DNA of 64,000 bases from Agelas oroides (lineage: Eukaryota; Porifera; Demospongiae; Agelasida; Agelasidae), in the NCBI GenBank assembly GCA_949130485.1, contig OX422185.1:16371011-16435010 (forward strand), read 5' to 3'. The notes below the pieces were generated by a model that saw only the letters and a program-made list of their open reading frames with translations, was not told the DNA's origin and made no database searches. Positions 1 through 64,000 of the stretch are shown here, in pieces. Made by a program: the position numbers and the translations under genes. The stretch's first letter is position 1, and each line of letters starts with the position of its first letter.

Positions 1-2064
1 ATGGGTTTTTTTGTGATACTTGTCCTGAGCATAATCAACACATTCTTCATCACAATCGGTGCAGATTTTGAAAATTGCTTGAAAGCATAATCAGTGGAAA
101 AAATAGACAGTAATAACAGGCACATCTCTACATGTAACATCCTACCATGATCAGTATTAAATGGCACACAGGAACCTTCAGATTGGAATTGTATTGCTAC
201 CTATTTGAAGCTGAAGTTTGACGAGAGCATGAGGAGAAAGTTTCTCTGACCTTTCCTACAACAGGAACTAGCCTTAACTCTTGATGTAAAAAGTGAGGCC
301 TATTTCTCTTTATCAAAATGTCAAGAGAGTCTCTGTTGAAATATGAAAATTGATTAGCAGTGACCCCGGATGTTTTCATTAATAAAGGTCAACCTTTGTC
401 TGATTTTGTTGCAGGTAGGTACCTGTAGCCTCGTACCCAGGCTCTCTCCACTAAGGAGGGGGAGAACCTGGTACGTTTTATCACATGGGTGACATCAAGA
501 ATAGACATGGCGTAGATATGACTTAATTGCATGTGGGCATGCACAGAAGTCTGCCCACATAGCTAGGAGCTTGCTGTACAAGTGTAGCTACATGGCACAA
601 AAACCAGTTGCTACAGTAACCACAAATTGCAAGGTAGACCGGTGTAGTAGATGTTCAGTGTCAGAAACAGTATGGGCCGAATGAACAAATTTTATGATTT
701 GTTACGTGTTGTATGCTTGAACATGAGTGTCTAGCTTAGTCCACCCTATGTGACTGAGCTGTGTCTACCCTTGATGTCACACACATGATAAAATATACCA
801 GGCTCTTCCCCTCCTCAGTGGAGCATGAGAATGAGGCTAGCTGGTGGGTACTAATTAGTTTTGTGTTGATCCAATTTAGCAAACTACCAGGAATGAAGCC
901 CCTCAGTTACCAGCCTTGTAACAAGGAAACATGTCCAACACAATCTGAAGATACCAGGAATGGCTTGTTTCATAAACATCCTAGTGTAGCTTTAAAAAGG
1001 CCTGTTGCTGCAGCTGCTACTGTGTACCATGAACCAGTTTGCTTACTTCTTGGCTTTAAGAATCTAAAGATTGGGCAGTAACTTGCTGTTTGTCTTGTAA
1101 AGCGACCACACCATTACCACCTTTACTATGGTCGAAGTTGCTTGAATTGATAGAAGACCAATCTAACTTCGCTTATTGCATGCTCACTCCAATTAATAAT
1201 TTTGTGTACTTTTAGCCACGTTCCCAGGCCTCCTCTGTTGTTTTTTTTTCCTCTTGGTTTGGGTTCAGTATCATACATAGAAGCAAAAGAGTGGTGAAAA
1301 ATTGGGAAAGCCTGGGAGCACATGTGAGGTGGACACGAGGTGGACGTAGGGGGGGCAGTGCCCAACTACAAATATGCATGTGTACTAGTTGTGTGAGTGA
1401 CTTTCTTACCAGTTAAGTGGTGTAGTCTCAGTTTCGAGGGTGTCTGAAGTCCTACCTAGCGGTGGAGCACTCGATGATGAAGTCTGGTGTGTTACTTGAA
1501 TGTAAACCCCTCCCCTCCACCAAAACCAAACCAAAGAGCAAAACACAGGGGAGGCCTGGGAACGAGGCTATGATATAGTCAGGTTGAAGTCAAAGGTCAT
1601 CATTGCTAATGGTAGCCTCATTCCCAGGCCAATTAGAGAAAAGGCCTGGTTTCTGCTGTTCACATAGACATTTAATTTTCAGACATTCACAGGGAATTCA
1701 TGATAGCATCCCCTTGTGTTGTGACATACATAGTGTATACACTTTTGATAATGTGCACAAAACCTGGATTTTGCTGTTTTGTATGCCTTCCAGTGACTCT
1801 GAGGTGAAGCAATGGTGCCTAAACTCAAATAAGAGGGTGTATAAAGTTGTCATGTCTTGGGTGATACATGTAGACACGAGTATACGTGTATATGATGTCA
1901 TCGTTACAATCACATGATGTAGACTGTAATGTGGTGCATGCTTGTATAATTCTACATGAGCTTTATGCACTAATTGTAATTAAGCACATGCATGAACGGT
2001 AGCTACCAGGCCCATTATTTTCCCTGTATTTTCAAGTCAGCCTGGGAATGAGGCTACACTAATT
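1..2064. other. Gene-free stretch with MITE relics
   Basis: No frame here has coding character or a convincing splice pattern. It holds a short CCCAGG/CCTGG hairpin around 430-475, one near full-length MITE (listed separately) and scattered copies of the motif CCTGGGAAYGAGGCTA near 2040-2055, which recurs across the whole window. The remaining sequence is AT-rich and unremarkable. Confidence 0.6.
1213..1570. mobile_element. MITE of the TAGCC..CCCAGG / CCTGGG..GGCTA family
   Basis: The left end reads TAGCCACGTTCCCAGGCCTCC and the right end reads GGAGGCCTGGGAACGAGGCTA, an inverted pair. The interior carries the same landmarks as the copies at 7508 and 62699: a CAGTAT(A/C)ATACAT segment, a GTGGACACGAGGTGGACGTAGG segment and a run of G. 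There is no coding capacity, so it is non-autonomous. The superfamily cannot be named; the flanking bases would fit a TA target, which is weak evidence. Confidence 0.75.
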
Positions 2065-2862
2065 GGGGCGAGCCTGAGCGAGCCCCACACTAGCGTGACT
2101 GCATTGCCCACGTGTGTGTGTAACTATCTATGCTTGTTTGTTTGGACCGACCACTTACCGTAAGTTTCAAATGAGCGCATTCAAAATTTTAATATTTTAC
2201 GATGTCCACGCCGACGTGTACTACAGCTAAGCCGTGAGAACAAGCGTGAAGGTCTACTGCCAAATTGCAGGGTCGGCGTGAAAGAGAGCGAGAGCAAAGA
2301 CGATTCAAGTTGAATGTGTTGGCAGCGCGCACGGCAACTTACTTTCTGAACTATGGTGACTCTGACGATCGCGTGACAAGGCAGGCTACGAGTGACAGGC
2401 AGCAGGATGTATGCTGGCTTCAGGTACGCGCTTGGCATCACCGCTCATACATATCAGGGATGCAGTGCAGTGTTGGCGACCCGGAGCGAAGACGACTGAA
2501 GTTGAAGCACGCGTGGCAACTTAATTCTGATTTGTGCTTGTATCGACGACGGCAGGCCACTAATTGGACGGTAGCTAGGTGACTGCCGGGGTCGCTTCAG
2601 GTAGGGCCATGCATAAATGGTACTCATAAACGCCAGAAATTTAGCTCATGATTTCGGCGTAATGCTTAGTCCATACATGTGTAGCCACGTTAGCTGCCCT
2701 GGCTGGAGAAATGGCTGGCATATGTGATTTATGCATAGTGAGGACTTACTAGTTACTTATGCGTTATCAAATTTGGCTTTAAGCAGTCGACAATGACACA
2801 TCCTGCTGTGTGCCATGACAAAGTAGTAAATCAGCAGTTTGCTGCTTGCTCAGGCTCGCCCC
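2065..2862. mobile_element. Non-autonomous TIR element, about 0.8 kb
   Basis: It is bounded by an exact 15-bp inverted repeat, GGGGCGAGCCTGAGC on the left and GCTCAGGCTCGCCCC on the right. Its interior (about 2080-2450) is clearly related, in inverted orientation, to 58855-59290, including a block around GACCGACCACTT and a block around GCGTACCTGAAGC. Open frames inside, for example at 2181-2441 and 2265-2582, are not conserved as protein between the two copies. No clear target-site duplication was seen. Confidence 0.75.
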
Positions 2863-5330
2863 ATGATGATGATAATCATCTCACTAGTAGCCGTAACCCA
2901 TAACCTGCAGGCATTCACCTCCTTATATGGTAGCCCAAATAGTCAACAAAGTATTTACACTGTGTAATTAGTATCTTTTTCATATTGCTAGCTGGTCTCG
3001 TCCCCACACCAAACTTTCTGTGCATGCCCTGTAGACTCGTCGAAAAATATGATCTGGACACATTCAGTGGGAAAAGCTGTCTTTGATTATAAAGTGTATC
3101 AGCATGTTGTTGCACCAATCACATTGCTCAAGATAAATTGTGTTTATACCCTAAATCAGGATAATAGGCACCCATAGAAAATAAGCACCTCATGAATTTA
3201 GGCACCATTTGATTACATCGTGTTTATAGGCACCCCTACAAAAATGGGCACCTTTTTTGGTGCCAAAGCTTACACTGGATAATGTAATTACTGACCACTT
3301 TATCTCAACTGGCCCCAGTTTCCCTAGTGAAGGTGTCTAGACCCTATTTTTCAGCATGGCTGCAGGGTGCGTGAAAAATTTGGTCTGTGGATGAGACAAA
3401 ATCGCTAGCAGAATTCTTGCAAGTGAATAATCAGAGCAACAACTGGGAGACATTTGCCTATGAGATATCATTGTGTTATGACAAACTACAACCTACTCAC
3501 TATGGTAACATTCATGGCTGACATGAGCATCATGTGATGCTGCTGGTGACAGTTTTGTATTGTGGTATGTTCTTGCAATAATACATCCCCTTCATGCAAA
3601 TGTCCTCCATCCTATTTACCTATCAAGTTCTTACATGGATAATTTTAATGCCTCGTGGTGAGCGTCTTCGGGGTGTGCTTTTAACGAGCTTTTTATTGAA
3701 TAGTTTCGTAAACAGAGTGTATTGTTACTGTGCAGTAGACACTATAGTGTTGTGAAGTTACAGACTGATCAAGGCACAACCACAAGTAGTGTGTTCATAC
3801 CATGGTCTATTGTACTGTAATATATGTTACCCACCATCCCATATATTCAGGGTTTTTTCTAGAAATGTAGTTTAGGGGAGAAATTGCTTTTGTGGGGAGA
3901 GAAAATGTGAAAAAAAAACATCCAGTTGGCCATTTAACAGCCACCCACCTAGGGGGGTCTGAGGGCATGCTCCCCCAGAAAAGTTTTGAAATTTAGGTGT
4001 CTGGGATCACATTTGGTGGCTTCTCAGACCCATTGTAACTATAGAGCCAAAAGCAATGAAATACTAGAACTTTCATGCCACAGGAAGTCACTGATTGAAG
4101 CATGACTAGCTGAAGGTACTTCCCCAAGAAATCACACCAGCATTACTTGTTCTATAAAGTTTCGTGTGAATCGCAGTGGAAAACTACCTTAGTTCAACTG
4201 TCAACCAAATTTCGCCATGGGAACATAGCAGCAAGTACGTACCCTCACTGTTGTTGTATCTTATTCCAAGTTCACTATCAATTCTTATCACTACTTCCTG
4301 AGTAAAACAGGTTTGTTTCAACCTAAGGATACCAATGCCTGAACTCAGCTAGTTCACAAATCACCTTTCCTCATTATCTTCTCTTGTAGTCACTAGATTG
4401 GTTTCTGTGCATGCACCCTGGGGTTAAAAGAGTTCACATTTGAGGTCACATTAGTCCATGATCTAAAGCACTATCAAGCCAAATACGTTTAGGTTCAGAA
4501 TCCTAGATAGTGTGGGGAAGCGTTCAGACATCTTGTAATTTTTTGGTTTTTGCTAAGGTACAGCTTCTTGGTGCTGGATGTGCCCTTGTTGCTACGGTAC
4601 CCTGTGTACTCTATGACAACCCATTCATCAATACTGCCAGCTGTGGCATGTAGGGAGTGATCTATTCTGAACCATGAATGCCATTTCCTTGCACCGGCTT
4701 TAACAAGCTTGTTTCTCCAAACATGATACAATGGAGTACCAGTAACTTTGTTAGGCCATGGGTTTCAGCATAGATTGCCACTATATACCATATAGTATTC
4801 ATGGAATACTAATTTTCATTATTTTTGTGCTGAAATTTTTCACCCATGAAGTTTCGTAGATACTGCCACTTAGGTTTGGCTCTGTTTCGCTACCTGCACT
4901 TTGTTGACAGTGCCCTTGATCCACGGGGTCATCTTTTTTAAGCTGTCTTGCATGTGTTGATGATGAAGTGAATAGAGGACTAATGACAGACACACGAGCA
5001 AATAAGTGAGGCCATTTCCTCTCATTTACTGCAAAAGACAACCACCTGAAACAAACAGATCAGTACAGTTGCCATTCTCACATTGACGTGGTAGTTCTTC
5101 AACATTGACTTTCCAAATCTCCTTATAGATGGGGTAACTTCTCAGGCATGACTCATTGCTAATGCACTCCACGTTGTTGAAAAGAAATTTTATCCATTTG
5201 CACATGTGCTCCAAGTTCAAAGCTCATATTAGCCTATCACTATTACACTATCAAATATAAAACATTAATTCTGGGGGGCTTCTTGAGCTTTTTCCCACCC
5301 ATGAAGATAACCTGCTATACAGTAAAGTAA
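2863..5330. other. No gene seen; one old repeat
   Basis: The ORFs here are short and lack splice context. Around 3850-4020 there is a stretch containing GGGGGGTCTGAGGGCATGCT followed by CCCCCAGAAAA. It has the look of an old dispersed repeat, but only one copy is in the window. Nothing else could be supported. Confidence 0.5.
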
Positions 5331-5332
5331 AG

Positions 5333-6000
5333 AATGCTCTTAACATTAACTGTACTGCAGACCACAGGGAGAGCTTCCAAGAACCTAATAGTGTACCATA
5401 TAGTGGGAAATGTTCTTAACATTAACTGCACTGCAGACAGCAGGGAGAGCTTCCAAGAACCAAATAGTGTACCATATACTGTATGGTTAGTAATTTTCGC
5501 GAGGGATTTATTTTCACATTTTTTGTGAGTCAAGAGCTATTCACGAAAATCAAAATCACAAAATTTGTAGTGCCCATGTGCACTGGTGAGCAAATTGCAC
5601 TTTGATTGGGCACTAATTCAAACTATCTAGCCATCCTAGCCATCTGGAAGCAATCGCCTCTATGAACGCCCTATAGGTACAAGGCTATATTATGCTTAGT
5701 TTGGCTGTGCCAGCATATCTTTTTTCCCCCATACTGGAACAAAGAGCTCTGCAGAAGATTCTAGACATGCGCTTAGCTTTTAGCCGTACAGCTAGCTAAC
5801 GTGTAGGTTCCAAACTCACTGACCATGAAAATTAAAACTGCAAAAATGTCTGAAACTTGGATGTTGACCTGTTTTGCGAAATTTGTACCCACAAAAATTA
5901 CCAACCATACGGTACTAGATAATGTTCTTAACATTAACTGTACTGCAGACCACAGGGAGAGCTTCCAAGAAGTAGTGTACAATATAGTGGGAAATTTCAT
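5333..6000. repeat. 75-bp duplication plus a dispersed third copy
   Basis: A unit beginning GTTCTTAACATTAACTGTA and containing CAGGGAGAGCTTCCAAGAA occurs twice in tandem (about 5336-5410 and 5411-5486) and once more at about 5928-6000. Between the tandem pair and the third copy the sequence TTTTCGCGAGGGATTTATTTTCACA at about 5495-5520 is partly mirrored at 5875-5905, which suggests that the copies belong to a small inverted-repeat element. It is non-coding. Confidence 0.7.
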
Positions 6001-7507
6001 GGCACAAGCATTTCATGGTTGTTATATTAGCTAAATGAAGATTTTATGGTTGAGTGTTGTTGGGTATATAACAGTCTTGACAGTCTTGCTGAAGTCAGCA
6101 GTTACCACAATACAGGATGCAAACAACCGCACAATACCAGGCACTATTTAGCTATAGCCACAGTGCTGTCAAAAATTATGAAATCAACTTGAAAATTTTA
6201 TAGTAACATCCTCAGTTGTTGCTTAGCAACCAAATTTCAGCCAACCTTTGTGCTCATGCTGCTCCTGGAAATGCAACTTGTTTCTTGGATGTTACCTCCA
6301 GCAACCCACTGCTGTACCCCTACCCTTTCCACTTCATGTTATTCATGTCGAAAGATTTGGTGGCTAAGCAACATCCAAAACTGTTGCTAGGCAGCCGACA
6401 CAGCATTGGAATTTGAAGCCATTTGTGGTTCAACATGCACACACAGTGTTCACTTGTACTTGCATTCAGCTAATTTTGTGCAGCTGTCAGGGATTACTGT
6501 TAGCTGTCAATATCACTGGACTGGACTACTGGACTGGACTGTTTTTGCACTTTAGTTCACCTATTAGTGTAAAAGTGCTGAAGTAGCGAAGGATTTCCGG
6601 TGTTGCAACCACAGATTGTGTTTTCTGCAATGTGATTGGCGGTTAGAAAATTCTACGCAGAAATTAATGAAGCCCAAGGAATCGGTGGAACGTCACCAGA
6701 TCCTCTCCTCGCGGGTGGGGTCTGGGCATGAGACTAGTCCAACTGTTGTTGAGAATTCCTTAGTTACCAAACCACCACTCAATATTGTTGTGAATATTGG
6801 TATTCAGCCTGTCTGTATAAGAACCCCCAAATCTTTGTCTACAAACATACATCAATAAACACAGTGTCACTACATTGTGTGGGGATAATGTATGTCTCCA
6901 TATGGTTTTGTGGTCCATTATAGGTTGTACATTAGACCAGGTACAATTAAATTCCAATACTCTCTTTTTCATGTGCCAGTAATAAGGTTTTCTTCCGTTA
7001 GGTGGGATATGGCTGCACAAGAAAAAATGTGTGGGTAGGCACCTGTACCTTGTGGTCAGCAACTACCCCATTGTACTACTTCACAATCACCATTTTCATG
7101 CTCCATTGATAACACCCACTATGCTTAAAGTCATTATGCTTGCAAATAGTGATTGTTCAGCTCGTAAATAAGGAACAAAACTGTAAACATCTTCTCATCA
7201 TCTCTATTCATGAGTGCAGTGGTAGATTTCTTAAACTGCACCTTATAAATTGGGACACACAGCATTAAAAGAATACTGACATCATATATACGTAACAGAT
7301 TTCTATCCCACACTGCACAAACAGTGCCTTGTTTTCCTCTCGGCAATACTGTAAGGGGTAACTAGAACATTTAGAAACAAGGTACAGTCCCACTTCTTAG
7401 TCTGAACTCTAAGTATCATTAGTGCCACATTGAAATTATGGGATAACTTACCATGTACTCTTGATTTGGACCTCATGGAATGATGAGTCCTAGTCAAGTA
7501 GGAACTA
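6001..7507. other. No gene seen; fragment of a dispersed repeat
   Basis: The segment at about 6575-6640 (GTGCTGAAGTAGCGAAGG... TGTGTTTTCTGCAATGTG) recurs with a few changes at about 35694-35755, so it is part of a dispersed repeat. A tandem CTGGACTGGACTACTGGACT stretch lies at 6517-6540. No coding exon could be supported. Confidence 0.5.
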
Positions 7508-7900
7508 CCTAGCCTTGTTCCTAGGCCTCCCCCGTTTTCGTTCTTCAGTTTGCGTTCAGTATAATACATGGAAGCGAAAGAGCGGTAAAAAACCATGAAG
7601 GCATGGGAAAACACTTATCATGTGAACGACATCAGGTGGACATGAGGTGGACGTAGGGGGGGAGGGATCCACACTCAAATAACATACTAGTCTTCATTCT
7701 CGAGCGCTCCATCGCTAGGCAGGGCCCCAGACGTTCATGGGATCAAGAGTACTCAACTTAAATGGTAAGAAACTTGCGCTCAGATTTATTGCACACAAAT
7801 TTGTAGTTGGGCACTGTCCTGCTTCATCCATCCTACGTCCGCTTGTGTCCACATCACGTGATAAGTGTTCCCAGGCCTTCCCCATTTTTCACCATTCTTC
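7508..7900. mobile_element. MITE, same family as 1213-1570; right end truncated
   Basis: The left half (TAGCCTTGTTCCTAGGCCTCC, then GCGTTCAGTATAATACATGG and AGGTGGACGTAGGGGGGG) aligns with the left half of the element at 62699. The right half contains CATCCTACGTCCGC and TCCCAGGCCTTCCCCATTTTTC but breaks off without the GAGGCTA end. It is non-coding. Confidence 0.7.
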
Positions 7901-8754
7901 TCTAGGAATTACCCTGTCTCAGCAAAAGGTGAACTTGTCTTATAAAGAAATATACATGTGGTAGGAAAGGTGAAGATGTTGTAGCAAAAATGGATGTCTA
8001 GAGGAGGTGGATGTAAAACCATACCTTTTTGTTCTGTACAACATTAATTAAAATATGCATGACATTTGAGTTACTTTCTTGTGATCTCTTTCTTGACCTC
8101 CAGCCTTTTTCGTAACCAGTTCACTGGGGAGGGAGAAACACAGCTACAAGAGGCAACAGAAGAAAGAAACAGTTACCCTGGCTTTGTTAAACTTGGAATT
8201 GGTGTATGATATTATTAGTATAGGTAACTCTTTGGTAAAGTACTATTTTATTGAGCCTGAGTATTGTGGTGCCAATCTCCTATTTTAGTATTTAATAGAC
8301 ACCATTATATTGTGTTGAAAAACTACAAACCATTAAGCAATTTCTGCTAGTATTATTGTGCTGTAAAACTATAGTTATGTTTTACATCTTACCAGTATTG
8401 TGGCGTGTAACTATCACTTTTAAAATGTTTTTTTTTTTTTCAGTATCACAATTGTTTTGGCTATGGTGTTTGGGGTACATATCTGTCTGCAGGAATATAT
8501 AGTCATAATGCCATGAATTCTTTGTTTAGCTATGTGGTGGTCCTGAAGAAGCTAAGTGCTTTATTTTAATAGATTGTACACAACCACAACAGCTGCTGTA
8601 TAAGCAGGTCCATGGCAATTTTTGATTACTGCATGCACCTACTATATTATAGGGCAGGATCTTAGGTCATTTTGGAGATGTGTTGATGATAAGTATAATT
8701 AATAGCATGGTTTCGAGTGCAATTTGGGATAAATAGCATGAGTGAATGGCTATT

Positions 8755-8786
8755 AATTGCACGAGGCGAAGCCAAGTGCAATTATG
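8755..8786. repeat. Short palindrome
   Basis: TAATTGCAC and GTGCAATTA flank a short GC-richer loop. It probably marks the end of a small inverted-repeat element. The surrounding 7.9-8.86 kb has no supported gene. Confidence 0.4.
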
Positions 8787-8860
8787 CCAATCACGAGTGG
8801 TCAGTGGTCAAGGAATGAGGTAATTTACCTGTTACGGTAAACTTCCAGTTTTGGTTACAT

Positions 8861-9277
8861 GCCTGTCACAAAGTAAATGGGCACCTGAGTAGGTGGTTCC
8901 CCAGCCCATTTACTCCAGAGCAATTGGTCCCCTGGGCAGTGTACGTATTCCGGAGTAGCTGTTCCCCCCCAAGGATCACTTAACACTTACTCCAGAGTAA
9001 CTAACAACCCCTTGAAGTAAATGGTCCCCCACTCAACTGCTCACACTAGAGTTTAAACTTTGGTATAGATGTTGCTCAAGTAAAGTCTACACATTCATTT
9101 TTATTTTAGAACACTTTCTCTTTGCTAGTTGAGACCTCAATTGGTACAAAAGCCGGGAAGAGCATGTAACATTGATCACAAAGAGGGGGATAATTTACTT
9201 CAGGGGGGACCATACTCCTAAGTGGACTGTCCCTGGGGACTACTACTTCGGGGGTCCATTTACTTGGTGACATGCCC
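8861..9277. mobile_element. Non-autonomous TIR element, about 0.4 kb
   Basis: The left end, TGCCTGTCACAAAGTAAATGG, is the imperfect reverse complement of the right end, CCATTTACTTGGTGACATGCC. The interior repeats the theme ACTCCAGAGTAA / TTACTTCAGGGGGGACCA on opposite strands, so much of the element folds back. It has no coding capacity. Confidence 0.7.
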
Positions 9278-11036
9278 AAATTTCAGGACATACTACTTCC
9301 AGCAACAATCTTGACATGTACACTTCATCCATTCATGGTTTCTTTCTTACCTGTGTGTGCTTGTTAAAACAACTGTTTTGGAATCAATGCATGCACTTTC
9401 ATATCTCAGCTCGGATACCCTAACTGTAGGGCACTTTAGTGTACTGTACAGTAAGTCTCTTTTCCTGTAATGAGCTACCATCTCCATACAGTACCATAGA
9501 CTCCTTTCTGAGCACTCAGTTCCCATGCATGGTAATGCGTATACGTCATATTGGAGGTCGAGTGCTAAGTATGGAGGTCAGTACTGGTCTGTTAGCATGC
9601 TGATGTGGGTGACATTGTTACAGCAATTTTTTGGAAAATCCAGACAGAGAGCAGCTAGTCTAGTACTGCAACATGATATTGTTTTGCTGTATCAGAAGTG
9701 TAATAAACATACTTTGCTAGTCATAACCAGAGTATCCCTGCCATTCCCAAACTAAAGGAATGGGGTTTGGTATGGTGACATTATATTTTACCTACTTAGC
9801 TTCACACTCTACAGAACTTAGCCATGTGCATACTTCTACTAAAGCAATATACATAAACATGTCACAAGATCTCCTAAATACAAGCTAGATTTTTTACTGT
9901 TGTGTGAGGATGCCAAAATATCAAGTATGAGACTGTCATGCAATGCTGTTGTACACCCACTGGCACCTCAAGCCAGGGTCCTGGTCAAGACAACTGCCAG
10001 CTCTTGATTTCCCCTATACTTTGCCTCTTCCAACTTATGAAAGCCAAGATCAGAATATAAAGTCCCTGCATGGTGGCCTGCTGTTGGGTGAGGCTACAAG
10101 ACCCCCTTCCTGGGTATGAGACTTGTGTGATATCACAAGACCTTCCTTCTGCATGTGTACCATTTGTTAGTTTATGAGGATTTCACCAAGACCTTCATCG
10201 GTAAGTATGACTGCTGTTGGGGGAGGATCCGATGAGACCCCTTTCCCAGTATGGATACACAACTGCTGTTGTGTGAGGATGATGAATGCACCAAGTCACT
10301 CTTTGCTATTGTGTGATCTCCTCCACCATGAGTATGACGCATTTCGCTATTCAGCCTACTGTGACAACACTCTCCTTCAATTCTGGGTGCATATGAGACT
10401 ATTTTGCTATTGTTGGGGGGTGGAACAATCTACTTATGACTGTTCTGTATTGCTATATATTAGCTACCAGCTTTACTTGCACTACAACTATTAGTATAAC
10501 TGATTTTTATATATCATGCAAGTTTTTTCATGACTCTTGTGGTACCTTGTCAATCAGTTGACAAGTTTCAAACAGTGACCATCATTCTTATGATGCAAGT
10601 CCTAGCTGTCTTGCCATGGTTCGTACCAAAATTTCTTCAAATATGAGACTCTGACTCCTGACAACTGTCAACTGGTACCGGCATGCACCTATATAATTCT
10701 ATAGGGTGTCTTAATAACCATAGTTAGCCTTGTTCCCAGGCTGGTGGCGAGAATCTGGAAACTAGGCTAAATCATAGTATCATGCATGATAATATTATTG
10801 TATATTGTGGGTAGTTATTATTAAAAACAGCTAGTATTATAATTATTCATACACAAAACTGTAATGGGAATTCAGCATGTGGGCAAAAACATAATTACAC
10901 GTAGATTGCTGTATATACTAACATCCAAGGCTATAATGTGCATACACAAAATGCATACATAAACAGTGCTAACACCTCAGTGAGTTAAAAATTGAAGTGA
11001 AAATTGCTTAAAAATTGATGTTTGTGTGGATGGAGG
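9278..11036. other. No gene seen; degenerate short-period repetition
   Basis: Between about 9890 and 10450 a loosely repeated phrase (CTGCTGTTGTGTGAGGAT, then GAGAC) recurs at irregular spacing and gives open but meaningless frames. The rest is AT-rich. The 3' end of the minus-strand gene lies just beyond 11036; no clear AATAAA-type signal was found on the minus strand within the next few hundred bases. Confidence 0.45.
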
Positions 11037-11051
11037 TCAGTCTTGAGATCT
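11037..11051 (-). CDS. Proposed last exon of the minus-strand unknown gene
   Basis: A strong acceptor (pyrimidine-rich tract TTTCTTTTTGTCATTGCAG) ends at 11052. Read in phase 0 from the preceding exon, the sequence gives Arg-Ser-Gln-Asp and then TGA at 11039-11037. The exon therefore adds only four residues and the stop. The acceptor and phase are visible. That this is the real terminus, rather than a different exon being used, is inference. Confidence 0.4.
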   Translation of the reverse strand, partial: RSQD

Positions 11052-11566
11052 CTGCAATGACAAAAAGAAACATTATGTAATTTGAGTACCACATAACTCA
11101 AAGATGTATTATTAGTATTTACAATTCTGCAGGACGGAAAGTTTTCGCTATATTCTCTAACTTTCATGAAGATGTTTTGCTGAGAGGCCTGAGCTACAAG
11201 TGGGCTCTTATCTCATGTTGACATCTTACTTGTAACCAAACACAATTTACTGGTGAAACTATAGACAACAGACAGCAATAACCAGTTGGCTTGACAAAAA
11301 TTTACCCCAGGAGGAAATTTCCCACAATACACTAAGTTTCCGAATCAACATCATACTGTAATCATAAAATGAAAGTGATTGTAAATTTCTCTAGCCAATG
11401 AAACTTTTGTTTTGCAAATGTTTCGGTAACTATACAGTTACCATCATCAGTGCAATATGGAAAGACCACTGATACAAGGAGTAAGAGGCCAAGAAATTTA
11501 CAACCATGAGCCATCCTTGCCACACAGGACTTTTCTCATAAAACTAAAGTAGTGTCATGTACATAC

Positions 11567-11701
11567 CTGGACCTCAATGGGCATCACGGTCATCTGGTCA
11601 GCATAGCGGATCTCAACATCACACGAGAATGGCTTGTCTGAACAGCCAAACAGATCTCTGATCTCAAATTGAAACTGACGCACTTTGCGCAGAAAAAGAT
11701 C
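11567..11701 (-). CDS. Exon of unrecognised gene (45 codons)
   Basis: It is flanked by a TTTTTCTCTTAATAG acceptor and a GTATGT donor, and is phase 0 at both ends. It encodes a segment beginning DLFLRKVRQFQFEIRDLF and ending MTVMPIEVQ, with alternating hydrophobic residues that look like beta strands. It joins in frame to the exon at 12116-12271 (intron 414 bp). No motif names the family. This folded-looking C-terminal end contrasts with the Ser-rich, probably disordered middle of the protein. Confidence 0.65.
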
Positions 11702-11746
11702 CTATTAAGAGAAAAACAAAAGGAAATATTTGAATTCGAAGGTTCC

Positions 11747-11868
11747 ATGAAATCATGGGAGACATTAAGTTATAGATCATGCCACATTAGGTTCAATACC
11801 AAACTACATGAAATCATGGGAGACATTAAGCTATAGATCATGCCACATTAGGTTCAATACCAAACTAT
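11747..11868. repeat. 61-bp tandem duplication in an intron
   Basis: Two near-identical 61-bp units (containing GGGAGACATTAAG and CCACATTAGGTTCAATACC) stand head to tail and differ at a single T/C site in the part compared. They lie in the intron between the 12116-12271 and 11567-11701 exons and probably reflect a recent duplication. Confidence 0.85.
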
Positions 11869-12115
11869 AAGACTTAGCATCGTTCCCCAGTTTTTTTAAT
11901 CTGTTACATGCAAGAAACAGCCTGAGAATCAGGCTATTGAATATGATATCGTGGATTTACTGATTGGTGGTCTAAAGATGTTACATAGGGAATGTTATCC
12001 TGATGGGTTTGCTGACAATGTCACCCTAATGTGCACCCCATAGAATGATCTATACTGGACAATGGTGTATCAATGATGTCACAATAATGTCACCATCATG
12101 ACCTTTGACCCTCAC

Positions 12116-12271
12116 CTTCTCTGTACTAGTGACTACACTGAATCCAAACTCCAGGTCCTCTAGAGCTGTTGCCACGGTAAAGTCATCTCCAAATGTGGAT
12201 ACGTTGCTCCCTTGAAGCTCCTCACATTCCACCAGCCTGTAGCTCTCCAGAGATTTGAGTGATATGAGGTC
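12116..12271 (-). CDS. Exon of unrecognised gene (52 codons)
   Basis: The acceptor is TCTCTCTTTCCTAG and the donor is AAG|GTGAGG; both boundaries are phase 0. The peptide begins DLISLKSLESYRLVECEEL and includes FGDDFTVATALEDLEFGF, ending in VVTSTEK. It joins in frame to the large upstream exon across a 364-bp intron that contains a short GT-rich run (about 12299-12320). It reads as part of a globular domain together with the end of the upstream exon (FFCPRVGKDASLFAVQVCLV) and the next exon. The family was not recognised. Confidence 0.7.
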
Positions 12272-12635
12272 CTAGGAAAGAGAGAGGAGGGTGTGAGTAT
12301 GTGCGTGTGTGTGTGTGAGTGTGAATTTAATTTTACATCAAACTCCAAATGTATCTCATAAGACAAGTGCTAAATCATTACCACCTGAAGTGGCGTAGAA
12401 ACAACTTTAGATTGGAGTATGTACATTGTGTTTCTAAGTGCATGACTTTACCCAACTTAGTCACATTTCAACGAATCATGAAGTCTAAATTTGGCACAAG
12501 AGACTTCATGATTCTGATTGTCAGATAGCACTTGATATGTTGAATAAAACTTTGTCTGGTGAAGGTTGAAATACAAAGCCTAAACTGAATGGTGAACTAT
12601 TTCTAAACACTAACATCACAGAAAGTGTTAAGTAC

Positions 12636-13497
12636 CTTCACAAGCTCATCTGAGTTCTCGACCAGGCAGACTTGGACTGCAAACAAACTGGCATCCTTGC
12701 CGACTCTCGGACAGAAAAACACCAGCGGAACATACTGTCGAATATTGTCAGTACTTGCACTTGAGAGTGTAGAAGTCTGACTTTGCTCTGTCTGGCTAGC
12801 TTGTTGAAACGTGTCCCTGATTTCTGGCAACTCAGAATCTTCATCAAATTCATCGGTAACGCTGAGTTTGTGTCGGTCATGGTAGCCGGGGCTTGCACTA
12901 CTGGTATATCCTGTATCATTGGATTCAGTGCTGTTGCGATCAGCTGTTGAGTTGGGGTTGTTAGTCTGCTCACTGCTTCTTCTCAGTTCTGAGCTTGTAT
13001 CATCACTTTCTCCCTTATCACCCGAGTCAAACATGGCCGGAGGATCGACTAAAATGTTGTCAAGAGAATTGAGACTGGTTACTGAGTTGTACAGGAAGGA
13101 ATCGCTGGGTGGGCGTGCAGGAAGCTCGAACACGTCTGGAGAGAGAGGTGAGGGATTGACTCTTTCCTCTGTTGCCTGATTTTCACCAACTTTGTTGTCC
13201 AGTACTGATTCAACCAGACTCAGTTTGGGTTCAGAAATACTGGCACTATTGCTACCATTTTCTGACAGCGCCTCGGGACTCTTCAACCCCCCTAGCGTAA
13301 CTTTAGAATAGCCTTGGTTTGCCCTCACTTTACAAAGCACATGAGGAGGACTGGATCTTGCACTAGGACCATGTCTCGTATTTATTTCAGAGGTACTACT
13401 TTGTTCCAGTACAAAATTAGGGCCGACTTTTGTGACATGCTCTTCATTGATCGTCTCATCTGCTCCTCCATTCTCATTTTCACCCTCCTCATCTGAA
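12636..13497 (-). CDS. Large Ser/Glu-rich exon of unrecognised gene (about 287 codons)
   Basis: This is the longest unbroken coding segment of the window with ordinary composition. It opens with an acidic run (SDEEGENENGGADETINEEH), continues through a Ser/Thr/Pro/Asn-rich stretch with phospho-acceptor-like patches (SSELRRSSEQ, STESNDTGYTSSASP, DEFDEDSELPE), and ends in a hydrophobic, folded-looking segment (YVPLVFFCPRVGKDASLFAV ... NSDELVK). The donor is AAG|GTACTT. The 5' boundary is an AG acceptor at 13499-13498 that restores frame with the upstream exon. The open frame continues upstream of the GTG at 13340, so that codon is not a start. Likely an intracellular scaffold or regulatory protein, which is inference from composition only. 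Confidence 0.7.
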
Positions 13498-13558
13498 CTA
13501 TCAGCTCCGTCCTGCTTGTTGACAAAGAGTGGTTTCTCGTGTCATAGTGTGATTTTAC

Positions 13559-13846
13559 GGTAGCGAGCGGAACGATCGTGTCATGTTTGAGCGTAGAAGA
13601 GTGGAATTATCATGCCCAGGTCGACCCACTTCTGGTACAACAGGTAGTTCAAGAAGTTTACGATCATTTTTCGGGCTTTGCTTTTGTTTCGACTGAGGGC
13701 TTGATGATTTCATTGCCTTTTTGCGCTGAAGTCCAGCCGATTTCACAACGAACAGCTTGTCTTCAATCACCCCACCTTGGTCAGTTTCATCACGTTCTTT
13801 TGCACTTGTGCCACTTTTGGCAGCCAAGGAGGGAGGCGGAACTTTA
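13559..13846 (-). CDS. Exon of unrecognised gene (about 96 codons)
   Basis: The exon lies between two very short introns: 71 bp upstream (GTGAGT donor at 13917, CTAG acceptor ending 13847) and 61 bp downstream (GTAAAA donor at 13558, GATAG acceptor ending 13498). Both junctions keep frame. The peptide is basic and Ser/Pro/Lys-rich, with KVPPPSLAAKSGTSAKERDE near its start and KKAMKSSSPQSKQKQSPKND in the middle, so it is probably disordered. The frame also stays open through the upstream intron, so a retained-intron form with a different N-terminal boundary is possible. Introns this short are usual in compact invertebrate genes. Confidence 0.6.
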
Positions 13847-13917
13847 CTAGGTAGATGTTCAGGGGGAAGAAAACTTGAGGCAGCTACGTGTATGTCCTGT
13901 GGGCTACCAATACTCAC

Positions 13918-14326
13918 TGCTCTTTTGTGAGTTGTATCTTTTTTTTTCGTTCTGAGATAGACATTGGTTTGATTGCAAGTGGAACGGATGCCAGAGCTCG
14001 GCTTCTATCTGCTGAGGACACCGCTGGTGGGTTGCTTCCAACAAAAGATATCCCATTGTGAATTGCGAATGAGCTGGGACGTTGAGGAGGGGCTGGAGAC
14101 AATTCCACACTGCTGTCTTGTGATCCCCGCAGGTTTATTGTCTCTGCACTATCTCGAATGTAGTGCAACAGGGTCATTGTGCTCTTTGATGCGCCACTTC
14201 CATACAGAGTTTTGCTTGGGGAGGTGACTGAGAACCGGTGGGTTGATACGGATGGTTTCACTCTGTGGACAGCATTGTGGTCTTTCGAGTGCCGCAACCC
14301 AATGTCCAACAACTCAATAGTTTCAC
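13918..14326 (-). CDS. Exon of unrecognised gene (about 136 codons)
   Basis: A good acceptor (ACTTTTCCACCTTGGTTGTGTGCAG) ends at 14327 and a perfect GTGAGT donor begins at 13917. The peptide starts ETIELLDIGLRHSKDHNAVH, includes GASKSTMTLLHYIRDSAETI, and ends with a Lys-rich segment (SERKKKIQLTKE). The exon needs a preceding exon ending in phase 1. Joined to the downstream exons it gives one continuous frame to the stop at 11037. Frames on the plus strand across 13973-14361 are shadows. Confidence 0.6.
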
Positions 14327-14650
14327 CTGCACACAACCAAGGTGGAAAAGTAAATATGTAACTTGACAATCATGGTGGCAATGTTTCTTATATTCCATTT
14401 CAATGATACTGTGATCAATGGATTATACCAGGAAACCACCGATAATCTAAAAAGTGCTTTCAATTTCTGTATGTGATATGGGAGGCATCAATATCCTATT
14501 CCAATCACTAAGTATCTTTTTTGTGTATGCTATGAGATGGTGAAGCCACAAATAGTATGTGCAAAAAAAAAAGATATGAGGGAAGAAAAACATGTTACCA
14601 TGGTGATGGCTACAAAAGACTGTTAGTAGAGCTTCACATTGGCCGGTTAT

Positions 14651-15121
14651 TAGGCTCCCGCACATTATGCTTCATTGCTATCCTATTATGCTATTCCTTT
14701 ATTCCTGATAATTTTACCAATTATGCTCAGTTATCTTCCCCATTATGCCCAATGTGTACACAGCGTTTACGAGACAGTTCTGATCGCGTACTGTAGGAGC
14801 CTTGAGTCGGTCCAGCAATGATACCGTCGACTCGGAAGATGTGGACTACGCCTCCTTGGGCATACTACCCGAGCTCTGATATGAGCTGTTGCAAGAGTCA
14901 GACATTGCGATCCTCATGCTAGTAGTACCTAGCGTGAGCGGTATATACGTATACTACAGTTACTTTACACGTGGGCATTGTTTAGTATTTCTTATTAGAT
15001 TCTTCAAAGGTTAAATAATTACGTAAGCGCGTTGCGCTTACCTATTATGCTCGAGATTGTGCTTATGCTAATAGCTGCCTATTGTGCTTTAAATTATGCC
15101 AGCATAATGTGCGAACGTCTA
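14651..15121. mobile_element. TIR element with exact 8-bp target duplication
   Basis: CCGGTTAT is present in the same orientation immediately outside both ends (14643-14650 and 15122-15129), as expected for a target-site duplication. The ends are imperfect inverted repeats: TAGGCTCCCGCACATTATGCT on the left and AGCATAATGTGCGAACGTCTA on the right. Both arms are rich in the word ATTATGCT. An 8-bp duplication is typical of the hAT superfamily and of a few others. The 471-bp length makes it a deletion derivative with no complete transposase. It overlaps the possible first exon of the minus-strand gene. Confidence 0.8.
14869..14917 (-). CDS. Possible first exon (16 codons) of the minus-strand gene
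   Basis: An ATG at 14917 opens a frame reading MRIAMSDSCNSSYQSSG and meets GTAGTA at 14868 in phase 1, exactly the phase the exon at 14326 needs. Adding it makes the total coding length 1914 bp, 638 codons including the stop. Against it, the donor is not ideal, the exon lies inside a transposon, and the complementary strand has an equally open frame (ending SEDVDYASLGILPEL and a stop at 14878) that could be a transposase remnant. The true start may lie further upstream. Confidence 0.28.
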
Positions 15122-15129
15122 CCGGTTAT

Positions 15130-16958
15130 CATAGTAAATTGACACCCACACAATGAATGGTGATCCAAACGAAGAAGTTCTTTTAATTTCTGTTTGTGAG
15201 GTATACAATGTCAAGATGGAAGACAACAGAACCTCAACACAAAGAGTATATTTATGACCATATCTCCTTTTGCTAAGGTACCTCTTCAATGAATGCGCAA
15301 GATCTAGACATCTTTCTTCTGTGCACACTCGGAAATTTTTGTGGAGGCACCTTCAAATTGGAACTGTTTATCACACTTGTGTGTGATACAAGCAAAGAGA
15401 AGCAATCACAGTCTACTTTAACCTTGGTGTGCTGTGCAAACCTATGCCTCAGCTCATTTGCAGTGCAGACTTCAATGTCAATGCACCAGAAAGAAGTGTT
15501 AAAAGCTCAAGCACAAGCTGTAGGTGTCAGTACCATTCTAAGAAGGTGCCTCTCTAGATATAGCACTTAAGTGATTGTCTAAAGTGATTTTCTCAGCAAA
15601 CAAGGTACCATCACAGGACGTAATTATTTATAATAACATCTTAACTAGATCAAATACAGTGAACACAAACAACATCAAGTTACTGGAGACAATTGAAGAC
15701 CACTAAATGATCAACACACTTGTTAACTACCTAAACACACACCCACTAACTTCGTTCATGAACACTATCAAGTATTCTCAATGGAGTACAGCTTCCTGGA
15801 TATTCACACTTGTGCCAGGAACATACTTGTACATATACACTACAGGGTTTCATTCAACAGTTTTCCTGGTAAGTGAAAACATTAGTATAAGGTTGTGTGA
15901 CTTGACTGTGTGATTCTGTAACATGTACCATATATAATAGTTGAGATGGAGCAGCATGAGCACGAAGGGCAAATGCTGTTTCATCTGGGGAAACAACTTA
16001 TTTGTTGGATGTTACCCTTAGCAACTCATTGTAAATCGGATGTAGAGGTCACACGAGTACTCACATCTTATGTGCAAAACTAACAGTTGGTCAGAGCATG
16101 TTCTTATTCCCCCCTTCCCTTGCTCCCCCCTAACCTCCTCTCTGCCCTCATCATCCACCACCCTGTTTTCTAACCCAAGGTATCTAGCAAGTGACAGCAA
16201 AGTTGCTATACACCAAATCAATGACCTGTACGAGTGGATAACAATTGCTACAGTACTCATGCAAGTTTGAGTGGGTGGGAGAGTGGGTACTGAAACTGTC
16301 ACAGGAAATTGCTACAACTTTCACTGGGACTAGCTGGGGACAGTTTTGTGGCTACTACAGATAGCCCAATGTGAGTATCAACAGTAGATATTCATAGCTT
16401 GTAGTGGTTTGGCTAAATAAAAGAAAGCCCACTGATGACCACAGTGTGTTGGCTGTTATTCCCCATCCCTCCCCTCCCTCCTTCCTCCCCCACCCTCCTC
16501 TCCCTCCCTCCTTCCCACAGGGTTAGTCATACCTACATTAAAGCAGGTACGCCTTCTTCCCACCCTTCTGTCCCAAGGCAACCAGCAAAATATTTACATG
16601 AGCTGGTAATTAGAAATGAGTTGCTATGTACAAATCCCTGACCTTAGGGAAAGTTAGGTAGGTGGATGTCAACATTAATTTAGTCACATCAAAGAACTTG
16701 AGCCCCCTTTCCTCCCACTTGGGGATAGCACTGACTGAAACTGAGGTTTCTAGAAGGATGCCTCCCTTAACTGGTTTCATAGCAACCATTCCAGTATGTT
16801 GCCTGTATGTGCATGGTTGTAGCAGTGATGTACGAAATGAGAAGAACGTGTGAGATGCTTCTACCAACCATATGGATATGGATGGCCACCTAACTGCCTT
16901 TCTTGCATGAAGTAGCAACTCAAATATCTCGTGTCAGCTAATAGCACAGCCAAGAACT
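15130..16958. other. No supported gene
   Basis: Open frames on both strands at 15119-15570 have no splice or start context. A C/T-rich tract with CCCTCCCTCCTTCC units lies at about 16455-16520 and a related CCCCCCTTCCCTTGCTCCCC run at about 16105-16130. Nothing here could be tied to a gene. Confidence 0.45.
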
Positions 16959-16959
16959 A

Positions 16960-17025
16960 CTCTTGTTCCCAGGCTCTCCCTTCGCCCTTTCATTGGGGCG
17001 ACGGGAGAGCCTGGGAACGAGGCTA
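16960..17025. mobile_element. Hairpin MITE, CCCAGG/CCTGGG family
   Basis: TTCCCAGGCTCTCCC and GGGAGAGCCTGGGAA form nearly perfect arms around a loop of about 22 bp that is itself partly self-complementary (TCGCC / GGCGA). The element ends in CGAGGCTA. It is the shortest form of the family and has no coding content. Confidence 0.75.
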
Positions 17026-20000
17026 GCTAAAAACCTTGAAATGTGCTATGTGTGGTGGTTGACTTTGCATAACATCTAGGCCTATCATTCTTCAGCAAGA
17101 TGTGGTTCACTGATTGTTCACCGTCAGAGTAATTACCCAGTAGGTAAGACAGCTTGTCCATGGCATATGAGTAAAACTAGCGCATGGTGATTGTAACACT
17201 AGTCAACAGGCAAAGTTAGCTGGGCTTAATGACTAGCACCTGAGTACCCAGTGTGTACAGTGGAACTCTTCTGATGCAGACACCCTTGACTTTAGAAGAT
17301 TTAGGGATTTTGGGTAGTAGAATAGGTCCTAGGGGGAGTTGGAAAGGAGAATGAGGGAGTATACTTCTTTTACCTTTTGCCTCTTAGGGAGTATGTATGT
17401 GAGTTGAAAGGTGTTTAAATGTATAGTCTTGAGGGTGGAGTAATTTCAACATGTACCCATTCTTTATAAAGTAAGTTCATGTGTATACGTAGTTTTATAA
17501 GTAGATATGTAATATAATTATCTGCACTAATTAAAACAAATAGCTGTGCTTACCTTAAAATGTAATATAAGCCAAATATAGACTCTTTGTGTAAAGGTGT
17601 GGCTATAAATTAGTAAACATTGTTTGCGACGCTATGATGGCGATTTTGTTGGTAACTTGGAACCCAAATCTGAACTGTGTGGAATTCCTGAGTTTTACGT
17701 TGATCCGTCCAATTTTTATATGTCCCGAGTCAACCACAGAAAACTTTATACTTTAAATAATGTTACTGTTTAGTAATGCAGAAATTGTCCATTAATTGGC
17801 ACAAGCCTGCATGAGTGAGCCTCATACAACCTTGGACAAATTCACAATAATACTGCCCCTTTCTTTCTTTCCAGAGTGAGGATGTCAAAAAGTGTGGTCT
17901 GCGAAGTGCATACGAGCCCCACCCTCCACATAGCAGCTCTTTGTGCAGGTCTCTTTCTTATTTTGTAAACTACAGTGCGTCAAACTCGGTGATGCGCTTA
18001 TAATATGTGACGGAATAATATTCAATTTCTTTTAGAAACTGCCCCATATAGAACTTATATAGCCATCCAACATTGTTATTTCATTCAGGCCGTTAAACGT
18101 TTGGTGCTTCAGGATGCTAATCAGTTCAAATATGGCCCACCCAATTAAGCTGACATTGCAGCACCATGAATAGCCGTGTTCAGAACACAAGTTTGTGCAG
18201 CATCAACACACTATGTTTCGGCTGATAGGGCCATCTTCAGCTGTTTATCAGGCACAACTACATCTGAAGAAGGTATTCCAGCTGAACTTACGTTTACACT
18301 ATGTCTATGCTTTGTCTATGCTAAAATTTGTGTCCCGAATGTGTGCAATGAGTGTATGGAATGGTCATATTTACAGCATAAACAAACAGCATGTTGTGAG
18401 CCACATGCTCCTTGTATGCCATAAACATGGCAATTCATTTACAGTAAACAAAGCCACTGGACAGGGGGAAGGCCTGGGATGAGGCTACTGTTCAAGGAGA
18501 CCCTAGTTAACCAGGACACTGGACCAAGTTCTAACTGCACCTATTATCTACAATGCCTAGCACGCTATGTCTGAGCACACATTGAAAATGGCAATTCACA
18601 CAAATATGACTATAGTACTGACCAAGTGGCAGTCCCAGATAGAAACCAAACACTATTCCATCACTTAATTTCTGTTTTGACACTTAAGCTTTTTAGGGGG
18701 AGCAATTAAATTCAAAATTGGCAGGAACTCATTGTTACTGGACCAAGTTCAGGTGTGGCAGCCCTGTGTCTGGGCACACAGCTATGTACTTTCTTTGTCA
18801 TATTCCTGACTAACAGTCAATGTCTGACTGTGAAAGTTCCTGGATAGGTTGCTAAAGGCATTGTAATGGACACACAGACAGGTAGTGGGCACAGCTATGC
18901 ATTATGATGGTAGGAAAGCAGCTCTACAACACAATAGTGTTGTGGTTAGAATCTGATTAAACAGGAAGAGACGAAGGCAGGGAGGGGAGTTCTAGTGTGC
19001 ACACAGTCTGAATGTATGGGTGTATACCTACACTAGCTATTAAAGTTATGGTTAGAACACAATAGATGTGCTGAGAGAATTTGATAACTATAAGTGGGGC
19101 CCACATATAGCTATGCATACTAAGACCACAATATTATTGAGTGGTCCCCACAGTGTAGTGCATGGTGCACACATTGCTAAGTTGATAGTATTAGTGACCA
19201 CAATGTATACAGAAGCATGGTGCAACACTTAACCCACAATACGCCATATGTGAGTTGCCCACGGTGCCGAATGTAAATGTGTGGGTGTGTATACCCACAT
19301 AGAGTCAAGCTATATAGGTTATATGAAAACAATGGCTAAATTATGGTTGAGAGAACCAGTGCGTCCACAACAGCCTATACAGAGCTGCCTACAGCGTGGG
19401 TTGGTACATAGCCTACAGTGCATGTATAAGGGCATGCAATGTACCCACATTAGCTGGAGGTAGGGCTGGGGCCATTCAGTTCAAGAAAAACTTTGTCTTT
19501 TAAAATGGGAGAGAAGGCTAATGCTGCACCAACTGGGCTACCAAAGCAGCGCAGCTGGTTGGGCTCAAATCCAATGTTTTATCTAAATTGTTAACTCACC
19601 TTCCAAGCAAGGTAAGAACAAACTGAACTCTACAATCATAATTTATGATTTATGCACACAATACCAATACACAAGGCTATGATTGGGAAAAAGCCGTGGG
19701 CCTGTAGTGTTTAGATGTAGTAAATGCATGGGTGGGTACAGCTACAGGTATGTGGTACATGTACAACAGATCTTGTGCTACAAGTGTGTGCTTTGCCTTG
19801 AACAACAACCAGTAGCTTGTTCACTTTGTGAACATGTCCACCAGCTTCCATCCCTTGAACAAACACTATAAAGAAAGGCCTCAACATGCATAATTGGCAG
19901 TTGTCCTCCTCTTCCTATCTACTACAACATGCAACCTTGGACAGCTTCCCTCCTCTTCCTACCTAGTACATATTGACGACACTCACATGATAAAGACTCT

Positions 20001-22920
20001 CCCTCCACTTTTGCATGTCGTAAGTGAAGTAGAAGAGCTTGAAAATAAGGCTAGCAATTATCACTATAAGCCCACTCTATTCCCATCAGCTTTTGCAGCT
20101 CTAGACAAAATGAATACTATATCTACCCTAGTTAACTATAAAAGTTTGGGGTATCTAACCCTGGGTGGGGTATTTACAGTGTGGTAAGGTATGTACAGGA
20201 GGCAAGATTTGCTTGTTGGTATGTAACTTTGGGATATACAGCTGGTTAAATTACTGTAGCCTTCTAAGCAACAAAGATATGATATAACTGGTAGCATGCC
20301 AAACACAGCTGCCAGTATTGAACTGTTGCTTAGCAGGTGGAAGCTGAACTAGAATGAGATTAGTGAGGGTTTTGTTGGTACAGTAACAGGGTAGCTGGAC
20401 ATTCCTTTCTCACCAACTAGCCATGCATGCCATGTGACTATTAGCACTTGTTAAGTGGTGGAAATATTTGCACATAATAGTAACTATACTCAGGCACATA
20501 CTACATAGAGCAAACACGGAGACAACATTCTGTGAAGGACTCATAATACACTGCAGCAGTTATATACAGCATCAAATGTCCAAGGTAGCACAGATGAGCT
20601 TTTCCGTTTCATGTTCTTCTATACTCCACCATTTTTGAGCACCGTAATTCTTAATCTCAACCATTTTCTGTCAGCCTACAACACTCCACCAACCTTTGTC
20701 ATGGATCTCATATACCATTCTCTGTCAAGCTGTGCTATACTGTACCATTCTCTACCATTCTTTGTGTTGTACTATATTCATCATACTTTTCCATGCCTCG
20801 AAATATTCCTTTGTACATGCCGCCATTTGCCATAATGGAGAGCCAACCACATAGTGGGACTAGCACAAAGAAGTGTGAGGAAGGATTGCATGACTGCAGA
20901 GGTGATATAGAGACTAGGATAAGGTGGCTGTCCCAGGTAGAAAGCCAGCGAAGCACGAAGAAGGTATACAGAGTCAATGGCAGAGACTAGGGTACATTAT
21001 AAGACTGGCCAGCTTAGGCAGTAAAGCATTGAGGTTCGCACAAACACCTTACGGTGGTGACTACGATTCACACTCTTTATGTAAAGCTGGGAAAAATTGG
21101 GTGGAGCAAAACAAGGTTTAATACAGAGTCGATTGCAGAGACTATACGATTCTTACTCTCTAAAGTTGGGCAGAGGGCAGAGGGCAGAGGGCAGCATCAC
21201 AATGTGAGAATACACCATCAACAGCGATCACATGAGTGTAGTATAGTACAGCTGAACATCCTATGTTTGGTTCACTCATAGGGGATCATATAACAGTGAG
21301 ATTCCCTTTAAGTGCACTATAAAGTGTGTTGTGTGCAAACAGTTCAATTGAAGGCTAGTGTTGACAGACAGTGTAGAGGAAAAGTGAGTTACACTTCTTG
21401 AAAGCATACAGCAAACGCAAACGCTGCATGTGAACCAGTTTCCAATGGTATACAAGGTGCGTAAGCAATGTATAGGATCAACAAAGAAGCCGCTAAATTG
21501 TCTGCCATGTCTCCAACAATTCACAATGCTGTTAGCGACAGACAAATCATAGACTTAACGTCTTTGTGTGTGCAACACAATGCCCACATTCTAAACAGGC
21601 AGTAGCATGCTCTTAATTGACTGTTGCTAAGTAATGGGGGGAATAATTCAATATACACACCCTAAACATGCAGAATCACGCTGTTTAATTGAATGTTGCT
21701 AAGTGACGGTGGGCAATATGGTGGTGTTTGTGTTGTCAGTACAACGCACATGGTGCCCTTGCTGAAGATGATATCATACACACAAAATCAACAGACTTGT
21801 CTGACAAATCTAAATGCTTCAGTTGTCATCAGGGCAAAAACTAAGCAAGCAGACATCCAAAAAATTGTATGCCTCCTATTGCAAATGATTGCATACCCAA
21901 TCCTGCTTACCTATGATTCACTCAGAGCTAATAGATGCCGTGAGCCAACTCAATTTACACACCTAAACACTTGATTTTGTGTTTGCAATATGTATCTTGC
22001 GATTGAAGGTCACGTTTACCTGTAAACATGGAAGGTTGAGCTAGACGACAAACTAGCATTGGAAAATATCTGGCTTTGGTTGGGAGGCAAACATTAAGCA
22101 AGTTGACACCCAATGGTTGCTTGCCACCTGTTGACGCATGATCAGAGGTATTGAATAACATGGTCTGAGCCAACTCCTTAATCTAATGTCAACATTACTC
22201 ATCCATGAATGAAAGTCTCGCTTACCAACAAACGTAGGAAGGATGTGTTAAAAACAGCAAACAAACAAACAAACAAGTGGCTGTTTTGTTTACTTAAGCA
22301 GGAGTTCTCAATGGTTGCTGCTACACATGTACATAGTATTACGTGCATCATGTTCAAGGTAACCTTTTGAACTCCATCTTACTATAGTGAAGGTAGCCGA
22401 GAGTTCATATTTGTTGCTGATTGCCAACACACATGATACTGCCCAAATGGATTCACACAAGTTAACTATTGATATGTGGCAGTCCTGCATAGAAATTTTT
22501 CAAATGCATCGCCATATTCGAAGATCTGCATTGCTCAAAGGTCATATGTACTTCAAGATATTCATGCATCTATGAAGTGTGTGTGAGCCCTGCCCTTAAT
22601 GTTCAGCGACACGGCCATGTGTTTGAAACACACCACGGAATAATCTTCCACTTCTGCACAAGACAGTCACATAGGAAAATTACAAATACTTCCACATGTA
22701 CTACCATTTGACCAATAGGATTACTTACTACAAACTGACCAATAGGAGCACTAGTAACTGACCGTCTTGTGCATTCTTGACTTTCTCCAGCACATGCGCC
22801 TACTGTAGCATGAGGGCATCACTAGGGGCACCCAGAGGTCGATGATTCTCCGCGGTGTTTTGACTCAGCAGCTTTTCTGGATTTTTAGCACTCTAGAGTT
22901 TTGTTTGAGCGCAAGACAAA
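17026..22920. other. Gene-poor stretch
   Basis: Apart from one weak exon candidate at 17875, nothing supports a gene here. At about 22535-22625 there is a fragment of the CTTAATG..AAGTTCAGCG repeat family described at 59332. A short GGCAGAGGGCAGAGG triplication lies at about 21173-21192, and AAACAAACAAAC at about 22259-22275. Scattered frames of 60-97 codons lack context and are treated as chance. Confidence 0.5.
17875..17948 (+). CDS. Weak exon candidate
   Basis: An excellent acceptor (CCCCTTTCTTTCTTTCCAG) precedes an open frame beginning SEDVKKCGLRSAYEPHPPHS. The proposed donor (GTCTCT) is poor, although other GT sites follow (GTAAAC at about 17966). No neighbouring exon was found to join to it, so it may be chance or a relic. 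Confidence 0.2.
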
Positions 22921-22940
22921 GTATCCTTCGTGCCATTTCT

Positions 22941-23022
22941 GTGTGTGTGTGTATGTGTGTGTGTGTGTGTGCATGTGTGTGTGTGTGTGTGCGTGTGTGT
23001 GTGTGTGCATGTGTGTAAAGAT
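22941..23022. repeat. GT microsatellite, interrupted
   Basis: About 80 bp of (GT)n interrupted by A and C substitutions (GTGTGCATGTGTG, GTGTGCGTGTG), followed by GTGAGTGAGTGAGTGA at about 23034-23052. It probably mutates by slippage. Confidence 0.95.
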
Positions 23023-23462
23023 GTTATCCAGTGTGTGTGAGTGAGTGAGTGAAGCCAACGGCATTTACACCAAAAGAAATACAGGTATGTAGTTAATACT
23101 CAGACTTTGAACAAACTGACAATTCTGAAATGATTATAACCAGGGAAATGCTGACAAGTTTAAACAAGCTGCAATCAATATTTGCATTGTTAAGATGCAA
23201 TACGTGTACAAATTAGCGACATATGAATTTATGGTTTGACTTGCTGTCATTCACTCACCCACAATGTCGCCCATCCAAAAAATTATTATGCAATTTGTCG
23301 ATTTTTCAACAAGTGCTGTTTATTTAGATGCAAGCATAACATAATACAGGGGTATCTTTCACTATGGCACTATTTCAAGATCAAGACTAAAACTAATTGT
23401 ATGCAGTTATAATTCTGAATAACATTCAGGAAAAAACTGTAACCAAATGGAATCTGGCACTT

Positions 23463-23683
23463 CCCCTCATAACATGGGATTCATCCCCTCATAACATGGG
23501 ATTCATCCCCTCACAACATGGGATTCATCCCCTCGTAACATGGGATTCATCCCCTCGTAACATGGGATTCATCCCCTCGTAACATGGGATTCATCCCCTC
23601 GTAACATGGGATTCATCCCCTCATAACATGGGATTCATCCCCTCATAACATGGGATTCATCCCCTCATAACATGGGATTCATC
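23463..23683. repeat. 22-bp minisatellite, about 10 copies
   Basis: The unit is CCCCTCATAACATGGGATTCAT. Ten near-identical copies differ mainly at CTCA/CTCG. The copies with G (about 23531-23610) are contiguous and flanked by A copies on both sides, which suggests local block duplication. Because 22 is not a multiple of three, the open frame across it changes phase in each unit and is not a protein. Confidence 0.95.
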
Positions 23684-23699
23684 TAATTTCTACAATCTT

Positions 23700-25413
23700 C
23701 TACAGATGGTTGTAAAGATGTTATCCAGTTAGAAAGATTATCTTGAGATTGTCTCTCTCTACAAGAACTGTTATTGCTACAAGAACTGCTATTATTAAAC
23801 CAGTGTTATAGCTACACTATCTATTTGGGATATCCGTACAAGAAATACACACACTCTATTGTAGAAGAAACATGCAAAATGTACACTGTTCACTGTTCTG
23901 TTCAGTGTATAGAGGTTAGTGATGTGCACTTGAAGAAGGACATCAGTCTGAAACATTCTCATCACACATCAAACCACATTCAATAATGCTTTCAATAACA
24001 CCCCCATTCTCTGTCATTCTGCAACATATTTATGAGCGTCTATTCGATCAAGAAACATCTGGTTTAACAGCACTCCATACAGCCTTGTACATACAGTAGT
24101 TGACAGAATGCTTTCAACTTTGGCTAGCTGAAGTGCTGATCACTGGATAAAATCCATGAGATTTCTAGATTCTGGGAAAATTGCTCGATTTGTGATCAGC
24201 AAAGTATACTATTATTAAAATGGAGAGAAAAAGAGAACGTTGAGATTTCAAATGTCAGATTTTGACAAAGACTTTTGTCCACCTAAGATTTCAACCACAA
24301 GCATGCAAAATTTTAAGGAGCAAGCACCCCTTGGGTTAGCCACTGTTATTAAAACAATATCAGTTGACAGTCGTCCTGCAGCTCAACTGACCAAAAAAGA
24401 AAACAAAAGTGGGATTGAATTATTTTTCTAGTGGATATTTCTATTTCAACAATTCTGGCTAGTTGCTGCAGAACATACAATACACTGAGCCTTTAGTGGA
24501 ATTTACAAGTTTCCCACATAACGTTCATGTATCTGTCTGCCTGTCTGTTGCAACCAATTAACACACAAGCACCAAAACACATCTAGTTAACTGTAGTTAG
24601 GCTTACCTTCAGCTATAGTCGGTCATGCCAGTGGTTCTTCACCTTCCTCCCTCTTCTGCTCAGTGGAGGGGCTTTCATCAAGTTTCCAGAGAATACGTTG
24701 GTCTTAGTCTTGGGTGTCATCAAGATGTCAGCCATTCTGACGTTCACTTGCACTCAAGCAGAACGACTAGCTATGTCAGCAGCACTGATACACTGCGGAT
24801 GTTGAAAGTGATCAAGATATCAGTCACATGCATTCTGATACATGTACTGCTTGCATGCAAACAGAACAACTAGCTATGTCAGCATATAACACATAAACTG
24901 CAGATATTGGAAGGGATTTTTGAATAAGATGTCAGTCATATGCGCTCTGACGCTATCTGCATGGAAGCGGGACAAGATCGCTAGCTACGTCAGTAGCACC
25001 ATACCTACGTGTACTGTATTATCCATGATAATACAGTACGGCGTACTGTATTATCTATGGGAGCACTGGCAGACTGCTGATTTGTACAAAAGACAAGTAT
25101 TACAAAGCGTGCGCGTGCCATCCCTGCTTTATATAGCTGCTAGCTACCTTTGATACCTGAATTTGGTTCAGCTGGGCTCTGGAATCGAAATGCTTGAGTT
25201 TTATGATGTTCCGTCTTCTCACAGTGCACAGCTAGCTGGTGTCGGCCGTCCTCTATCTCGGCCTAATTAAAATTCCTCGGCTGCGGAGGTACTTCCCCTG
25301 TTAGCTATGAATATTGTCTCGATCTGCCGGCATGACAAGACAGCTGCTGGTATGAGATGGCCTGATGTCGGAGTAATCTCATCCGCATCATGTGCATGGA
25401 GCCATGTAAGCTG
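23700..25413. other. No supported gene
   Basis: The sequence AAAGATGTTATCCAGT occurs at both about 23018-23035 and 23713-23730, on either side of the region with the 22-bp array, so the interval may be part of a larger repeat. A partly repeated block (AACTAGCTATGTCAGCA...) occurs at about 24765 and 24868. A short palindrome (ACGTGTACTGTATTATCCATGATAATACAGTACG) lies at about 25007-25040. No exon could be supported. Confidence 0.45.
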
Positions 25414-25420
25414 ACTGTAG

Positions 25421-26137
25421 CGGGTTGGTGTAAAACCTGGACTCTGGACTGGACTATGGACTGATTTTTGGACTGAGACGCTTGATATTACCTGATGTAA
25501 GTGGCTAAACTGTTGTTTAAAGGGCCCTGGGCCTTGGCAAAGGCATCTTAGACCATGTGACATCATATGCATCCAGCAAGAGAGTGGCTGTGCATGTGGA
25601 TTGATATCAGCATTGCAAGGTCCAAGACCCATGTTGGTACGCCTACTGTAGCCAAGGCACATTTGACAATTAGTGTAGTCTATATTCATGCAACAACAGT
25701 GTGGCTCAGGTTGCAAGATATTTGCTTAAAAACATTGTAGGTTATAGTATGTGGCTGTAAACAGACAACAACCTTCTTATAGCGTGGTATGATTGGTCCA
25801 TGAGTGGTATAGTCACAGTTCAGCCTTTCGGACCATCAGCCCATAGAAATCGACCCAGGTCCTCAGAGATCTTGATAAATGCACTACCTCCGCTCCTGTG
25901 AAATACCTAGAGATACTCATGCATGTCTATGCTCACTCTGCTCTCTTGAACAGTTCTTGGGACAGAACCCAAGTCTTAGGTAACCTGTTGTCAATTACAA
26001 AGCACACAGATAGCAACAGAACCTCTTCTATAGCTTAGATAACTGATTCGGAGTGGGAAATAGTCCTTGTGGAGCTCCGCAAGGGTCCAAAAATCAGTCC
26101 AAAAATCAGTCCATAGTCCAGGTTTTACACCAACCCG
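25421..26137. mobile_element. TIR element with 7-bp target duplication
   Basis: ACTGTAG flanks both ends (25414-25420 and 26138-26144). The terminal inverted repeats are exact over about 21 bp (CGGGTTGGTGTAAAACCTGGA on the left) and continue imperfectly for over 50 bp through GACTATGGACTGATTTTTGGAC; the CAGTCCAAAAAT segment is duplicated at the right end. The 717-bp length and the absence of a transposase make it non-autonomous. The minus-strand open frame at 25267-25716 runs across its left boundary and is therefore not a gene. Confidence 0.85.
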
Positions 26138-26339
26138 ACTGTAGCAGTGTACGTGACCATCTGCATGTGATTCACAGTCTACGTTATTAACGCCCTAACG
26201 GTTAATATGGCTGCACATGCAAGGGCTCAGCATTGTCATGCGTCTGCTTATGCAATAACACCAAATGTTGCCTGCCTTTATTTGTTAGTCCCTCCTTTTT
26301 CACTGTGCTGCCTCTCCAATGGTTTCTTGTTTGCTGGCT

Positions 26340-26427
26340 TAGCCTTATTCCCAGGCCTTCCCACTGTCCAGTTTTTGATCGCTTGTGATCAAAAACTGGA
26401 CGGTGGGAAGGCCTGGGAATGAGGCTA
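26340..26427. mobile_element. 88-bp hairpin MITE, nearly perfect palindrome
   Basis: The left arm (TAGCCTTATTCCCAGGCC... CCAGTTTTTGATC) pairs with the right arm (GATCAAAAACTGG... GGCCTGGGAATGAGGCTA) almost without mismatch, around a very short loop. It belongs to the same family as those at 28970, 40190 and 57308, which share the GATCAAAAACTGG inner segment. It is non-coding. Confidence 0.85.
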
Positions 26428-26659
26428 GTTCTGGCTAGGCTTTAAAAAGCAGATGTTTTTGCCCTATTTGGTTAATTTCAGTACTATTTGCATATGGTCA
26501 TTATGATGAACAAGTTGCACACGCTGGTTTTTATAATGATATTCATATTCCATACTAGTGGACCCAATACTTTGCGTCAGTTTAGCAAAGTATTTTTATT
26601 TGCTGCAGAAAATCACAGTTCTACAGCCTTTCGTACCAAGGTTGACTTGTTTAGTTTTG

Positions 26660-27010
26660 CCAAAAACTAGTAGGGCTCGAACGACAATAGAAATTTCTAA
26701 TTGGCATGTAGTTTATACGACAAATCGACTAATTGAAGAAGTCGATCCGCTGGTTCGAGGTTGGTCAGGAGCGCCTTGAAGCCCATTCACTGCACGCAAT
26801 ATTCAGAGGGTGAAGATCACGCGCTATCATCCCCATGACCAACGCATTGATGCGGCTCGATCTCGATCGCCTTCATACATGTTTTACATGAAGCTAGCCA
26901 CTTTGGAGTGCTTGCATTTCAAGTGCTTTTAGGGCGTGAACGATTTCTACAATTAATCGATTAGTTGGCAAGACTTTATTCGTTGACTATCGATAATGAA
27001 CATCAATTAA
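26660..27010. repeat. Possible old inverted-repeat element
   Basis: GGGCTCGAACGACAATAGAAATTTCTA at the left and TTTTAGGGCGTGAACGATTTCTA near 26930-26955, followed by ATCGATTAGTTGG, share a word resembling one TIR end in the same or degenerate orientation. CGACTAATTGAAGAAGTCGA and TCGATTAGTTGG also echo each other. It may be a decayed element; no target duplication was found. Confidence 0.3.
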
Positions 27011-27129
27011 TTTCTGTGCATGCTCAGTTGTAGCCACACGTTTCTCCATGCAACAAGATGGCAGCCAATTGATCTGGAGAGCTCCCGTAGCTCTGCTAAA
27101 TGAAAACAGAAGGTTTTTTGTTGGGAAAG

Positions 27130-27500
27130 TCCCCCCCTCGTGTGTCTGTCTGCCTTGTTGTGTGTGTTACGTTGCCTTGTTCCCCCCCCCTCGTGTGTCT
27201 GCCTGTCTTGTTGTGTGTGTTACGTTGCCTCGTTCCCCCCCTCGTGTGTCTGTCTGTCTTGTTGTGTGTGTTACGTTGCCTCGTTCCCCCCTCGTGTGTC
27301 TGTCTTGTTGTGTGTGTTACGTTGCCTCGTTCTCCCCTCGTGTGTCTGTCTTGTTGTGTGTTACATTGCCTCGTTCCCCCCCTCGTGTGTCTGAGTCGTG
27401 TGTGTTACGTTGCCTCATTCCCCCCTCGTGTGTCTGTCTGTCTTGTGTGTGTGTGTTACGTTACCTTGTTCCCCTGTTGTGTGTCTGTCTTGTGTGCGTA
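27130..27500. repeat. Variable minisatellite, about 42-56-bp units, about 8 copies
   Basis: The unit contains CTCGTGTGTCTGTCT, TTGTTGTGTGTGTTACGTTGC and a C run. Unit length varies through loss or gain of the internal CTGT and GTGT words. The plus strand has almost no A, so three frames stay open and give cysteine/valine-rich peptides. These are readings of a repeat, not a cysteine-rich protein. Confidence 0.9.
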
Positions 27501-27803
27501 TACATGTGACTCAGACTGTGCTTGCTCTTAATCCTTATCAACCTGCTAACTTCTTTCACCTTTCCATTCTTTTTCTCTCACCCACCCTCTCCCTCCTTCC
27601 TCCCTCCTTCTCTTTATCCTTTATGCCTCTTCTCCCTTCATCAGCTGAAGGTCGTTATATGAAGATAATTTCATGAAGAATTTTACCTGTAAAACTGATA
27701 CGTTATTTACCTTTGTTTTATATTTGTTATACTTGAGGCACCATGACTATGTGTGCACTGCCTGCGTAAATTTAGCTGAATTGTTCTGAGGCCACTAGCA
27801 CTA

Positions 27804-27866
27804 CAGGGGTGGATCGGGGGGGGGGGACATGGGGGCCCTTCTTCAATCTCTGGATCCGCCCCTGCA
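27804..27866. mobile_element. Tiny TIR element (about 63 bp), hAT-like ends
   Basis: CAGGGGTGGATC at the left and GATCCGCCCCTG at the right are inverted ends around a loop with an 11-G run. CAGGGG-type ends are common among hAT-derived MITEs. The expected 8-bp target duplication was not apparent, so the class is tentative. Confidence 0.5.
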
Positions 27867-28196
27867 TTAGGGTTTGAAGATTGACTGGTCTATAGTGTTT
27901 GGTGGAGTTGAAAGTAATAGAAGAAATGATTAGAGTGATTGCAAGGACGCATATACAAACTAAAAAAAAAGAAAAGAATGACGTTCAGGGCAGGAGGTAG
28001 TCCCACAAGCCAACCACAGCACATCGATTACTGAAAGTGATCCATGCTGTGGTTGGTTCAGTCTGGCTTCCGAAGCTAGGCTGGATGGAGGGTAGTGGCA
28101 TTAAATATTGGTGAAGCAGGTTTTCAAACATGCTAGCAATATGATTGTGTCTGCATGGCCACCAGTATGTGAATTTCTATTTCATGCACCTTTTTT

Positions 28197-28298
28197 GAAC
28201 TTAGTCTTTGCACCATGTTCATGTTAACAAACTGCGCATGCATGAGTGAACTTAGTCTTTGCACCATGTTCATGTTAACAAACCGCGCATGCATGAGT
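28197..28298. repeat. 51-bp tandem duplication
   Basis: Two head-to-tail 51-bp units (containing TTAGTCTTTGCACCATGTTC and CGCGCATGCATGAGT in the second) differ by one base (ACTGCGC versus ACCGCGC). It is a recent duplication in non-coding sequence. Confidence 0.9.
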
Positions 28299-28969
28299 GG
28301 ATGGAATTAAACTCTTGAAACCTAAAGCTAGCAGAACAGCTGCATTCCTACTAGCAGCTAAGGCTACCAACTTGTAAAATCTTTGAAAAACATTAAAAAA
28401 TGCCAGCAAGAAAGAAATATATGTAATTGTATCCTAATCCCTGCATGCATTGCACACACTTATACAGGAAGGTGTGAGAGTTTTAGTAGCAATGTTTGTA
28501 TACAAAGGCTCTGCAAAGGATACACCATTCGTTTCCACTTTAATTGCCCGTTTTTGTAAATGACTTCACATCTTCGGAATCAAACGATGACTTTGAGAAG
28601 GATTCATTTTCTTGTCTAATCGTGCATGTGTGTCTCCAAGGGTCAAGTAGAAAAGGACAACAATTTGGTGTTACAGCTAGCGGAACTTGTATAGATTCAC
28701 ATCAGCAAACTAAGTGCACACAATTTAATCTGGAGGAGAAATAAAAATGCATGCCGCTCTGTTTTCAATTTTTTCCGTCATCTTTAAGTCACTTTACAAA
28801 AGGGGACAGCCTATGGGATTCCCTGCCAGACATTGTTCACATCCCTCCCCTCTTGCCCAGGTAGACATTGATGTCACTCATGTGCTAAAACCTTTGTGCT
28901 TACATACTGGCCTTGTGTGCAAATGGACCATTCATTGAACAATCAACCAGCTATACTGCATATTCAAGG

Positions 28970-29117
28970 TAGCCTCATTCCCAGGCCTTCCCTGCCTCCA
29001 GAGGTATTTGATCACTTGAGTTTACTGAGGGAGATATGGCAGGGAAGGCCTGGGATCAAAAACTGGAGGTGGCATGGGATCAAAAACTGGAGGTGGGGAA
29101 GGCCTGGGAACAAGGCT
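28970..29117. mobile_element. MITE, CCCAGG/CCTGGG family with internal duplication
   Basis: It begins TAGCCTCATTCCCAGGCCTT and ends GGCCTGGGAACAAGGCT. The inner arm GGGATCAAAAACTGGAGGTGG is duplicated (about 29052-29096), so one arm is longer than the other. A second, degenerate copy follows at about 29196-29277. Confidence 0.75.
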
Positions 29118-30267
29118 GGTCAATGCAAACTTCCACCTCATGGGACTCCATCTGTCTGCCTGACGTTACATGACATCACTGCAGATGACAAGATCGGCCT
29201 TCCCTGCCTCCAGGTTTTGATTGCCTTGTAGTATGGGATCAAAAACTGGAGGTGGGGAAGACCTGGGTATGAGGCTTGTATTGACCAGTCCCAATGAAAT
29301 GTACTGATGCTGCCTTGCAAACATTGCGGTCTTCGACATAGTCTTGCAAGCTGGATCCACTTCCACAAAAAGTGAACTGTTTATACAAGCCATGTCCCGC
29401 ACACTGCTCAGTGAGGTCCAATCACATTGTAGTACTTTGTCACGTGATACATTACATCACTGTTTGAGTAGCAATGACAGCCTGGAAAACAGTGTTCATG
29501 CTACTGCAGGAACTGCAAAAAACACTTCTAGGGAAGCATGCACATTTCACAGCAGGTACAGTGTATTTCAAGAGTGCATTACTTGAAATCTGGTTAGGTC
29601 ATCCAGCTAATTGCACTCTAGTGGAATACGGCTCAGTTCACCAGACCTTTTCCTTTTTGCAGAAGTGGCTGAGTCTAGCTTGTGAGACTAGGACAGAGAT
29701 TACAAGCAAGAGCCTCAAGATTATTGGTTGGGTCTTCCATGCGTGTGTCTTCCTTCTTTCTACCTGATGCTACATGACATTACCACACTTGATGAGCTCT
29801 CCCAGGTCTCATCCCACCACACTTGCATATCATTAGGCAATCAAATACTGGAGGTCTGGAAATGAGGATGCATTCAGAGGGTACATGGGTCAAAAATTAA
29901 ATTTTGTACAAACTGTCAAGCTCTCATTTGCTGTGAGATCAAGCTGTCAAGCAGCCAATTATCAAACTTTTTGAACCCTGATCTCAGCTGTGACTAGCTA
30001 GGCCTACAGTAACTGTAGCTGGGAGAACCCACATGACACAAAAATACTGTAGTGGTTGACCAAGCATGCCAAGCTCTTCTTTGTCAATCACTACGCTAGT
30101 TCAATCATAATTTGTGGCAAACTTATTGCTCACCTTACTTGATGGCTGTATGTAAGCTGGATGAAAGCCTCATCTGCTATTCATAGGTTCGTGGGCAAGG
30201 TACTATCATTGACTATGAGTATGAAACATGATTCATCTAATATTTCTTTTCATGTTCGCTCAAATAG
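29118..30267. other. No supported gene; degenerate MITE copy
   Basis: After the second MITE copy (to about 29277) the overlapping frames at 29138-29767 have no splice support. A further ATCAAATACTGGAGG fragment lies near 29838. Nothing else was recognised. Confidence 0.45.
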
Positions 30268-30393
30268 AGAGAGTCGTAGGCTTGTGGCGCGCTTTTTCGT
30301 GGAGGGGCAATGAGTCTTCAGAAACGGGTGCGTTTGAGCAGCGAATGGAGGTCGATTCTGAGGGGAAGAGGAAAAGGAAGGCTCTCCATGGAG
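30268..30393 (+). CDS. Exon candidate, plus strand (about 42 codons)
   Basis: It has an acceptor after TTTCTTTTCATGTTCGCTCAAATAG and a donor GGAG|GTGTGTG. The frame reads RVVGLWRAFSWRGNESSETG, continues through FEQRMEVDSEGKRKRKALHG and ends in phase 1. The GAG-rich, lysine/arginine-rich ending looks like genuine coding or a nuclear-localisation-like patch. The next good candidate (32549) needs phase 2, so another exon would have to lie between them. The family was not recognised; it could also be part of a transposon ORF. Confidence 0.35.
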
Positions 30394-30781
30394 GTGTGTG
30401 TGTTTGTTAATGTTCTGTCCCTTCATGTTATTTACTGTACAAATTGCCTGCTGTGCAATTGATTATCCCCTACGATATGGACAGATGCATGTGCAAGACA
30501 TATGGCCTGTAGAAACGAGGTCAAAATAGAATCAAGTAGCGAACATAATTTTGAAGAGCTGATCAAGGGATCAAGATGAACTCCAAATCACCAAAGATCA
30601 ACAGGCATGTAAACCTGGACTGCTGGATCACCAAAAATGCAACCACTATGGAATGGGCAATTATAAAGTGAAAGTATGTACCATGGTCTCCTAGATCCTT
30701 TAATAGTTGTCTCTTTTTGCAGGCCCCACCCAACTTCCTGTTTTTTTTGCAGTATGGGTGACCTCATGTTGTTGGCCTATA

Positions 30782-31072
30782 CAAGGGGTAGTCACATGTC
30801 CTGTGTAGAAGCGTTTGCGATCGGGATCAAAATTGAATCAAGTGATCCAGCCCTTTTGGGGACCGATCAAGGGATCAAGGTGGCCTCCAAGCTGCTAAAA
30901 TCAATGACTCAAGAACGTGCGGCTGCAATTTGACCTTTGACCCTTGAAAATCAAGCGATCAAGAGCCTCAGAAGGCGAATGATTAAGCAATCAAGCACAG
31001 TTTTTGCCGATCAAACGTTTTGATCGTGTTCGCAAACGCTTCAACAGGCGATATATAAGTGACTACCCCTTG
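30782..31072. mobile_element. TIR element, about 0.29 kb
   Basis: CAAGGGGTAGTCAC at the left and GTGACTACCCCTTG at the right are exact inverted ends, and the similarity resumes inward (GAAGCGTTTGCGA / TCGCAAACGCTTC, GATCAAAA / TTTTGATC). The interior is rich in GATCAAG words, which also fill about 30510-30610 and 32090-32220, so related fragments surround it. The open frame at 30676-30933 lies largely inside it and is not a gene. Confidence 0.8.
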
Positions 31073-32318
31073 CTGTACATATTGGGCTTGTGGCATTCAG
31101 TGTTAGTCATCTGGTATGACCTTTCTGAGGCATTCTTAAAGGTCCCCAGCTCTTGGGGGTAGCAGAACTGTGTTTGTGCCTGAGTTAAGTCACTTTATGT
31201 GCACACACACTGACAAGCACAGCACAAGTGGCACAGTGTTCTTAACAAATGATGTCATGCTGGACCATCCTCAGGAAACTAAATTAACTGTGTGTCTACG
31301 GTATGGGTCAAATACAAAGTTACAAGAATGTCATAACAGGTCGCAACAACAGTTGTCAGGTTTCTTGTCACGAATTGAAGCCTTGTTCTTGTGACATTTG
31401 AGTAGTAATTTGTTCTAAAAAAAAAAGCAATGGTTGTGAATGTCAAATGTCATGAGCTTTGCAACACTTATCATGTGATTATCATGTGACGTGTTTGTCG
31501 TATCCCTCATGAACATAGTGATGCTACATATGTGGTGTTAAAATGGTCATAACTGGTCACACTTACATGTAGAATCATTTATGAGACACCCAATCCTTGT
31601 GCACATCTATGCAAAACTATGTGGCCTTTGCGGCATTCGCAACAGAAAATTGCAATTGCAAAGATGGTCATTTCCTCAGTTGTAACCAGCAACCGCTTAG
31701 GCCCTCATAGTTATGATAGTGAAGATTATGGTTGTGAACTTCCTCCATCAGCAGAACGTGACAACTCGTCACAATGGGTCATGATGTTACCTTTTTTGAC
31801 CTGTACCGTAGCACAGCCCTGGACTAGACTAGGTGATTACATGTAGGTCCTGCTGCATCTTGGAGCGGGGGAACTTTTCATGAGAGCTGTTTGCACTTCT
31901 GCCTCAGAAGAGTCACTCCAGAAAATTTAAAGCTGCTGACCTGATAGGTATATGTACAAGCCTACGACTCTGGACGAGAGGTCGGTTTAGACGCAGCTAC
32001 AGAGTTCCCTGCATACATGTATGTGCAAACCAATGATAATGATTGATTGTAGAATTTTGGTGATCTGGTCCGACCTTTACATATGTTAAGATCAACAGAT
32101 CAGCATATTTTCTCAGATACTGAGGAGGTCAATTGAGAGATCAAGAGCTTTGGAAGGGGATGATCAAGTGATCAAGGATGATTTGTGCTAATCAAAATTC
32201 TTGATCCCGGTTGCAAATGTTTCTACAGTATGTGCATTAGTGTCTTTTTGATATTCGTTGTTTTCAGGTTGTGAGCCATTGCTGTTGTAGAGTATGACCA
32301 TGAAGAGGTATGGCTTTG
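31073..32318. other. No supported gene
   Basis: Contains degenerate GATCAAG-rich sequence at about 32090-32215 related to the element at 30782. At 32244-32275 the sequence TTTTTGATATTCGTTGTTTTCAGGTTGT closely resembles the acceptor region of the exon at 32549, so that boundary appears to have been duplicated on both sides of the GT microsatellite. The upstream copy gives no open exon. Confidence 0.45.
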
Positions 32319-32321
32319 TGT

Positions 32322-32407
<86 letters not shown>

Positions 32408-32414
32408 TGAGTGA

Positions 32415-32481
<67 letters not shown>

Positions 32482-32504
32482 TGAGTGAGTGAGTGAGTGA
32501 GTGA
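32319..32504. repeat. GT microsatellite with GTGA segments
   Basis: Two long (GT)n blocks are each followed by a GTGAGTGAGTGA block (about 32402-32420 and 32477-32504), i.e. the compound pattern (GT)n(GTGA)m occurs twice in tandem. The histidine/threonine ORF on the other strand is an artefact of this repeat. Confidence 0.95.
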
Positions 32505-32548
32505 GGAAAGGTGATGGAAGTTCATGTTTTGATATCCGTTGTGCTCAG

Positions 32549-32640
32549 GTTGTTTGGTGCCCGGAGGAAGCTGTGGGAAAATACTGAGCTCACTGTTCGG
32601 AGGTTCTCACACACAAGAAACTACTGGACTGAGTTGATAG
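32549..32640 (+). CDS. Exon candidate, plus strand (about 31 codons)
   Basis: The acceptor is TGATATCCGTTGTGCTCAG and the donor is GATAG|GTTAGT. The only open frame reads LFGARRKLWENTELTVRRFS and then HTRNYWTELI, ending in phase 1. It is rich in charged and aromatic residues, unlike the repeats around it. It joins in phase to the candidate at 41399 (next base completes an Ala codon) to give a helix-prone segment. The intervening 8.8-kb intron would contain the polypyrimidine minisatellite. The gene was not recognised. Confidence 0.4.
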
Positions 32641-32659
32641 GTTAGTCCCCTCCATCCTT

Positions 32660-34285
32660 CTCACATGCACCCTCTCTACCGCAGACATTTGTCCTCCCCT
32701 CCTCCCTCCTCATCCTTCTCCCATGCACCCTCTGTACCGCAGACATTTGTCCTCCCCTCCTCCCCCCTCACCCTTCTCCCATGCACCCTCTCTACTGCAG
32801 ACATTTGTCCTCCCCTCCTCCCCCTCATCCTTCTCCCATACACCCTCTCTACCACAGACATTTGTCCTCCCCTCCTCCCCCCTCATCCTTCTCGCATGCA
32901 CCCTCTCTACCGCATACATTTGTCCTCCCCTCCTCCCCCCTCACCCTTCTCCCATGCACCCTCTCTACCGCAGACATTTGTCCTCCCCTCCTCCCCCTCA
33001 TCCTTCTCCCATACACCCTCTCTACCGCAGACATTTGTCCTCCCCTCCTCCTCCTCATCCTTCTCGCATGCACCCTCTCTACCACATACATTTGTCCTCC
33101 CCTCCTCCCCCTCATCCTTCTCCCATGCACCCTCTCTACCGCAGACATTTGTCCTCCCCTCCTCCCCCTCATACTTCTCCCATGCACCCTCTCTACCGCA
33201 GACATTTGTCCTCCCCTCCTCCCCCTCATCCTTCTCCCATGCAGCCTCTCTACCGCAGACATTTGTCCTCCCCTCCTTCCCCTCATCCTTCTCCCATGCA
33301 CCCTCTCTACTGCAGACATTTGTCCTCCCCTCCTCTCCCCTCATCATTCTCGCATGCACCCTCTCTACCGCAGACATTTGTCCTCCCCTCCTCCCCCGTC
33401 ATCCTTCTCCCATGCACCCTCTCTACCACAGACATTTGTCCTCCCCTCCTCCCTCCTCATCCTTCTCCCATGCACCCTCTCTACCACAGACATTTGTCCT
33501 CCCCTCCTCCCCCGTCATCCTTCTCCCATGCACCCTCTCTACCGCAGACATTTGTCCTCCCCTCCTCCCTCCTCATCCTTCTCCCATGCACCCTCTCTAC
33601 CGCAGACATTTGTCCTCCCCTCCTCATCCTTCTCCCCTCTCCCCTCTCCCCTCATCCTTCTCACATGTCTCTTTCAACCACGAACATTTGTCTTCCTCTC
33701 CTTCCTCTCCCTCACCCTTCATCCTTCTCACATTCACTGCCTCCACCGCAGACATTTATCCTTTCCTTCCTCCCCCCTCGATCAATCATCATTCTTACAT
33801 ATACCCTCTCCACCACAAGCATTTGCACCCTCCCCCCCGCCCCCTGATGTGTCTATCCTCTTCACCTCAAACATTTGCTCCCCTCCTTTCCTCCCCCTCA
33901 CGAATCCACCCTCTCCACCACGAGCTTTTGCCCCCCTCTTTTCCTCCCCCTCATGAGTCCACCCTCTCCACCACAAGCATTTGCCCCCCTCCTCCCTCCC
34001 CCTTGTGTGTCCACCCTCTCCACCTCAAGCATTTGCCTCCCTCCCCCTCATCTGTCCACCCACTTCACCGCAAACATTTCCCCCTTCCCCCTGCCCCCTC
34101 ATGTGTCCACCCTCTCCACCAGATGTTTGTTCTCTCCTCCTCTCCCTTCCCTCACGTCCTTCTTGTATGTACTCTTTCCACTGAAACTATTTGTCCTCCC
34201 CTCATCCTTCTCACATTCTCTACATCACAAACATTTGTCCTCCCCTCCCCCTCTCCCCCTTCATCCTTCACGCATGCACCCTCTC
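32660..34285. repeat. 58-bp polypyrimidine minisatellite, degenerating rightward
   Basis: The plus-strand unit contains CATGCACCCTCTCTACCGCA, then GACATTTGTCCTCCCCTCCT, then CCTCATCCTTCTCC, and is almost pure C/T apart from the CATGCA and GCAGACA words. About 17 good copies run to about 33660. Diverged, shorter copies (CATTTGCCCCCCTCC, CACCCTCTCCACCACAAGC) continue to 34285. Because 58 is one more than a multiple of three, successive units are read in different frames and all three frames stay open: the 600-codon plus-strand ORF cycles through three peptides of the same DNA. It is not a protein gene. Confidence 0.95.
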
Positions 34286-34771
34286 CAGAGGTCGAAAGAA
34301 GGTTTATTGAATGTCTGGTCACATGTCCAAGTACTTTTGATGTCAAGTGGTCATTTTTACAATCTGTCTGGACGTGGTACAGTCATCTCAATTTTATATC
34401 TGTATATACCTGTACAATAGCGACAGTGTATATAACCTTTAGCCCGACGCGCATGCGCAGAAATTAACCACGCGGTAACGACAGAAAGTGATTTCCGATT
34501 TTGAGTCGTGCAAGTGACCCATTGATAGCTTGGCTTGCTACTTTACGCTCAGAAGAGAAGTCAGTAAAGTCTGAACAAGATACACCGGTGGAAAAACCAG
34601 TAGCTACTCAACACTGCATGCCAGCGTTCATGAAAATGAGATGTGAAACGACATACTGAGGGCGCGATCGAGCTCGCGCTGTCACTTACGGAAGGTAGCG
34701 TACTTGAGGTGTAGTTTCTTGGTACTGTCTGCCGGAATTTGACCGATGACCGCATGTAATTTTGACCTCTG
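34286..34771. mobile_element. TIR element inserted in the minisatellite
   Basis: The minisatellite stops at CAGAGGTCGAAA and resumes after TTTGACCTCTG; the two ends are inverted repeats (CAGAGGTC / GACCTCTG). The 486-bp interior has a completely different composition, with GCGCATGCGC and GCGCGATCGAGCTCGCGC, a palindromic word at about 34660-34680. CAGAGG-type ends are hAT-like. The repetitive flanks (CCTCTC / CTCTCC) make the target duplication ambiguous. Confidence 0.7.
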
Positions 34772-35333
34772 CTCTCCACCACACACATTTCATTAGTCCT
34801 CCCCCTCGTCCTTTCACATGTACCCTCTCCACCACAAATACTTGTGTCCGCTTTCTCCTTCTCCTCCTTCATCCTCCCAAGAGTGCATAAGAACAGACGG
34901 CTAGAGTGAGAGTGTGTAACTCCGTAAATTTGAAACCGGTCAGAATTATTGAACTGTTACTAAAAATAGTAACACTATTGCAGAGCTGCGCAAGACATAA
35001 GCCGTTGTTGCTAAGCACGTACGGGTGTTCTATTTTTAGTAACAGTTCAATAATTTTGCTCGGACTACGGGCTTCTATTTGGAGTTACACGCTCTTACTC
35101 TAGCTGCCCGTTCTTATGCGCTCTTGTCCTCCTCGCATGCACCCTCCTCACTGCAAAACATTTGTCCTCCCCTTCTCCCTCCTCCTCTCATCTTCCCTAC
35201 ATGGACTCCCTCCACTGAACATATTTGTCCACTCCTTCCTCATCCTTCTCACACTCTGTCCACCGCAAACATTTGTCCTCCCCACCTCCCCCCTCCTCCC
35301 TCTCCTCCATCCTTCTCACATGCATGCACATAT
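34772..35333. repeat. Continuation of the minisatellite, split by a second insertion
   Basis: Degenerate units (CCACCACACACATTTCATT, CACATGTACCCTCTCCACC, GCAAACATTTGTCCTCCCC) lie at 34772-34877 and 35127-35333. A TIR element separates them (listed separately). This shows that the array existed before both insertions and has decayed since. Confidence 0.8.
34878..35126. mobile_element. TIR element with 6-bp target duplication (TCCTCC)
   Basis: The ends CAAGAGTGCATAAGAAC and GTTCTTATGCGCTCTTG are inverted repeats, extending inward imperfectly through CTAGAGTGAGAGTGTGTAAC for about 45 bp. Inside, TTGAACTGTTACTAAAAATA and TATTTTTAGTAACAGTTCAA form a second exact inverted pair. TCCTCC precedes and follows the element, but in a TCC-rich repeat that could be chance. 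At 249 bp it is a non-coding MITE. Confidence 0.85.
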
Positions 35334-35756
35334 AAATAACCCCCTTCCACAGTGGATGAAATTGGATATGAAAAGTGTGTGGACAATTTGTCCGAGCACA
35401 ATCAATTTTGTTCTGCCATCCACTTTTGATCTGCCATCATAAGGTTATGGGATACAGTTTGCTGATTAATATTTATGAAAAGTATTACCTTCCTTTGCTT
35501 CGCACAGGATCCAGGCATGCATGCGTTTAATTTTACCGCTGAAAAAAGTTGCATTAGCCTGTAACAGCTGTGCTGGTTGGGTGGGCGGAGCCAGCAATTT
35601 GATAGCAGTGCCTGCGGTTAACAGTCCGCGTATGAAGTACTGACTACGGCGTCAGTTATTTCCTGTTGGAAGAACATCTTACCATCTTGTCATCGTGCTG
35701 AAGTAGCCAAGGATTTCTGGTGTTGCACTACAGAATGTGTTTTCTGCAATGTGTTT

Positions 35757-35792
35757 GTAAGATGTTCTTCCTGTCGGAAGAACATCTTACCG
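35757..35792. repeat. Perfect short palindrome
   Basis: TAAGATGTTCTTCC and GGAAGAACATCTTA flank a four-base loop. The half-site GGAAGAACATCTTACC occurs again at about 35669-35684. Three half-sites within about 110 bp could mark transposon ends, or a binding site, in the region downstream of the exon candidate at 35867. Confidence 0.7.
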
Positions 35793-35866
35793 TATATTAC
35801 ACTGTATTTGAATTCTACGAAGACAGGCACAGGGCGGCTCGAAGAGTTTTCGCTGAGATGACTTAC

Positions 35867-36037
35867 CATTTTAGATATACGCCTAGATTTAGTCGCTTGG
35901 TCCGTTGAAAACCACATGGGTTTTGGATAGAAACGCTTGTCACTCGCTTCCCCTGGCACACAACGACAAAGTTGCTCCGAGCCGCCCTCAAGTAAGTTGA
36001 GTATTACCCATAGGTGTTGAAAAGTTGTACCTGCCAT
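35867..36037 (-). CDS. Exon candidate, minus strand (57 codons)
   Basis: A frame beginning with ATG at 36037 (purine at -3, G at +4) reads MAGTTFQHLWVILNLLEGGS, then EQLCRCVPGEASDKRFYPKP, and ends ATKSRRISKM at a perfect GTAAGT donor in phase 0. The frame also extends upstream of the ATG, where CATTTTGTCTTCAG could be an acceptor, so it may be an internal exon. No downstream partner exon was found; the sequence below 35867 is dispersed repeat. It could be a host gene fragment or part of a transposon ORF. The family was not recognised. Confidence 0.35.
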
Positions 36038-36349
36038 CCTCTCTGAAGACAAAATGTGACGCCAAAAGTCACGAACTTTGTCATCGCCGCTCACCTTAGT
36101 ACGCTGTACGTAAGAATTAATACTATACTGGTTAAAAGGTACGCATAGTACTGTTATATGTTGCGGTTCCTGCACGGAAAAAGAAAGGTAAATATTTTTC
36201 ATGAATATTAATGAGCAAACTGTATCCCGTAACCTTAACATATTTACCAAAAAAAAAGCTCAACACAAGAATGCATATATATGTGGCAGTTGCGGGTAGA
36301 AATCGAATATTATTCCGTTGTGCAATTTGACTGTTACCGCGTTCAAAGT

Positions 36350-36472
36350 GCCGTAGCGCAAAACTTCCGTTAAGGGCGGGGCTCATATGCGCAGCAAAGA
36401 TGCATGAATACCTGTACATGTAAGTCTACATAGTGCATATGAGCCCTGCCCTTAATGGATGTTTTGCGCTAC
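36350..36472. mobile_element. Hairpin MITE, GCCC..TTAATGG family
   Basis: GTAGCGCAAAACTTCCGTTAAGG at the left pairs with CCTTAATGGATGTTTTGCGCTAC at the right, and CATATGAG / CTCATATG continue inward. It is related to the element at 59332 and to fragments near 22600, 37800, 38470 and 46900. It is non-coding. Confidence 0.8.
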
Positions 36473-36713
36473 ATTCTTTAGGCCAGCATGTAGTATTAAG
36501 ACCAGTGTAACCTAGCAACGTACAAAACATTTTGTGGTGTACCCACTCAAAACTGTTTAGATATGCGAGTAGAGATGAAAAATTTTACTGCTGTAATTGC
36601 TATGTAATAGTTTTCATATTGTAGATGCATGAATGTCTGATGTGTGTACAAGTGACATTTCAGGCTATTTATTGGTAATACGTAAAGATGTTGTGTTGTG
36701 ATATCACATGCGA

Positions 36714-36784
36714 ATTCGTACCAGGCTCTCCCCCTCCTTTTTTGATTTTTGTCATGGCAAGGGGAGAGCCTGGGAATGAGGCTA
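36714..36784. mobile_element. Hairpin MITE, CCCAGG/CCTGGG family
   Basis: CCAGGCTCTCCCC and GGGGAGAGCCTGG form the arms, with a T-rich loop and the usual AATGAGGCTA end. It closely resembles the copy at 16960. Confidence 0.75.
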
Positions 36785-37905
36785 GCAGTATGAACGTGTA
36801 ATGGAAATACACAACAGAATAGAATAGCCTTCAATTTCTACACAGAGCTGTCACCTGTTTTGTAGTCGACCTTATTTGTTGGGTGTGGTTACAAAATTGG
36901 TAACCATTATTCATGTTGCTATGGTGATCCCAATTTTTAAATTATATGGCATGCAAGTCTGGTAGTCTAAAAACTCCAATCTGAAATATAGTAGTCTTGG
37001 GCCCTATGGTTGATTCTTAAAAATTGTCAAAGTTTGGTTGTACAAGTATCAGTGCATGTGCGTTGCTTTGGAGTTCTGTGGTATGTAAATGGCAAAAAGT
37101 AGCATCGCCATAGCAACAACTACTTCCAAGTTAGTAGCATCACCAATAACTTAATCTCAAAAATAGGCCACCCCCTTTCTTGAATGGAGTTTTGCTTTTC
37201 TCTGGAAAGTAGGCCCACTGAAGAACTGTGTAAGAGGAGGGACTAACAAATGAAGGCAGACACCATTTGCTGGTATTGCATAAGCAAGCCCATGACAAAG
37301 AGGCATTGCAGAATCACTGCATGCGTACATAAATGGGGCTAGACTAACTGCTTGTGAGGTGGGCGTATTTGGAGAAATATCACAACTCTCGAAAATACAC
37401 CCACCCCCTCTTTGAGGAACCACTTACATTATGTAAGTTCATCCCCCTTGGGCTAATAGGGTAGTTTTTTTGTTTGTACAAGGTACAGTATCATTTCTTA
37501 GTGAACTGCTTGTTATATGCAGTTGGTAGCCAACTAGTAGCCAATTGGTAACCATCCTCCCTATGTATACTTGTTAACTGAGTAATGAGCTCCCAGACCC
37601 TCCATGTGTCTCAGTAGTGAGGGAAGAATAACCTGTTGCCATGGTGATGACCATGTTGTATGCCTTCTGGCAGTTGATGTCACAACATGGGTAGATGGAA
37701 TAGCCTCGTCATAAATAATTTTGTCCCAATCCCATATGTGACGTGTAGAAATCAAAAAAGGTTATTCTGTTGCATATTTTGAGCGTGTTGCCATGTATAA
37801 AGTGCTGTATCGCTGAACTTCCGCTAAGGGTGGGGCTCATACACACTTTGTAGATGCATCAGATATTCATGCATCAGCGAAGCGCGTGTGATATTATTAA
37901 GAATA

Positions 37906-38420
37906 GCCTGTGACCAAGCCCTCCATCTCACTGTTACAAAACCAAGTGGGAGGCAGGGACCTTAATTTGAGGCAATGTTAAAAAGTACTGGGGTGAACTT
38001 GTTTTCTGATGCGGTTGAACAAGGAGAGGGAGTGCTTGGTTTACATGTGGACTGTTTGCCACCATGAAATTCGGTGGCAGTCGTGCACATGCGTATTTGT
38101 ACGTATACCAATGGTGTCACACACTCACCATGTAGAATGTTCCAGATGGCATTCTATTTGATCAAGTCCGATCTTGCACTGTCCTATGCCTTCTGACTGT
38201 TAGGTACGTACCTCAACATGAAGCTCAGGAAAGAACAGGTTGCCCCCACAGAGTGCATATACTGAGGAAAAGATATCTTTGTGTTACCCACCAATTCTGG
38301 AGGTCAGTTTGCTACCAGACACTCGTTTGTATTCAACTGTATGAAACTAGGACAATTTGAGCTTGGTCGACCAGTTACATGTCAGTTAGCAGGGATGTTT
38401 GTAGCACAGTCTTCTAAGAA
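37906..38420. repeat. Dispersed repeat shared with 46930-47400 and 59600-59960
   Basis: This segment (CCAAGCCCTCCATCTCACTG, GATGCGGTTGAACAAGGAGA, then TTCCAGATGGCATTCTATTTG) is repeated at 46930-47400 with substitutions and a few indels. A more diverged copy of its right part occurs at 59600-59960. The three copies share order and orientation, so this is a transposon family or an old segmental duplication rather than coincidence. No ORF is conserved between the copies. Confidence 0.75.
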
Positions 38421-39552
38421 CTCCTTGCTGTTATAGTGAGCATCAACAAGGCGACTGTTTGTAGCGCTGTATAAAGCACTGTATCGCTGAACTTCCACTA
38501 AGGTCGGGGCTCATACACACTTTGTAGATGCAACTCTAGCGCCAGTTGAACAGAATGAGGCTATGCAAAAGTTTCTGTCGAATCTACACTCAGAACTCAG
38601 CAACAATGGAGGACTCATGTTTACAGTGCTGGGCTATATTTGAAGTCAGAGTGTATGGGCAATAGTTTGAGTATCAAAACCACACACTCCAGGCTGTCTC
38701 CCCCATTTCGTATACAGGTGGTATGAGACTGAGGCTGGTGAGGGAGTCTGGGAATGAGGCTAGCTTGTGCTATGATTACACAACAAACTGTACAAACTAT
38801 GGCTCTCTCCTCACCCAACACAAGACTTGTTGCCATGGCTCCTGAGTACAAGGCTAAACAAGGGTGACCTAGTGTCCTAAAAGAAATTTCCACCAGTCCC
38901 TAGGCCTGAACGCGAGGCTAAACCCCATGGTAGCCATGACAACAAGTCTTATCTTGATTGGACATTATCAGGCTGCTGTGGGTGGGTTGTACAAGGCATG
39001 TCCAAATATGGTTACTTGTCACTGTGTGGTCAGTATGCTGTATCAAGCTAATTGAGTTGGTGGACAGTCACCTGTTACTCTGTGGTCAAGGTAAGAGTGC
39101 TCAGTGGTAGGATCCCCTTTCTCTACAGTACAATGTGTCTAAAGTGGGGAGAGGGTGTTGACTTGAATATTCAATAATTGTTCTTGACTGTACAAGGCAT
39201 TGACAATATTCACAATGGCTTCGTTGTAGCTGTCCAGAAGAATGGCAGCTGGTCATGTACCACTGGCAGCTATAAGCTTATTAAGAGGCAGCAAAGTAAC
39301 TAATCACTGGACTGAAGTGGACTGATCTCGCAAAAACGTCAGAATAAGTTAATAAACCACCACAATTGGAAACAAATTGAGCACATGTACAAGACAAGCA
39401 GCTGACAACAACAAATGGTATTGGGCTTGTGGGATGCCATGTAAACTGTGTATAAACCCTGCCCTCACCCCAGACTTGCATCCTGTAACTGGCCATGAGT
39501 AAAATAAGTGACTCATCAGGGTGACCTGCGTAGTCTGTTCCTGTGACCGAGC

Positions 39553-39690
39553 GAGTAGAGTACAGTGGGGAGAGAATGTGCCTCTACTGTTTTCATTTCA
39601 GGTTTTGTGTACAAGATTGGTTATGTAGATTGCGTGCATGCCGAGGGGCTTGCATGAATACTCTCCCCATTGTACTCTACTCACTCGGAA
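39553..39690. mobile_element. Small TIR element
   Basis: GAGCGAGTAGAGTACAGTGG at the left and CATTGTACTCTACTCACTCG at the right are imperfect inverted ends; GGGAGAG / CTCTCCC continues inward. It is non-coding. The target duplication is unclear. Confidence 0.65.
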
Positions 39691-39942
39691 GCGTAACGGA
39701 GTAGATTTACTGCTGCCGGCAGGAGGCGCATCATGAATATTGAGGTATTACTCGAGGGGGTTATATGTATGTATTGGTAAGCACTTGTGGTGCATGTAAA
39801 CTAACCCCGTCTCTCTCAGACACACACACACTTACAGTTTGTATCATGGTGTGTGACGGGATAATCTGTACCGCTGTCTTGTGTACCTGCCATTCACGCT
39901 AACACAGATTTCATTTTTCCATGTACCATAGGGTGTGTAGTT

Positions 39943-39984
39943 GCCACTGGACCAGCTGCTACCAGTAGCAGCTGGTCCAGTGGC
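39943..39984. repeat. Perfect 20-bp-arm palindrome
   Basis: GCCACTGGACCAGCTGCTAC is followed after two bases by its exact reverse complement, and the word GGTAGCAGCTG occurs once more just downstream (about 39988-40000). It may be an extruding hairpin or the core of a small element. Confidence 0.85.
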
Positions 39985-40189
39985 TATTGGTAGCAGCTGA
40001 AAATGAGTTAATTGAATCATGATACAAGACAGCTGTACCATGTGCCTTGTGATTCAGTGGGATGTACCTTAATTGAGTTTGTGTGTAACTCTGGTACACT
40101 ACCAGTAAGCCCTGCAAAACATTGATAGCCATCACCATGGTAACATGTTTTCTTTCCTTGTTATTGAGATACAGGAACAGTACCCCTAG

Positions 40190-40262
40190 GCTCATCCCAG
40201 GCCTTCCCACTGTCCAGTTTTTGATCTCTTGAAGTATGCAAAAATGGAGGGGGAAGGCCTGG
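40190..40262. mobile_element. Hairpin MITE, CCCAGG/CCTGGG family
   Basis: It has CATCCCAGGCCTTCCCACTG at the left and GGGGGAAGGCCTGG at the right, with the CCAGTTTTTGATC inner word shared with the copy at 26340. Its right terminus is altered. Confidence 0.65.
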
Positions 40263-41398
40263 TTCATTTATCACATGAGTAATGTCAGTGTCTAGTGGGA
40301 CTGAGTGGCGTAGTGTAACCAAGCACTCCAGGTACAGTACCCCTCCACACTGCAAACCGTTGATAGCCATCACCATGGTAACATGTTTTTTTCTGGTATT
40401 GAGACACATGTGGAGAGTCTAAGAGTTCCTTAGTCAGTTAACCCTTTAACCACCGCTAACGCCGTTTGACTTTGGCCACATGTTATCAGTTGGCAAGGGG
40501 GAGGTTGGTGGGTTTCAGCACGGGGTGCCTCACCTTGTTAGCACAAATGGGTGTAGAAACCACTCCTCTCCCCCTGTAGGGACACCATTTCTGTTGCTGT
40601 AGACAGTGTTAAGTCAGGAAGAGCGCTTGCTGGTCGGAGAGCCCTGATCATTGAAAGCTCACTAATGGTGGGTGTGGTCAAGGTCAGACCACCCAGAGAA
40701 TAGCTCAAGGAAGTTTTAGCTCAAGTTTCCAGTGCTAGCTCCCAGCAGAAGTGGAAATACGGAGCAAAGAAGGCATCCATAGCCTAAAACAAGACATGTA
40801 ATGAAAGGCCTATAAAGTTAACGAGGACAGACAATGGCTAACATGTATGTTTCACACAGTCATACAAACTGCAAGCAGTGTGTACATGTGAAAAATGTCC
40901 ATGTGCAGGTACTCCTTCGCCCTCACATACATGACGGTAATCAAGTGCGACTGTAGGCACTAGTCATTGATGTTGAAATTCAATGATGTCACAACGAGGT
41001 CATTTCATTATCACAGCCAATGGGTATTGGTACCAGGGATATTAAGGCTAACCTGTGAACAAGTCCTCCCTCTCTTTGTCATAAGATTGAAGGAGAGGAT
41101 GTAGCATTGCCACCAGCTGTAGTATCACTGCTATACAAAATAGTAGCTATGATACAGCCACTGCTTGACAGTAGGCAGTCGATAAATTTTTATGATTTCT
41201 ATAATTGAGTTAATTGTCATTAGCGGCCATGTAACCTCAATTAGTAAGATACCTGAAAACTAGTCTCTTCACCTCGAAGAGACATTACTGCATGCTACAT
41301 CAAAACCTGAACATTTTCTAAGTATATTATGTTACGTATGTTCTCCCAACATGGATACATTGATTATATCCATCCTCCTCCCCACAACTCTCTCACAG

Positions 41399-41486
41399 CT
41401 GAGAAGGCAACGGAGATACTGAGGGAGGTCAAGCAGACTCAGGAGATATTCAAGAAACAACGGGAGACAACCAAACTGGAGCAGAG
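41399..41486 (+). CDS. Exon candidate, plus strand (about 29 codons), coiled-coil-like
   Basis: The acceptor is CACAACTCTCTCACAG and the donor is GCAGAG|GTACTT. The frame reads EKATEILREVKQTQEIFKKQ, then RETTKLEQ, highly charged and helix-forming with heptad-like hydrophobic spacing. It starts two bases into a codon, which is what the phase-1 end of the exon at 32640 requires. These features are typical of a real internal exon. The gene was not recognised, and a coiled coil alone does not indicate function. Confidence 0.45.
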
Positions 41487-42043
41487 GTACTTTGTACACA
41501 TTACAGCTTTGTGCCTGTGGCTATGTATTGTACAGAGAGTTACTTTCACTGGAGAAACCTTTTGTTTGCAAATTTCACGTTTCCCCGGCAATTCACAAAA
41601 ATGTTACCTACATAAAATTCACCTAAACCCAGAGTCAGTCCTGAACAATGTTAATAGTCTATTCTCTGCTAGTCATGGCCTCCCTATGTTATTACTAGAG
41701 TGCTGATTTTGTGCTACCAAAGCCAAATGTCTCAGACTGTTATTGGTGGTTGCTCCTGTTTCAAGTACCGTCACCCTTGAAACTGTGACAGACTTGGGAT
41801 CATATGGATGTTACCGCCCTCTCACTGACAAGGAAGAATTTTCCTAAATGCTGTTCACCAGAGTCTTAACTTCATAGCAAGCAGTCCATGATTTGCAGCG
41901 AATATTTGATTAGTTCGCATCCAAATATTTAGGCTGGGCTTAGAAAATGCTGATATGCTAATTTCCCTTAATAAGAACCTCCCTGCATTGTGTCTGGTGT
42001 AAACTTAAACCTCCCCTAATTAAGTTGGGACCTCCTAGCAATC

Positions 42044-43514
42044 TAGCTTCGTCCCCAGGCCACTCCCAGATTTTATCTCGCAGCTGTGGAGAAAACTGCA
42101 GAAGGCCTGGGACCATTACTACATCACAGACCAGAAATGGTACGTGGTGGACTCGGTTTCGTAATGATGGTAAAACGTGCCCATGCAATAAGAAGCCAGT
42201 ACAGCAAGCGATCGAGCAGTAAAACTACCTAGACGTTTTGCCAGCAGCTACAGACTTTGTAAGTACCAAGTGACTAACGAAGAATGTGTAGACGTAAGTG
42301 GAAGGCGTTATGCGTGTACATCGACTGAGGAAAGCAGCAGGCTGAGGGCAAGCACAGAGCACAAAATAAGATCTAATATTTGGTAGGCCATTTGTCAGAC
42401 CAATATCAAATTTGATTGGCCACTTTTCCAAATTGCTTGGACAATAAGAGCATAAAAGGAACACCCGCTACCACTCGCTCTAGCATGCTCTTGCTTCAGC
42501 AAACTCTTTGCATAAATATGCTGGTCTGCTCGTGCATGGTTGTGAATGTTGCTGGTGCGTACTGACTCGGCACCAAGAAGCCATCGTTCACTGAAGTTTC
42601 TTCTAGTAGCGATTCTTCTCTTGAACTTGGCACATACACTGCATCTTTTTTCTACCGCTCAGTTCCGTGTCACAATCAAGCCATGTGACTATCAGGCACT
42701 CCTGATCCATATCCGATTCCGTTTTTGGTACGTAGCATACACTACATTCCTTTTCTTTGGCTCTGGGGCCGACGCATCACTCAAACTCTGGGCTCTTTTC
42801 ATGCTGCACTAGCTATAAACGCACTACTACAACTGACTACATAGCCACGAAGTGCTGATCTAGCAATTTGACTCCACGTGCTTGTAGCGTGTGTGCGCAT
42901 GCCTAGACGCCACCCATAAAACTCTCGTGATCGATTGTTTGGAAGGTAAGACTGACCGCGTAACATTTAACGCGGTGCGGTCACTTTAGTTAAATGTCCG
43001 GAAATTGGCCGATGGCCGGCTGTTATTTTGTGCTCTGCAAGCATGTCGCTCTGTGTCAAAGTAAGTGTCTGTACTCGGGCCACTATTCTCAAGGAGGCTC
43101 AGAGCCGGGGCTAGAACAGCTTAGATAATTTGTACATACCTACAAGTAGCCTTGCCATCTGTTTCTCCGTCCTTGAGGATAGTGGCCCGAGTGCAGAGAC
43201 TTTAATATTTTGACATGGAGCGACACGCTTGCCCTCAGCCTGCTGCTTTCCTCAGTCGACGTACACACATAACGCCTTCCACTTACGTCTACACATCCTT
43301 CGTACTTGCAAAGTCCGTAGCTGTTGGCAAAATGTCCAGGCAAACTTTACTATTTGATCACTTACTGGTCACTTATTGCGTGGGAACGTTGCCATCATTA
43401 CGAAACCGAGTCCACCATTTCCAGTCCGTGACATAGTAATGGTCCCAGGCCTTCTGCCAGAGTTTTCTCCACAGCTGCGAGATAAAATCTGGGAGTAGCC
43501 TGGGGACGAGGCTA
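42044..43514. mobile_element. Foldback element with arms of about 300 bp
   Basis: The left arm (about 42044-42375) is the imperfect reverse complement of the right arm (about 43222-43514 plus 43018-43042). Landmarks: TAGCTTCGTCCCCAGGC / GCCTGGGGACGAGGCTA at the tips, GGACTCGGTTTCGTAATGATGG / CCATCATTACGAAACCGAGTCC, and GTAGACGTAAGTGGAAGGCG / CGCCTTCCACTTACGTCTAC. The tips carry the CCCAGG/CCTGGG signature of the window's MITE family, so this may be its long member. The centre (42376-43017) has no recognisable transposase. A peptide-like reading in the arms (VDVSGRRY, then CTSTEESSRLRAS) is shared by both copies and may be a relic of coding sequence. Confidence 0.8.
43043..43221. mobile_element. 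Palindromic insertion nested in the foldback right arm
   Basis: CATGTCGCTCTGTGTCAAA with ACTCGGGCCACTATTCTCAAGG at the left is mirrored by CCTTGAGGATAGTGGCCCGAGT and TTTTGACATGGAGCGACA at the right. The pair interrupts the right arm of the larger element, since the arm resumes at about 43222 and its missing inner end lies at 43018-43042. Confidence 0.65.
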
Positions 43515-43862
43515 CTAACAGTCTTTGATACTGTGGTTTGTGTGTACTTTGCGTGTGCTTGGAAGTCTTTGATTCGATGTTTGCATGTTTGAACCAATTA
43601 TCTGGGTATTCGTTTGCTAGGACATCCACATACGTATCTGGATTGCCAAAACCAACATTCGTTGCAGCCCTAATGATCGTCACATACGTAGGTCATAGCT
43701 CTCGTGACTTGTCACTTGTGATAGTCTTGGGTTACATTCCCATGTAGTTAGGGTTCACACAATTCTCAACAAAAAAATTTCTGTGAAAGATCATCTGTTT
43801 TCAAGTTTTCTCTTGTGAAGGAACAGTACAGTACATTACACTCTGTGGTTTGTGTAAGTGTA

Positions 43863-46617
43863 TTCCCAGTCTCATTCCCAGACTCTAAGTATGGTGCTGG
43901 GTCTCACTGAGGGTCTGGGTGAGTGTATTCCATTAGTCTCGTTCACAGACTCTCAGTATGGTACTGTGTATCACTGAGGGTCTGGGTGAGTGTGTTCCAT
44001 TAGTCTCGTTCACAGACTCTCAGTATGGTACTGTGTCTCACTGAGGGTATGGGTGAGTGTATTCCATTAGTCTCGTTCACAGACTCTCAGTATGGTACTG
44101 GGTCTCACTGAGGGTCTGGGTGAGTGTATGCCATTAGTCTCGTTCACAGGCTCTCAGTATGGTACTGGGTCTCACTGAGGGTCTGGAAGAGTCTATTCCA
44201 TTAGTCTCGTTCACAGACTCTCAGTATGGTACTGGGTCTCACTGAGGGTCTGGGTGAGTGTATTCCATTAGTCTCGTTCACAGACTCTCAGTATGGTACT
44301 GGGTCTCACTGAGGATGTGGGTGAGTGTATTACATTAGTCTCGTTCACAGACTCTCAGTATGGTACTGGGTCTCGCTGAGGGTCTGGGTGAGTGTGTTCC
44401 ATTAGTCTCGTTCACAGACTCTCAGTATGGTACTGGGTCTCACTGAGGATGTGGGTGAGTGTATTACATTAGTCTCGTTCACAGACTCTCAGTATGGTAC
44501 TGGGTGTCGCTGAGGGTCTGGGTGATTGTATTCCAATAGTCTCGTTCACAGGCTCTCAGTATGGTACTGGGTCTCACTGAGGGTCTGGGTGATTGTATTC
44601 CAATAGTCTCGTTCACAGACTCTCAGTATGGTACTGGGTCTCACTGAGGGTCTGGGTGAGTGTATTCCATTAGTCTCGTTCACAGACTCTCAGTATGGTA
44701 CTGTGTCTCACTGAGGGTCTCACTGAGTGTATTACAATAGTCTCGTTCACAGACTCTCAGTATGGTACTGGGTCTCACTGAGGGTCTGGGTGAGTGTATT
44801 CCATTAGTCTCGTTCACAGACTCTCAGTATGGTACTGGGTCTCACTGAGGGTCTGGGTGAGTGTATTCCATTAGTCTCGTTCACAGACTCTCAGTATGGT
44901 ACTGGGTCTCACTGAGGGTCTGGGTGAGTGTATTCGATTAGTCTCGTTCACAGACTCTCAGTATGGTACCGTGTCTCACTGAGGGTATGGGTGAGTGTAT
45001 GCCATTAGTCTCGTTCACAGACTCTCAGTATGGTACTGTGTCTCGCTGAGGGTCTGGGTGAGTGTATTCCATTAGTCTCGTTCACAGACTCTCAGTATGG
45101 TACTGTGTCTCACTGAGGGTCTGGGTGAGTGTATTCCATTAGTCTCGTTCACAGGCTCTCAGTATGGTACTGTGTCTCACTGAGGGTATGGGTGAGTGTA
45201 TTCCATTAGTCTCGTTCACAGGCTCTCAGTATGGTACTGTGTCTCACTGAGGGTCTGGGTGATTGTATTCCAATAGTCTCGTTCACAGACTCTCAGTATG
45301 GTACTGGGTCTCACTGAGGGTCTGGGTGAGTGTATTCCATTAGTCTCGTTCACAGACTCTCAGTATGGTACTGTGTCTCACTGAGGGTCTCACTGAGTGT
45401 ATTACAATAGTCTCGTTCACAGACTCTCAGTATGGTACTGGGTCTCACTGAGGGTCTGGGTGAGTGTATTCCATTAGTCTCGTTCACAGACTCTCAGTAT
45501 GGTACTGGGTCTCACTGAGGGTCTGGGTGAGTGTATTCCATTAGTCTCGTTCACAGACTCTCAGTATGGTACTGGGTCTCACTGAGGGTCTGGGTGAGTG
45601 TATTCGATTAGTCTCGTTCACAGACTCTCAGTATGGTACCGTGTCTCACTGAGGGTATGGGTGAGTGTATGCCATTAGTCTCGTTCACAGACTCTCAGTA
45701 TGGTACTGTGTCTCGCTGAGGGTCTGGGTGAGTGTATTCCATTAGTCTCGTTCACAGACTCTCAGTATGGTACTGTGTCTCACTGAGGGTCTGGGTGAGT
45801 GTATTCCATTAGTCTCGTTCACAGGCTCTCAGTATGGTACTGTGTCTCACTGAGGGTATGGGTGAGTGTATTACATTAGTCTCGTTCACTGACTCTCAGT
45901 ATGGTACTATGTCTCACTGAGGGTCTGGGTGAGTGTATTCGATTAGTCTCGTTCCCTGACTCTCAGTATGGTACCGGGTCTCACTGAGGGTCTGGGTGAG
46001 TGTATTCCATTAGTCTCGTTCCCAGACTCTCAGTATTGTACTGGGTCTCACTGAGGGTCTGGGTGAGTGTATTCCATTAGTCTCGTTTACAGACTCTCAG
46101 TATGGTACCGGGTCTCACTGAGGGTCTGGGTGAGTGTATTCCATTAGTCTCGTTCCCAGACTCTTAGTATGGTACCGGGTCTCACTGACGGTCTGGGTGA
46201 GTGTATTCCATTAGTCTCGTTCACAGACTCTCAGTATGGTACCGGGTCTCACTGAGGGTCTGGGTGAGTGTATTCCATTAGTCTCGTTCACAGACTCAGT
46301 ATGGTACTGGGTCTCACTGAGGGTCTGGGTGAGTGTATTCCATTAGTCTCGTTCACAGACTCTCAGTATGGTTCCGGGTCTCACTGAGGGTCTGGGTGAG
46401 TGTATTCCATTAGTCTCGTTCACAGACTCTCAGTATGGTACCGGGTCTCACTGAGGGTCTGGGTGAGTGTATTCCATTAGTCTCGTTCACAGACTCTCAG
46501 TATGGTACTGTGTCTCACTGAGGGTCTGAGTGAGTGTATTACATTAGTCTCGTTCCCAGACTCTCAGTATGGTACTGGGTCTCACTGAGGGTCTGGGTTA
46601 GTGTATTCCATTAGTCT
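43863..46617. repeat. 67-bp satellite, about 41 copies, with a 670-bp higher-order repeat
   Basis: The unit contains ATTAGTCTCGTTCACAGACT, then CTCAGTATGGTACTGGGTCT, then CACTGAGGGTCTGGGTGAGT. Each monomer is a potential hairpin (CAGACTCTCAG / CTGAGGGTCTG). Marker variants (CTCACTGAGTGTATTACAATAG at about 44711 and 45381; GATTGTATTCCAATAG at about 44591 and 45261; a TATTCGATTAG unit at 44931 and 45601) recur at exactly 670 bp, ten units, showing a block duplication that matches until about 45870. No ORF persists. Confidence 0.97.
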
Positions 46618-47789
46618 CAATCTTGACCTTACCTTAGATAGCGCTACTAAGCAAGCAAGCGAGTTCAGCTTGAACATTCAGCTTGACATCCCCTGCCTAT
46701 TAGTGGCCACTAGGGTCTGCTTTGTGTACGAGGTTTTCTGCATTCCCTAGTATAGTATATTTTGTGGCTCTGATAACACTGACGTAGTTCATTTGTCAGA
46801 TGTCGGAGTGAATAGATTGGCTAGCAGGGACCATTGTCTGCAAATCTAATGACTACATTTGAACTGAAAGGACCGTATTTTACACTTGTGACTGCATTCA
46901 AAGTACTGTATTGCTGAACTTCACGTATTGTTAAATAGACTGTGACCAAGCCCTCCATCTCACTGTCACAAAACCAAATGGAAGGCAGAGACCTTGATTT
47001 GAGGCGGTGTTAAAAGTGCTGGGGCGAACTTGTTCCTGATGCGGTTGAACAAGGAGAGGGAGCACTTGGTTTGTGTGTACATTGTTTGCATGCACTTGAT
47101 CACCATGAAATTCAGTGGCTTTCGTGCACGTACATATACATACGTATACTGATGGTGTCACAAAATCGCTGCGTAGTATGTTCCAGATGGCATTCTATTT
47201 GGTCAAGTCTGATCTTGCACTGTCCTGTGCCTTCTGGCAGTTAGGTACCTCAACATGAAGCTCAAGAAAGAACAAGTTGCCTTACTGAGTAGGAGAAGAT
47301 GTCTTTGTGTGGTTATCCACCGATCTTGAAAGTTAATTTGCTACCAGACACTTGTGTTGTATCAGAGGTAGGCTTGCAGTTAGCGGTGATGTTTTTGCTG
47401 TAGTCTGGAAATACACCAATGGGATAGCCTTGTTCCCAGGCCCCGCCCAGCTTTCCGTTGCTTGCTACGTTCGTACCATACACCAATGGGTTAAGAACTT
47501 AATTGGCTCCTCAAAGAGGGGGGTGTGCACATTTTCGAGAGTTATGACATTTCTCTCTCTCGAAAATGCGCCCACCTCACACGCAGTTAGTCTAGCCCTA
47601 TTAAGGTTAGGGCTCATATGTGCCTAGGGGTATGCTGGGGGGGGTGCGTATTTTCGAGAGTTGTGATCTTTCTCTCTAAAATATGCCTCATGCGGTTAGT
47701 CTGGCCCTAGTTATGTACGCCTGCAGAGATTCTTCAGTGCCTCTTTTATCATGCACTTGCTTATCCAATAACAGCAAATGGTGCCTGCC
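46618..47789. other. No gene; dispersed repeat copies
   Basis: 46900-46925 is a fragment of the AAGTTCAGCGATACAG family. 46930-47400 is a copy of the repeat at 37906. 47515-47700 carries ATTTTCGAGAGTT..GAAAATGCGCCCACC sequence, repeated once within this interval and related to about 37370-37410. Confidence 0.6.
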
Positions 47790-48180
47790 TTCATTTGTTT
47801 GTCCCTCCCCTTGCACAGTGCTGCCAGACACTCCTGTTGTATCCCACAAAGGCTTGCAGTTAACAGTGATGTTTGTCCCTCCTCTTGCACAGTGCTGCCA
47901 GACACTCCTGTTGTATCCCACATAGGCTTGCAGTTAGTAGTGCTGCCAGGCACTCCTGTTGTATCCCACATAGGCTTGCAGTTAGCAGTGCTGCCAGACA
48001 CTCCTGTTGTATCCCACATAGGCTTGCAGTTAGCAGTGATGTTTGTCCCTCCTCTTGCACAGTGCTGCCAGACACTTCTGTTGTATCCCACAAAGGCTTG
48101 CAGTTAGCAGTGATGTTTGTCCCTCCTCTTGCACAGTGCTGCCAGACACTTCTGTTGTATCCCACATAGGCTTGCAGTTC
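47790..48180. repeat. 74-bp tandem repeat with 48-bp short units
   Basis: The full unit contains TTTGTCCCTCCTCTTGCACA, GTGCTGCCAGACACTCCTGT and CCCACATAGGCTTGCAGTTA. Four or so full units are interrupted in the middle by two shortened units that lack the TTTGTCCCTCC part. Frames on both strands are open through the array but shift phase and have no independent support. Confidence 0.9.
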
Positions 48181-48202
48181 TTTGGTCACATAATGTACAG
48201 TC

Positions 48203-48350
48203 TCATTCCCAGGCTCCTCACCAGTGGACTACAGGAAGTTGCATGCCCTCTCGCCGCCTTCGGCGGCTCGATGCACCCTTGATAACGTTCAACCTCGTTC
48301 CCAGGCTCCTCACCATGATGTACATCATGGGAATGTACATTATGACCTAG
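48203..48350. repeat. Decayed CCCAGG-family palindromes
   Basis: ATTCCCAGGCTCCTCACCA occurs twice (about 48204 and 48299), with the hairpin GCCGCCTTCGGCGGC between them and a CCATGATGTACATCATGG palindrome after the second. These are fragments of inverted-repeat elements. Confidence 0.5.
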
Positions 48351-48541
48351 GCTAGAGGATGCTTTTAAACAAGCTACATATGTCATCAGAGATTGTTGCA
48401 AGCAATTAATAATGATAGATCCTGGACTGTGAATATGGATAGAAAGCTTGTTTGCATCCCTATTTTCATTGGCTCATTTTTATCCCTTAGTCTACCCTCA
48501 TGTTCTGTTCCTGACCTCATTGATATGTGCTTGTTTTCCCT

Positions 48542-48640
48542 CTCTGAGCTTGTACTGTGCCCTCTCTGAGCTTGTACTGTGCCCTCTCTGGGCTTGTGTG
48601 CCCTCTCTGAGCTTGTACTGTGCCTTCTCTGAGCTTGTAC
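48542..48640. repeat. 22-bp repeat, about 5 copies
   Basis: The unit CTCTGAGCTTGTACTGTGCC(C/T)T repeats with one shortened copy and abuts the 43-bp array. The last unit ends TTGTACTGTTCACTAG, running directly into the first 43-bp unit, so the two arrays share a junction without spacer. Confidence 0.85.
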
Positions 48641-49812
48641 TGTTCACTAGCTACATGTAGATTGGTCGGCACTGGTGTTTGACTGTTCACTAGCTGCATG
48701 TAGATGGGTCGGCACTGGTGTTTGACTGTTCACTAGCTACATGTAGATTGGTCGGCACTGGTGTTTGACTGTTCACTAGCTACATGTAGATTGGTCGGCA
48801 CTGGTGTTTCACTGTTCACTAGCTACATGTAGATTGGTCGGCACTGGTGTTTCACTATTCACTAGCTACATGTAGATTGGTCGGCACTGATGTTTCACTG
48901 TTCACTAGCTACATGTAGATTGGTCGGCACTGGTGTTTCACTGTTCACTAGCTACATGTAGATGGGTCGGCACTGGTGTTTCACTGTTCACTAGCTACAT
49001 GTAGATTGGTCGGCACTGGTGTTTCACTGTTCACTAGCTGCATGTAGATTGGTCGGCACTGGTGTTTCACTGTTCACTAGCTGCATGTAGATTGGTCGGC
49101 ACTGGTGTTTCACTGTTCACTAGCTGCATGTAGATTGGTCGGCACTGGTGTTTCACTGTTCACTAGCTGCATGTAGATTGGTCGGCACTGGTGTTTCACT
49201 GTTCACTAGCTACATGTAGATGGGTCAGCACTGGTGTTTCACTGTTCACTAGCTACATGTAGATTGGTCGGCACTGGTGTTTCACTGTTCACTAGCTACA
49301 TGTAGATTGGTCGGCACTGGTGTTTCACTGTTCACTAGCTGCATGTAGATTGGTCGGCACTGGTGTTTCACTGTTCACTAGCTGCATGTAGATTGGTCGG
49401 CACTGGTGTTTCACTGTTCACTAGCTACATGTAGATGGGTCGGCACTGGTGTTTCACTGTTCACTAGCTACATGTAGATGGGTCGGCACTGGTGTTTCAC
49501 TGTTCACTAGCTACATGTAGATTGGTCGGCACTGGTGTTTCACTGTTCACTAGCTGCATGTAGATTGGTCGGCACTGGTGTTTCACTGTTCACTAGCTGC
49601 ATGTAGATTGGTCGGCACTGGTGTTTCACTGTTCACTAGCTGCATGTAGATTGGTCGGCACTGGTGTTTCACTGTTCACTAGCTACATGTAGATTGGTCG
49701 GCACTGGTGTTTCACTGTTCACTAGCTGCATGTAGATTGGTCGGCACTGGTGTTTCACTGTTCACTAGCTACATGTAGATTGGTCGGCACTGGTGTTTCA
49801 ATGTTCACTAGC
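48641..49812. repeat. 43-bp satellite, about 27 copies
   Basis: The unit contains TTCACTAGCTACATGTAGAT and TGGTCGGCACTGGTGTTTCA. The 10-bp core CTACATGTAG is self-complementary; a frequent variant (CTGCATGTAG) breaks it. Variant units cluster in runs, as expected for unequal exchange. No ORF persists. Confidence 0.97.
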
Positions 49813-49905
49813 TACAATCTACATGTAGCTAGTGAACAGTAAAACATGAGTGCCGACCAATCTACATGTAGCTAGTGAACATTGAAACACCAGTGCCGAC
49901 CCATA
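49813..49905. repeat. Two inverted copies of the 43-bp unit at the array's end
   Basis: Immediately after the direct array the sequence switches strand: ATCTACATGTAGCTAGTGAA occurs twice, followed by CACCAGTGCCGACC. The last direct unit is truncated after CTAGCTACA. The array therefore ends in a head-to-head junction, possibly from a fold-back replication error. Confidence 0.9.
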
Positions 49906-50401
49906 GGTCACAGTAACACCACTGCTAGAAACATCACTAACAACTGCTCTGCACAGTTGAACACTGGTTGTTTTAAGGTTAAGCTATAATAAGTGTACCT
50001 TTTCCAAGGTTTTCACATACCCTCGTTTCGTTCAACTGGCACTTGAGACAGTTGCCTTGTGACGCTCACAGTGGTGGTTGTGTATGAATTGTGGAAACTA
50101 GGTGCTCCCTCTCCTTACCACATGTAACACTTGTTGTCATGGCTACCATCGGCAAAGGTAGGTTTAGAAGGGTGACCTATTATTCCAAAAGAAATTCCTG
50201 AATATACTGCACCCATCCCTAGTCCTGGGTAGCAGGCTAAAGCCCATGGTAGCCATGGCAACCAGTCTTATCTGGATTGGGCTACAGTGGGTGGTTTATA
50301 CAATGCTTGTACAACACGTACAAATATGGTCATATGTCACTCTGTGGTCAATCAATCACAGCTTTCCTTCTTGGTTGCAATTGTGAATATGTGTAAGAAC
50401 C

Positions 50402-51365
50402 CAAGTCTTGAACCCAGACCCCCCTTCAACCCTGGGTACGACGAGACTGGTTTCAGTAGTCTCGAACCTAGACCCCCCCTTCAACCCTGGGTACGAGACC
50501 ATGGTTTCAGTAGTCTCGAACCCAGATCCCCCTTCAACCCTGGGTACGAGACTGTGGTTTCAGTAGTCTCAAACCCAGACCCCCCCTTCAACTCTGGGTA
50601 CGAGACTGTGGTTTCAGTAGTCTTGAACCCAGACCCTCCTTCAACCCTGGGTTCGAGACCATGGTTTCAGTAGTCTCGAACCCAGACCCTCCTTCAACCC
50701 TGGGTACGAGACTGTGGTTTCAGTAGTCTCAAACCCAGACCCCCCCTTCAACTCTGGGTACGAGACTGTGGTTTCAGTAGTCTTGAACCCAGACCCCCCC
50801 TTCAACCCTGGGTTCGAGACCATTGTTTCAGTAGTCTCGAACCCAGACCCTCCTTCAACCCTGGGTACGAGACTGTGGTTTCAGTAGTCTCAAACTCAGA
50901 CCCCCCCTTCAACTCTGGGTACGAGACTGTGGTTTCAGTAGTCTTGAACCCAGACCCTCCTTCAACCCTGGGTACGAGACTGTGGTTTCAGTAGTCTCGA
51001 GCCCAGACCCCCCTTCAACCCTGGGTACGAGACTGTGGTTTCAGTAGTCTCCAACACAGACCCCCCCCCTTCAACCCTGGGTACGAGACCATGGTTTCAG
51101 TAGTCTCGAACCCAGACCCTCCTTCAACCCTGGGTACGAGACTGTGGTTTCAGTAGTCTCGAGCCCAGACCCCCCTTCAACCCTGGGTACGAGACCGTGG
51201 TTTCAGTAGTCTTGAACCCAGACCCTCCTTCAACCCTGGGTACGAGACTGTGGTTTCAGTAGTCTTGAACCCAGACCTTCCTTCAACCCTGGGTACGAGA
51301 CTGTGGTTTCAGTAGTCTCGAACCTAGACCCTCCTTCAACCCTGGGTATGAGACTGTGGTTTCAG
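50402..51365. repeat. 54-bp satellite, about 17 copies, hairpin monomers
   Basis: The unit contains AGTCTCGAACCCAGACC, a C run, TTCAACCCTGGGTACGAGAC and TGTGGTTTCAGT. GTCTCGAACCCAG and CTGGGTACGAGAC are inverted within each unit, so each monomer is a small hairpin ending in the same CCCAG/CTGGG signature as the MITEs. Variation in C-run length (5-9) makes unit length vary. Open frames on both strands are readings through the repeat. Confidence 0.95.
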
Positions 51366-51684
51366 GTGTTGTTACTGTGAGGTGACCATTGTATAGTTGT
51401 GGACAGATTGGAGTTGAGAGACCTCTGCTGTCTTAACTATACTGTACATTATTAATTAGCAAATGTCAACCATGTCCTACCTCCTCTGGTGCCTTGTGTT
51501 TTTGCCGTCATATTATTCTCCACTGACTATCCATCATGCTCAAAGTGCCAGCCATATTACTTGGGAGATGCTTGATCATCGTGGGGCAAGCCTGGTCAAG
51601 CAGCACTCTGCTAGCTTCCTATTTTGTCACTGCACCCAGACCATGCCTGTAGCAATAGCATTGCCAACAGGGTTTTCAGTCAGG

Positions 51685-51750
51685 GCAGCTGCATGTACAT
51701 AGGCGTGGGCTAAGCTTCACATTCAAATCATGGGCTAAGCTCTACCACAT
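51685..51750. repeat. Solo relative of the 103-bp satellite
   Basis: The text GGCGTGGGCTAAGCTTCACATTCAAATCATGGGCT is close to the GGGTATGGGCTAAGCTTCACACTCAAACCATGAGCT part of the 103-bp unit at 57.5 kb. A single copy outside the array supports the unit being part of a dispersed element. Confidence 0.7.
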
Positions 51751-51966
51751 AGGCATCATTCATGCACGGCCCTTTACCTGAAGTGATCTCCGTCAACCAC
51801 TGTGCATAATTTCTGTCGTCCTTTCATGATCTGTCATCACTGTTATAGTTCAGGTAGCTTACACTGTCAGTGCATAATTGATCTTCATTCAGAACCTTGC
51901 GCTAATGCACTTCGTAATTCGGAAAAGTCTATGACCAGGCTCTCCTCCTCTCTGTCACTAGATTGA

Positions 51967-51968
<2 letters not shown>

Positions 51969-52001
<33 letters not shown>
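51969..52001 (+). repeat. 33-base poly-G run
   Basis: An uninterrupted G homopolymer follows GATTGAGA. Its true length in the genome is uncertain, because homopolymers of this length are prone to sequencing and assembly error. It could form a G-quadruplex. Confidence 0.9.
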
Positions 52002-52004
<3 letters not shown>

Positions 52005-52317
52005 CCTGGATTTGCGGCTGTGTTGCATGCAAGAAGGCTAGGGTATTTCAGAACTGCAGCCTCATTCCCAGGCTTTCCAACATGCCACCTCCATCCCTAG
52101 GGTCCATCCACTAGTCCATCCAATAATAGAACTGTTGTGAATATAGTCAGAGTTCCACCCACAAACATGCAGTTACAAGATGATTTTCATTTGTAGCCCA
52201 TAATCTTAAGTGGACAAGGGTGCGAGCCATGGCAACTGGTGTGAGGGGGGTCACAGCCTAATCCTGGATGAGTAACTTTGCACATACAGTTTCTTCTTCC
52301 ACTGGTTAACACCATTT

Positions 52318-52426
<109 letters not shown>

Positions 52427-52447
52427 GTATTTCATCTTGTGATACAG

Positions 52448-52497
52448 ACCAGCTCCAGTGGGATCATGACAAAGAGGAACCAGCTATTCCGGACTGA
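52448..52497 (+). CDS. Possible terminal exon, plus strand
   Basis: After TTTCATCTTGTGATACAG the frame reads QLQWDHDKEEPAIPD and stops at TGA (52495-52497). It requires a preceding exon in phase 1, whereas the exon at 41399-41486 ends in phase 2, so the two cannot be joined directly. It is offered only as a candidate 3' end for the hypothetical plus-strand gene. Confidence 0.2.
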
Positions 52498-52613
52498 AGA
52501 GGTCGTCTGGGACCACTGTGGAAAACCCACCCCCACACCTTAAAAGGTACAGTTGTATACGCACTACTGTGTGTGTTACTGTGAGTGCTCAATATTAGGC
52601 ACTTTCTCAACAG

Positions 52614-53012
52614 TATATTTGGTCTACAGTGGGGAATTGAAGGGGCATTTACTTGAATATTCAATATAGCTATTAAATTATGACAGTTAAAGTCCACTCT
52701 GGCCTATGCATGAAGTATAGTAGGTGGGTTATATTTGGTCTACAGTGGGGAATTGAAGGGGCATTTACTTGAATATTCAATATAGCTATTAAATTATGAC
52801 AGTTAAAGTCCACTCTGGCCTATGCATGAAGTATAGTAGGTGGGATATATTTGGTCTACAGTGGGGAATTGAAGGGGCATTTACTTGAATATTCAATATA
52901 GCTATTAAATTATGACAGTTAAAGTCCACTCTGGCCTATGCATGAAGTATAGTAGGTGGGATATATTTGGTCTACAGTGGGGAATTGAAGGGGCATTTAC
53001 TTGAATATTCAA
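52614..53012. repeat. 116-bp tandem repeat, about 3.4 copies
   Basis: Units start at GGTCTACAGTGGGGAATTG (52621, 52737, 52853 and 52969), exactly 116 bp apart and nearly identical. The final partial unit runs into a segment (about 53040-53160) related to 39190-39300 and 54220-54290, so the array lies at the edge of a dispersed repeat. Confidence 0.95.
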
Positions 53013-53039
53013 TACCTAGTTTTGACTACCTGGTTCAAC

Positions 53040-53270
53040 GCAAGATTGACAATATTCATGATGACTTTGCTGTAGCTATCCTGGACCAGAAGAATGGCAA
53101 CATGGCTTGTCAGGAAATCACCAGCGACTAAGCTAATTAAGAGGCAGTGAAATAACTCGCATTGCCAATGGTGACAAGATATGACCTGCGTATGTTTGTA
53201 CTGCAAGTGGCGAAAACCTGGGCAGTGGTCCGTGAACAAGGCTACTGCTTCCATATGTGTGTACACATTC
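53040..53270. repeat. Dispersed repeat, three copies in window
   Basis: GCTGTAGCTATCCTGGACCA, AAGAATGGCA and TTAAGAGGCAGTGAAATAACT are shared with about 39220-39300 and, in part, with 54220-54340. No protein is conserved. Confidence 0.65.
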
Positions 53271-53476
53271 AGTTCATTAAACTGAAACTTGTTAAGTATA
53301 CCACTAGGTGTAACCAGGCCACTGCTTACCTTTTCATTGCTTGTGTATAAATTAGAGAAGAGGCCTGCTGTAATTTAGGCCACAATTTGTTGCACAGTTG
53401 TTACTCGTCCCCCGCCTGCACACCCTTTGTAGGAACCTGCTTCCACTATTGCCGTTATTACACACGTGTAAGTAGC

Positions 53477-53818
53477 TGATGGATCTCACACTCAGGATAG
53501 CGTCGGTACTGCCGATTGATCTCACACTCAGGATAGCGTCGGTACTAGGATAGCGTCGGTACTGCTGATTGATCTCACACTCAGGATAGCGGTACTGCTG
53601 ATTGATCTCACACTCAGGATAGCGTCGGTACTGCTGATTGATCTCACACTCAGGATAGTGTCGGTACTGCTGATTGATCTCACACTCAGGATAGCGTCGG
53701 TACTGCCAATTGATCTCACACTCAGGATAGCGTCAGTACTGCTGATTGATCTCACACTCAGGATAGCGTCGGTACTGCCGATTGATCTCACACTCAGGAT
53801 AGCGTCGGTACTGCTGAT
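53477..53818. repeat. 36-bp minisatellite, about 9-10 copies
   Basis: The unit is GATCTCACACTCAGGATAGC plus GTCGGTACTGCTGATT. Its 36-bp length is a multiple of three, so frames on both strands stay open across the array and give 12-residue repeats (for example SISSTDAILSVR on the minus strand). Copies with a deletion (near 53545 and 53585) break the frame register, which argues against a selected protein. Confidence 0.95.
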
Positions 53819-54423
53819 TTACAAGTTGATTTGTAACACAGTGTATTACAAATATCTGAGCACTTGTCCTCAAGGTGTTATGTTTGATAACATGTCCAGT
53901 GTCATTGGTATGTGGAAATGACTGAGAGTAGAAATTTGGACTTGGGTAGTGTTTGACAAAACTATGTTTCAATCGCACTTTGTGTCAATCTTTGTTGTTA
54001 CTGCATGATGAAGTTTGCCGATATCCGACTGAAACGTTACAAAGTTTTGTCTGACACTGCTCAAGTATCTACTCTTGGCTGTAGTTGACCGTTGGAACAT
54101 GCAGTAACTGACTCACAAACTGGTACATGTGATGTTTGTGTGTAGCATAGCAGCTATCAGTCATTGCGCTCAATTTGTGGGACTAAAGGGTATGTGACAG
54201 TCCCATATGGAAAAATCAGAGAGTAATTAAGAGGCAGCAAAATAACTTGCATCGTCAATGGTGATGAGATGACCTGTGTGTGTAAGTTTGGAATACAAGT
54301 GACAAAAATGTGGGCAGTGGTCTGCAAACAAGGTTCCATGTGTGTACACATTCAGAATGAACTGTTCACTAAACTGAAACTGAAAACTTCCACTAAAGCC
54401 ATATGACTATGAACCATTATAAA

Positions 54424-54425
54424 CA

Positions 54426-54459
<34 letters not shown>

Positions 54460-54460
54460 C
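54424..54460. repeat. ATAC tetranucleotide microsatellite
   Basis: A run of about eight ATAC units adjacent to the palindromic element at 54510. A similar ATAC run stands next to the hairpin at 57055 (about 57178-57202). Confidence 0.95.
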
Positions 54461-54507
54461 TCCACTTCACCCTTGTTTCTGTGGCAACAGGTGGGTATTA
54501 TGTATAG

Positions 54508-54612
54508 GTTATACAACGAGGTGGAGGTCTCTACGGGATATACACGACCGAGTGCGGCAGGCACGAGGTTGTGTAATACCATAGAGACCGAAACCAAGTT
54601 GTATAACCGACT
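54508..54612. mobile_element. Palindromic MITE
   Basis: GGTTATACAACGAGGTGGAG(G)TCTCTA at the left is mirrored imperfectly by ATAGAGACCGAAACCAAGTTGTATAACC at the right, and ATACACGACC / GGTTGTGTAAT lie inside. It is non-coding. Confidence 0.75.
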
Positions 54613-54651
54613 TGTACCATGGGGCATAGCAACGCGCTTACGTAGTAACAG

Positions 54652-54668
54652 GGTATAAAAGCGCCGCG
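54652..54668 (+). promoter_or_regulatory. Possible TATA-box promoter
   Basis: GGGTATAAAAGCGCCGCGG is a consensus TATA sequence with a GC-rich downstream flank. It follows the palindromic MITE directly and lies about 1.05 kb upstream of the ORF at 55723. Whether it drives that ORF, a transposon transcript, or nothing is unknown. Confidence 0.35.
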
Positions 54669-55298
54669 GAAAGTTCGTCATGCGCTTACAATAACTTTTG
54701 CAGTACTGCAAAGCTCTCTGAAAGGTGACAGAAATGCGGAACTCCTGGAAACTTTGCGAAGCAACTGCACACTCATGAATGAAGACGGTGAACGAGCTCG
54801 ACGGTCTCAGAGCGCTTCCTGTATACTTACATTAGCTTGCTGTATACATGTTCAAATTTATTGACAGTAAATGTGATTGCTTTGAACACTGTGCCCCCTG
54901 GTACAGGTGAATAAGTTAGTGGACAAGGTGAATAAGTTGGCAGACGAGGTTGGTATGAGATTTATTATAAAGCAATCTGATTGGTCAGAATTATCAACCA
55001 TGGTACAATTTCCATATACTGACAGGAAGTTGTAGATTCTGTGGATTCTGTTCCATAATCATGGCGTACGGTAGTACGCCATATGTAGGGATGACCCCGA
55101 AAAAAAATGGCGGCCACATTCAAAGTGCACAAATGACACGCTCGAAATGTCCGCGTTAGATAAGTCAACGGCCTCCATGAGCCATATCAGACATTATCGA
55201 GTGCTTCCATGGGCAACAGGATCGTTAAATTTGCTGGAAAGCATCGCTAAGTATACCTGACATCAAGTCGCTAAAAAAGGCAAATCGTCTATCTTCTG

Positions 55299-55350
<52 letters not shown>
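55299..55350. repeat. TTC microsatellite, about 17 repeats
   Basis: A pure (TTC)n run, which gives the poly-Arg stretch in the minus-strand frame at 55263-55472. That frame has no other support. Confidence 0.95.
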
Positions 55351-55351
<1 letters not shown>

Positions 55352-55722
55352 TTTTGCTCACCACGATAGCACGACAACGGCTGAAGCTATTACAACGATT
55401 CAAACGCGAAAGATCAGCATAAATTACTGGGTATTGTACCCACCACTCATCGTTCTCAAAGAAAGAAGTCAAATTAATCGGCGATTCTCAGGTAACCCCA
55501 CGCTTATGCTTGCTGCTATACGCCATTTTGTTAGAATAGAATATTCATAGCGATTACGTCAACAGAAGTTCAACAGCTACAGCACGTGAAGTTGGCATGC
55601 AGCTGCGGTTATTCTACTTCCGTAGAGAACTTGACGATCGATTGATTCCCAAACGATTGCATATGTTGCTACTTTCATACAGCAGTTGACATACTTGTGC
55701 TGGATTTGACAAGGAACGCAGT

Positions 55723-56034
55723 ATGCGTAACGTCCACAAGAAACGGGCGCGGGATAAGCAGAACTATCTGCGAAACAAAGAAAGCAAAAGGCAAGCGTCC
55801 CGTAACAAGTACTGGAAGAACCCGGAAAAACAAAGGGCATCTTCCCGGGCGTACTCTCTTACTAGTTATTGGAAGAACCCTGAAAAGAAAAGGGCATCTT
55901 CCCATACCCGTTATTGGGAGGACCCCGAGACCAAGAGGGCGTCCTCCCATACCCGTTATTGGGAGGACCCCGAGACCAAGAGGGCGTCCTCCCATACCCG
56001 TTATTGGGAGGACCCCGAGACCACAGTGCCTTAG
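55723..56034 (+). CDS. Small basic protein with Asn-Pro-Glu repeats; probable truncated transposon-associated ORF
   Basis: The 103-residue frame reads MRNVHKKRARDKQNYLRNKE and then repeats units of 15-18 residues of the form RASSHTRYWEDPETK, with earlier, more diverged units NKYWKNPEKQRA and SYWKNPEKKRA. From recall, such (Y-x-x-N-P-E-K-x-R-A) basic repeats form the N-terminal part of longer proteins in sponges and other invertebrates, often near transposon-type helicase genes. Here the frame stops right after the third near-identical 45-bp unit, so the usual longer C-terminal part is missing. A second frame (55697-56071) is open only because 45 is a multiple of three. Function is unknown; nucleic-acid binding is plausible from charge alone. 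Any signal peptide or membrane segment is absent. Confidence 0.5.
   Translation: MRNVHKKRARDKQNYLRNKESKRQASRNKYWKNPEKQRASSRAYSLTSYWKNPEKKRASSHTRYWEDPETKRASSHTRYWEDPETKRASSHTRYWEDPETTVP
55883..56028 (+). repeat. 45-bp tandem repeat inside the ORF, about 3 copies
   Basis: Units containing AGGGCGTCCTCCCATACCCG and TTATTGGGAGGACCCCGAGA are almost identical; more diverged units precede them (from about 55800). The near-identity of the last units indicates recent expansion. Confidence 0.9.
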
Positions 56035-56222
56035 AACAACCACTCACACACACATGCACATACCCAATTAGACAACAGTTACACCCATGATTCCATTGTC
56101 AAGTGGATAAGTGCAAACAGCTAACATCCTCCAGAAATCCATCAACATCAACAATAAACTACATAACAAGTCATTTCACTTGGGGTGTGGTTACACAACA
56201 ACAACAAAAAAACAACAGAAAC
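56035..56222 (+). other. A/C-rich, G-poor sequence
   Basis: Downstream of the ORF the plus strand becomes poor in G. This bias continues through the left arm and loop of the inverted repeat that follows. No gene is seen. Confidence 0.6.
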
Positions 56223-56900
56223 AAGTCACAAAAAAGTTTGCCAAACGCAAACAAGCACATGTAGGGATGAAATCCTCAAAAACCAACCAAACAAGACGGG
56301 AACGACACCACAATACTTTTACACCATCCCTACATCTTGTGCCATTTTGCCACCTGTACACAACACAAAACCCTCTACATTTGTAATTATTAGCCCACAC
56401 CAACCACAAACAAACATAGTACTTCACTCCATTCAACTATCTCACAAAATAACCCATCCTTCACAAAGCATTACAAAATTACCACTACTCACTTCACAGC
56501 CACCTGTATACAAGACAACCCATATCTATCATGCTAAACAGGCATAAAACTTAACAACATAATGCACATTCCAACATACCACACACACTCACCACTCCTC
56601 ACTCACTCCACACCTTCTACACACAACTTGGACCATACCTGCTACACTCAGTAGCAACCACCAACAACACAACATACTCACTATGCACAACACACCCACG
56701 CCACACCCTTCCATCTACAAGACAACCCTCTTCTACACACAACTAAAAAACAAATACAAACACACAGTTTTGGCAAAATGGCACAAGATGTAGGGATGGT
56801 GTAAAAGTATTGTGGTGTCGTTCCCGTCTTGTTTGGTTGGTTTTTGAGGATTTCATCCCTACATGTGCTTGTTTGCGTTTGGCAAACTTTTTTGTGACTT
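56223..56900. mobile_element. Perfect 130-bp inverted repeat around a 418-bp A/C-rich loop
   Basis: The left arm at 56223-56352 and the right arm at 56771-56900 are exact reverse complements by eye along their whole length (outer end AAGTCACAAAAAAGTTTGCC). Imperfect pairing may extend outward (ACCACACC near 56175 with GGTATAAAA..CCACAGG near 56905-56920). The loop is very poor in G on the plus strand and rich in CAC, ACA and CTC words. Open frames here are artefacts of that bias. It is either a recent foldback/TIR element or a recent inverted duplication. Confidence 0.85.
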
Positions 56901-57054
56901 TTATACCACAGGAAGTTGTAAAATGATGTTTCTTATAAACTACCTTGTTTAGAGTGTAAATTAGTTTACATGCCTTGTTTACAGTGAAAACTACCATGTG
57001 TATTAATTTTACTAATAGCAACAAGGACCAATTTGCAGCGTGGCAAATATAACA

Positions 57055-57166
57055 GATAAACCACAGTAGACAGGGATTTATGGCCATAAACAACCCTCGC
57101 CCTCGGGTTGTGCCCTCAGGCTCGGGTGGTTTATGGGCCATAAATCCCTGTCTACTGTGGTTTATC
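57055..57166. mobile_element. Hairpin MITE, 112 bp
   Basis: GATAAACCACAGTAGACAGG and CCTGTCTACTGTGGTTTATC are exact ends; pairing continues through GATTTATGGCC / GGGCCATAAATC and CAACCC..GGGT..GGTGG, with one-base slips, so nearly the whole element folds. It is non-coding. Confidence 0.9.
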
Positions 57167-57307
57167 TATTACATATACTTACATACATACATACATACAT
57201 ATATATAAGGCTGCAAGAAAAAGCCTCAAACTTACTTTTTCATTTTGGGAACCCCTCCCCTCTTCTGTTTACCAATAGATAGACCTTGACATTACTCATG
57301 TGATAAA

Positions 57308-57392
57308 TGCTCCGAGGCCTTCCCCCCTCCATTTTTGCATACTCTTAGCAATCAAAAACTGGATGGTGGTGAAAGCCTGGAAATGAGGCTAC
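57308..57392. mobile_element. Hairpin MITE, CCCAGG/CCTGGG family (decayed)
   Basis: CGAGGCCTTCCCCCCTCCAT and AAACTGGATGGTGGTGAAAG with CCTGGAAATGAGGCTA form mismatched arms. It retains the ATCAAAAACTGG inner word of the copies at 26340 and 28970. Confidence 0.65.
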
Positions 57393-57467
57393 AATCATGC
57401 AGTCACTGCACTGAATTTGTGGCACTACAGATACGTATGAAAGTTACTAGAAAGATGCTGCATCATC

Positions 57468-59291
57468 CTGGGACGAGCCTAAACGGGTAGCAAATTTCCT
57501 TTAAAATCCCCATGTGTAGGTGACTCACATGCTGACAATGCAGCCATTCAAACCATATGGCTACACGGGTATGGGCTAAGCTTCACACTCAAACCATGAG
57601 CTAGCAGGGAAGCTGTGTATGAGTGGTCATGGCAGGTGACAATGCAGCCATTCATCCATATGGCTACACGGGTATGGGCTAAGCTTCACACTCAAACCAT
57701 GAGCTAGCAGGGAAGCTGTGTATGAGCGGTCATGGCAGGTGACAATGCAGCCATTCATCCATATGGCTACACGGGTATGGGCTAAGCTTCACACTCAAAC
57801 CATGAGCTAGCAAGGAAGCTGTGTATGAGCGGTCATGGCAGGTGACAATGCAGCCATTCATCCATATGGCTACACGGGTATGGGCTAAGCTTCACACTCA
57901 AACCATGAGCTAGCAGGGAAGCTGTGTATGAGCGGTCATGGCAGGTGACAATGCAGCCATTCATCCATATGGCTACACGGGTATGGGCTAAGCTTCACAC
58001 TCAAGCCATGAGCTAGCAGGGAAGCTGTGTATGAGCGGTCATGGCAGGTGACAATGCAGCCATTCATCCATATGGCTACATGGGTATGGGCTAAGCTTCA
58101 CACTCAAGCCATGAGCTAGCAGGGAAGCTGTGTATGAGCGGTCATGGCAGGTGACAGTGCAGCCATTCATCCATATGGCTACACGGGTATGGGCTAAGCT
58201 TCACACTCAAACCATGAGCTAGCAGGGAAGCTGTGTATGAGCGGTCATGGCAGGTGACAGTGCAGCCATTCATCCATATGGCTACACGGGTATGGGCTAA
58301 GCTTCACACTCAAACCATGAGCTAGCAGGGAAGCTGTGTATGAGCGGTCATGGCAGGTGACAGTGCAGCCATTCATCCATATGGCTACACGGGTATGGGC
58401 TAAGCTTCACACTCAAACCATGAGCTAGCAGGGAAGCTGTGTATGAGCGGTCATGGCAGGTGACAGTGCAGCCATTCATCCATATGGCTACACGGGTATG
58501 GGCTAAGCTTCACACGCAAACCATGAGCTAGCAGAGAAGTTGTGTATGAGCGGTCATGGCAGGTGACAATGCAGCCATTCATCCATATGGCTACACGGGT
58601 ATGGGCTAAGCTTCACACTCAAACCATGAGCTAGCAGGGAAGCCGCGTATGAGCGGTCATGGCAGGTGACAGTGCAGCCATTCATCCATATGGCTACACG
58701 GGTATGGGCTAAGCTTCACACTCAAACCATGAGCTAGCAGGGAAGCTGTGTATGAGCGGTCATGGCAGGTGACAATGCAGCCATTCATCCATATGGCTAC
58801 ACGGGTATGGGCTAAGCTTCACACTCAAACCATGAGCTAGCAGGGAAGCTGCGTATGAGCGGTCATGGCAGGTGCGTACCTGAAGCAAACCTCGCAGACC
58901 ACCGTACATTCTGCTGTCTGTCACTTGCAGCCTGTGCGATCGTCAAACTGCTCATACTTTATCAGAAAGCCGTTGCCTTGCGTGCTGCCAACGCATTCAA
59001 CTTTTCGCTTTCGCTCTCTTTCATGCCAATGCTGCAGTCTGGCAGTACCCCTTCACTCTCGTTCTCATTAGTCTCACAGGCCAGACTCTCACGCCGGGAG
59101 TCAGGCCTTCGAGACTACGTTCTCACGGCTTATTTATAGCCGTCGGGATGGACATTCAATCATCGTGAAATGTTTGAATGCGCTCATTTGAAATTTACAG
59201 AAAGTGGTCGGTCCAAACAACCAACAAGCATACACACGTGTGCGTGCGCAATGCAGTCACACTAGTGTGGGGCTCGCTCAGGCTTGTCCCA
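57468..59291. mobile_element. TIR element carrying an internal satellite expansion
   Basis: TGGGACGAGCCTAAACGGG at the left and GGCTCGCTCAGGCTTGTCCCA at the right are inverted ends matching the ends of the element at 2065-2862 (GGGGCGAGCCTGAGC). The right 430 bp (58860-59291) is related to 2065-2450 in inverted orientation. The middle is filled by about 13 copies of a 103-bp unit. The tail of that unit, TATGAGCGGTCATGGCAGGT, resembles the corresponding single-copy sequence in the other element (TGAGCGGTGATGCC, minus strand near 2435), so the array appears to have grown from the element's own sequence. Confidence 0.75.
57533..58868. repeat. 103-bp satellite, about 13 copies
   Basis: The unit contains CAGCCATTCATCCATATGGC, TACACGGGTATGGGCTAAGC, TTCACACTCAAACCATGAGC and TAGCAGGGAAGCTGTGTATG. 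Copies differ at few sites; the A/G difference in GACAATGCAG versus GACAGTGCAG is clustered (G in about 58153-58500). No frame is conserved as protein. Confidence 0.97.
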
Positions 59292-59331
59292 ATCAAAGAT
59301 AAATGTGTTGTGTCTTTCAATGGCATTGCCA

Positions 59332-59466
59332 CATTTAAAGTGCTGTGTCTCTAAACTTCCATTGAAGGTGGGGTTCATACATGGTACATTGATGTATCAG
59401 GTATTCATACATCTATGAAGTGCTCTAAGCCCCACCCTTAATGGAAGTTCAGTGGTACAGTGCTGA
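59332..59466. mobile_element. Palindromic MITE, CTTAATGGAAGTTCAG family
   Basis: TTTAAAGTGCTGTGTCTCTAAACTTCCATTG at the left is mirrored by CTTAATGGAAGTTCAGTGGTACAGTGCTGAA at the right; GGTGGGGTTC / AAGCCCCACC and ATGTATCAGGTATTCATACATC continue inward. It is the best-preserved member of the family that also includes 36350-36472. Confidence 0.8.
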
Positions 59467-59529
59467 ATTTGAATACAGTGATCAGTCAAAGCAGAGAAAC
59501 AGATATACATGTGTGTGTGTAATGCAGCC

Positions 59530-60531
59530 TCGCTAGTGTGGGGCTAGCCTTGTACCCAGGTGCGGAGGAAGGGGAGGAGACAGAGCGCCTGGTATACACT
59601 GTTTGCGCATGTGCTTAATCGCCATGGAATTCTGTGGCAACCGTGTTTGCACGTGTACGTATGTCATAAACTTGCCGTGTTGATGTGTCAGTTGGCATTC
59701 TGGTCGAGTGAGTTTTATATTGTGCTATTCTATGCCTTGTGGTAGCTGGGTACCTTGAGATAAAGCCCAAGAAAGAGCAGGTTTTTATTGCCTCCATTGA
59801 GTGCATTTACCAAGGAAACATACCTTTTTGCGGTTATCAACCAATTTCGGTAAGTCGATTCCTACCACTGCCTACCAGAGATTTCTCTTTGTATCCGACA
59901 GTATAAAACTAGGCAGAGCATGTAGCAGCAATGTTTATAGCGTCCTAAGAACAAAAGCTGAGGTAATTTTATGACGGTTTATGCCATTTGTGTGTACCGT
60001 TGGTTGTGATATTAGTACACACCCCTAATTCTGCCACCTGGCCTTTGGCCATAATTAGGCACATGTGCGAACAGTGTAAACCAGGAGCTCTTTCTCCTCC
60101 CCTCCTCCACGCCTGGGAACGAGGCTAGTGTGGGGCTTGTTCAGGCTGGTCCCAATAACTGCTAGCGAGTAGTTACTCCTGTTTCCTACTACAGGTTAAT
60201 TGATCTAGTGAGTAGCATGATGAGAATTCACAAACCTAATTACTGTTACTGTCCTCAAAGCTTCATTCAAAGAGCTTGGGCAGACACTTCTCTCTGGCTA
60301 ATGTTACCAGATGTTATGGTGTATGCATCATTTGCTAGTGATTATCTAGCTAGCTGATGGTAGTAATTGGCAAGTTGTGATAACGTACAAGTGCCTGAAC
60401 TGCTCGATGAAATTGTGAGGGGGATGATACTAAGCCTAGAATTGTCTTTGTGTTCACATGCAACTAATGCTCATTGGGTTAAACCCTGAATGGATGGACC
60501 TATCTGACTTAGACCATACCCTCATGGCAAC
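59530..60531. other. No gene; repeat fragments
   Basis: 59600-59960 is a diverged copy of the right part of the repeat at 37906. 60105-60155 has CCTGGGAACGAGGCTAGTGTGGGGCTTGTTCAGGCTGGTCCCA, combining the ends of two MITE families. The rest, up to the recombinase relic, shows nothing. Confidence 0.55.
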
Positions 60532-62107
60532 CTAATTGAAATGAATACCAGGAATGGAAAGTGGCTTTGCAAAAAGCGATACCTCTGGAGCTGTATTTTC
60601 TGAACCAGCCACATCACTTTTCTTGTCTGCAGACTCTGGAATTGGCTCAAGCTTCTGCTTCTTCTGCGTGTTCAGAACAGCTGATGAAAGTTCTCTGAAT
60701 TTCTCACTTGTTCTCTTGTATGCTCGGACCCCATCTACAGAGCGATGCCCTGTCTTGCTCATAATGGTAGCCTCATCAAGCTGAGCATCATACGTGCGAG
60801 TAGCAGCTGTGACACAGAGGGAGTGATTGGTGAAATATCCTTCTATCCCAGCACTTTTCATCAACCTAGGTACAACTTCAGCCAATTTGCCATGCCCAAC
60901 AGGAGAAGCTTTGTACCAGCAATCCTTTTTCAGCTTTGCAAGAGGAGTAAGGTAGAAGGAATGAGCTGGGCGATTCTTGGGACAAAGTGAATTATGCAAT
61001 TTGTACAGACTTATCAAACAGCGAGAAGGGTTCTCACAATTAGCGTGGTGTACAACCTCTTTTAGTTTCCGCTGCTGAAGTCCACCTTGATTCGTCTTGG
61101 ATGCATCTTCACAATACACAATATATGGTGTCCCTCCAGGAGGTTCCACTAGAGAGTGGGTTCATGTCGTAGACGTCTATGCTCTTCGCCACGAGCGAAG
61201 TAAAACCCTATTAAATACACCATCGTGTCAAGCAAAACGTGCGGTGAGTGGTCACCCAACAACCCTTTTTGCCACAAAATTTCCTCTGTTATTACCTCAG
61301 CTTTCTTCTTATGCACATACTTCCCAGTTGCGTTCAGCCGCTTCAGCTTACCGTCTAATGCATCTCGAAATGGAGCAAAATCACTGCTTTCAAAGAAATT
61401 GACATCAACTCGATCTGCAGCCCTAAGGGCTCTTTGCAACCCACAACAAATTTGGTGTAAGCTATCAGAGAGTAATGCTTACCACCCACTTTTCTCACAA
61501 ACCTTTGTAGCCAATGGTTCACAGCAGGAGTGCTCATCTTGGTGATATCACTGTCCAATCCGAACCCGCAATTTTCAGCACTCAGCGGCTGCTCCAGCCT
61601 GTGAGTAGCCCATTCACGCCAAATGCTTTGAGCCCACTCAGTGTTTTGTAGCGTCTTCTTCGGTACGCATGACTCTTTTATGGCTTGGATATCCTTCTCG
61701 CTTTGAAGTTGACCAAATCGACGTTTGCCCAATGGCTTTACAACCATTGAATTGTCGAGCGGTCCAACGTTGAGTAGATGAGATGCCTCCAGAAACAGCT
61801 CATCCAATTATTGTCCCTCAGTGCAATGGGTCTCGTACTGCTACGATGACTGTTCGTACTGTTACGACGCTGCCATTAGCAGTTCGTCCACTTCGTCCAC
61901 TTCGTCCGACACACGACAATCGGTAGGGTGGCCTCGCTGTTGAACAAGTCCGGCATACTGCTCGGAACCCAGATGGACTGGCTCCCCAAGAAGTTCTTCC
62001 CATCCAATTTGCAGATCGGGATGCGTAATGGCACTGGGGTCAATGTTTGCCAACAGCAACGAGCTAATAACACCGCACTGATCAGTAACAGAACTAGCCG
62101 TTTCCAT
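60532..62107 (-). pseudogene. CryptonA-type tyrosine recombinase gene (ZMYM/KIAA1958/QRICH1-like domain), broken
   Basis: Four minus-strand frames together cover a Crypton-type protein. 62107-61862 (METASSVTDQCGVISS...) looks like an N-terminal exon or segment. 61807-61355 has RRFGQLQSEKDIQAIKES, KKTLQNTEWAQSIWREW and a WLQRFVRKV motif. 61439-61149 has VNFFESSDFAPFRDAL, LWQKGLLGDHSP and FARGEEHRRLRHEPTL followed by a stop. 61149-60532 has GGTPYIVYCEDASK, HHANCENPSRC, GYFTNHSLCVTAATRTY and TGHRSVDGVRAYKR. These match the domain (DUF3504) of Crypton-derived proteins such as KIAA1958, QRICH1 and ZMYM2. The family should have NHSLR; here the catalytic Arg is Cys. The catalytic His and the Tyr in RAYKR remain. 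A frameshift near 61430, a stop plus apparent deletion near 61150, and stops between 61862 and 61807 disable it. Confidence 0.85.
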
Positions 62108-62120
62108 TTTCTAAACAACT

Positions 62121-62260
62121 AAGACGCTTGGAACGAGGTTCTTCGAGGAATTTAAATCCCTCAGGGATGATGTCATAATCACCTTGGCTACGCCTCGGTG
62201 ACTATATACATCATCCCTTCGGGATTTAATTCCCCAAAGAACCCCTGTTCCAAGTGTCTT
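62121..62260. mobile_element. 140-bp near-perfect palindrome at the Crypton's 5' side
   Basis: AAGACGCTTGGAACGAGGTT and GGGATGATGT at the left pair with ACATCATCCC and AACCCCTGTTCCAAGTGTCTT at the right over about 53 bp. The loop contains a second palindrome (TCACCTTGGCTACGCCTCGGTGA). It lies only 14 bp upstream of the ATG of the recombinase relic, so it is either a MITE that landed in the promoter or part of the Crypton's own upstream region. Confidence 0.85.
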
Positions 62261-62698
62261 ACCTATACATGGTCAGCTGAGTGTGCTGAGTTTGCCAGTA
62301 TTGAACTTGTAATTGATAATTACTATCCACTGCAAACAATTACATGCCTTTTGTTCATCATTGCAAATTACATCAGTTGTTGTGAAGTGAAATTACAATT
62401 ACAAATTACTGTGTTTGAAACCTGTAATCATTACGTAGTCATTATATTTGGTTTTTCAATTACTACAACCCTGGTAGGCTGGGCTTATTTTCGATGGTGG
62501 GCCTATTTTCAGAGATTACCGTACATGTACTGTTAGGAATGAATGGGTAGGGCTCGGACGTGCTACCATGTAAGTATTACCATAGTACTAACCTATACCG
62601 GAAAACATCACCAGTTTGTTGCTGTCTGTGTGTGTATTGTTATGAGTGCGCAGCATCAGTAACATTACCAATGTCAACAAATTAGGGATATTTTTTCA
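62261..62698. other. No gene seen
   Basis: AT-rich sequence in which AATTACA / TGTAATT words recur on both strands (about 62310-62465). The open frame at 62198-62536 runs out of the palindrome and has no support. Confidence 0.5.
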
Positions 62699-63137
62699 TA
62701 GCCTCGTTCCCAGGCCTCCTTCGTTTTTGTTCTTCAGTTTGCGTTCAGTATAATACATGGAAGCAGTGAATGGCAAGAAATGGGTAGGTTCATTCATCAC
62801 GTGAGTGGACACGAGGTGGATGTAGGGGGGGAAGGGCCGATATTCAAATATGTATGAACTAAGCTCGAAAGTGAGTTTCTTATGGGTCAAGTCGGGTAGT
62901 TTTGACCACACAAGCTCTGAAGTCCAGAACTGCGGTGGAGAGCTCAAACGGGTGGTCCAGCACATTGTTTTTGTGGTTGGCCCCTCCCCTCCTACGTCCA
63001 CCTCATGTCTGACTGATGTTATTCACATGGTGAATGACCCCAGGCTCTCCCCATTTTTTGTTGTTCTTCCACTTCCATGTACTATACTATATGCAAACCA
63101 AAGAACAAAAACCGAGGGAGGCCTGGGAACGGGGCTA
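62699..63137. mobile_element. Full-length MITE, 439 bp, parent of the terminal array
   Basis: The left end is TAGCCTCGTTCCCAGGCCTCC and the right end GGAGGCCTGGGAACGGGGCTA. The interior has GTGGACACGAGGTGGATGTAGG mirrored by CCTACGTCCACCTCATGTC, so it folds back along most of its length. It aligns with the copies at 1213 and 7508. Its right-hand ~120 bp is the same as the monomer of the array that follows. Confidence 0.8.
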
Positions 63138-64000
63138 AATTCAGTATAGCTTGGTGCTATGTTATTCACATGGTGAATGACCCCAGGCTCTCCCCGTTTT
63201 TTGTTGTTCTTCCACTTCCATGTACTATACTGTATGCAAACCAAAGAACAAAAACCGAGGGAGGCCTGGGAACGGGGCTAATTCCAGTATAGCTTGGTGC
63301 TATGTTATTCACATGGTGAATGACCCCAGGCTTTCCCCATTTTTTGTTGTTCTTCCACTTCCATGTACTATACTGTATGCAAACCAAAGAACAAAAACCG
63401 AGGGAGGCCTGGGAACGGGGCTAATTCAGTATAGCTTGGTGCTATGTTATTCACATGGTGAATGACCCCAGGCTTTCCCCGTTTTTTGTTGTTCTTCCAC
63501 TTCCATGTACTATACTGTATGCAAACCAAAGAACAAAAACCGAGGGAGGCCTGGGAACGGGGCTAATTCCAGTATAGCTTGGTGCTATGTTATTCACATG
63601 GTGAATGACCCCAGGCTTTCCCCATTTTTTGTTGTTCTTCCACTTCCATGTACTATACTGTATGCAAACCAAAGAACAAAAACCAAGGGAGGCCTGGGAA
63701 CGGGGCTAATTCCAGTATAGCTTGGTGCTATGTTATTCACATGGTGAATGACCCCAGGCTCTCCCCATTTTTTGTTGTTCTTCCACTTCCATGTACTATA
63801 CTGTATGCAAACCAAAGAACAAAAACCAAGGGAGGCCTGGGAACGGGGCTAATTCAGTATAGCTTGGTGCTATGTTATTCACATGGTGAATGACCCCCGG
63901 CTTTCCCCATTTTTTGTTGTTCTTCCACTTCCATGTACTATACTGTATGCAAACCAAAGAACAAAAACCAAGGGAGGCCTGGGAACGGGACTAATTCCAG
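63019..64000. repeat. 142/143-bp satellite, about 7 copies, continuing past the window
   Basis: Units start at GTTATTCACATGGTGAATGA (63019, 63161, 63304, 63446, 63589, 63732 and 63874). Lengths alternate between 142 and 143 bp through ATTCAGT versus ATTCCAGT. Each unit contains the 3' end of the MITE (CCCCAGGCTCTCCCC ... GGAGGCCTGGGAACGGGGCTA) plus about 24 bp of flank. The pattern of variants (CCGAGGG then CCAAGGG; GCTCTCC versus GCTTTCC) shows that several units were copied together. The frames on both strands with 71-81 codons are readings of this repeat. The array is cut by the window end. Confidence 0.97.

Follow-up and report, generated by a model that had tools for sequence, protein, structure and literature searches.

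Separate tandem arrays seeded by one family of tiny hairpin elements in Agelas oroides

SATELLITES AND ELEMENTS OF THE WINDOW

The window, i.e., the whole stretch of 64,000 bp of Agelas oroides DNA analysed here (contig OX422185.1, positions 16,371,011 to 16,435,010), contains tandem arrays and dispersed elements (Table 1). The terminal repeat, or tip, of the dispersed family of tiny transposons is TAG[C/T]CTCG[T/A][T/A]CCCAG[G/A]C. For the motif TCGTTCCCAGG at up to 2 mismatches, the window has 104 occurrences versus 10.1 ± 3.5 in shuffles; 64 of them lie inside the 67-, 53-, and 143-bp arrays and 40 outside. In 145,395 bp of the region outside repeats, 84 tips at up to 3 mismatches were counted.

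Both arrays described in the initial annotation, with units of 67 and 54 bp, are present, the second having a unit of 53 bp, not 54 bp. The sequence shared by their monomers extends beyond the short motif: the 16-mer tip AGCCTCGTTCCCAGGC is found with 3 mismatches in either of them (p = 0.005, the lowest value attainable with 200 circular shuffles). Two further arrays had been assigned to the same group. The 143-bp array at 63.0 kb also carries the tip, with 1 mismatch to AGCCTCGTTCCCAGGC. The 103-bp array at 57.5 kb was rejected: it lacks the tip, with 7 mismatches (p = 0.86), and folds no better than its shuffles (z 0.01).

Table 1. Tip-bearing satellites and dispersed elements of the window (positions in the window).
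Feature	Position	Strand	Remarks
Dispersed 358-bp element	1213..1570		Both tips, no clear TSD
Dispersed 444-bp element	1613..2056		TSD 6/9
Dispersed 45-bp element	10725..10769		TSD 8/9
Dispersed 68-bp hairpin element (L009)	16958..17025		TSD 7/9
Dispersed 88-bp hairpin element	26340..26427		TSD 7/9
Dispersed element, right part internally repeated	28970..29118		No TSD found
67-bp satellite, 41.3 copies	43857..46618	+	Unit has the left tip TAGTCTCGTTCMCAGAC, the body of the element, the right arm CTGAGGGTCTGGG with the final ~10 bp of its tip missing, and ~16 bp of flank
47-bp tip-bearing repeat, two separated single units	48179..48315	+	Forms arrays at four paralogous loci (7-18 copies)
53-bp satellite, 18 copies	50404..51365	+	Unit: 44-bp hairpin element TAGTCTCGAACCCAG..CTGGGTACGAGACT(A/G) plus 9-bp TSD-like spacer TGGTTTCAG
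Dispersed 583-bp element	59545..60127		Perfect 9-bp TSD GTGTGGGGC at 59536-59544 and 60128-60136
439-bp element, both tips	62699..63137		Its right end serves as first unit of the 143-bp array; TSD not clear (4/9)
143-bp satellite, 7 copies (on to 64017)	63016..64000	-	Unit: final 122 bp of the 439-bp element, with 21 bp of its right flank

The 53-bp array is present also at paralogous C3 loci, and the 67-bp satellite, among the matches listed, in C3 arrays only. Copy number varies across paralogous places, from 13 to 38 for the 53-bp unit and being 2 (at P15563) and 7 for the 143-bp unit. The 143-bp array probably grew from the 439-bp element. Families with units of 47 and 61 bp have single-mismatch tips. 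The 67-, 143-, 61-, and 47-bp units all contain pieces of the family and do not consist of a clean element plus 9 bp.

THE ELEMENT FAMILY AND ITS TARGET SITES

The family is classed as MITE-like: its members are non-autonomous DNA transposons, very short and almost palindromic. Forms with two tips measure 42-88 bp, have terminal inverted repeats at both ends and occur in many dispersed copies. Loci were scored for the C14 element (the best 40 of 122 candidates), for a 78-bp form (40 of 709), and for a further candidate list (40 of 78). For the first two, matches are mostly bounded by the element ends, which in the C14 element lie at query positions 12-68; 2 of its 40 loci are tandem. Related solo hairpins are found on many contigs, in other flanks and with their own target-site duplications (TSDs), as at L059, L062-L066, and L068. 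No Rfam family matched at gathering scores.

TSDs were examined at 48 sites. These remained of 94 rows once 10 duplicates at paralogous loci and 36 units from within the 53-bp arrays had been set aside, and they include elements that belong to other arrays (L061, L060, and 62699-63137). At 29 of these sites, TSDs of 8-10 bp with at most one mismatch were found, being 9 bp long at 23 sites (15 perfect), 8 bp at four (three perfect), and 10 bp at two, and at the other 19 of the 48 no TSD was seen. None of 2000 mismatched pairings of left and right flanks reached a TSD of this length and quality. When the flanks were used to group sites automatically, 47 were obtained, and the counts of 9-, 8-, and 10-bp TSDs stayed at 23, 4, and 2. 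A TSD of TA, first guessed from the flanks, was replaced by 9 bp after this comparison.

Transposons of the Mutator-like (MULE) superfamily have TSDs of 9 bp (8-11), a range that overlaps those of other superfamilies such as Merlin. The TSDs of the present family fall within it. The MULE transposase domain PF10551 has 119 matches in the genome; in L069, the single MULE-coding locus read among them, the family tip is absent at up to 4 mismatches.

ELEMENT PLUS TSD AS THE TANDEM UNIT

At three separate loci the tandem unit is the element plus one 9-bp TSD-like spacer, with a length of 53 bp on C3, 66 bp on C14, and 65 bp on C19. These loci support the conclusion that one hairpin family has seeded separate tandem arrays. 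In the 53-bp arrays the junction is CGAGACTA-TGGTTTCAG-TAGTCTCG, and the spacer TGGTTTCAG was found in 100 of 111 parsed spacers. The 9 bases at the left edge of the C3 arrays (AGAACCCAG) match it at only 4/9 positions, so the original left TSD was lost or never present. In the C14 array (L061), with spacer GAGGTTCTG, the left tip of the first unit is broken and the TSD is visible at the right edge only. The C19 array (L070) alone among the three has its TSD, GTTGACATG, at both outer edges as well as between units, and beyond these two copies the DNA on both sides is non-repeated.

Of the tail-to-head spacings in the DNA examined, seven were 9 bp, all in C3 arrays, and three, within the single array L067, were 3 bp; spacings of 4, 13, and 24 bp were each seen a single time. 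Truncated or partial tandem forms of the family are found on C4, C8, and C19. The spacer of the C4 array (L060) is suggestive of an inverted TSD copy (GGACATTCC versus GGAATGTCC); L071 has a similar tail duplication without the inverted copy. The family of tiny elements is present here as solo copies, as a two-copy locus, and in both short and long arrays.

Junctions of TSD length and sequence, as found on C3, C14, and C19, are exactly what is predicted by double insertion, in which a second element enters the TSD of the first and the resulting dimer is expanded by unequal exchange. Tandem P-element junctions as long as the TSD are reported in one review, and another presents the model (PMC12628747, PMC9659126). 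Double insertion is expected to bring together unlike copies in either orientation, but full C19 units are 0.93-0.98 alike and reach at most 0.88 with nine solo copies, and 113 of 115 parsed 53-bp units on C3 have their asymmetric core in one orientation. Such like, co-oriented units favour duplication over re-insertion. Insertion of one and the same local copy, or homogenisation once the first dimer existed, would conceal the differences expected between separate insertions; double insertion is nevertheless considered unlikely.

Rolling-circle amplification, which had been proposed in the initial annotation, would produce the identical unit: an extrachromosomal circle made of the element with one TSD would be replicated repeatedly and then return to the genome. 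Long arrays do exist (up to 99 copies of the 61-bp repeat). The C19 array argues against it, since its position between two copies of its own TSD in non-repeated DNA fits duplication in place. This origin is regarded as very improbable.

TIPS AND FOLDING AMONG SATELLITE FAMILIES

Tips at up to 3 mismatches occur in 5 of 44 satellite families, the remaining 39 having at least 4 mismatches. Five families exceed the 1.14 expected by chance (P = 0.004), but with the three named in the initial annotation left out, 2 of the remaining 41 carry tips where the null gives 1.03 on average (P = 0.28), and the enrichment is significant only when these three are counted. The latter figure would suit a coincidence, i.e., a region so dense in elements and tandem repeats that random duplications often take in a tip, as would the 143-, 67-, 61-, and 47-bp units, which are not phased to the element. 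Chance leaves unexplained the enrichment over all 44 families, the units of element plus 9 bp at three loci, and the TSDs at the edges of the C19 array, and it has a low probability as the overall explanation.

Folding was compared between circular DNA folds and dinucleotide shuffles in the 35 families with units of at least 30 bp. The test has power, as four solo elements gave z of -5.9 to -13.4. Consensus units of 53, 45, and 143 bp from the window fold better than shuffles. The claim that both monomers fold back holds in part. For the 53-bp unit, the window consensus folds well (z -3.75, p = 0.006), as do 10 of 17 single monomers at p ≤ 0.05, but in the 35-family test, where paralog P14037 supplied the representative, p was 0.144 for energy and 0.03 for stem length. 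The 67-bp unit is not significant by energy (z -0.86, p = 0.18) but is so by stem length (p = 0.03), and 3 of 11 sampled single monomers fold at p ≤ 0.05.

Satellites as a class did not separate clearly from the shuffled controls: p ≤ 0.05 was reached in 4 of the 35 families by energy (1.75 expected by chance) and in 3 by stem length. Hairpin folding as a property common to satellites was therefore discarded, because the tip-bearing 47- and 61-bp units fold no better than shuffles and the best-folding repeat of the window, of 45 bp (55847-56023), looks like a protein-coding repeat by its reading frames. That repeat, rejected as a hairpin element, can be read in one frame as a 15-residue repeat ASSHTRYWEDPETKR, the other two frames being open too, and is identical at 40 listed places. 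The idea that hairpin-forming monomers are favoured generally, whatever their origin, could draw on the 53-, 45-, and 143-bp consensus units, but with so few folding families, a 45-bp repeat that looks coding, and a 67-bp unit that fails by energy, it has hardly any probability. Evidence against hairpin strength alone as the driver comes from the 78-bp hairpin, a high-copy form: it folds most strongly among the four solo elements tested, and none of its 40 scored loci (the best 40 of 709 candidates) is tandem. The proposal that hairpin elements repeatedly seed arrays accordingly survives for the family itself, which seeded the C3, C14, and C19 arrays and left pieces in four other satellites of the region, and fails for folding as the shared feature.

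PROPOSED ORIGIN OF THE ARRAYS

The arrays probably arose by tandem duplication in place between the TSD copies that flank a hairpin, followed by unequal exchange, which is the most likely mechanism. A single insertion reads TSD-hairpin-TSD, two direct repeats of 9 bp enclosing a strong hairpin. Replication or repair may pause at the hairpin, and the new strand may slip from one TSD copy back to the other, so that the element and one TSD would be copied a second time. From two copies on, unequal exchange and further slippage could produce a satellite. Without the TSD pair, a like event could use other short homologies and yield a truncated element with a few flanking bases; the 143- and 67-bp units and a 59-bp unit on C19 may have formed by this route, and probably also those with 61 and 47 bp. 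The arrays would then have been spread by segmental duplication within C3, with copy numbers drifting. Several observations weigh against this account: the poorly matching left edge of the C3 arrays, the C14 array with its TSD visible at one edge only, the 19 sites lacking a TSD, the 67-, 143-, 61-, and 47-bp units that depart from element plus 9 bp, the spacings other than 9 bp, the tip enrichment that depends on three families, and the lack of tandem loci among those scored for the 78-bp hairpin.

The birth of a satellite is usually invisible, as old arrays have lost their seed. Under duplication in place, the unit boundary (element plus 9-bp TSD) identifies the homology on which duplication probably relied, and the first duplication step becomes testable. 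A broader and more doubtful possibility is that TSD-hairpin-TSD is a ready-made duplication module, its slippage mirroring precise excision, and that satellites are born from it repeatedly. If so, the satellite repertoire of the genome would be largely set by the places where elements land.

COMPARISON WITH KNOWN SYSTEMS

Both tandem MITEs and junctions the size of a TSD have been published, so the case described here follows a known route in a clean variant. CMITEs of Acropora corals are reported as full-size MITEs in tandem, and replication slippage was favoured by the authors over independent transposition (Wang et al., 2010; PMC2872659). As described there, these arrays resemble the present ones in having full-size elements, similar units, and similar inter-unit sequences, whereas CMITEs are about 100 bp long with TTAA TSDs of the piggyBac type (PMC2872659). 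In the present family most TSDs have 9 bp, elements in tandem measure 44-57 bp, and the spacer is as long as the TSD.

Double insertion of transposable elements as a satellite seed was modelled by McGurk and Barbash (2018), as cited in PMC12628747 and PMC9659126. According to these accounts, the TSD-length junction and expansion by unequal exchange are common to both cases, but the model concerns Drosophila elements such as P element and hobo, and the elements here are tiny hairpins in like, co-oriented units. MITE-related satellite arrays, as here, are also described for miDNA4 of Xenopus tropicalis, for which microhomology was proposed, and for Xstir of Xenopus (PMC12628747, PMC9659126). Those arrays are reported to be internal to the MITE or derived from its inner sequence, whereas the 53-bp unit is the whole element plus TSD. 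Similarly, Tetris / TIR-220 of Drosophila virilis is described as a foldback-type element that has ends in common with a MITE and yields satellite arrays; its unit is a ~220-bp repeat inside the terminal inverted repeat (PMC4079207), in contrast to the whole element plus TSD that is repeated here.

Tandem arrays of the region

The window is C3, 16,371,011–16,435,010, in an assembly of 141 contigs totalling 259 Mb. Probing with 201 bp taken at window 50.0 kb yielded five more near-full-length copies (199–201 bases, 95–100% identical) at 14.0–16.0 Mb of C3, and the C3 region is therefore segmentally duplicated. Arrays were compared over 27 kb round each of five paralogous copies (L039–L053). One such 27-kb stretch (L045–L047, C3:16003594–16030593) is 53% tandem repeat, and a 61-bp array within it runs to about 99 copies. 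At the paralogous locus P14066, the 43-bp array is arranged as in the window, with inverted end copies, and the 67-bp array is absent from the corresponding place; the P14066-window match begins at the right edge of the window's 67-bp array (46616), a rearrangement junction. Both arrays named in the initial annotation, of 67 and 54 bp, are present, but the period of the shorter is 53 bp.

Features of the window, with positions within it
Feature	Position	Copies	Remarks
C/T-rich 58- and 53-bp arrays	32647–34140		several frames open; 600-aa ORF listed; probably not a gene
67-bp array	43857–46618	41.3	Tandem Repeats Finder
43-bp array	48639–49904	27	last two copies inverted; near-palindromic turn at about 49815
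53-bp array	50404–51365	18	Tandem Repeats Finder
45-bp repeat	55847–56023		readable as 15-residue repeat ASSHTRYWEDPETKR
Perfect 130-bp inverted repeat	56223–56352, 56771–56900		418 bp between arms
583-bp element	59545–60127		perfect target-site duplication GTGTGGGGC
ORF (-)	60532–61149		DUF3504 and phage-integrase domains, tyrosine-recombinase-like; public contig matches at 98%

Tip sequence and folding

The terminal repeat (tip) motif of the MITE-like elements has 104 matches in the window versus 10.1 by chance, 40 of them outside the three main tip arrays. Tandem repeats (period at least 20, score at least 80) in the window, its 10-kb continuation and the five paralogous regions form 44 families, of which five match the 16-mer AGCCTCGTTCCCAGGC with no more than three mismatches. 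The 47-, 61- and 143-bp families have one mismatch and the 53- and 67-bp families three each, which bears out the likeness to MITE ends proposed for the latter two. The next nearest is a T-rich 51-bp repeat (four mismatches), and the remaining families have at least six; thus, of the two further arrays proposed as members, that at 63.0 kb (143 bp) belongs, but that at 57.5 kb (103 bp) does not. Equal-length random non-repeat segments of the same sequences give 1.14 expected (P=0.0043 for at least five), an after-the-fact figure that includes the three families (67, 53 and 143 bp) first noticed; without these, 2 of 41 carry the tip (null mean 1.03, P=0.28).

Folding was tested with DNA energies on circular monomers versus dinucleotide shuffles. 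The window 53-bp unit folds strongly (z -3.75), as had been claimed, but the 67-bp unit does not exceed its shuffles in energy (z -0.86, p 0.18). The 143-bp unit folds moderately (z -2.2), the 103-bp unit averagely (z 0.01) and the 45-bp unit strongly (z -3.9). Across the 35 families with units of 30 bp or more, p≤0.05 is reached by four in energy (those of 45 and 143 bp, one of 60 bp and one of 53 bp without the tip) and by three in stem length (45, 53 and 67 bp), so no clear hairpin excess over shuffled controls emerged. The tip-bearing 53-bp family in this test was a variant from the paralogous place P14037, with an energy p of only 0.144, and the tip-bearing 47- and 61-bp units showed no fold beyond shuffles. 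Hairpins are therefore not a shared property of the satellites; what the tip-bearing ones share is descent from one transposon family. Four solo elements gave z -5.9 to -13.4 by the same method. The 45-bp repeat, identical at 40 places genome-wide among the 40 scored of 345 candidates, may be a dispersed repeat from the coding sequence of a mobile element.

The element family

A genome search with the 53-bp unit returned the C3 arrays and partial matches on other contigs, chiefly over the hairpin; ten of these places were read (L059–L068). They include solo elements, such as that in L062, TGTGACAAC-TAGTCTCG...CGAGACTA-TGTGACAAC, whose terminal repeat starts TAG[CT]CTCG and whose target-site duplication (TSD) is 9 bp. 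Over 48 distinct sites, drawn from loci chosen for likeness to these elements or to the window region, TSDs with at most one mismatch measure 9 bp in 23, 8 bp in 4 and 10 bp in 2, and are missing at 19; the count leaves out 46 of 94 scanned rows (36 units of 53-bp arrays, 10 paralogous duplicates). Shuffled pairings of left and right flanks gave 8–10-bp TSDs at this stringency in 0 of 2000. The TSD length presumably points to a Mutator-like origin. The MULE transposase family has 119 matches in the genome, and the one MULE transposase locus read lacks the ends of the present elements. The C14 element occupies 40 loci in the scored list, mostly bounded by element ends, two being tandem (C14, C19); the 78-bp form is tandem at 0 of 40 scored loci.

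Units of element and TSD

Three paralogous 53-bp arrays have the junction CGAGACTA-TGGTTTCAG-TAGTCTCG, the unit being a 44-bp element plus 9 bp. In six 53-bp arrays, TGGTTTCAG occupies 100 of 111 parsed spacers, and the asymmetric core lies the same way round in 113 of 115 parsed units. At the left edge of the C3 53-bp arrays the TSD is not kept (match 4/9 only), which weakens this case. Two independent loci have the same element plus 9-bp design. L061 (C14) has two 57-bp elements, each followed by the 9-mer GAGGTTCTG, the left tip of the first being broken. L070 (C19) reads GTTGACATG-element-GTTGACATG-...-GTTGACATG, so that the 9-mer separates the units and also bounds the array on either side, beyond which the DNA is non-repeated; one unit is a 19-bp remnant, and the tips are TGGTCT, not TAGTCT. 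Rolling circles predict reinsertion elsewhere, but the C19 array edges point the other way. The four full L070 units resemble one another at 0.93–0.98, and any of nine solo copies at no more than 0.88. Double insertion would produce the same element-TSD-element junction, but it predicts unlike units and mixed orientations.

Other arrays are less clean. L060 (C4, 46 bp x 5.5) and L071 (C8) have a full element, then extra right halves, each array within one 9-bp TSD pair (8/9 and 9/9, respectively). In L060:334-627 the right TSD, GGAATGTCC, has a reverse complement similar to the spacer, GGACATTCC (or GGACATTTC). L075 (C19, 59 bp x 11.5) joins a left-truncated element to 13 bp of right flank, and its unit folds within chance (z -0.71). 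L067 (C8) is built of a 39-bp form spaced by 3 bp, and the remaining tail-to-head neighbours in the DNA read are spaced by 4, 13 and 24 bp. The 143-bp unit comprises the final 122 bp of a 439-bp element and 21 bp of flank, and the 3-base homology ATG lies at its ends; the window has seven copies and one paralogous locus has two. The 67-bp unit, confined to C3 arrays among the matches listed, has the left tip and a right tip without its final bases, together with about 16 bp of flank. The 61-bp unit has the right tip inside, its left edge at the paralogous place P15563 opening with the bases next after that tip, and the 47-bp unit has one tip inside. All four units are compatible with duplication at other short homologies; the 67- and 61-bp units also fit decayed units of element and TSD.

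Origin of the arrays and known systems

With unit composition, TSDs, solo relatives, co-orientation and copy-number variation observed, TSD-mediated duplication of hairpin elements, then growth into satellites, is the best explanation and a fairly probable one, tempered slightly by the other tail-to-head spacings and the P14037 folding result. The first duplication may have occurred by slippage or template switching between two TSD copies, aided by the hairpin, and unequal exchange would then have enlarged the arrays. Among the papers that literature searches listed, none was recognised by its title or start of abstract as describing a satellite unit of element plus TSD, and absence from print is not claimed. 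For corals, one paper describes tandem arrays of full-size MITEs and proposes slippage (PMC2872659); TSD-length junctions in tandem transposable elements and the double-insertion model appear in two reviews (PMC12628747, PMC9659126).
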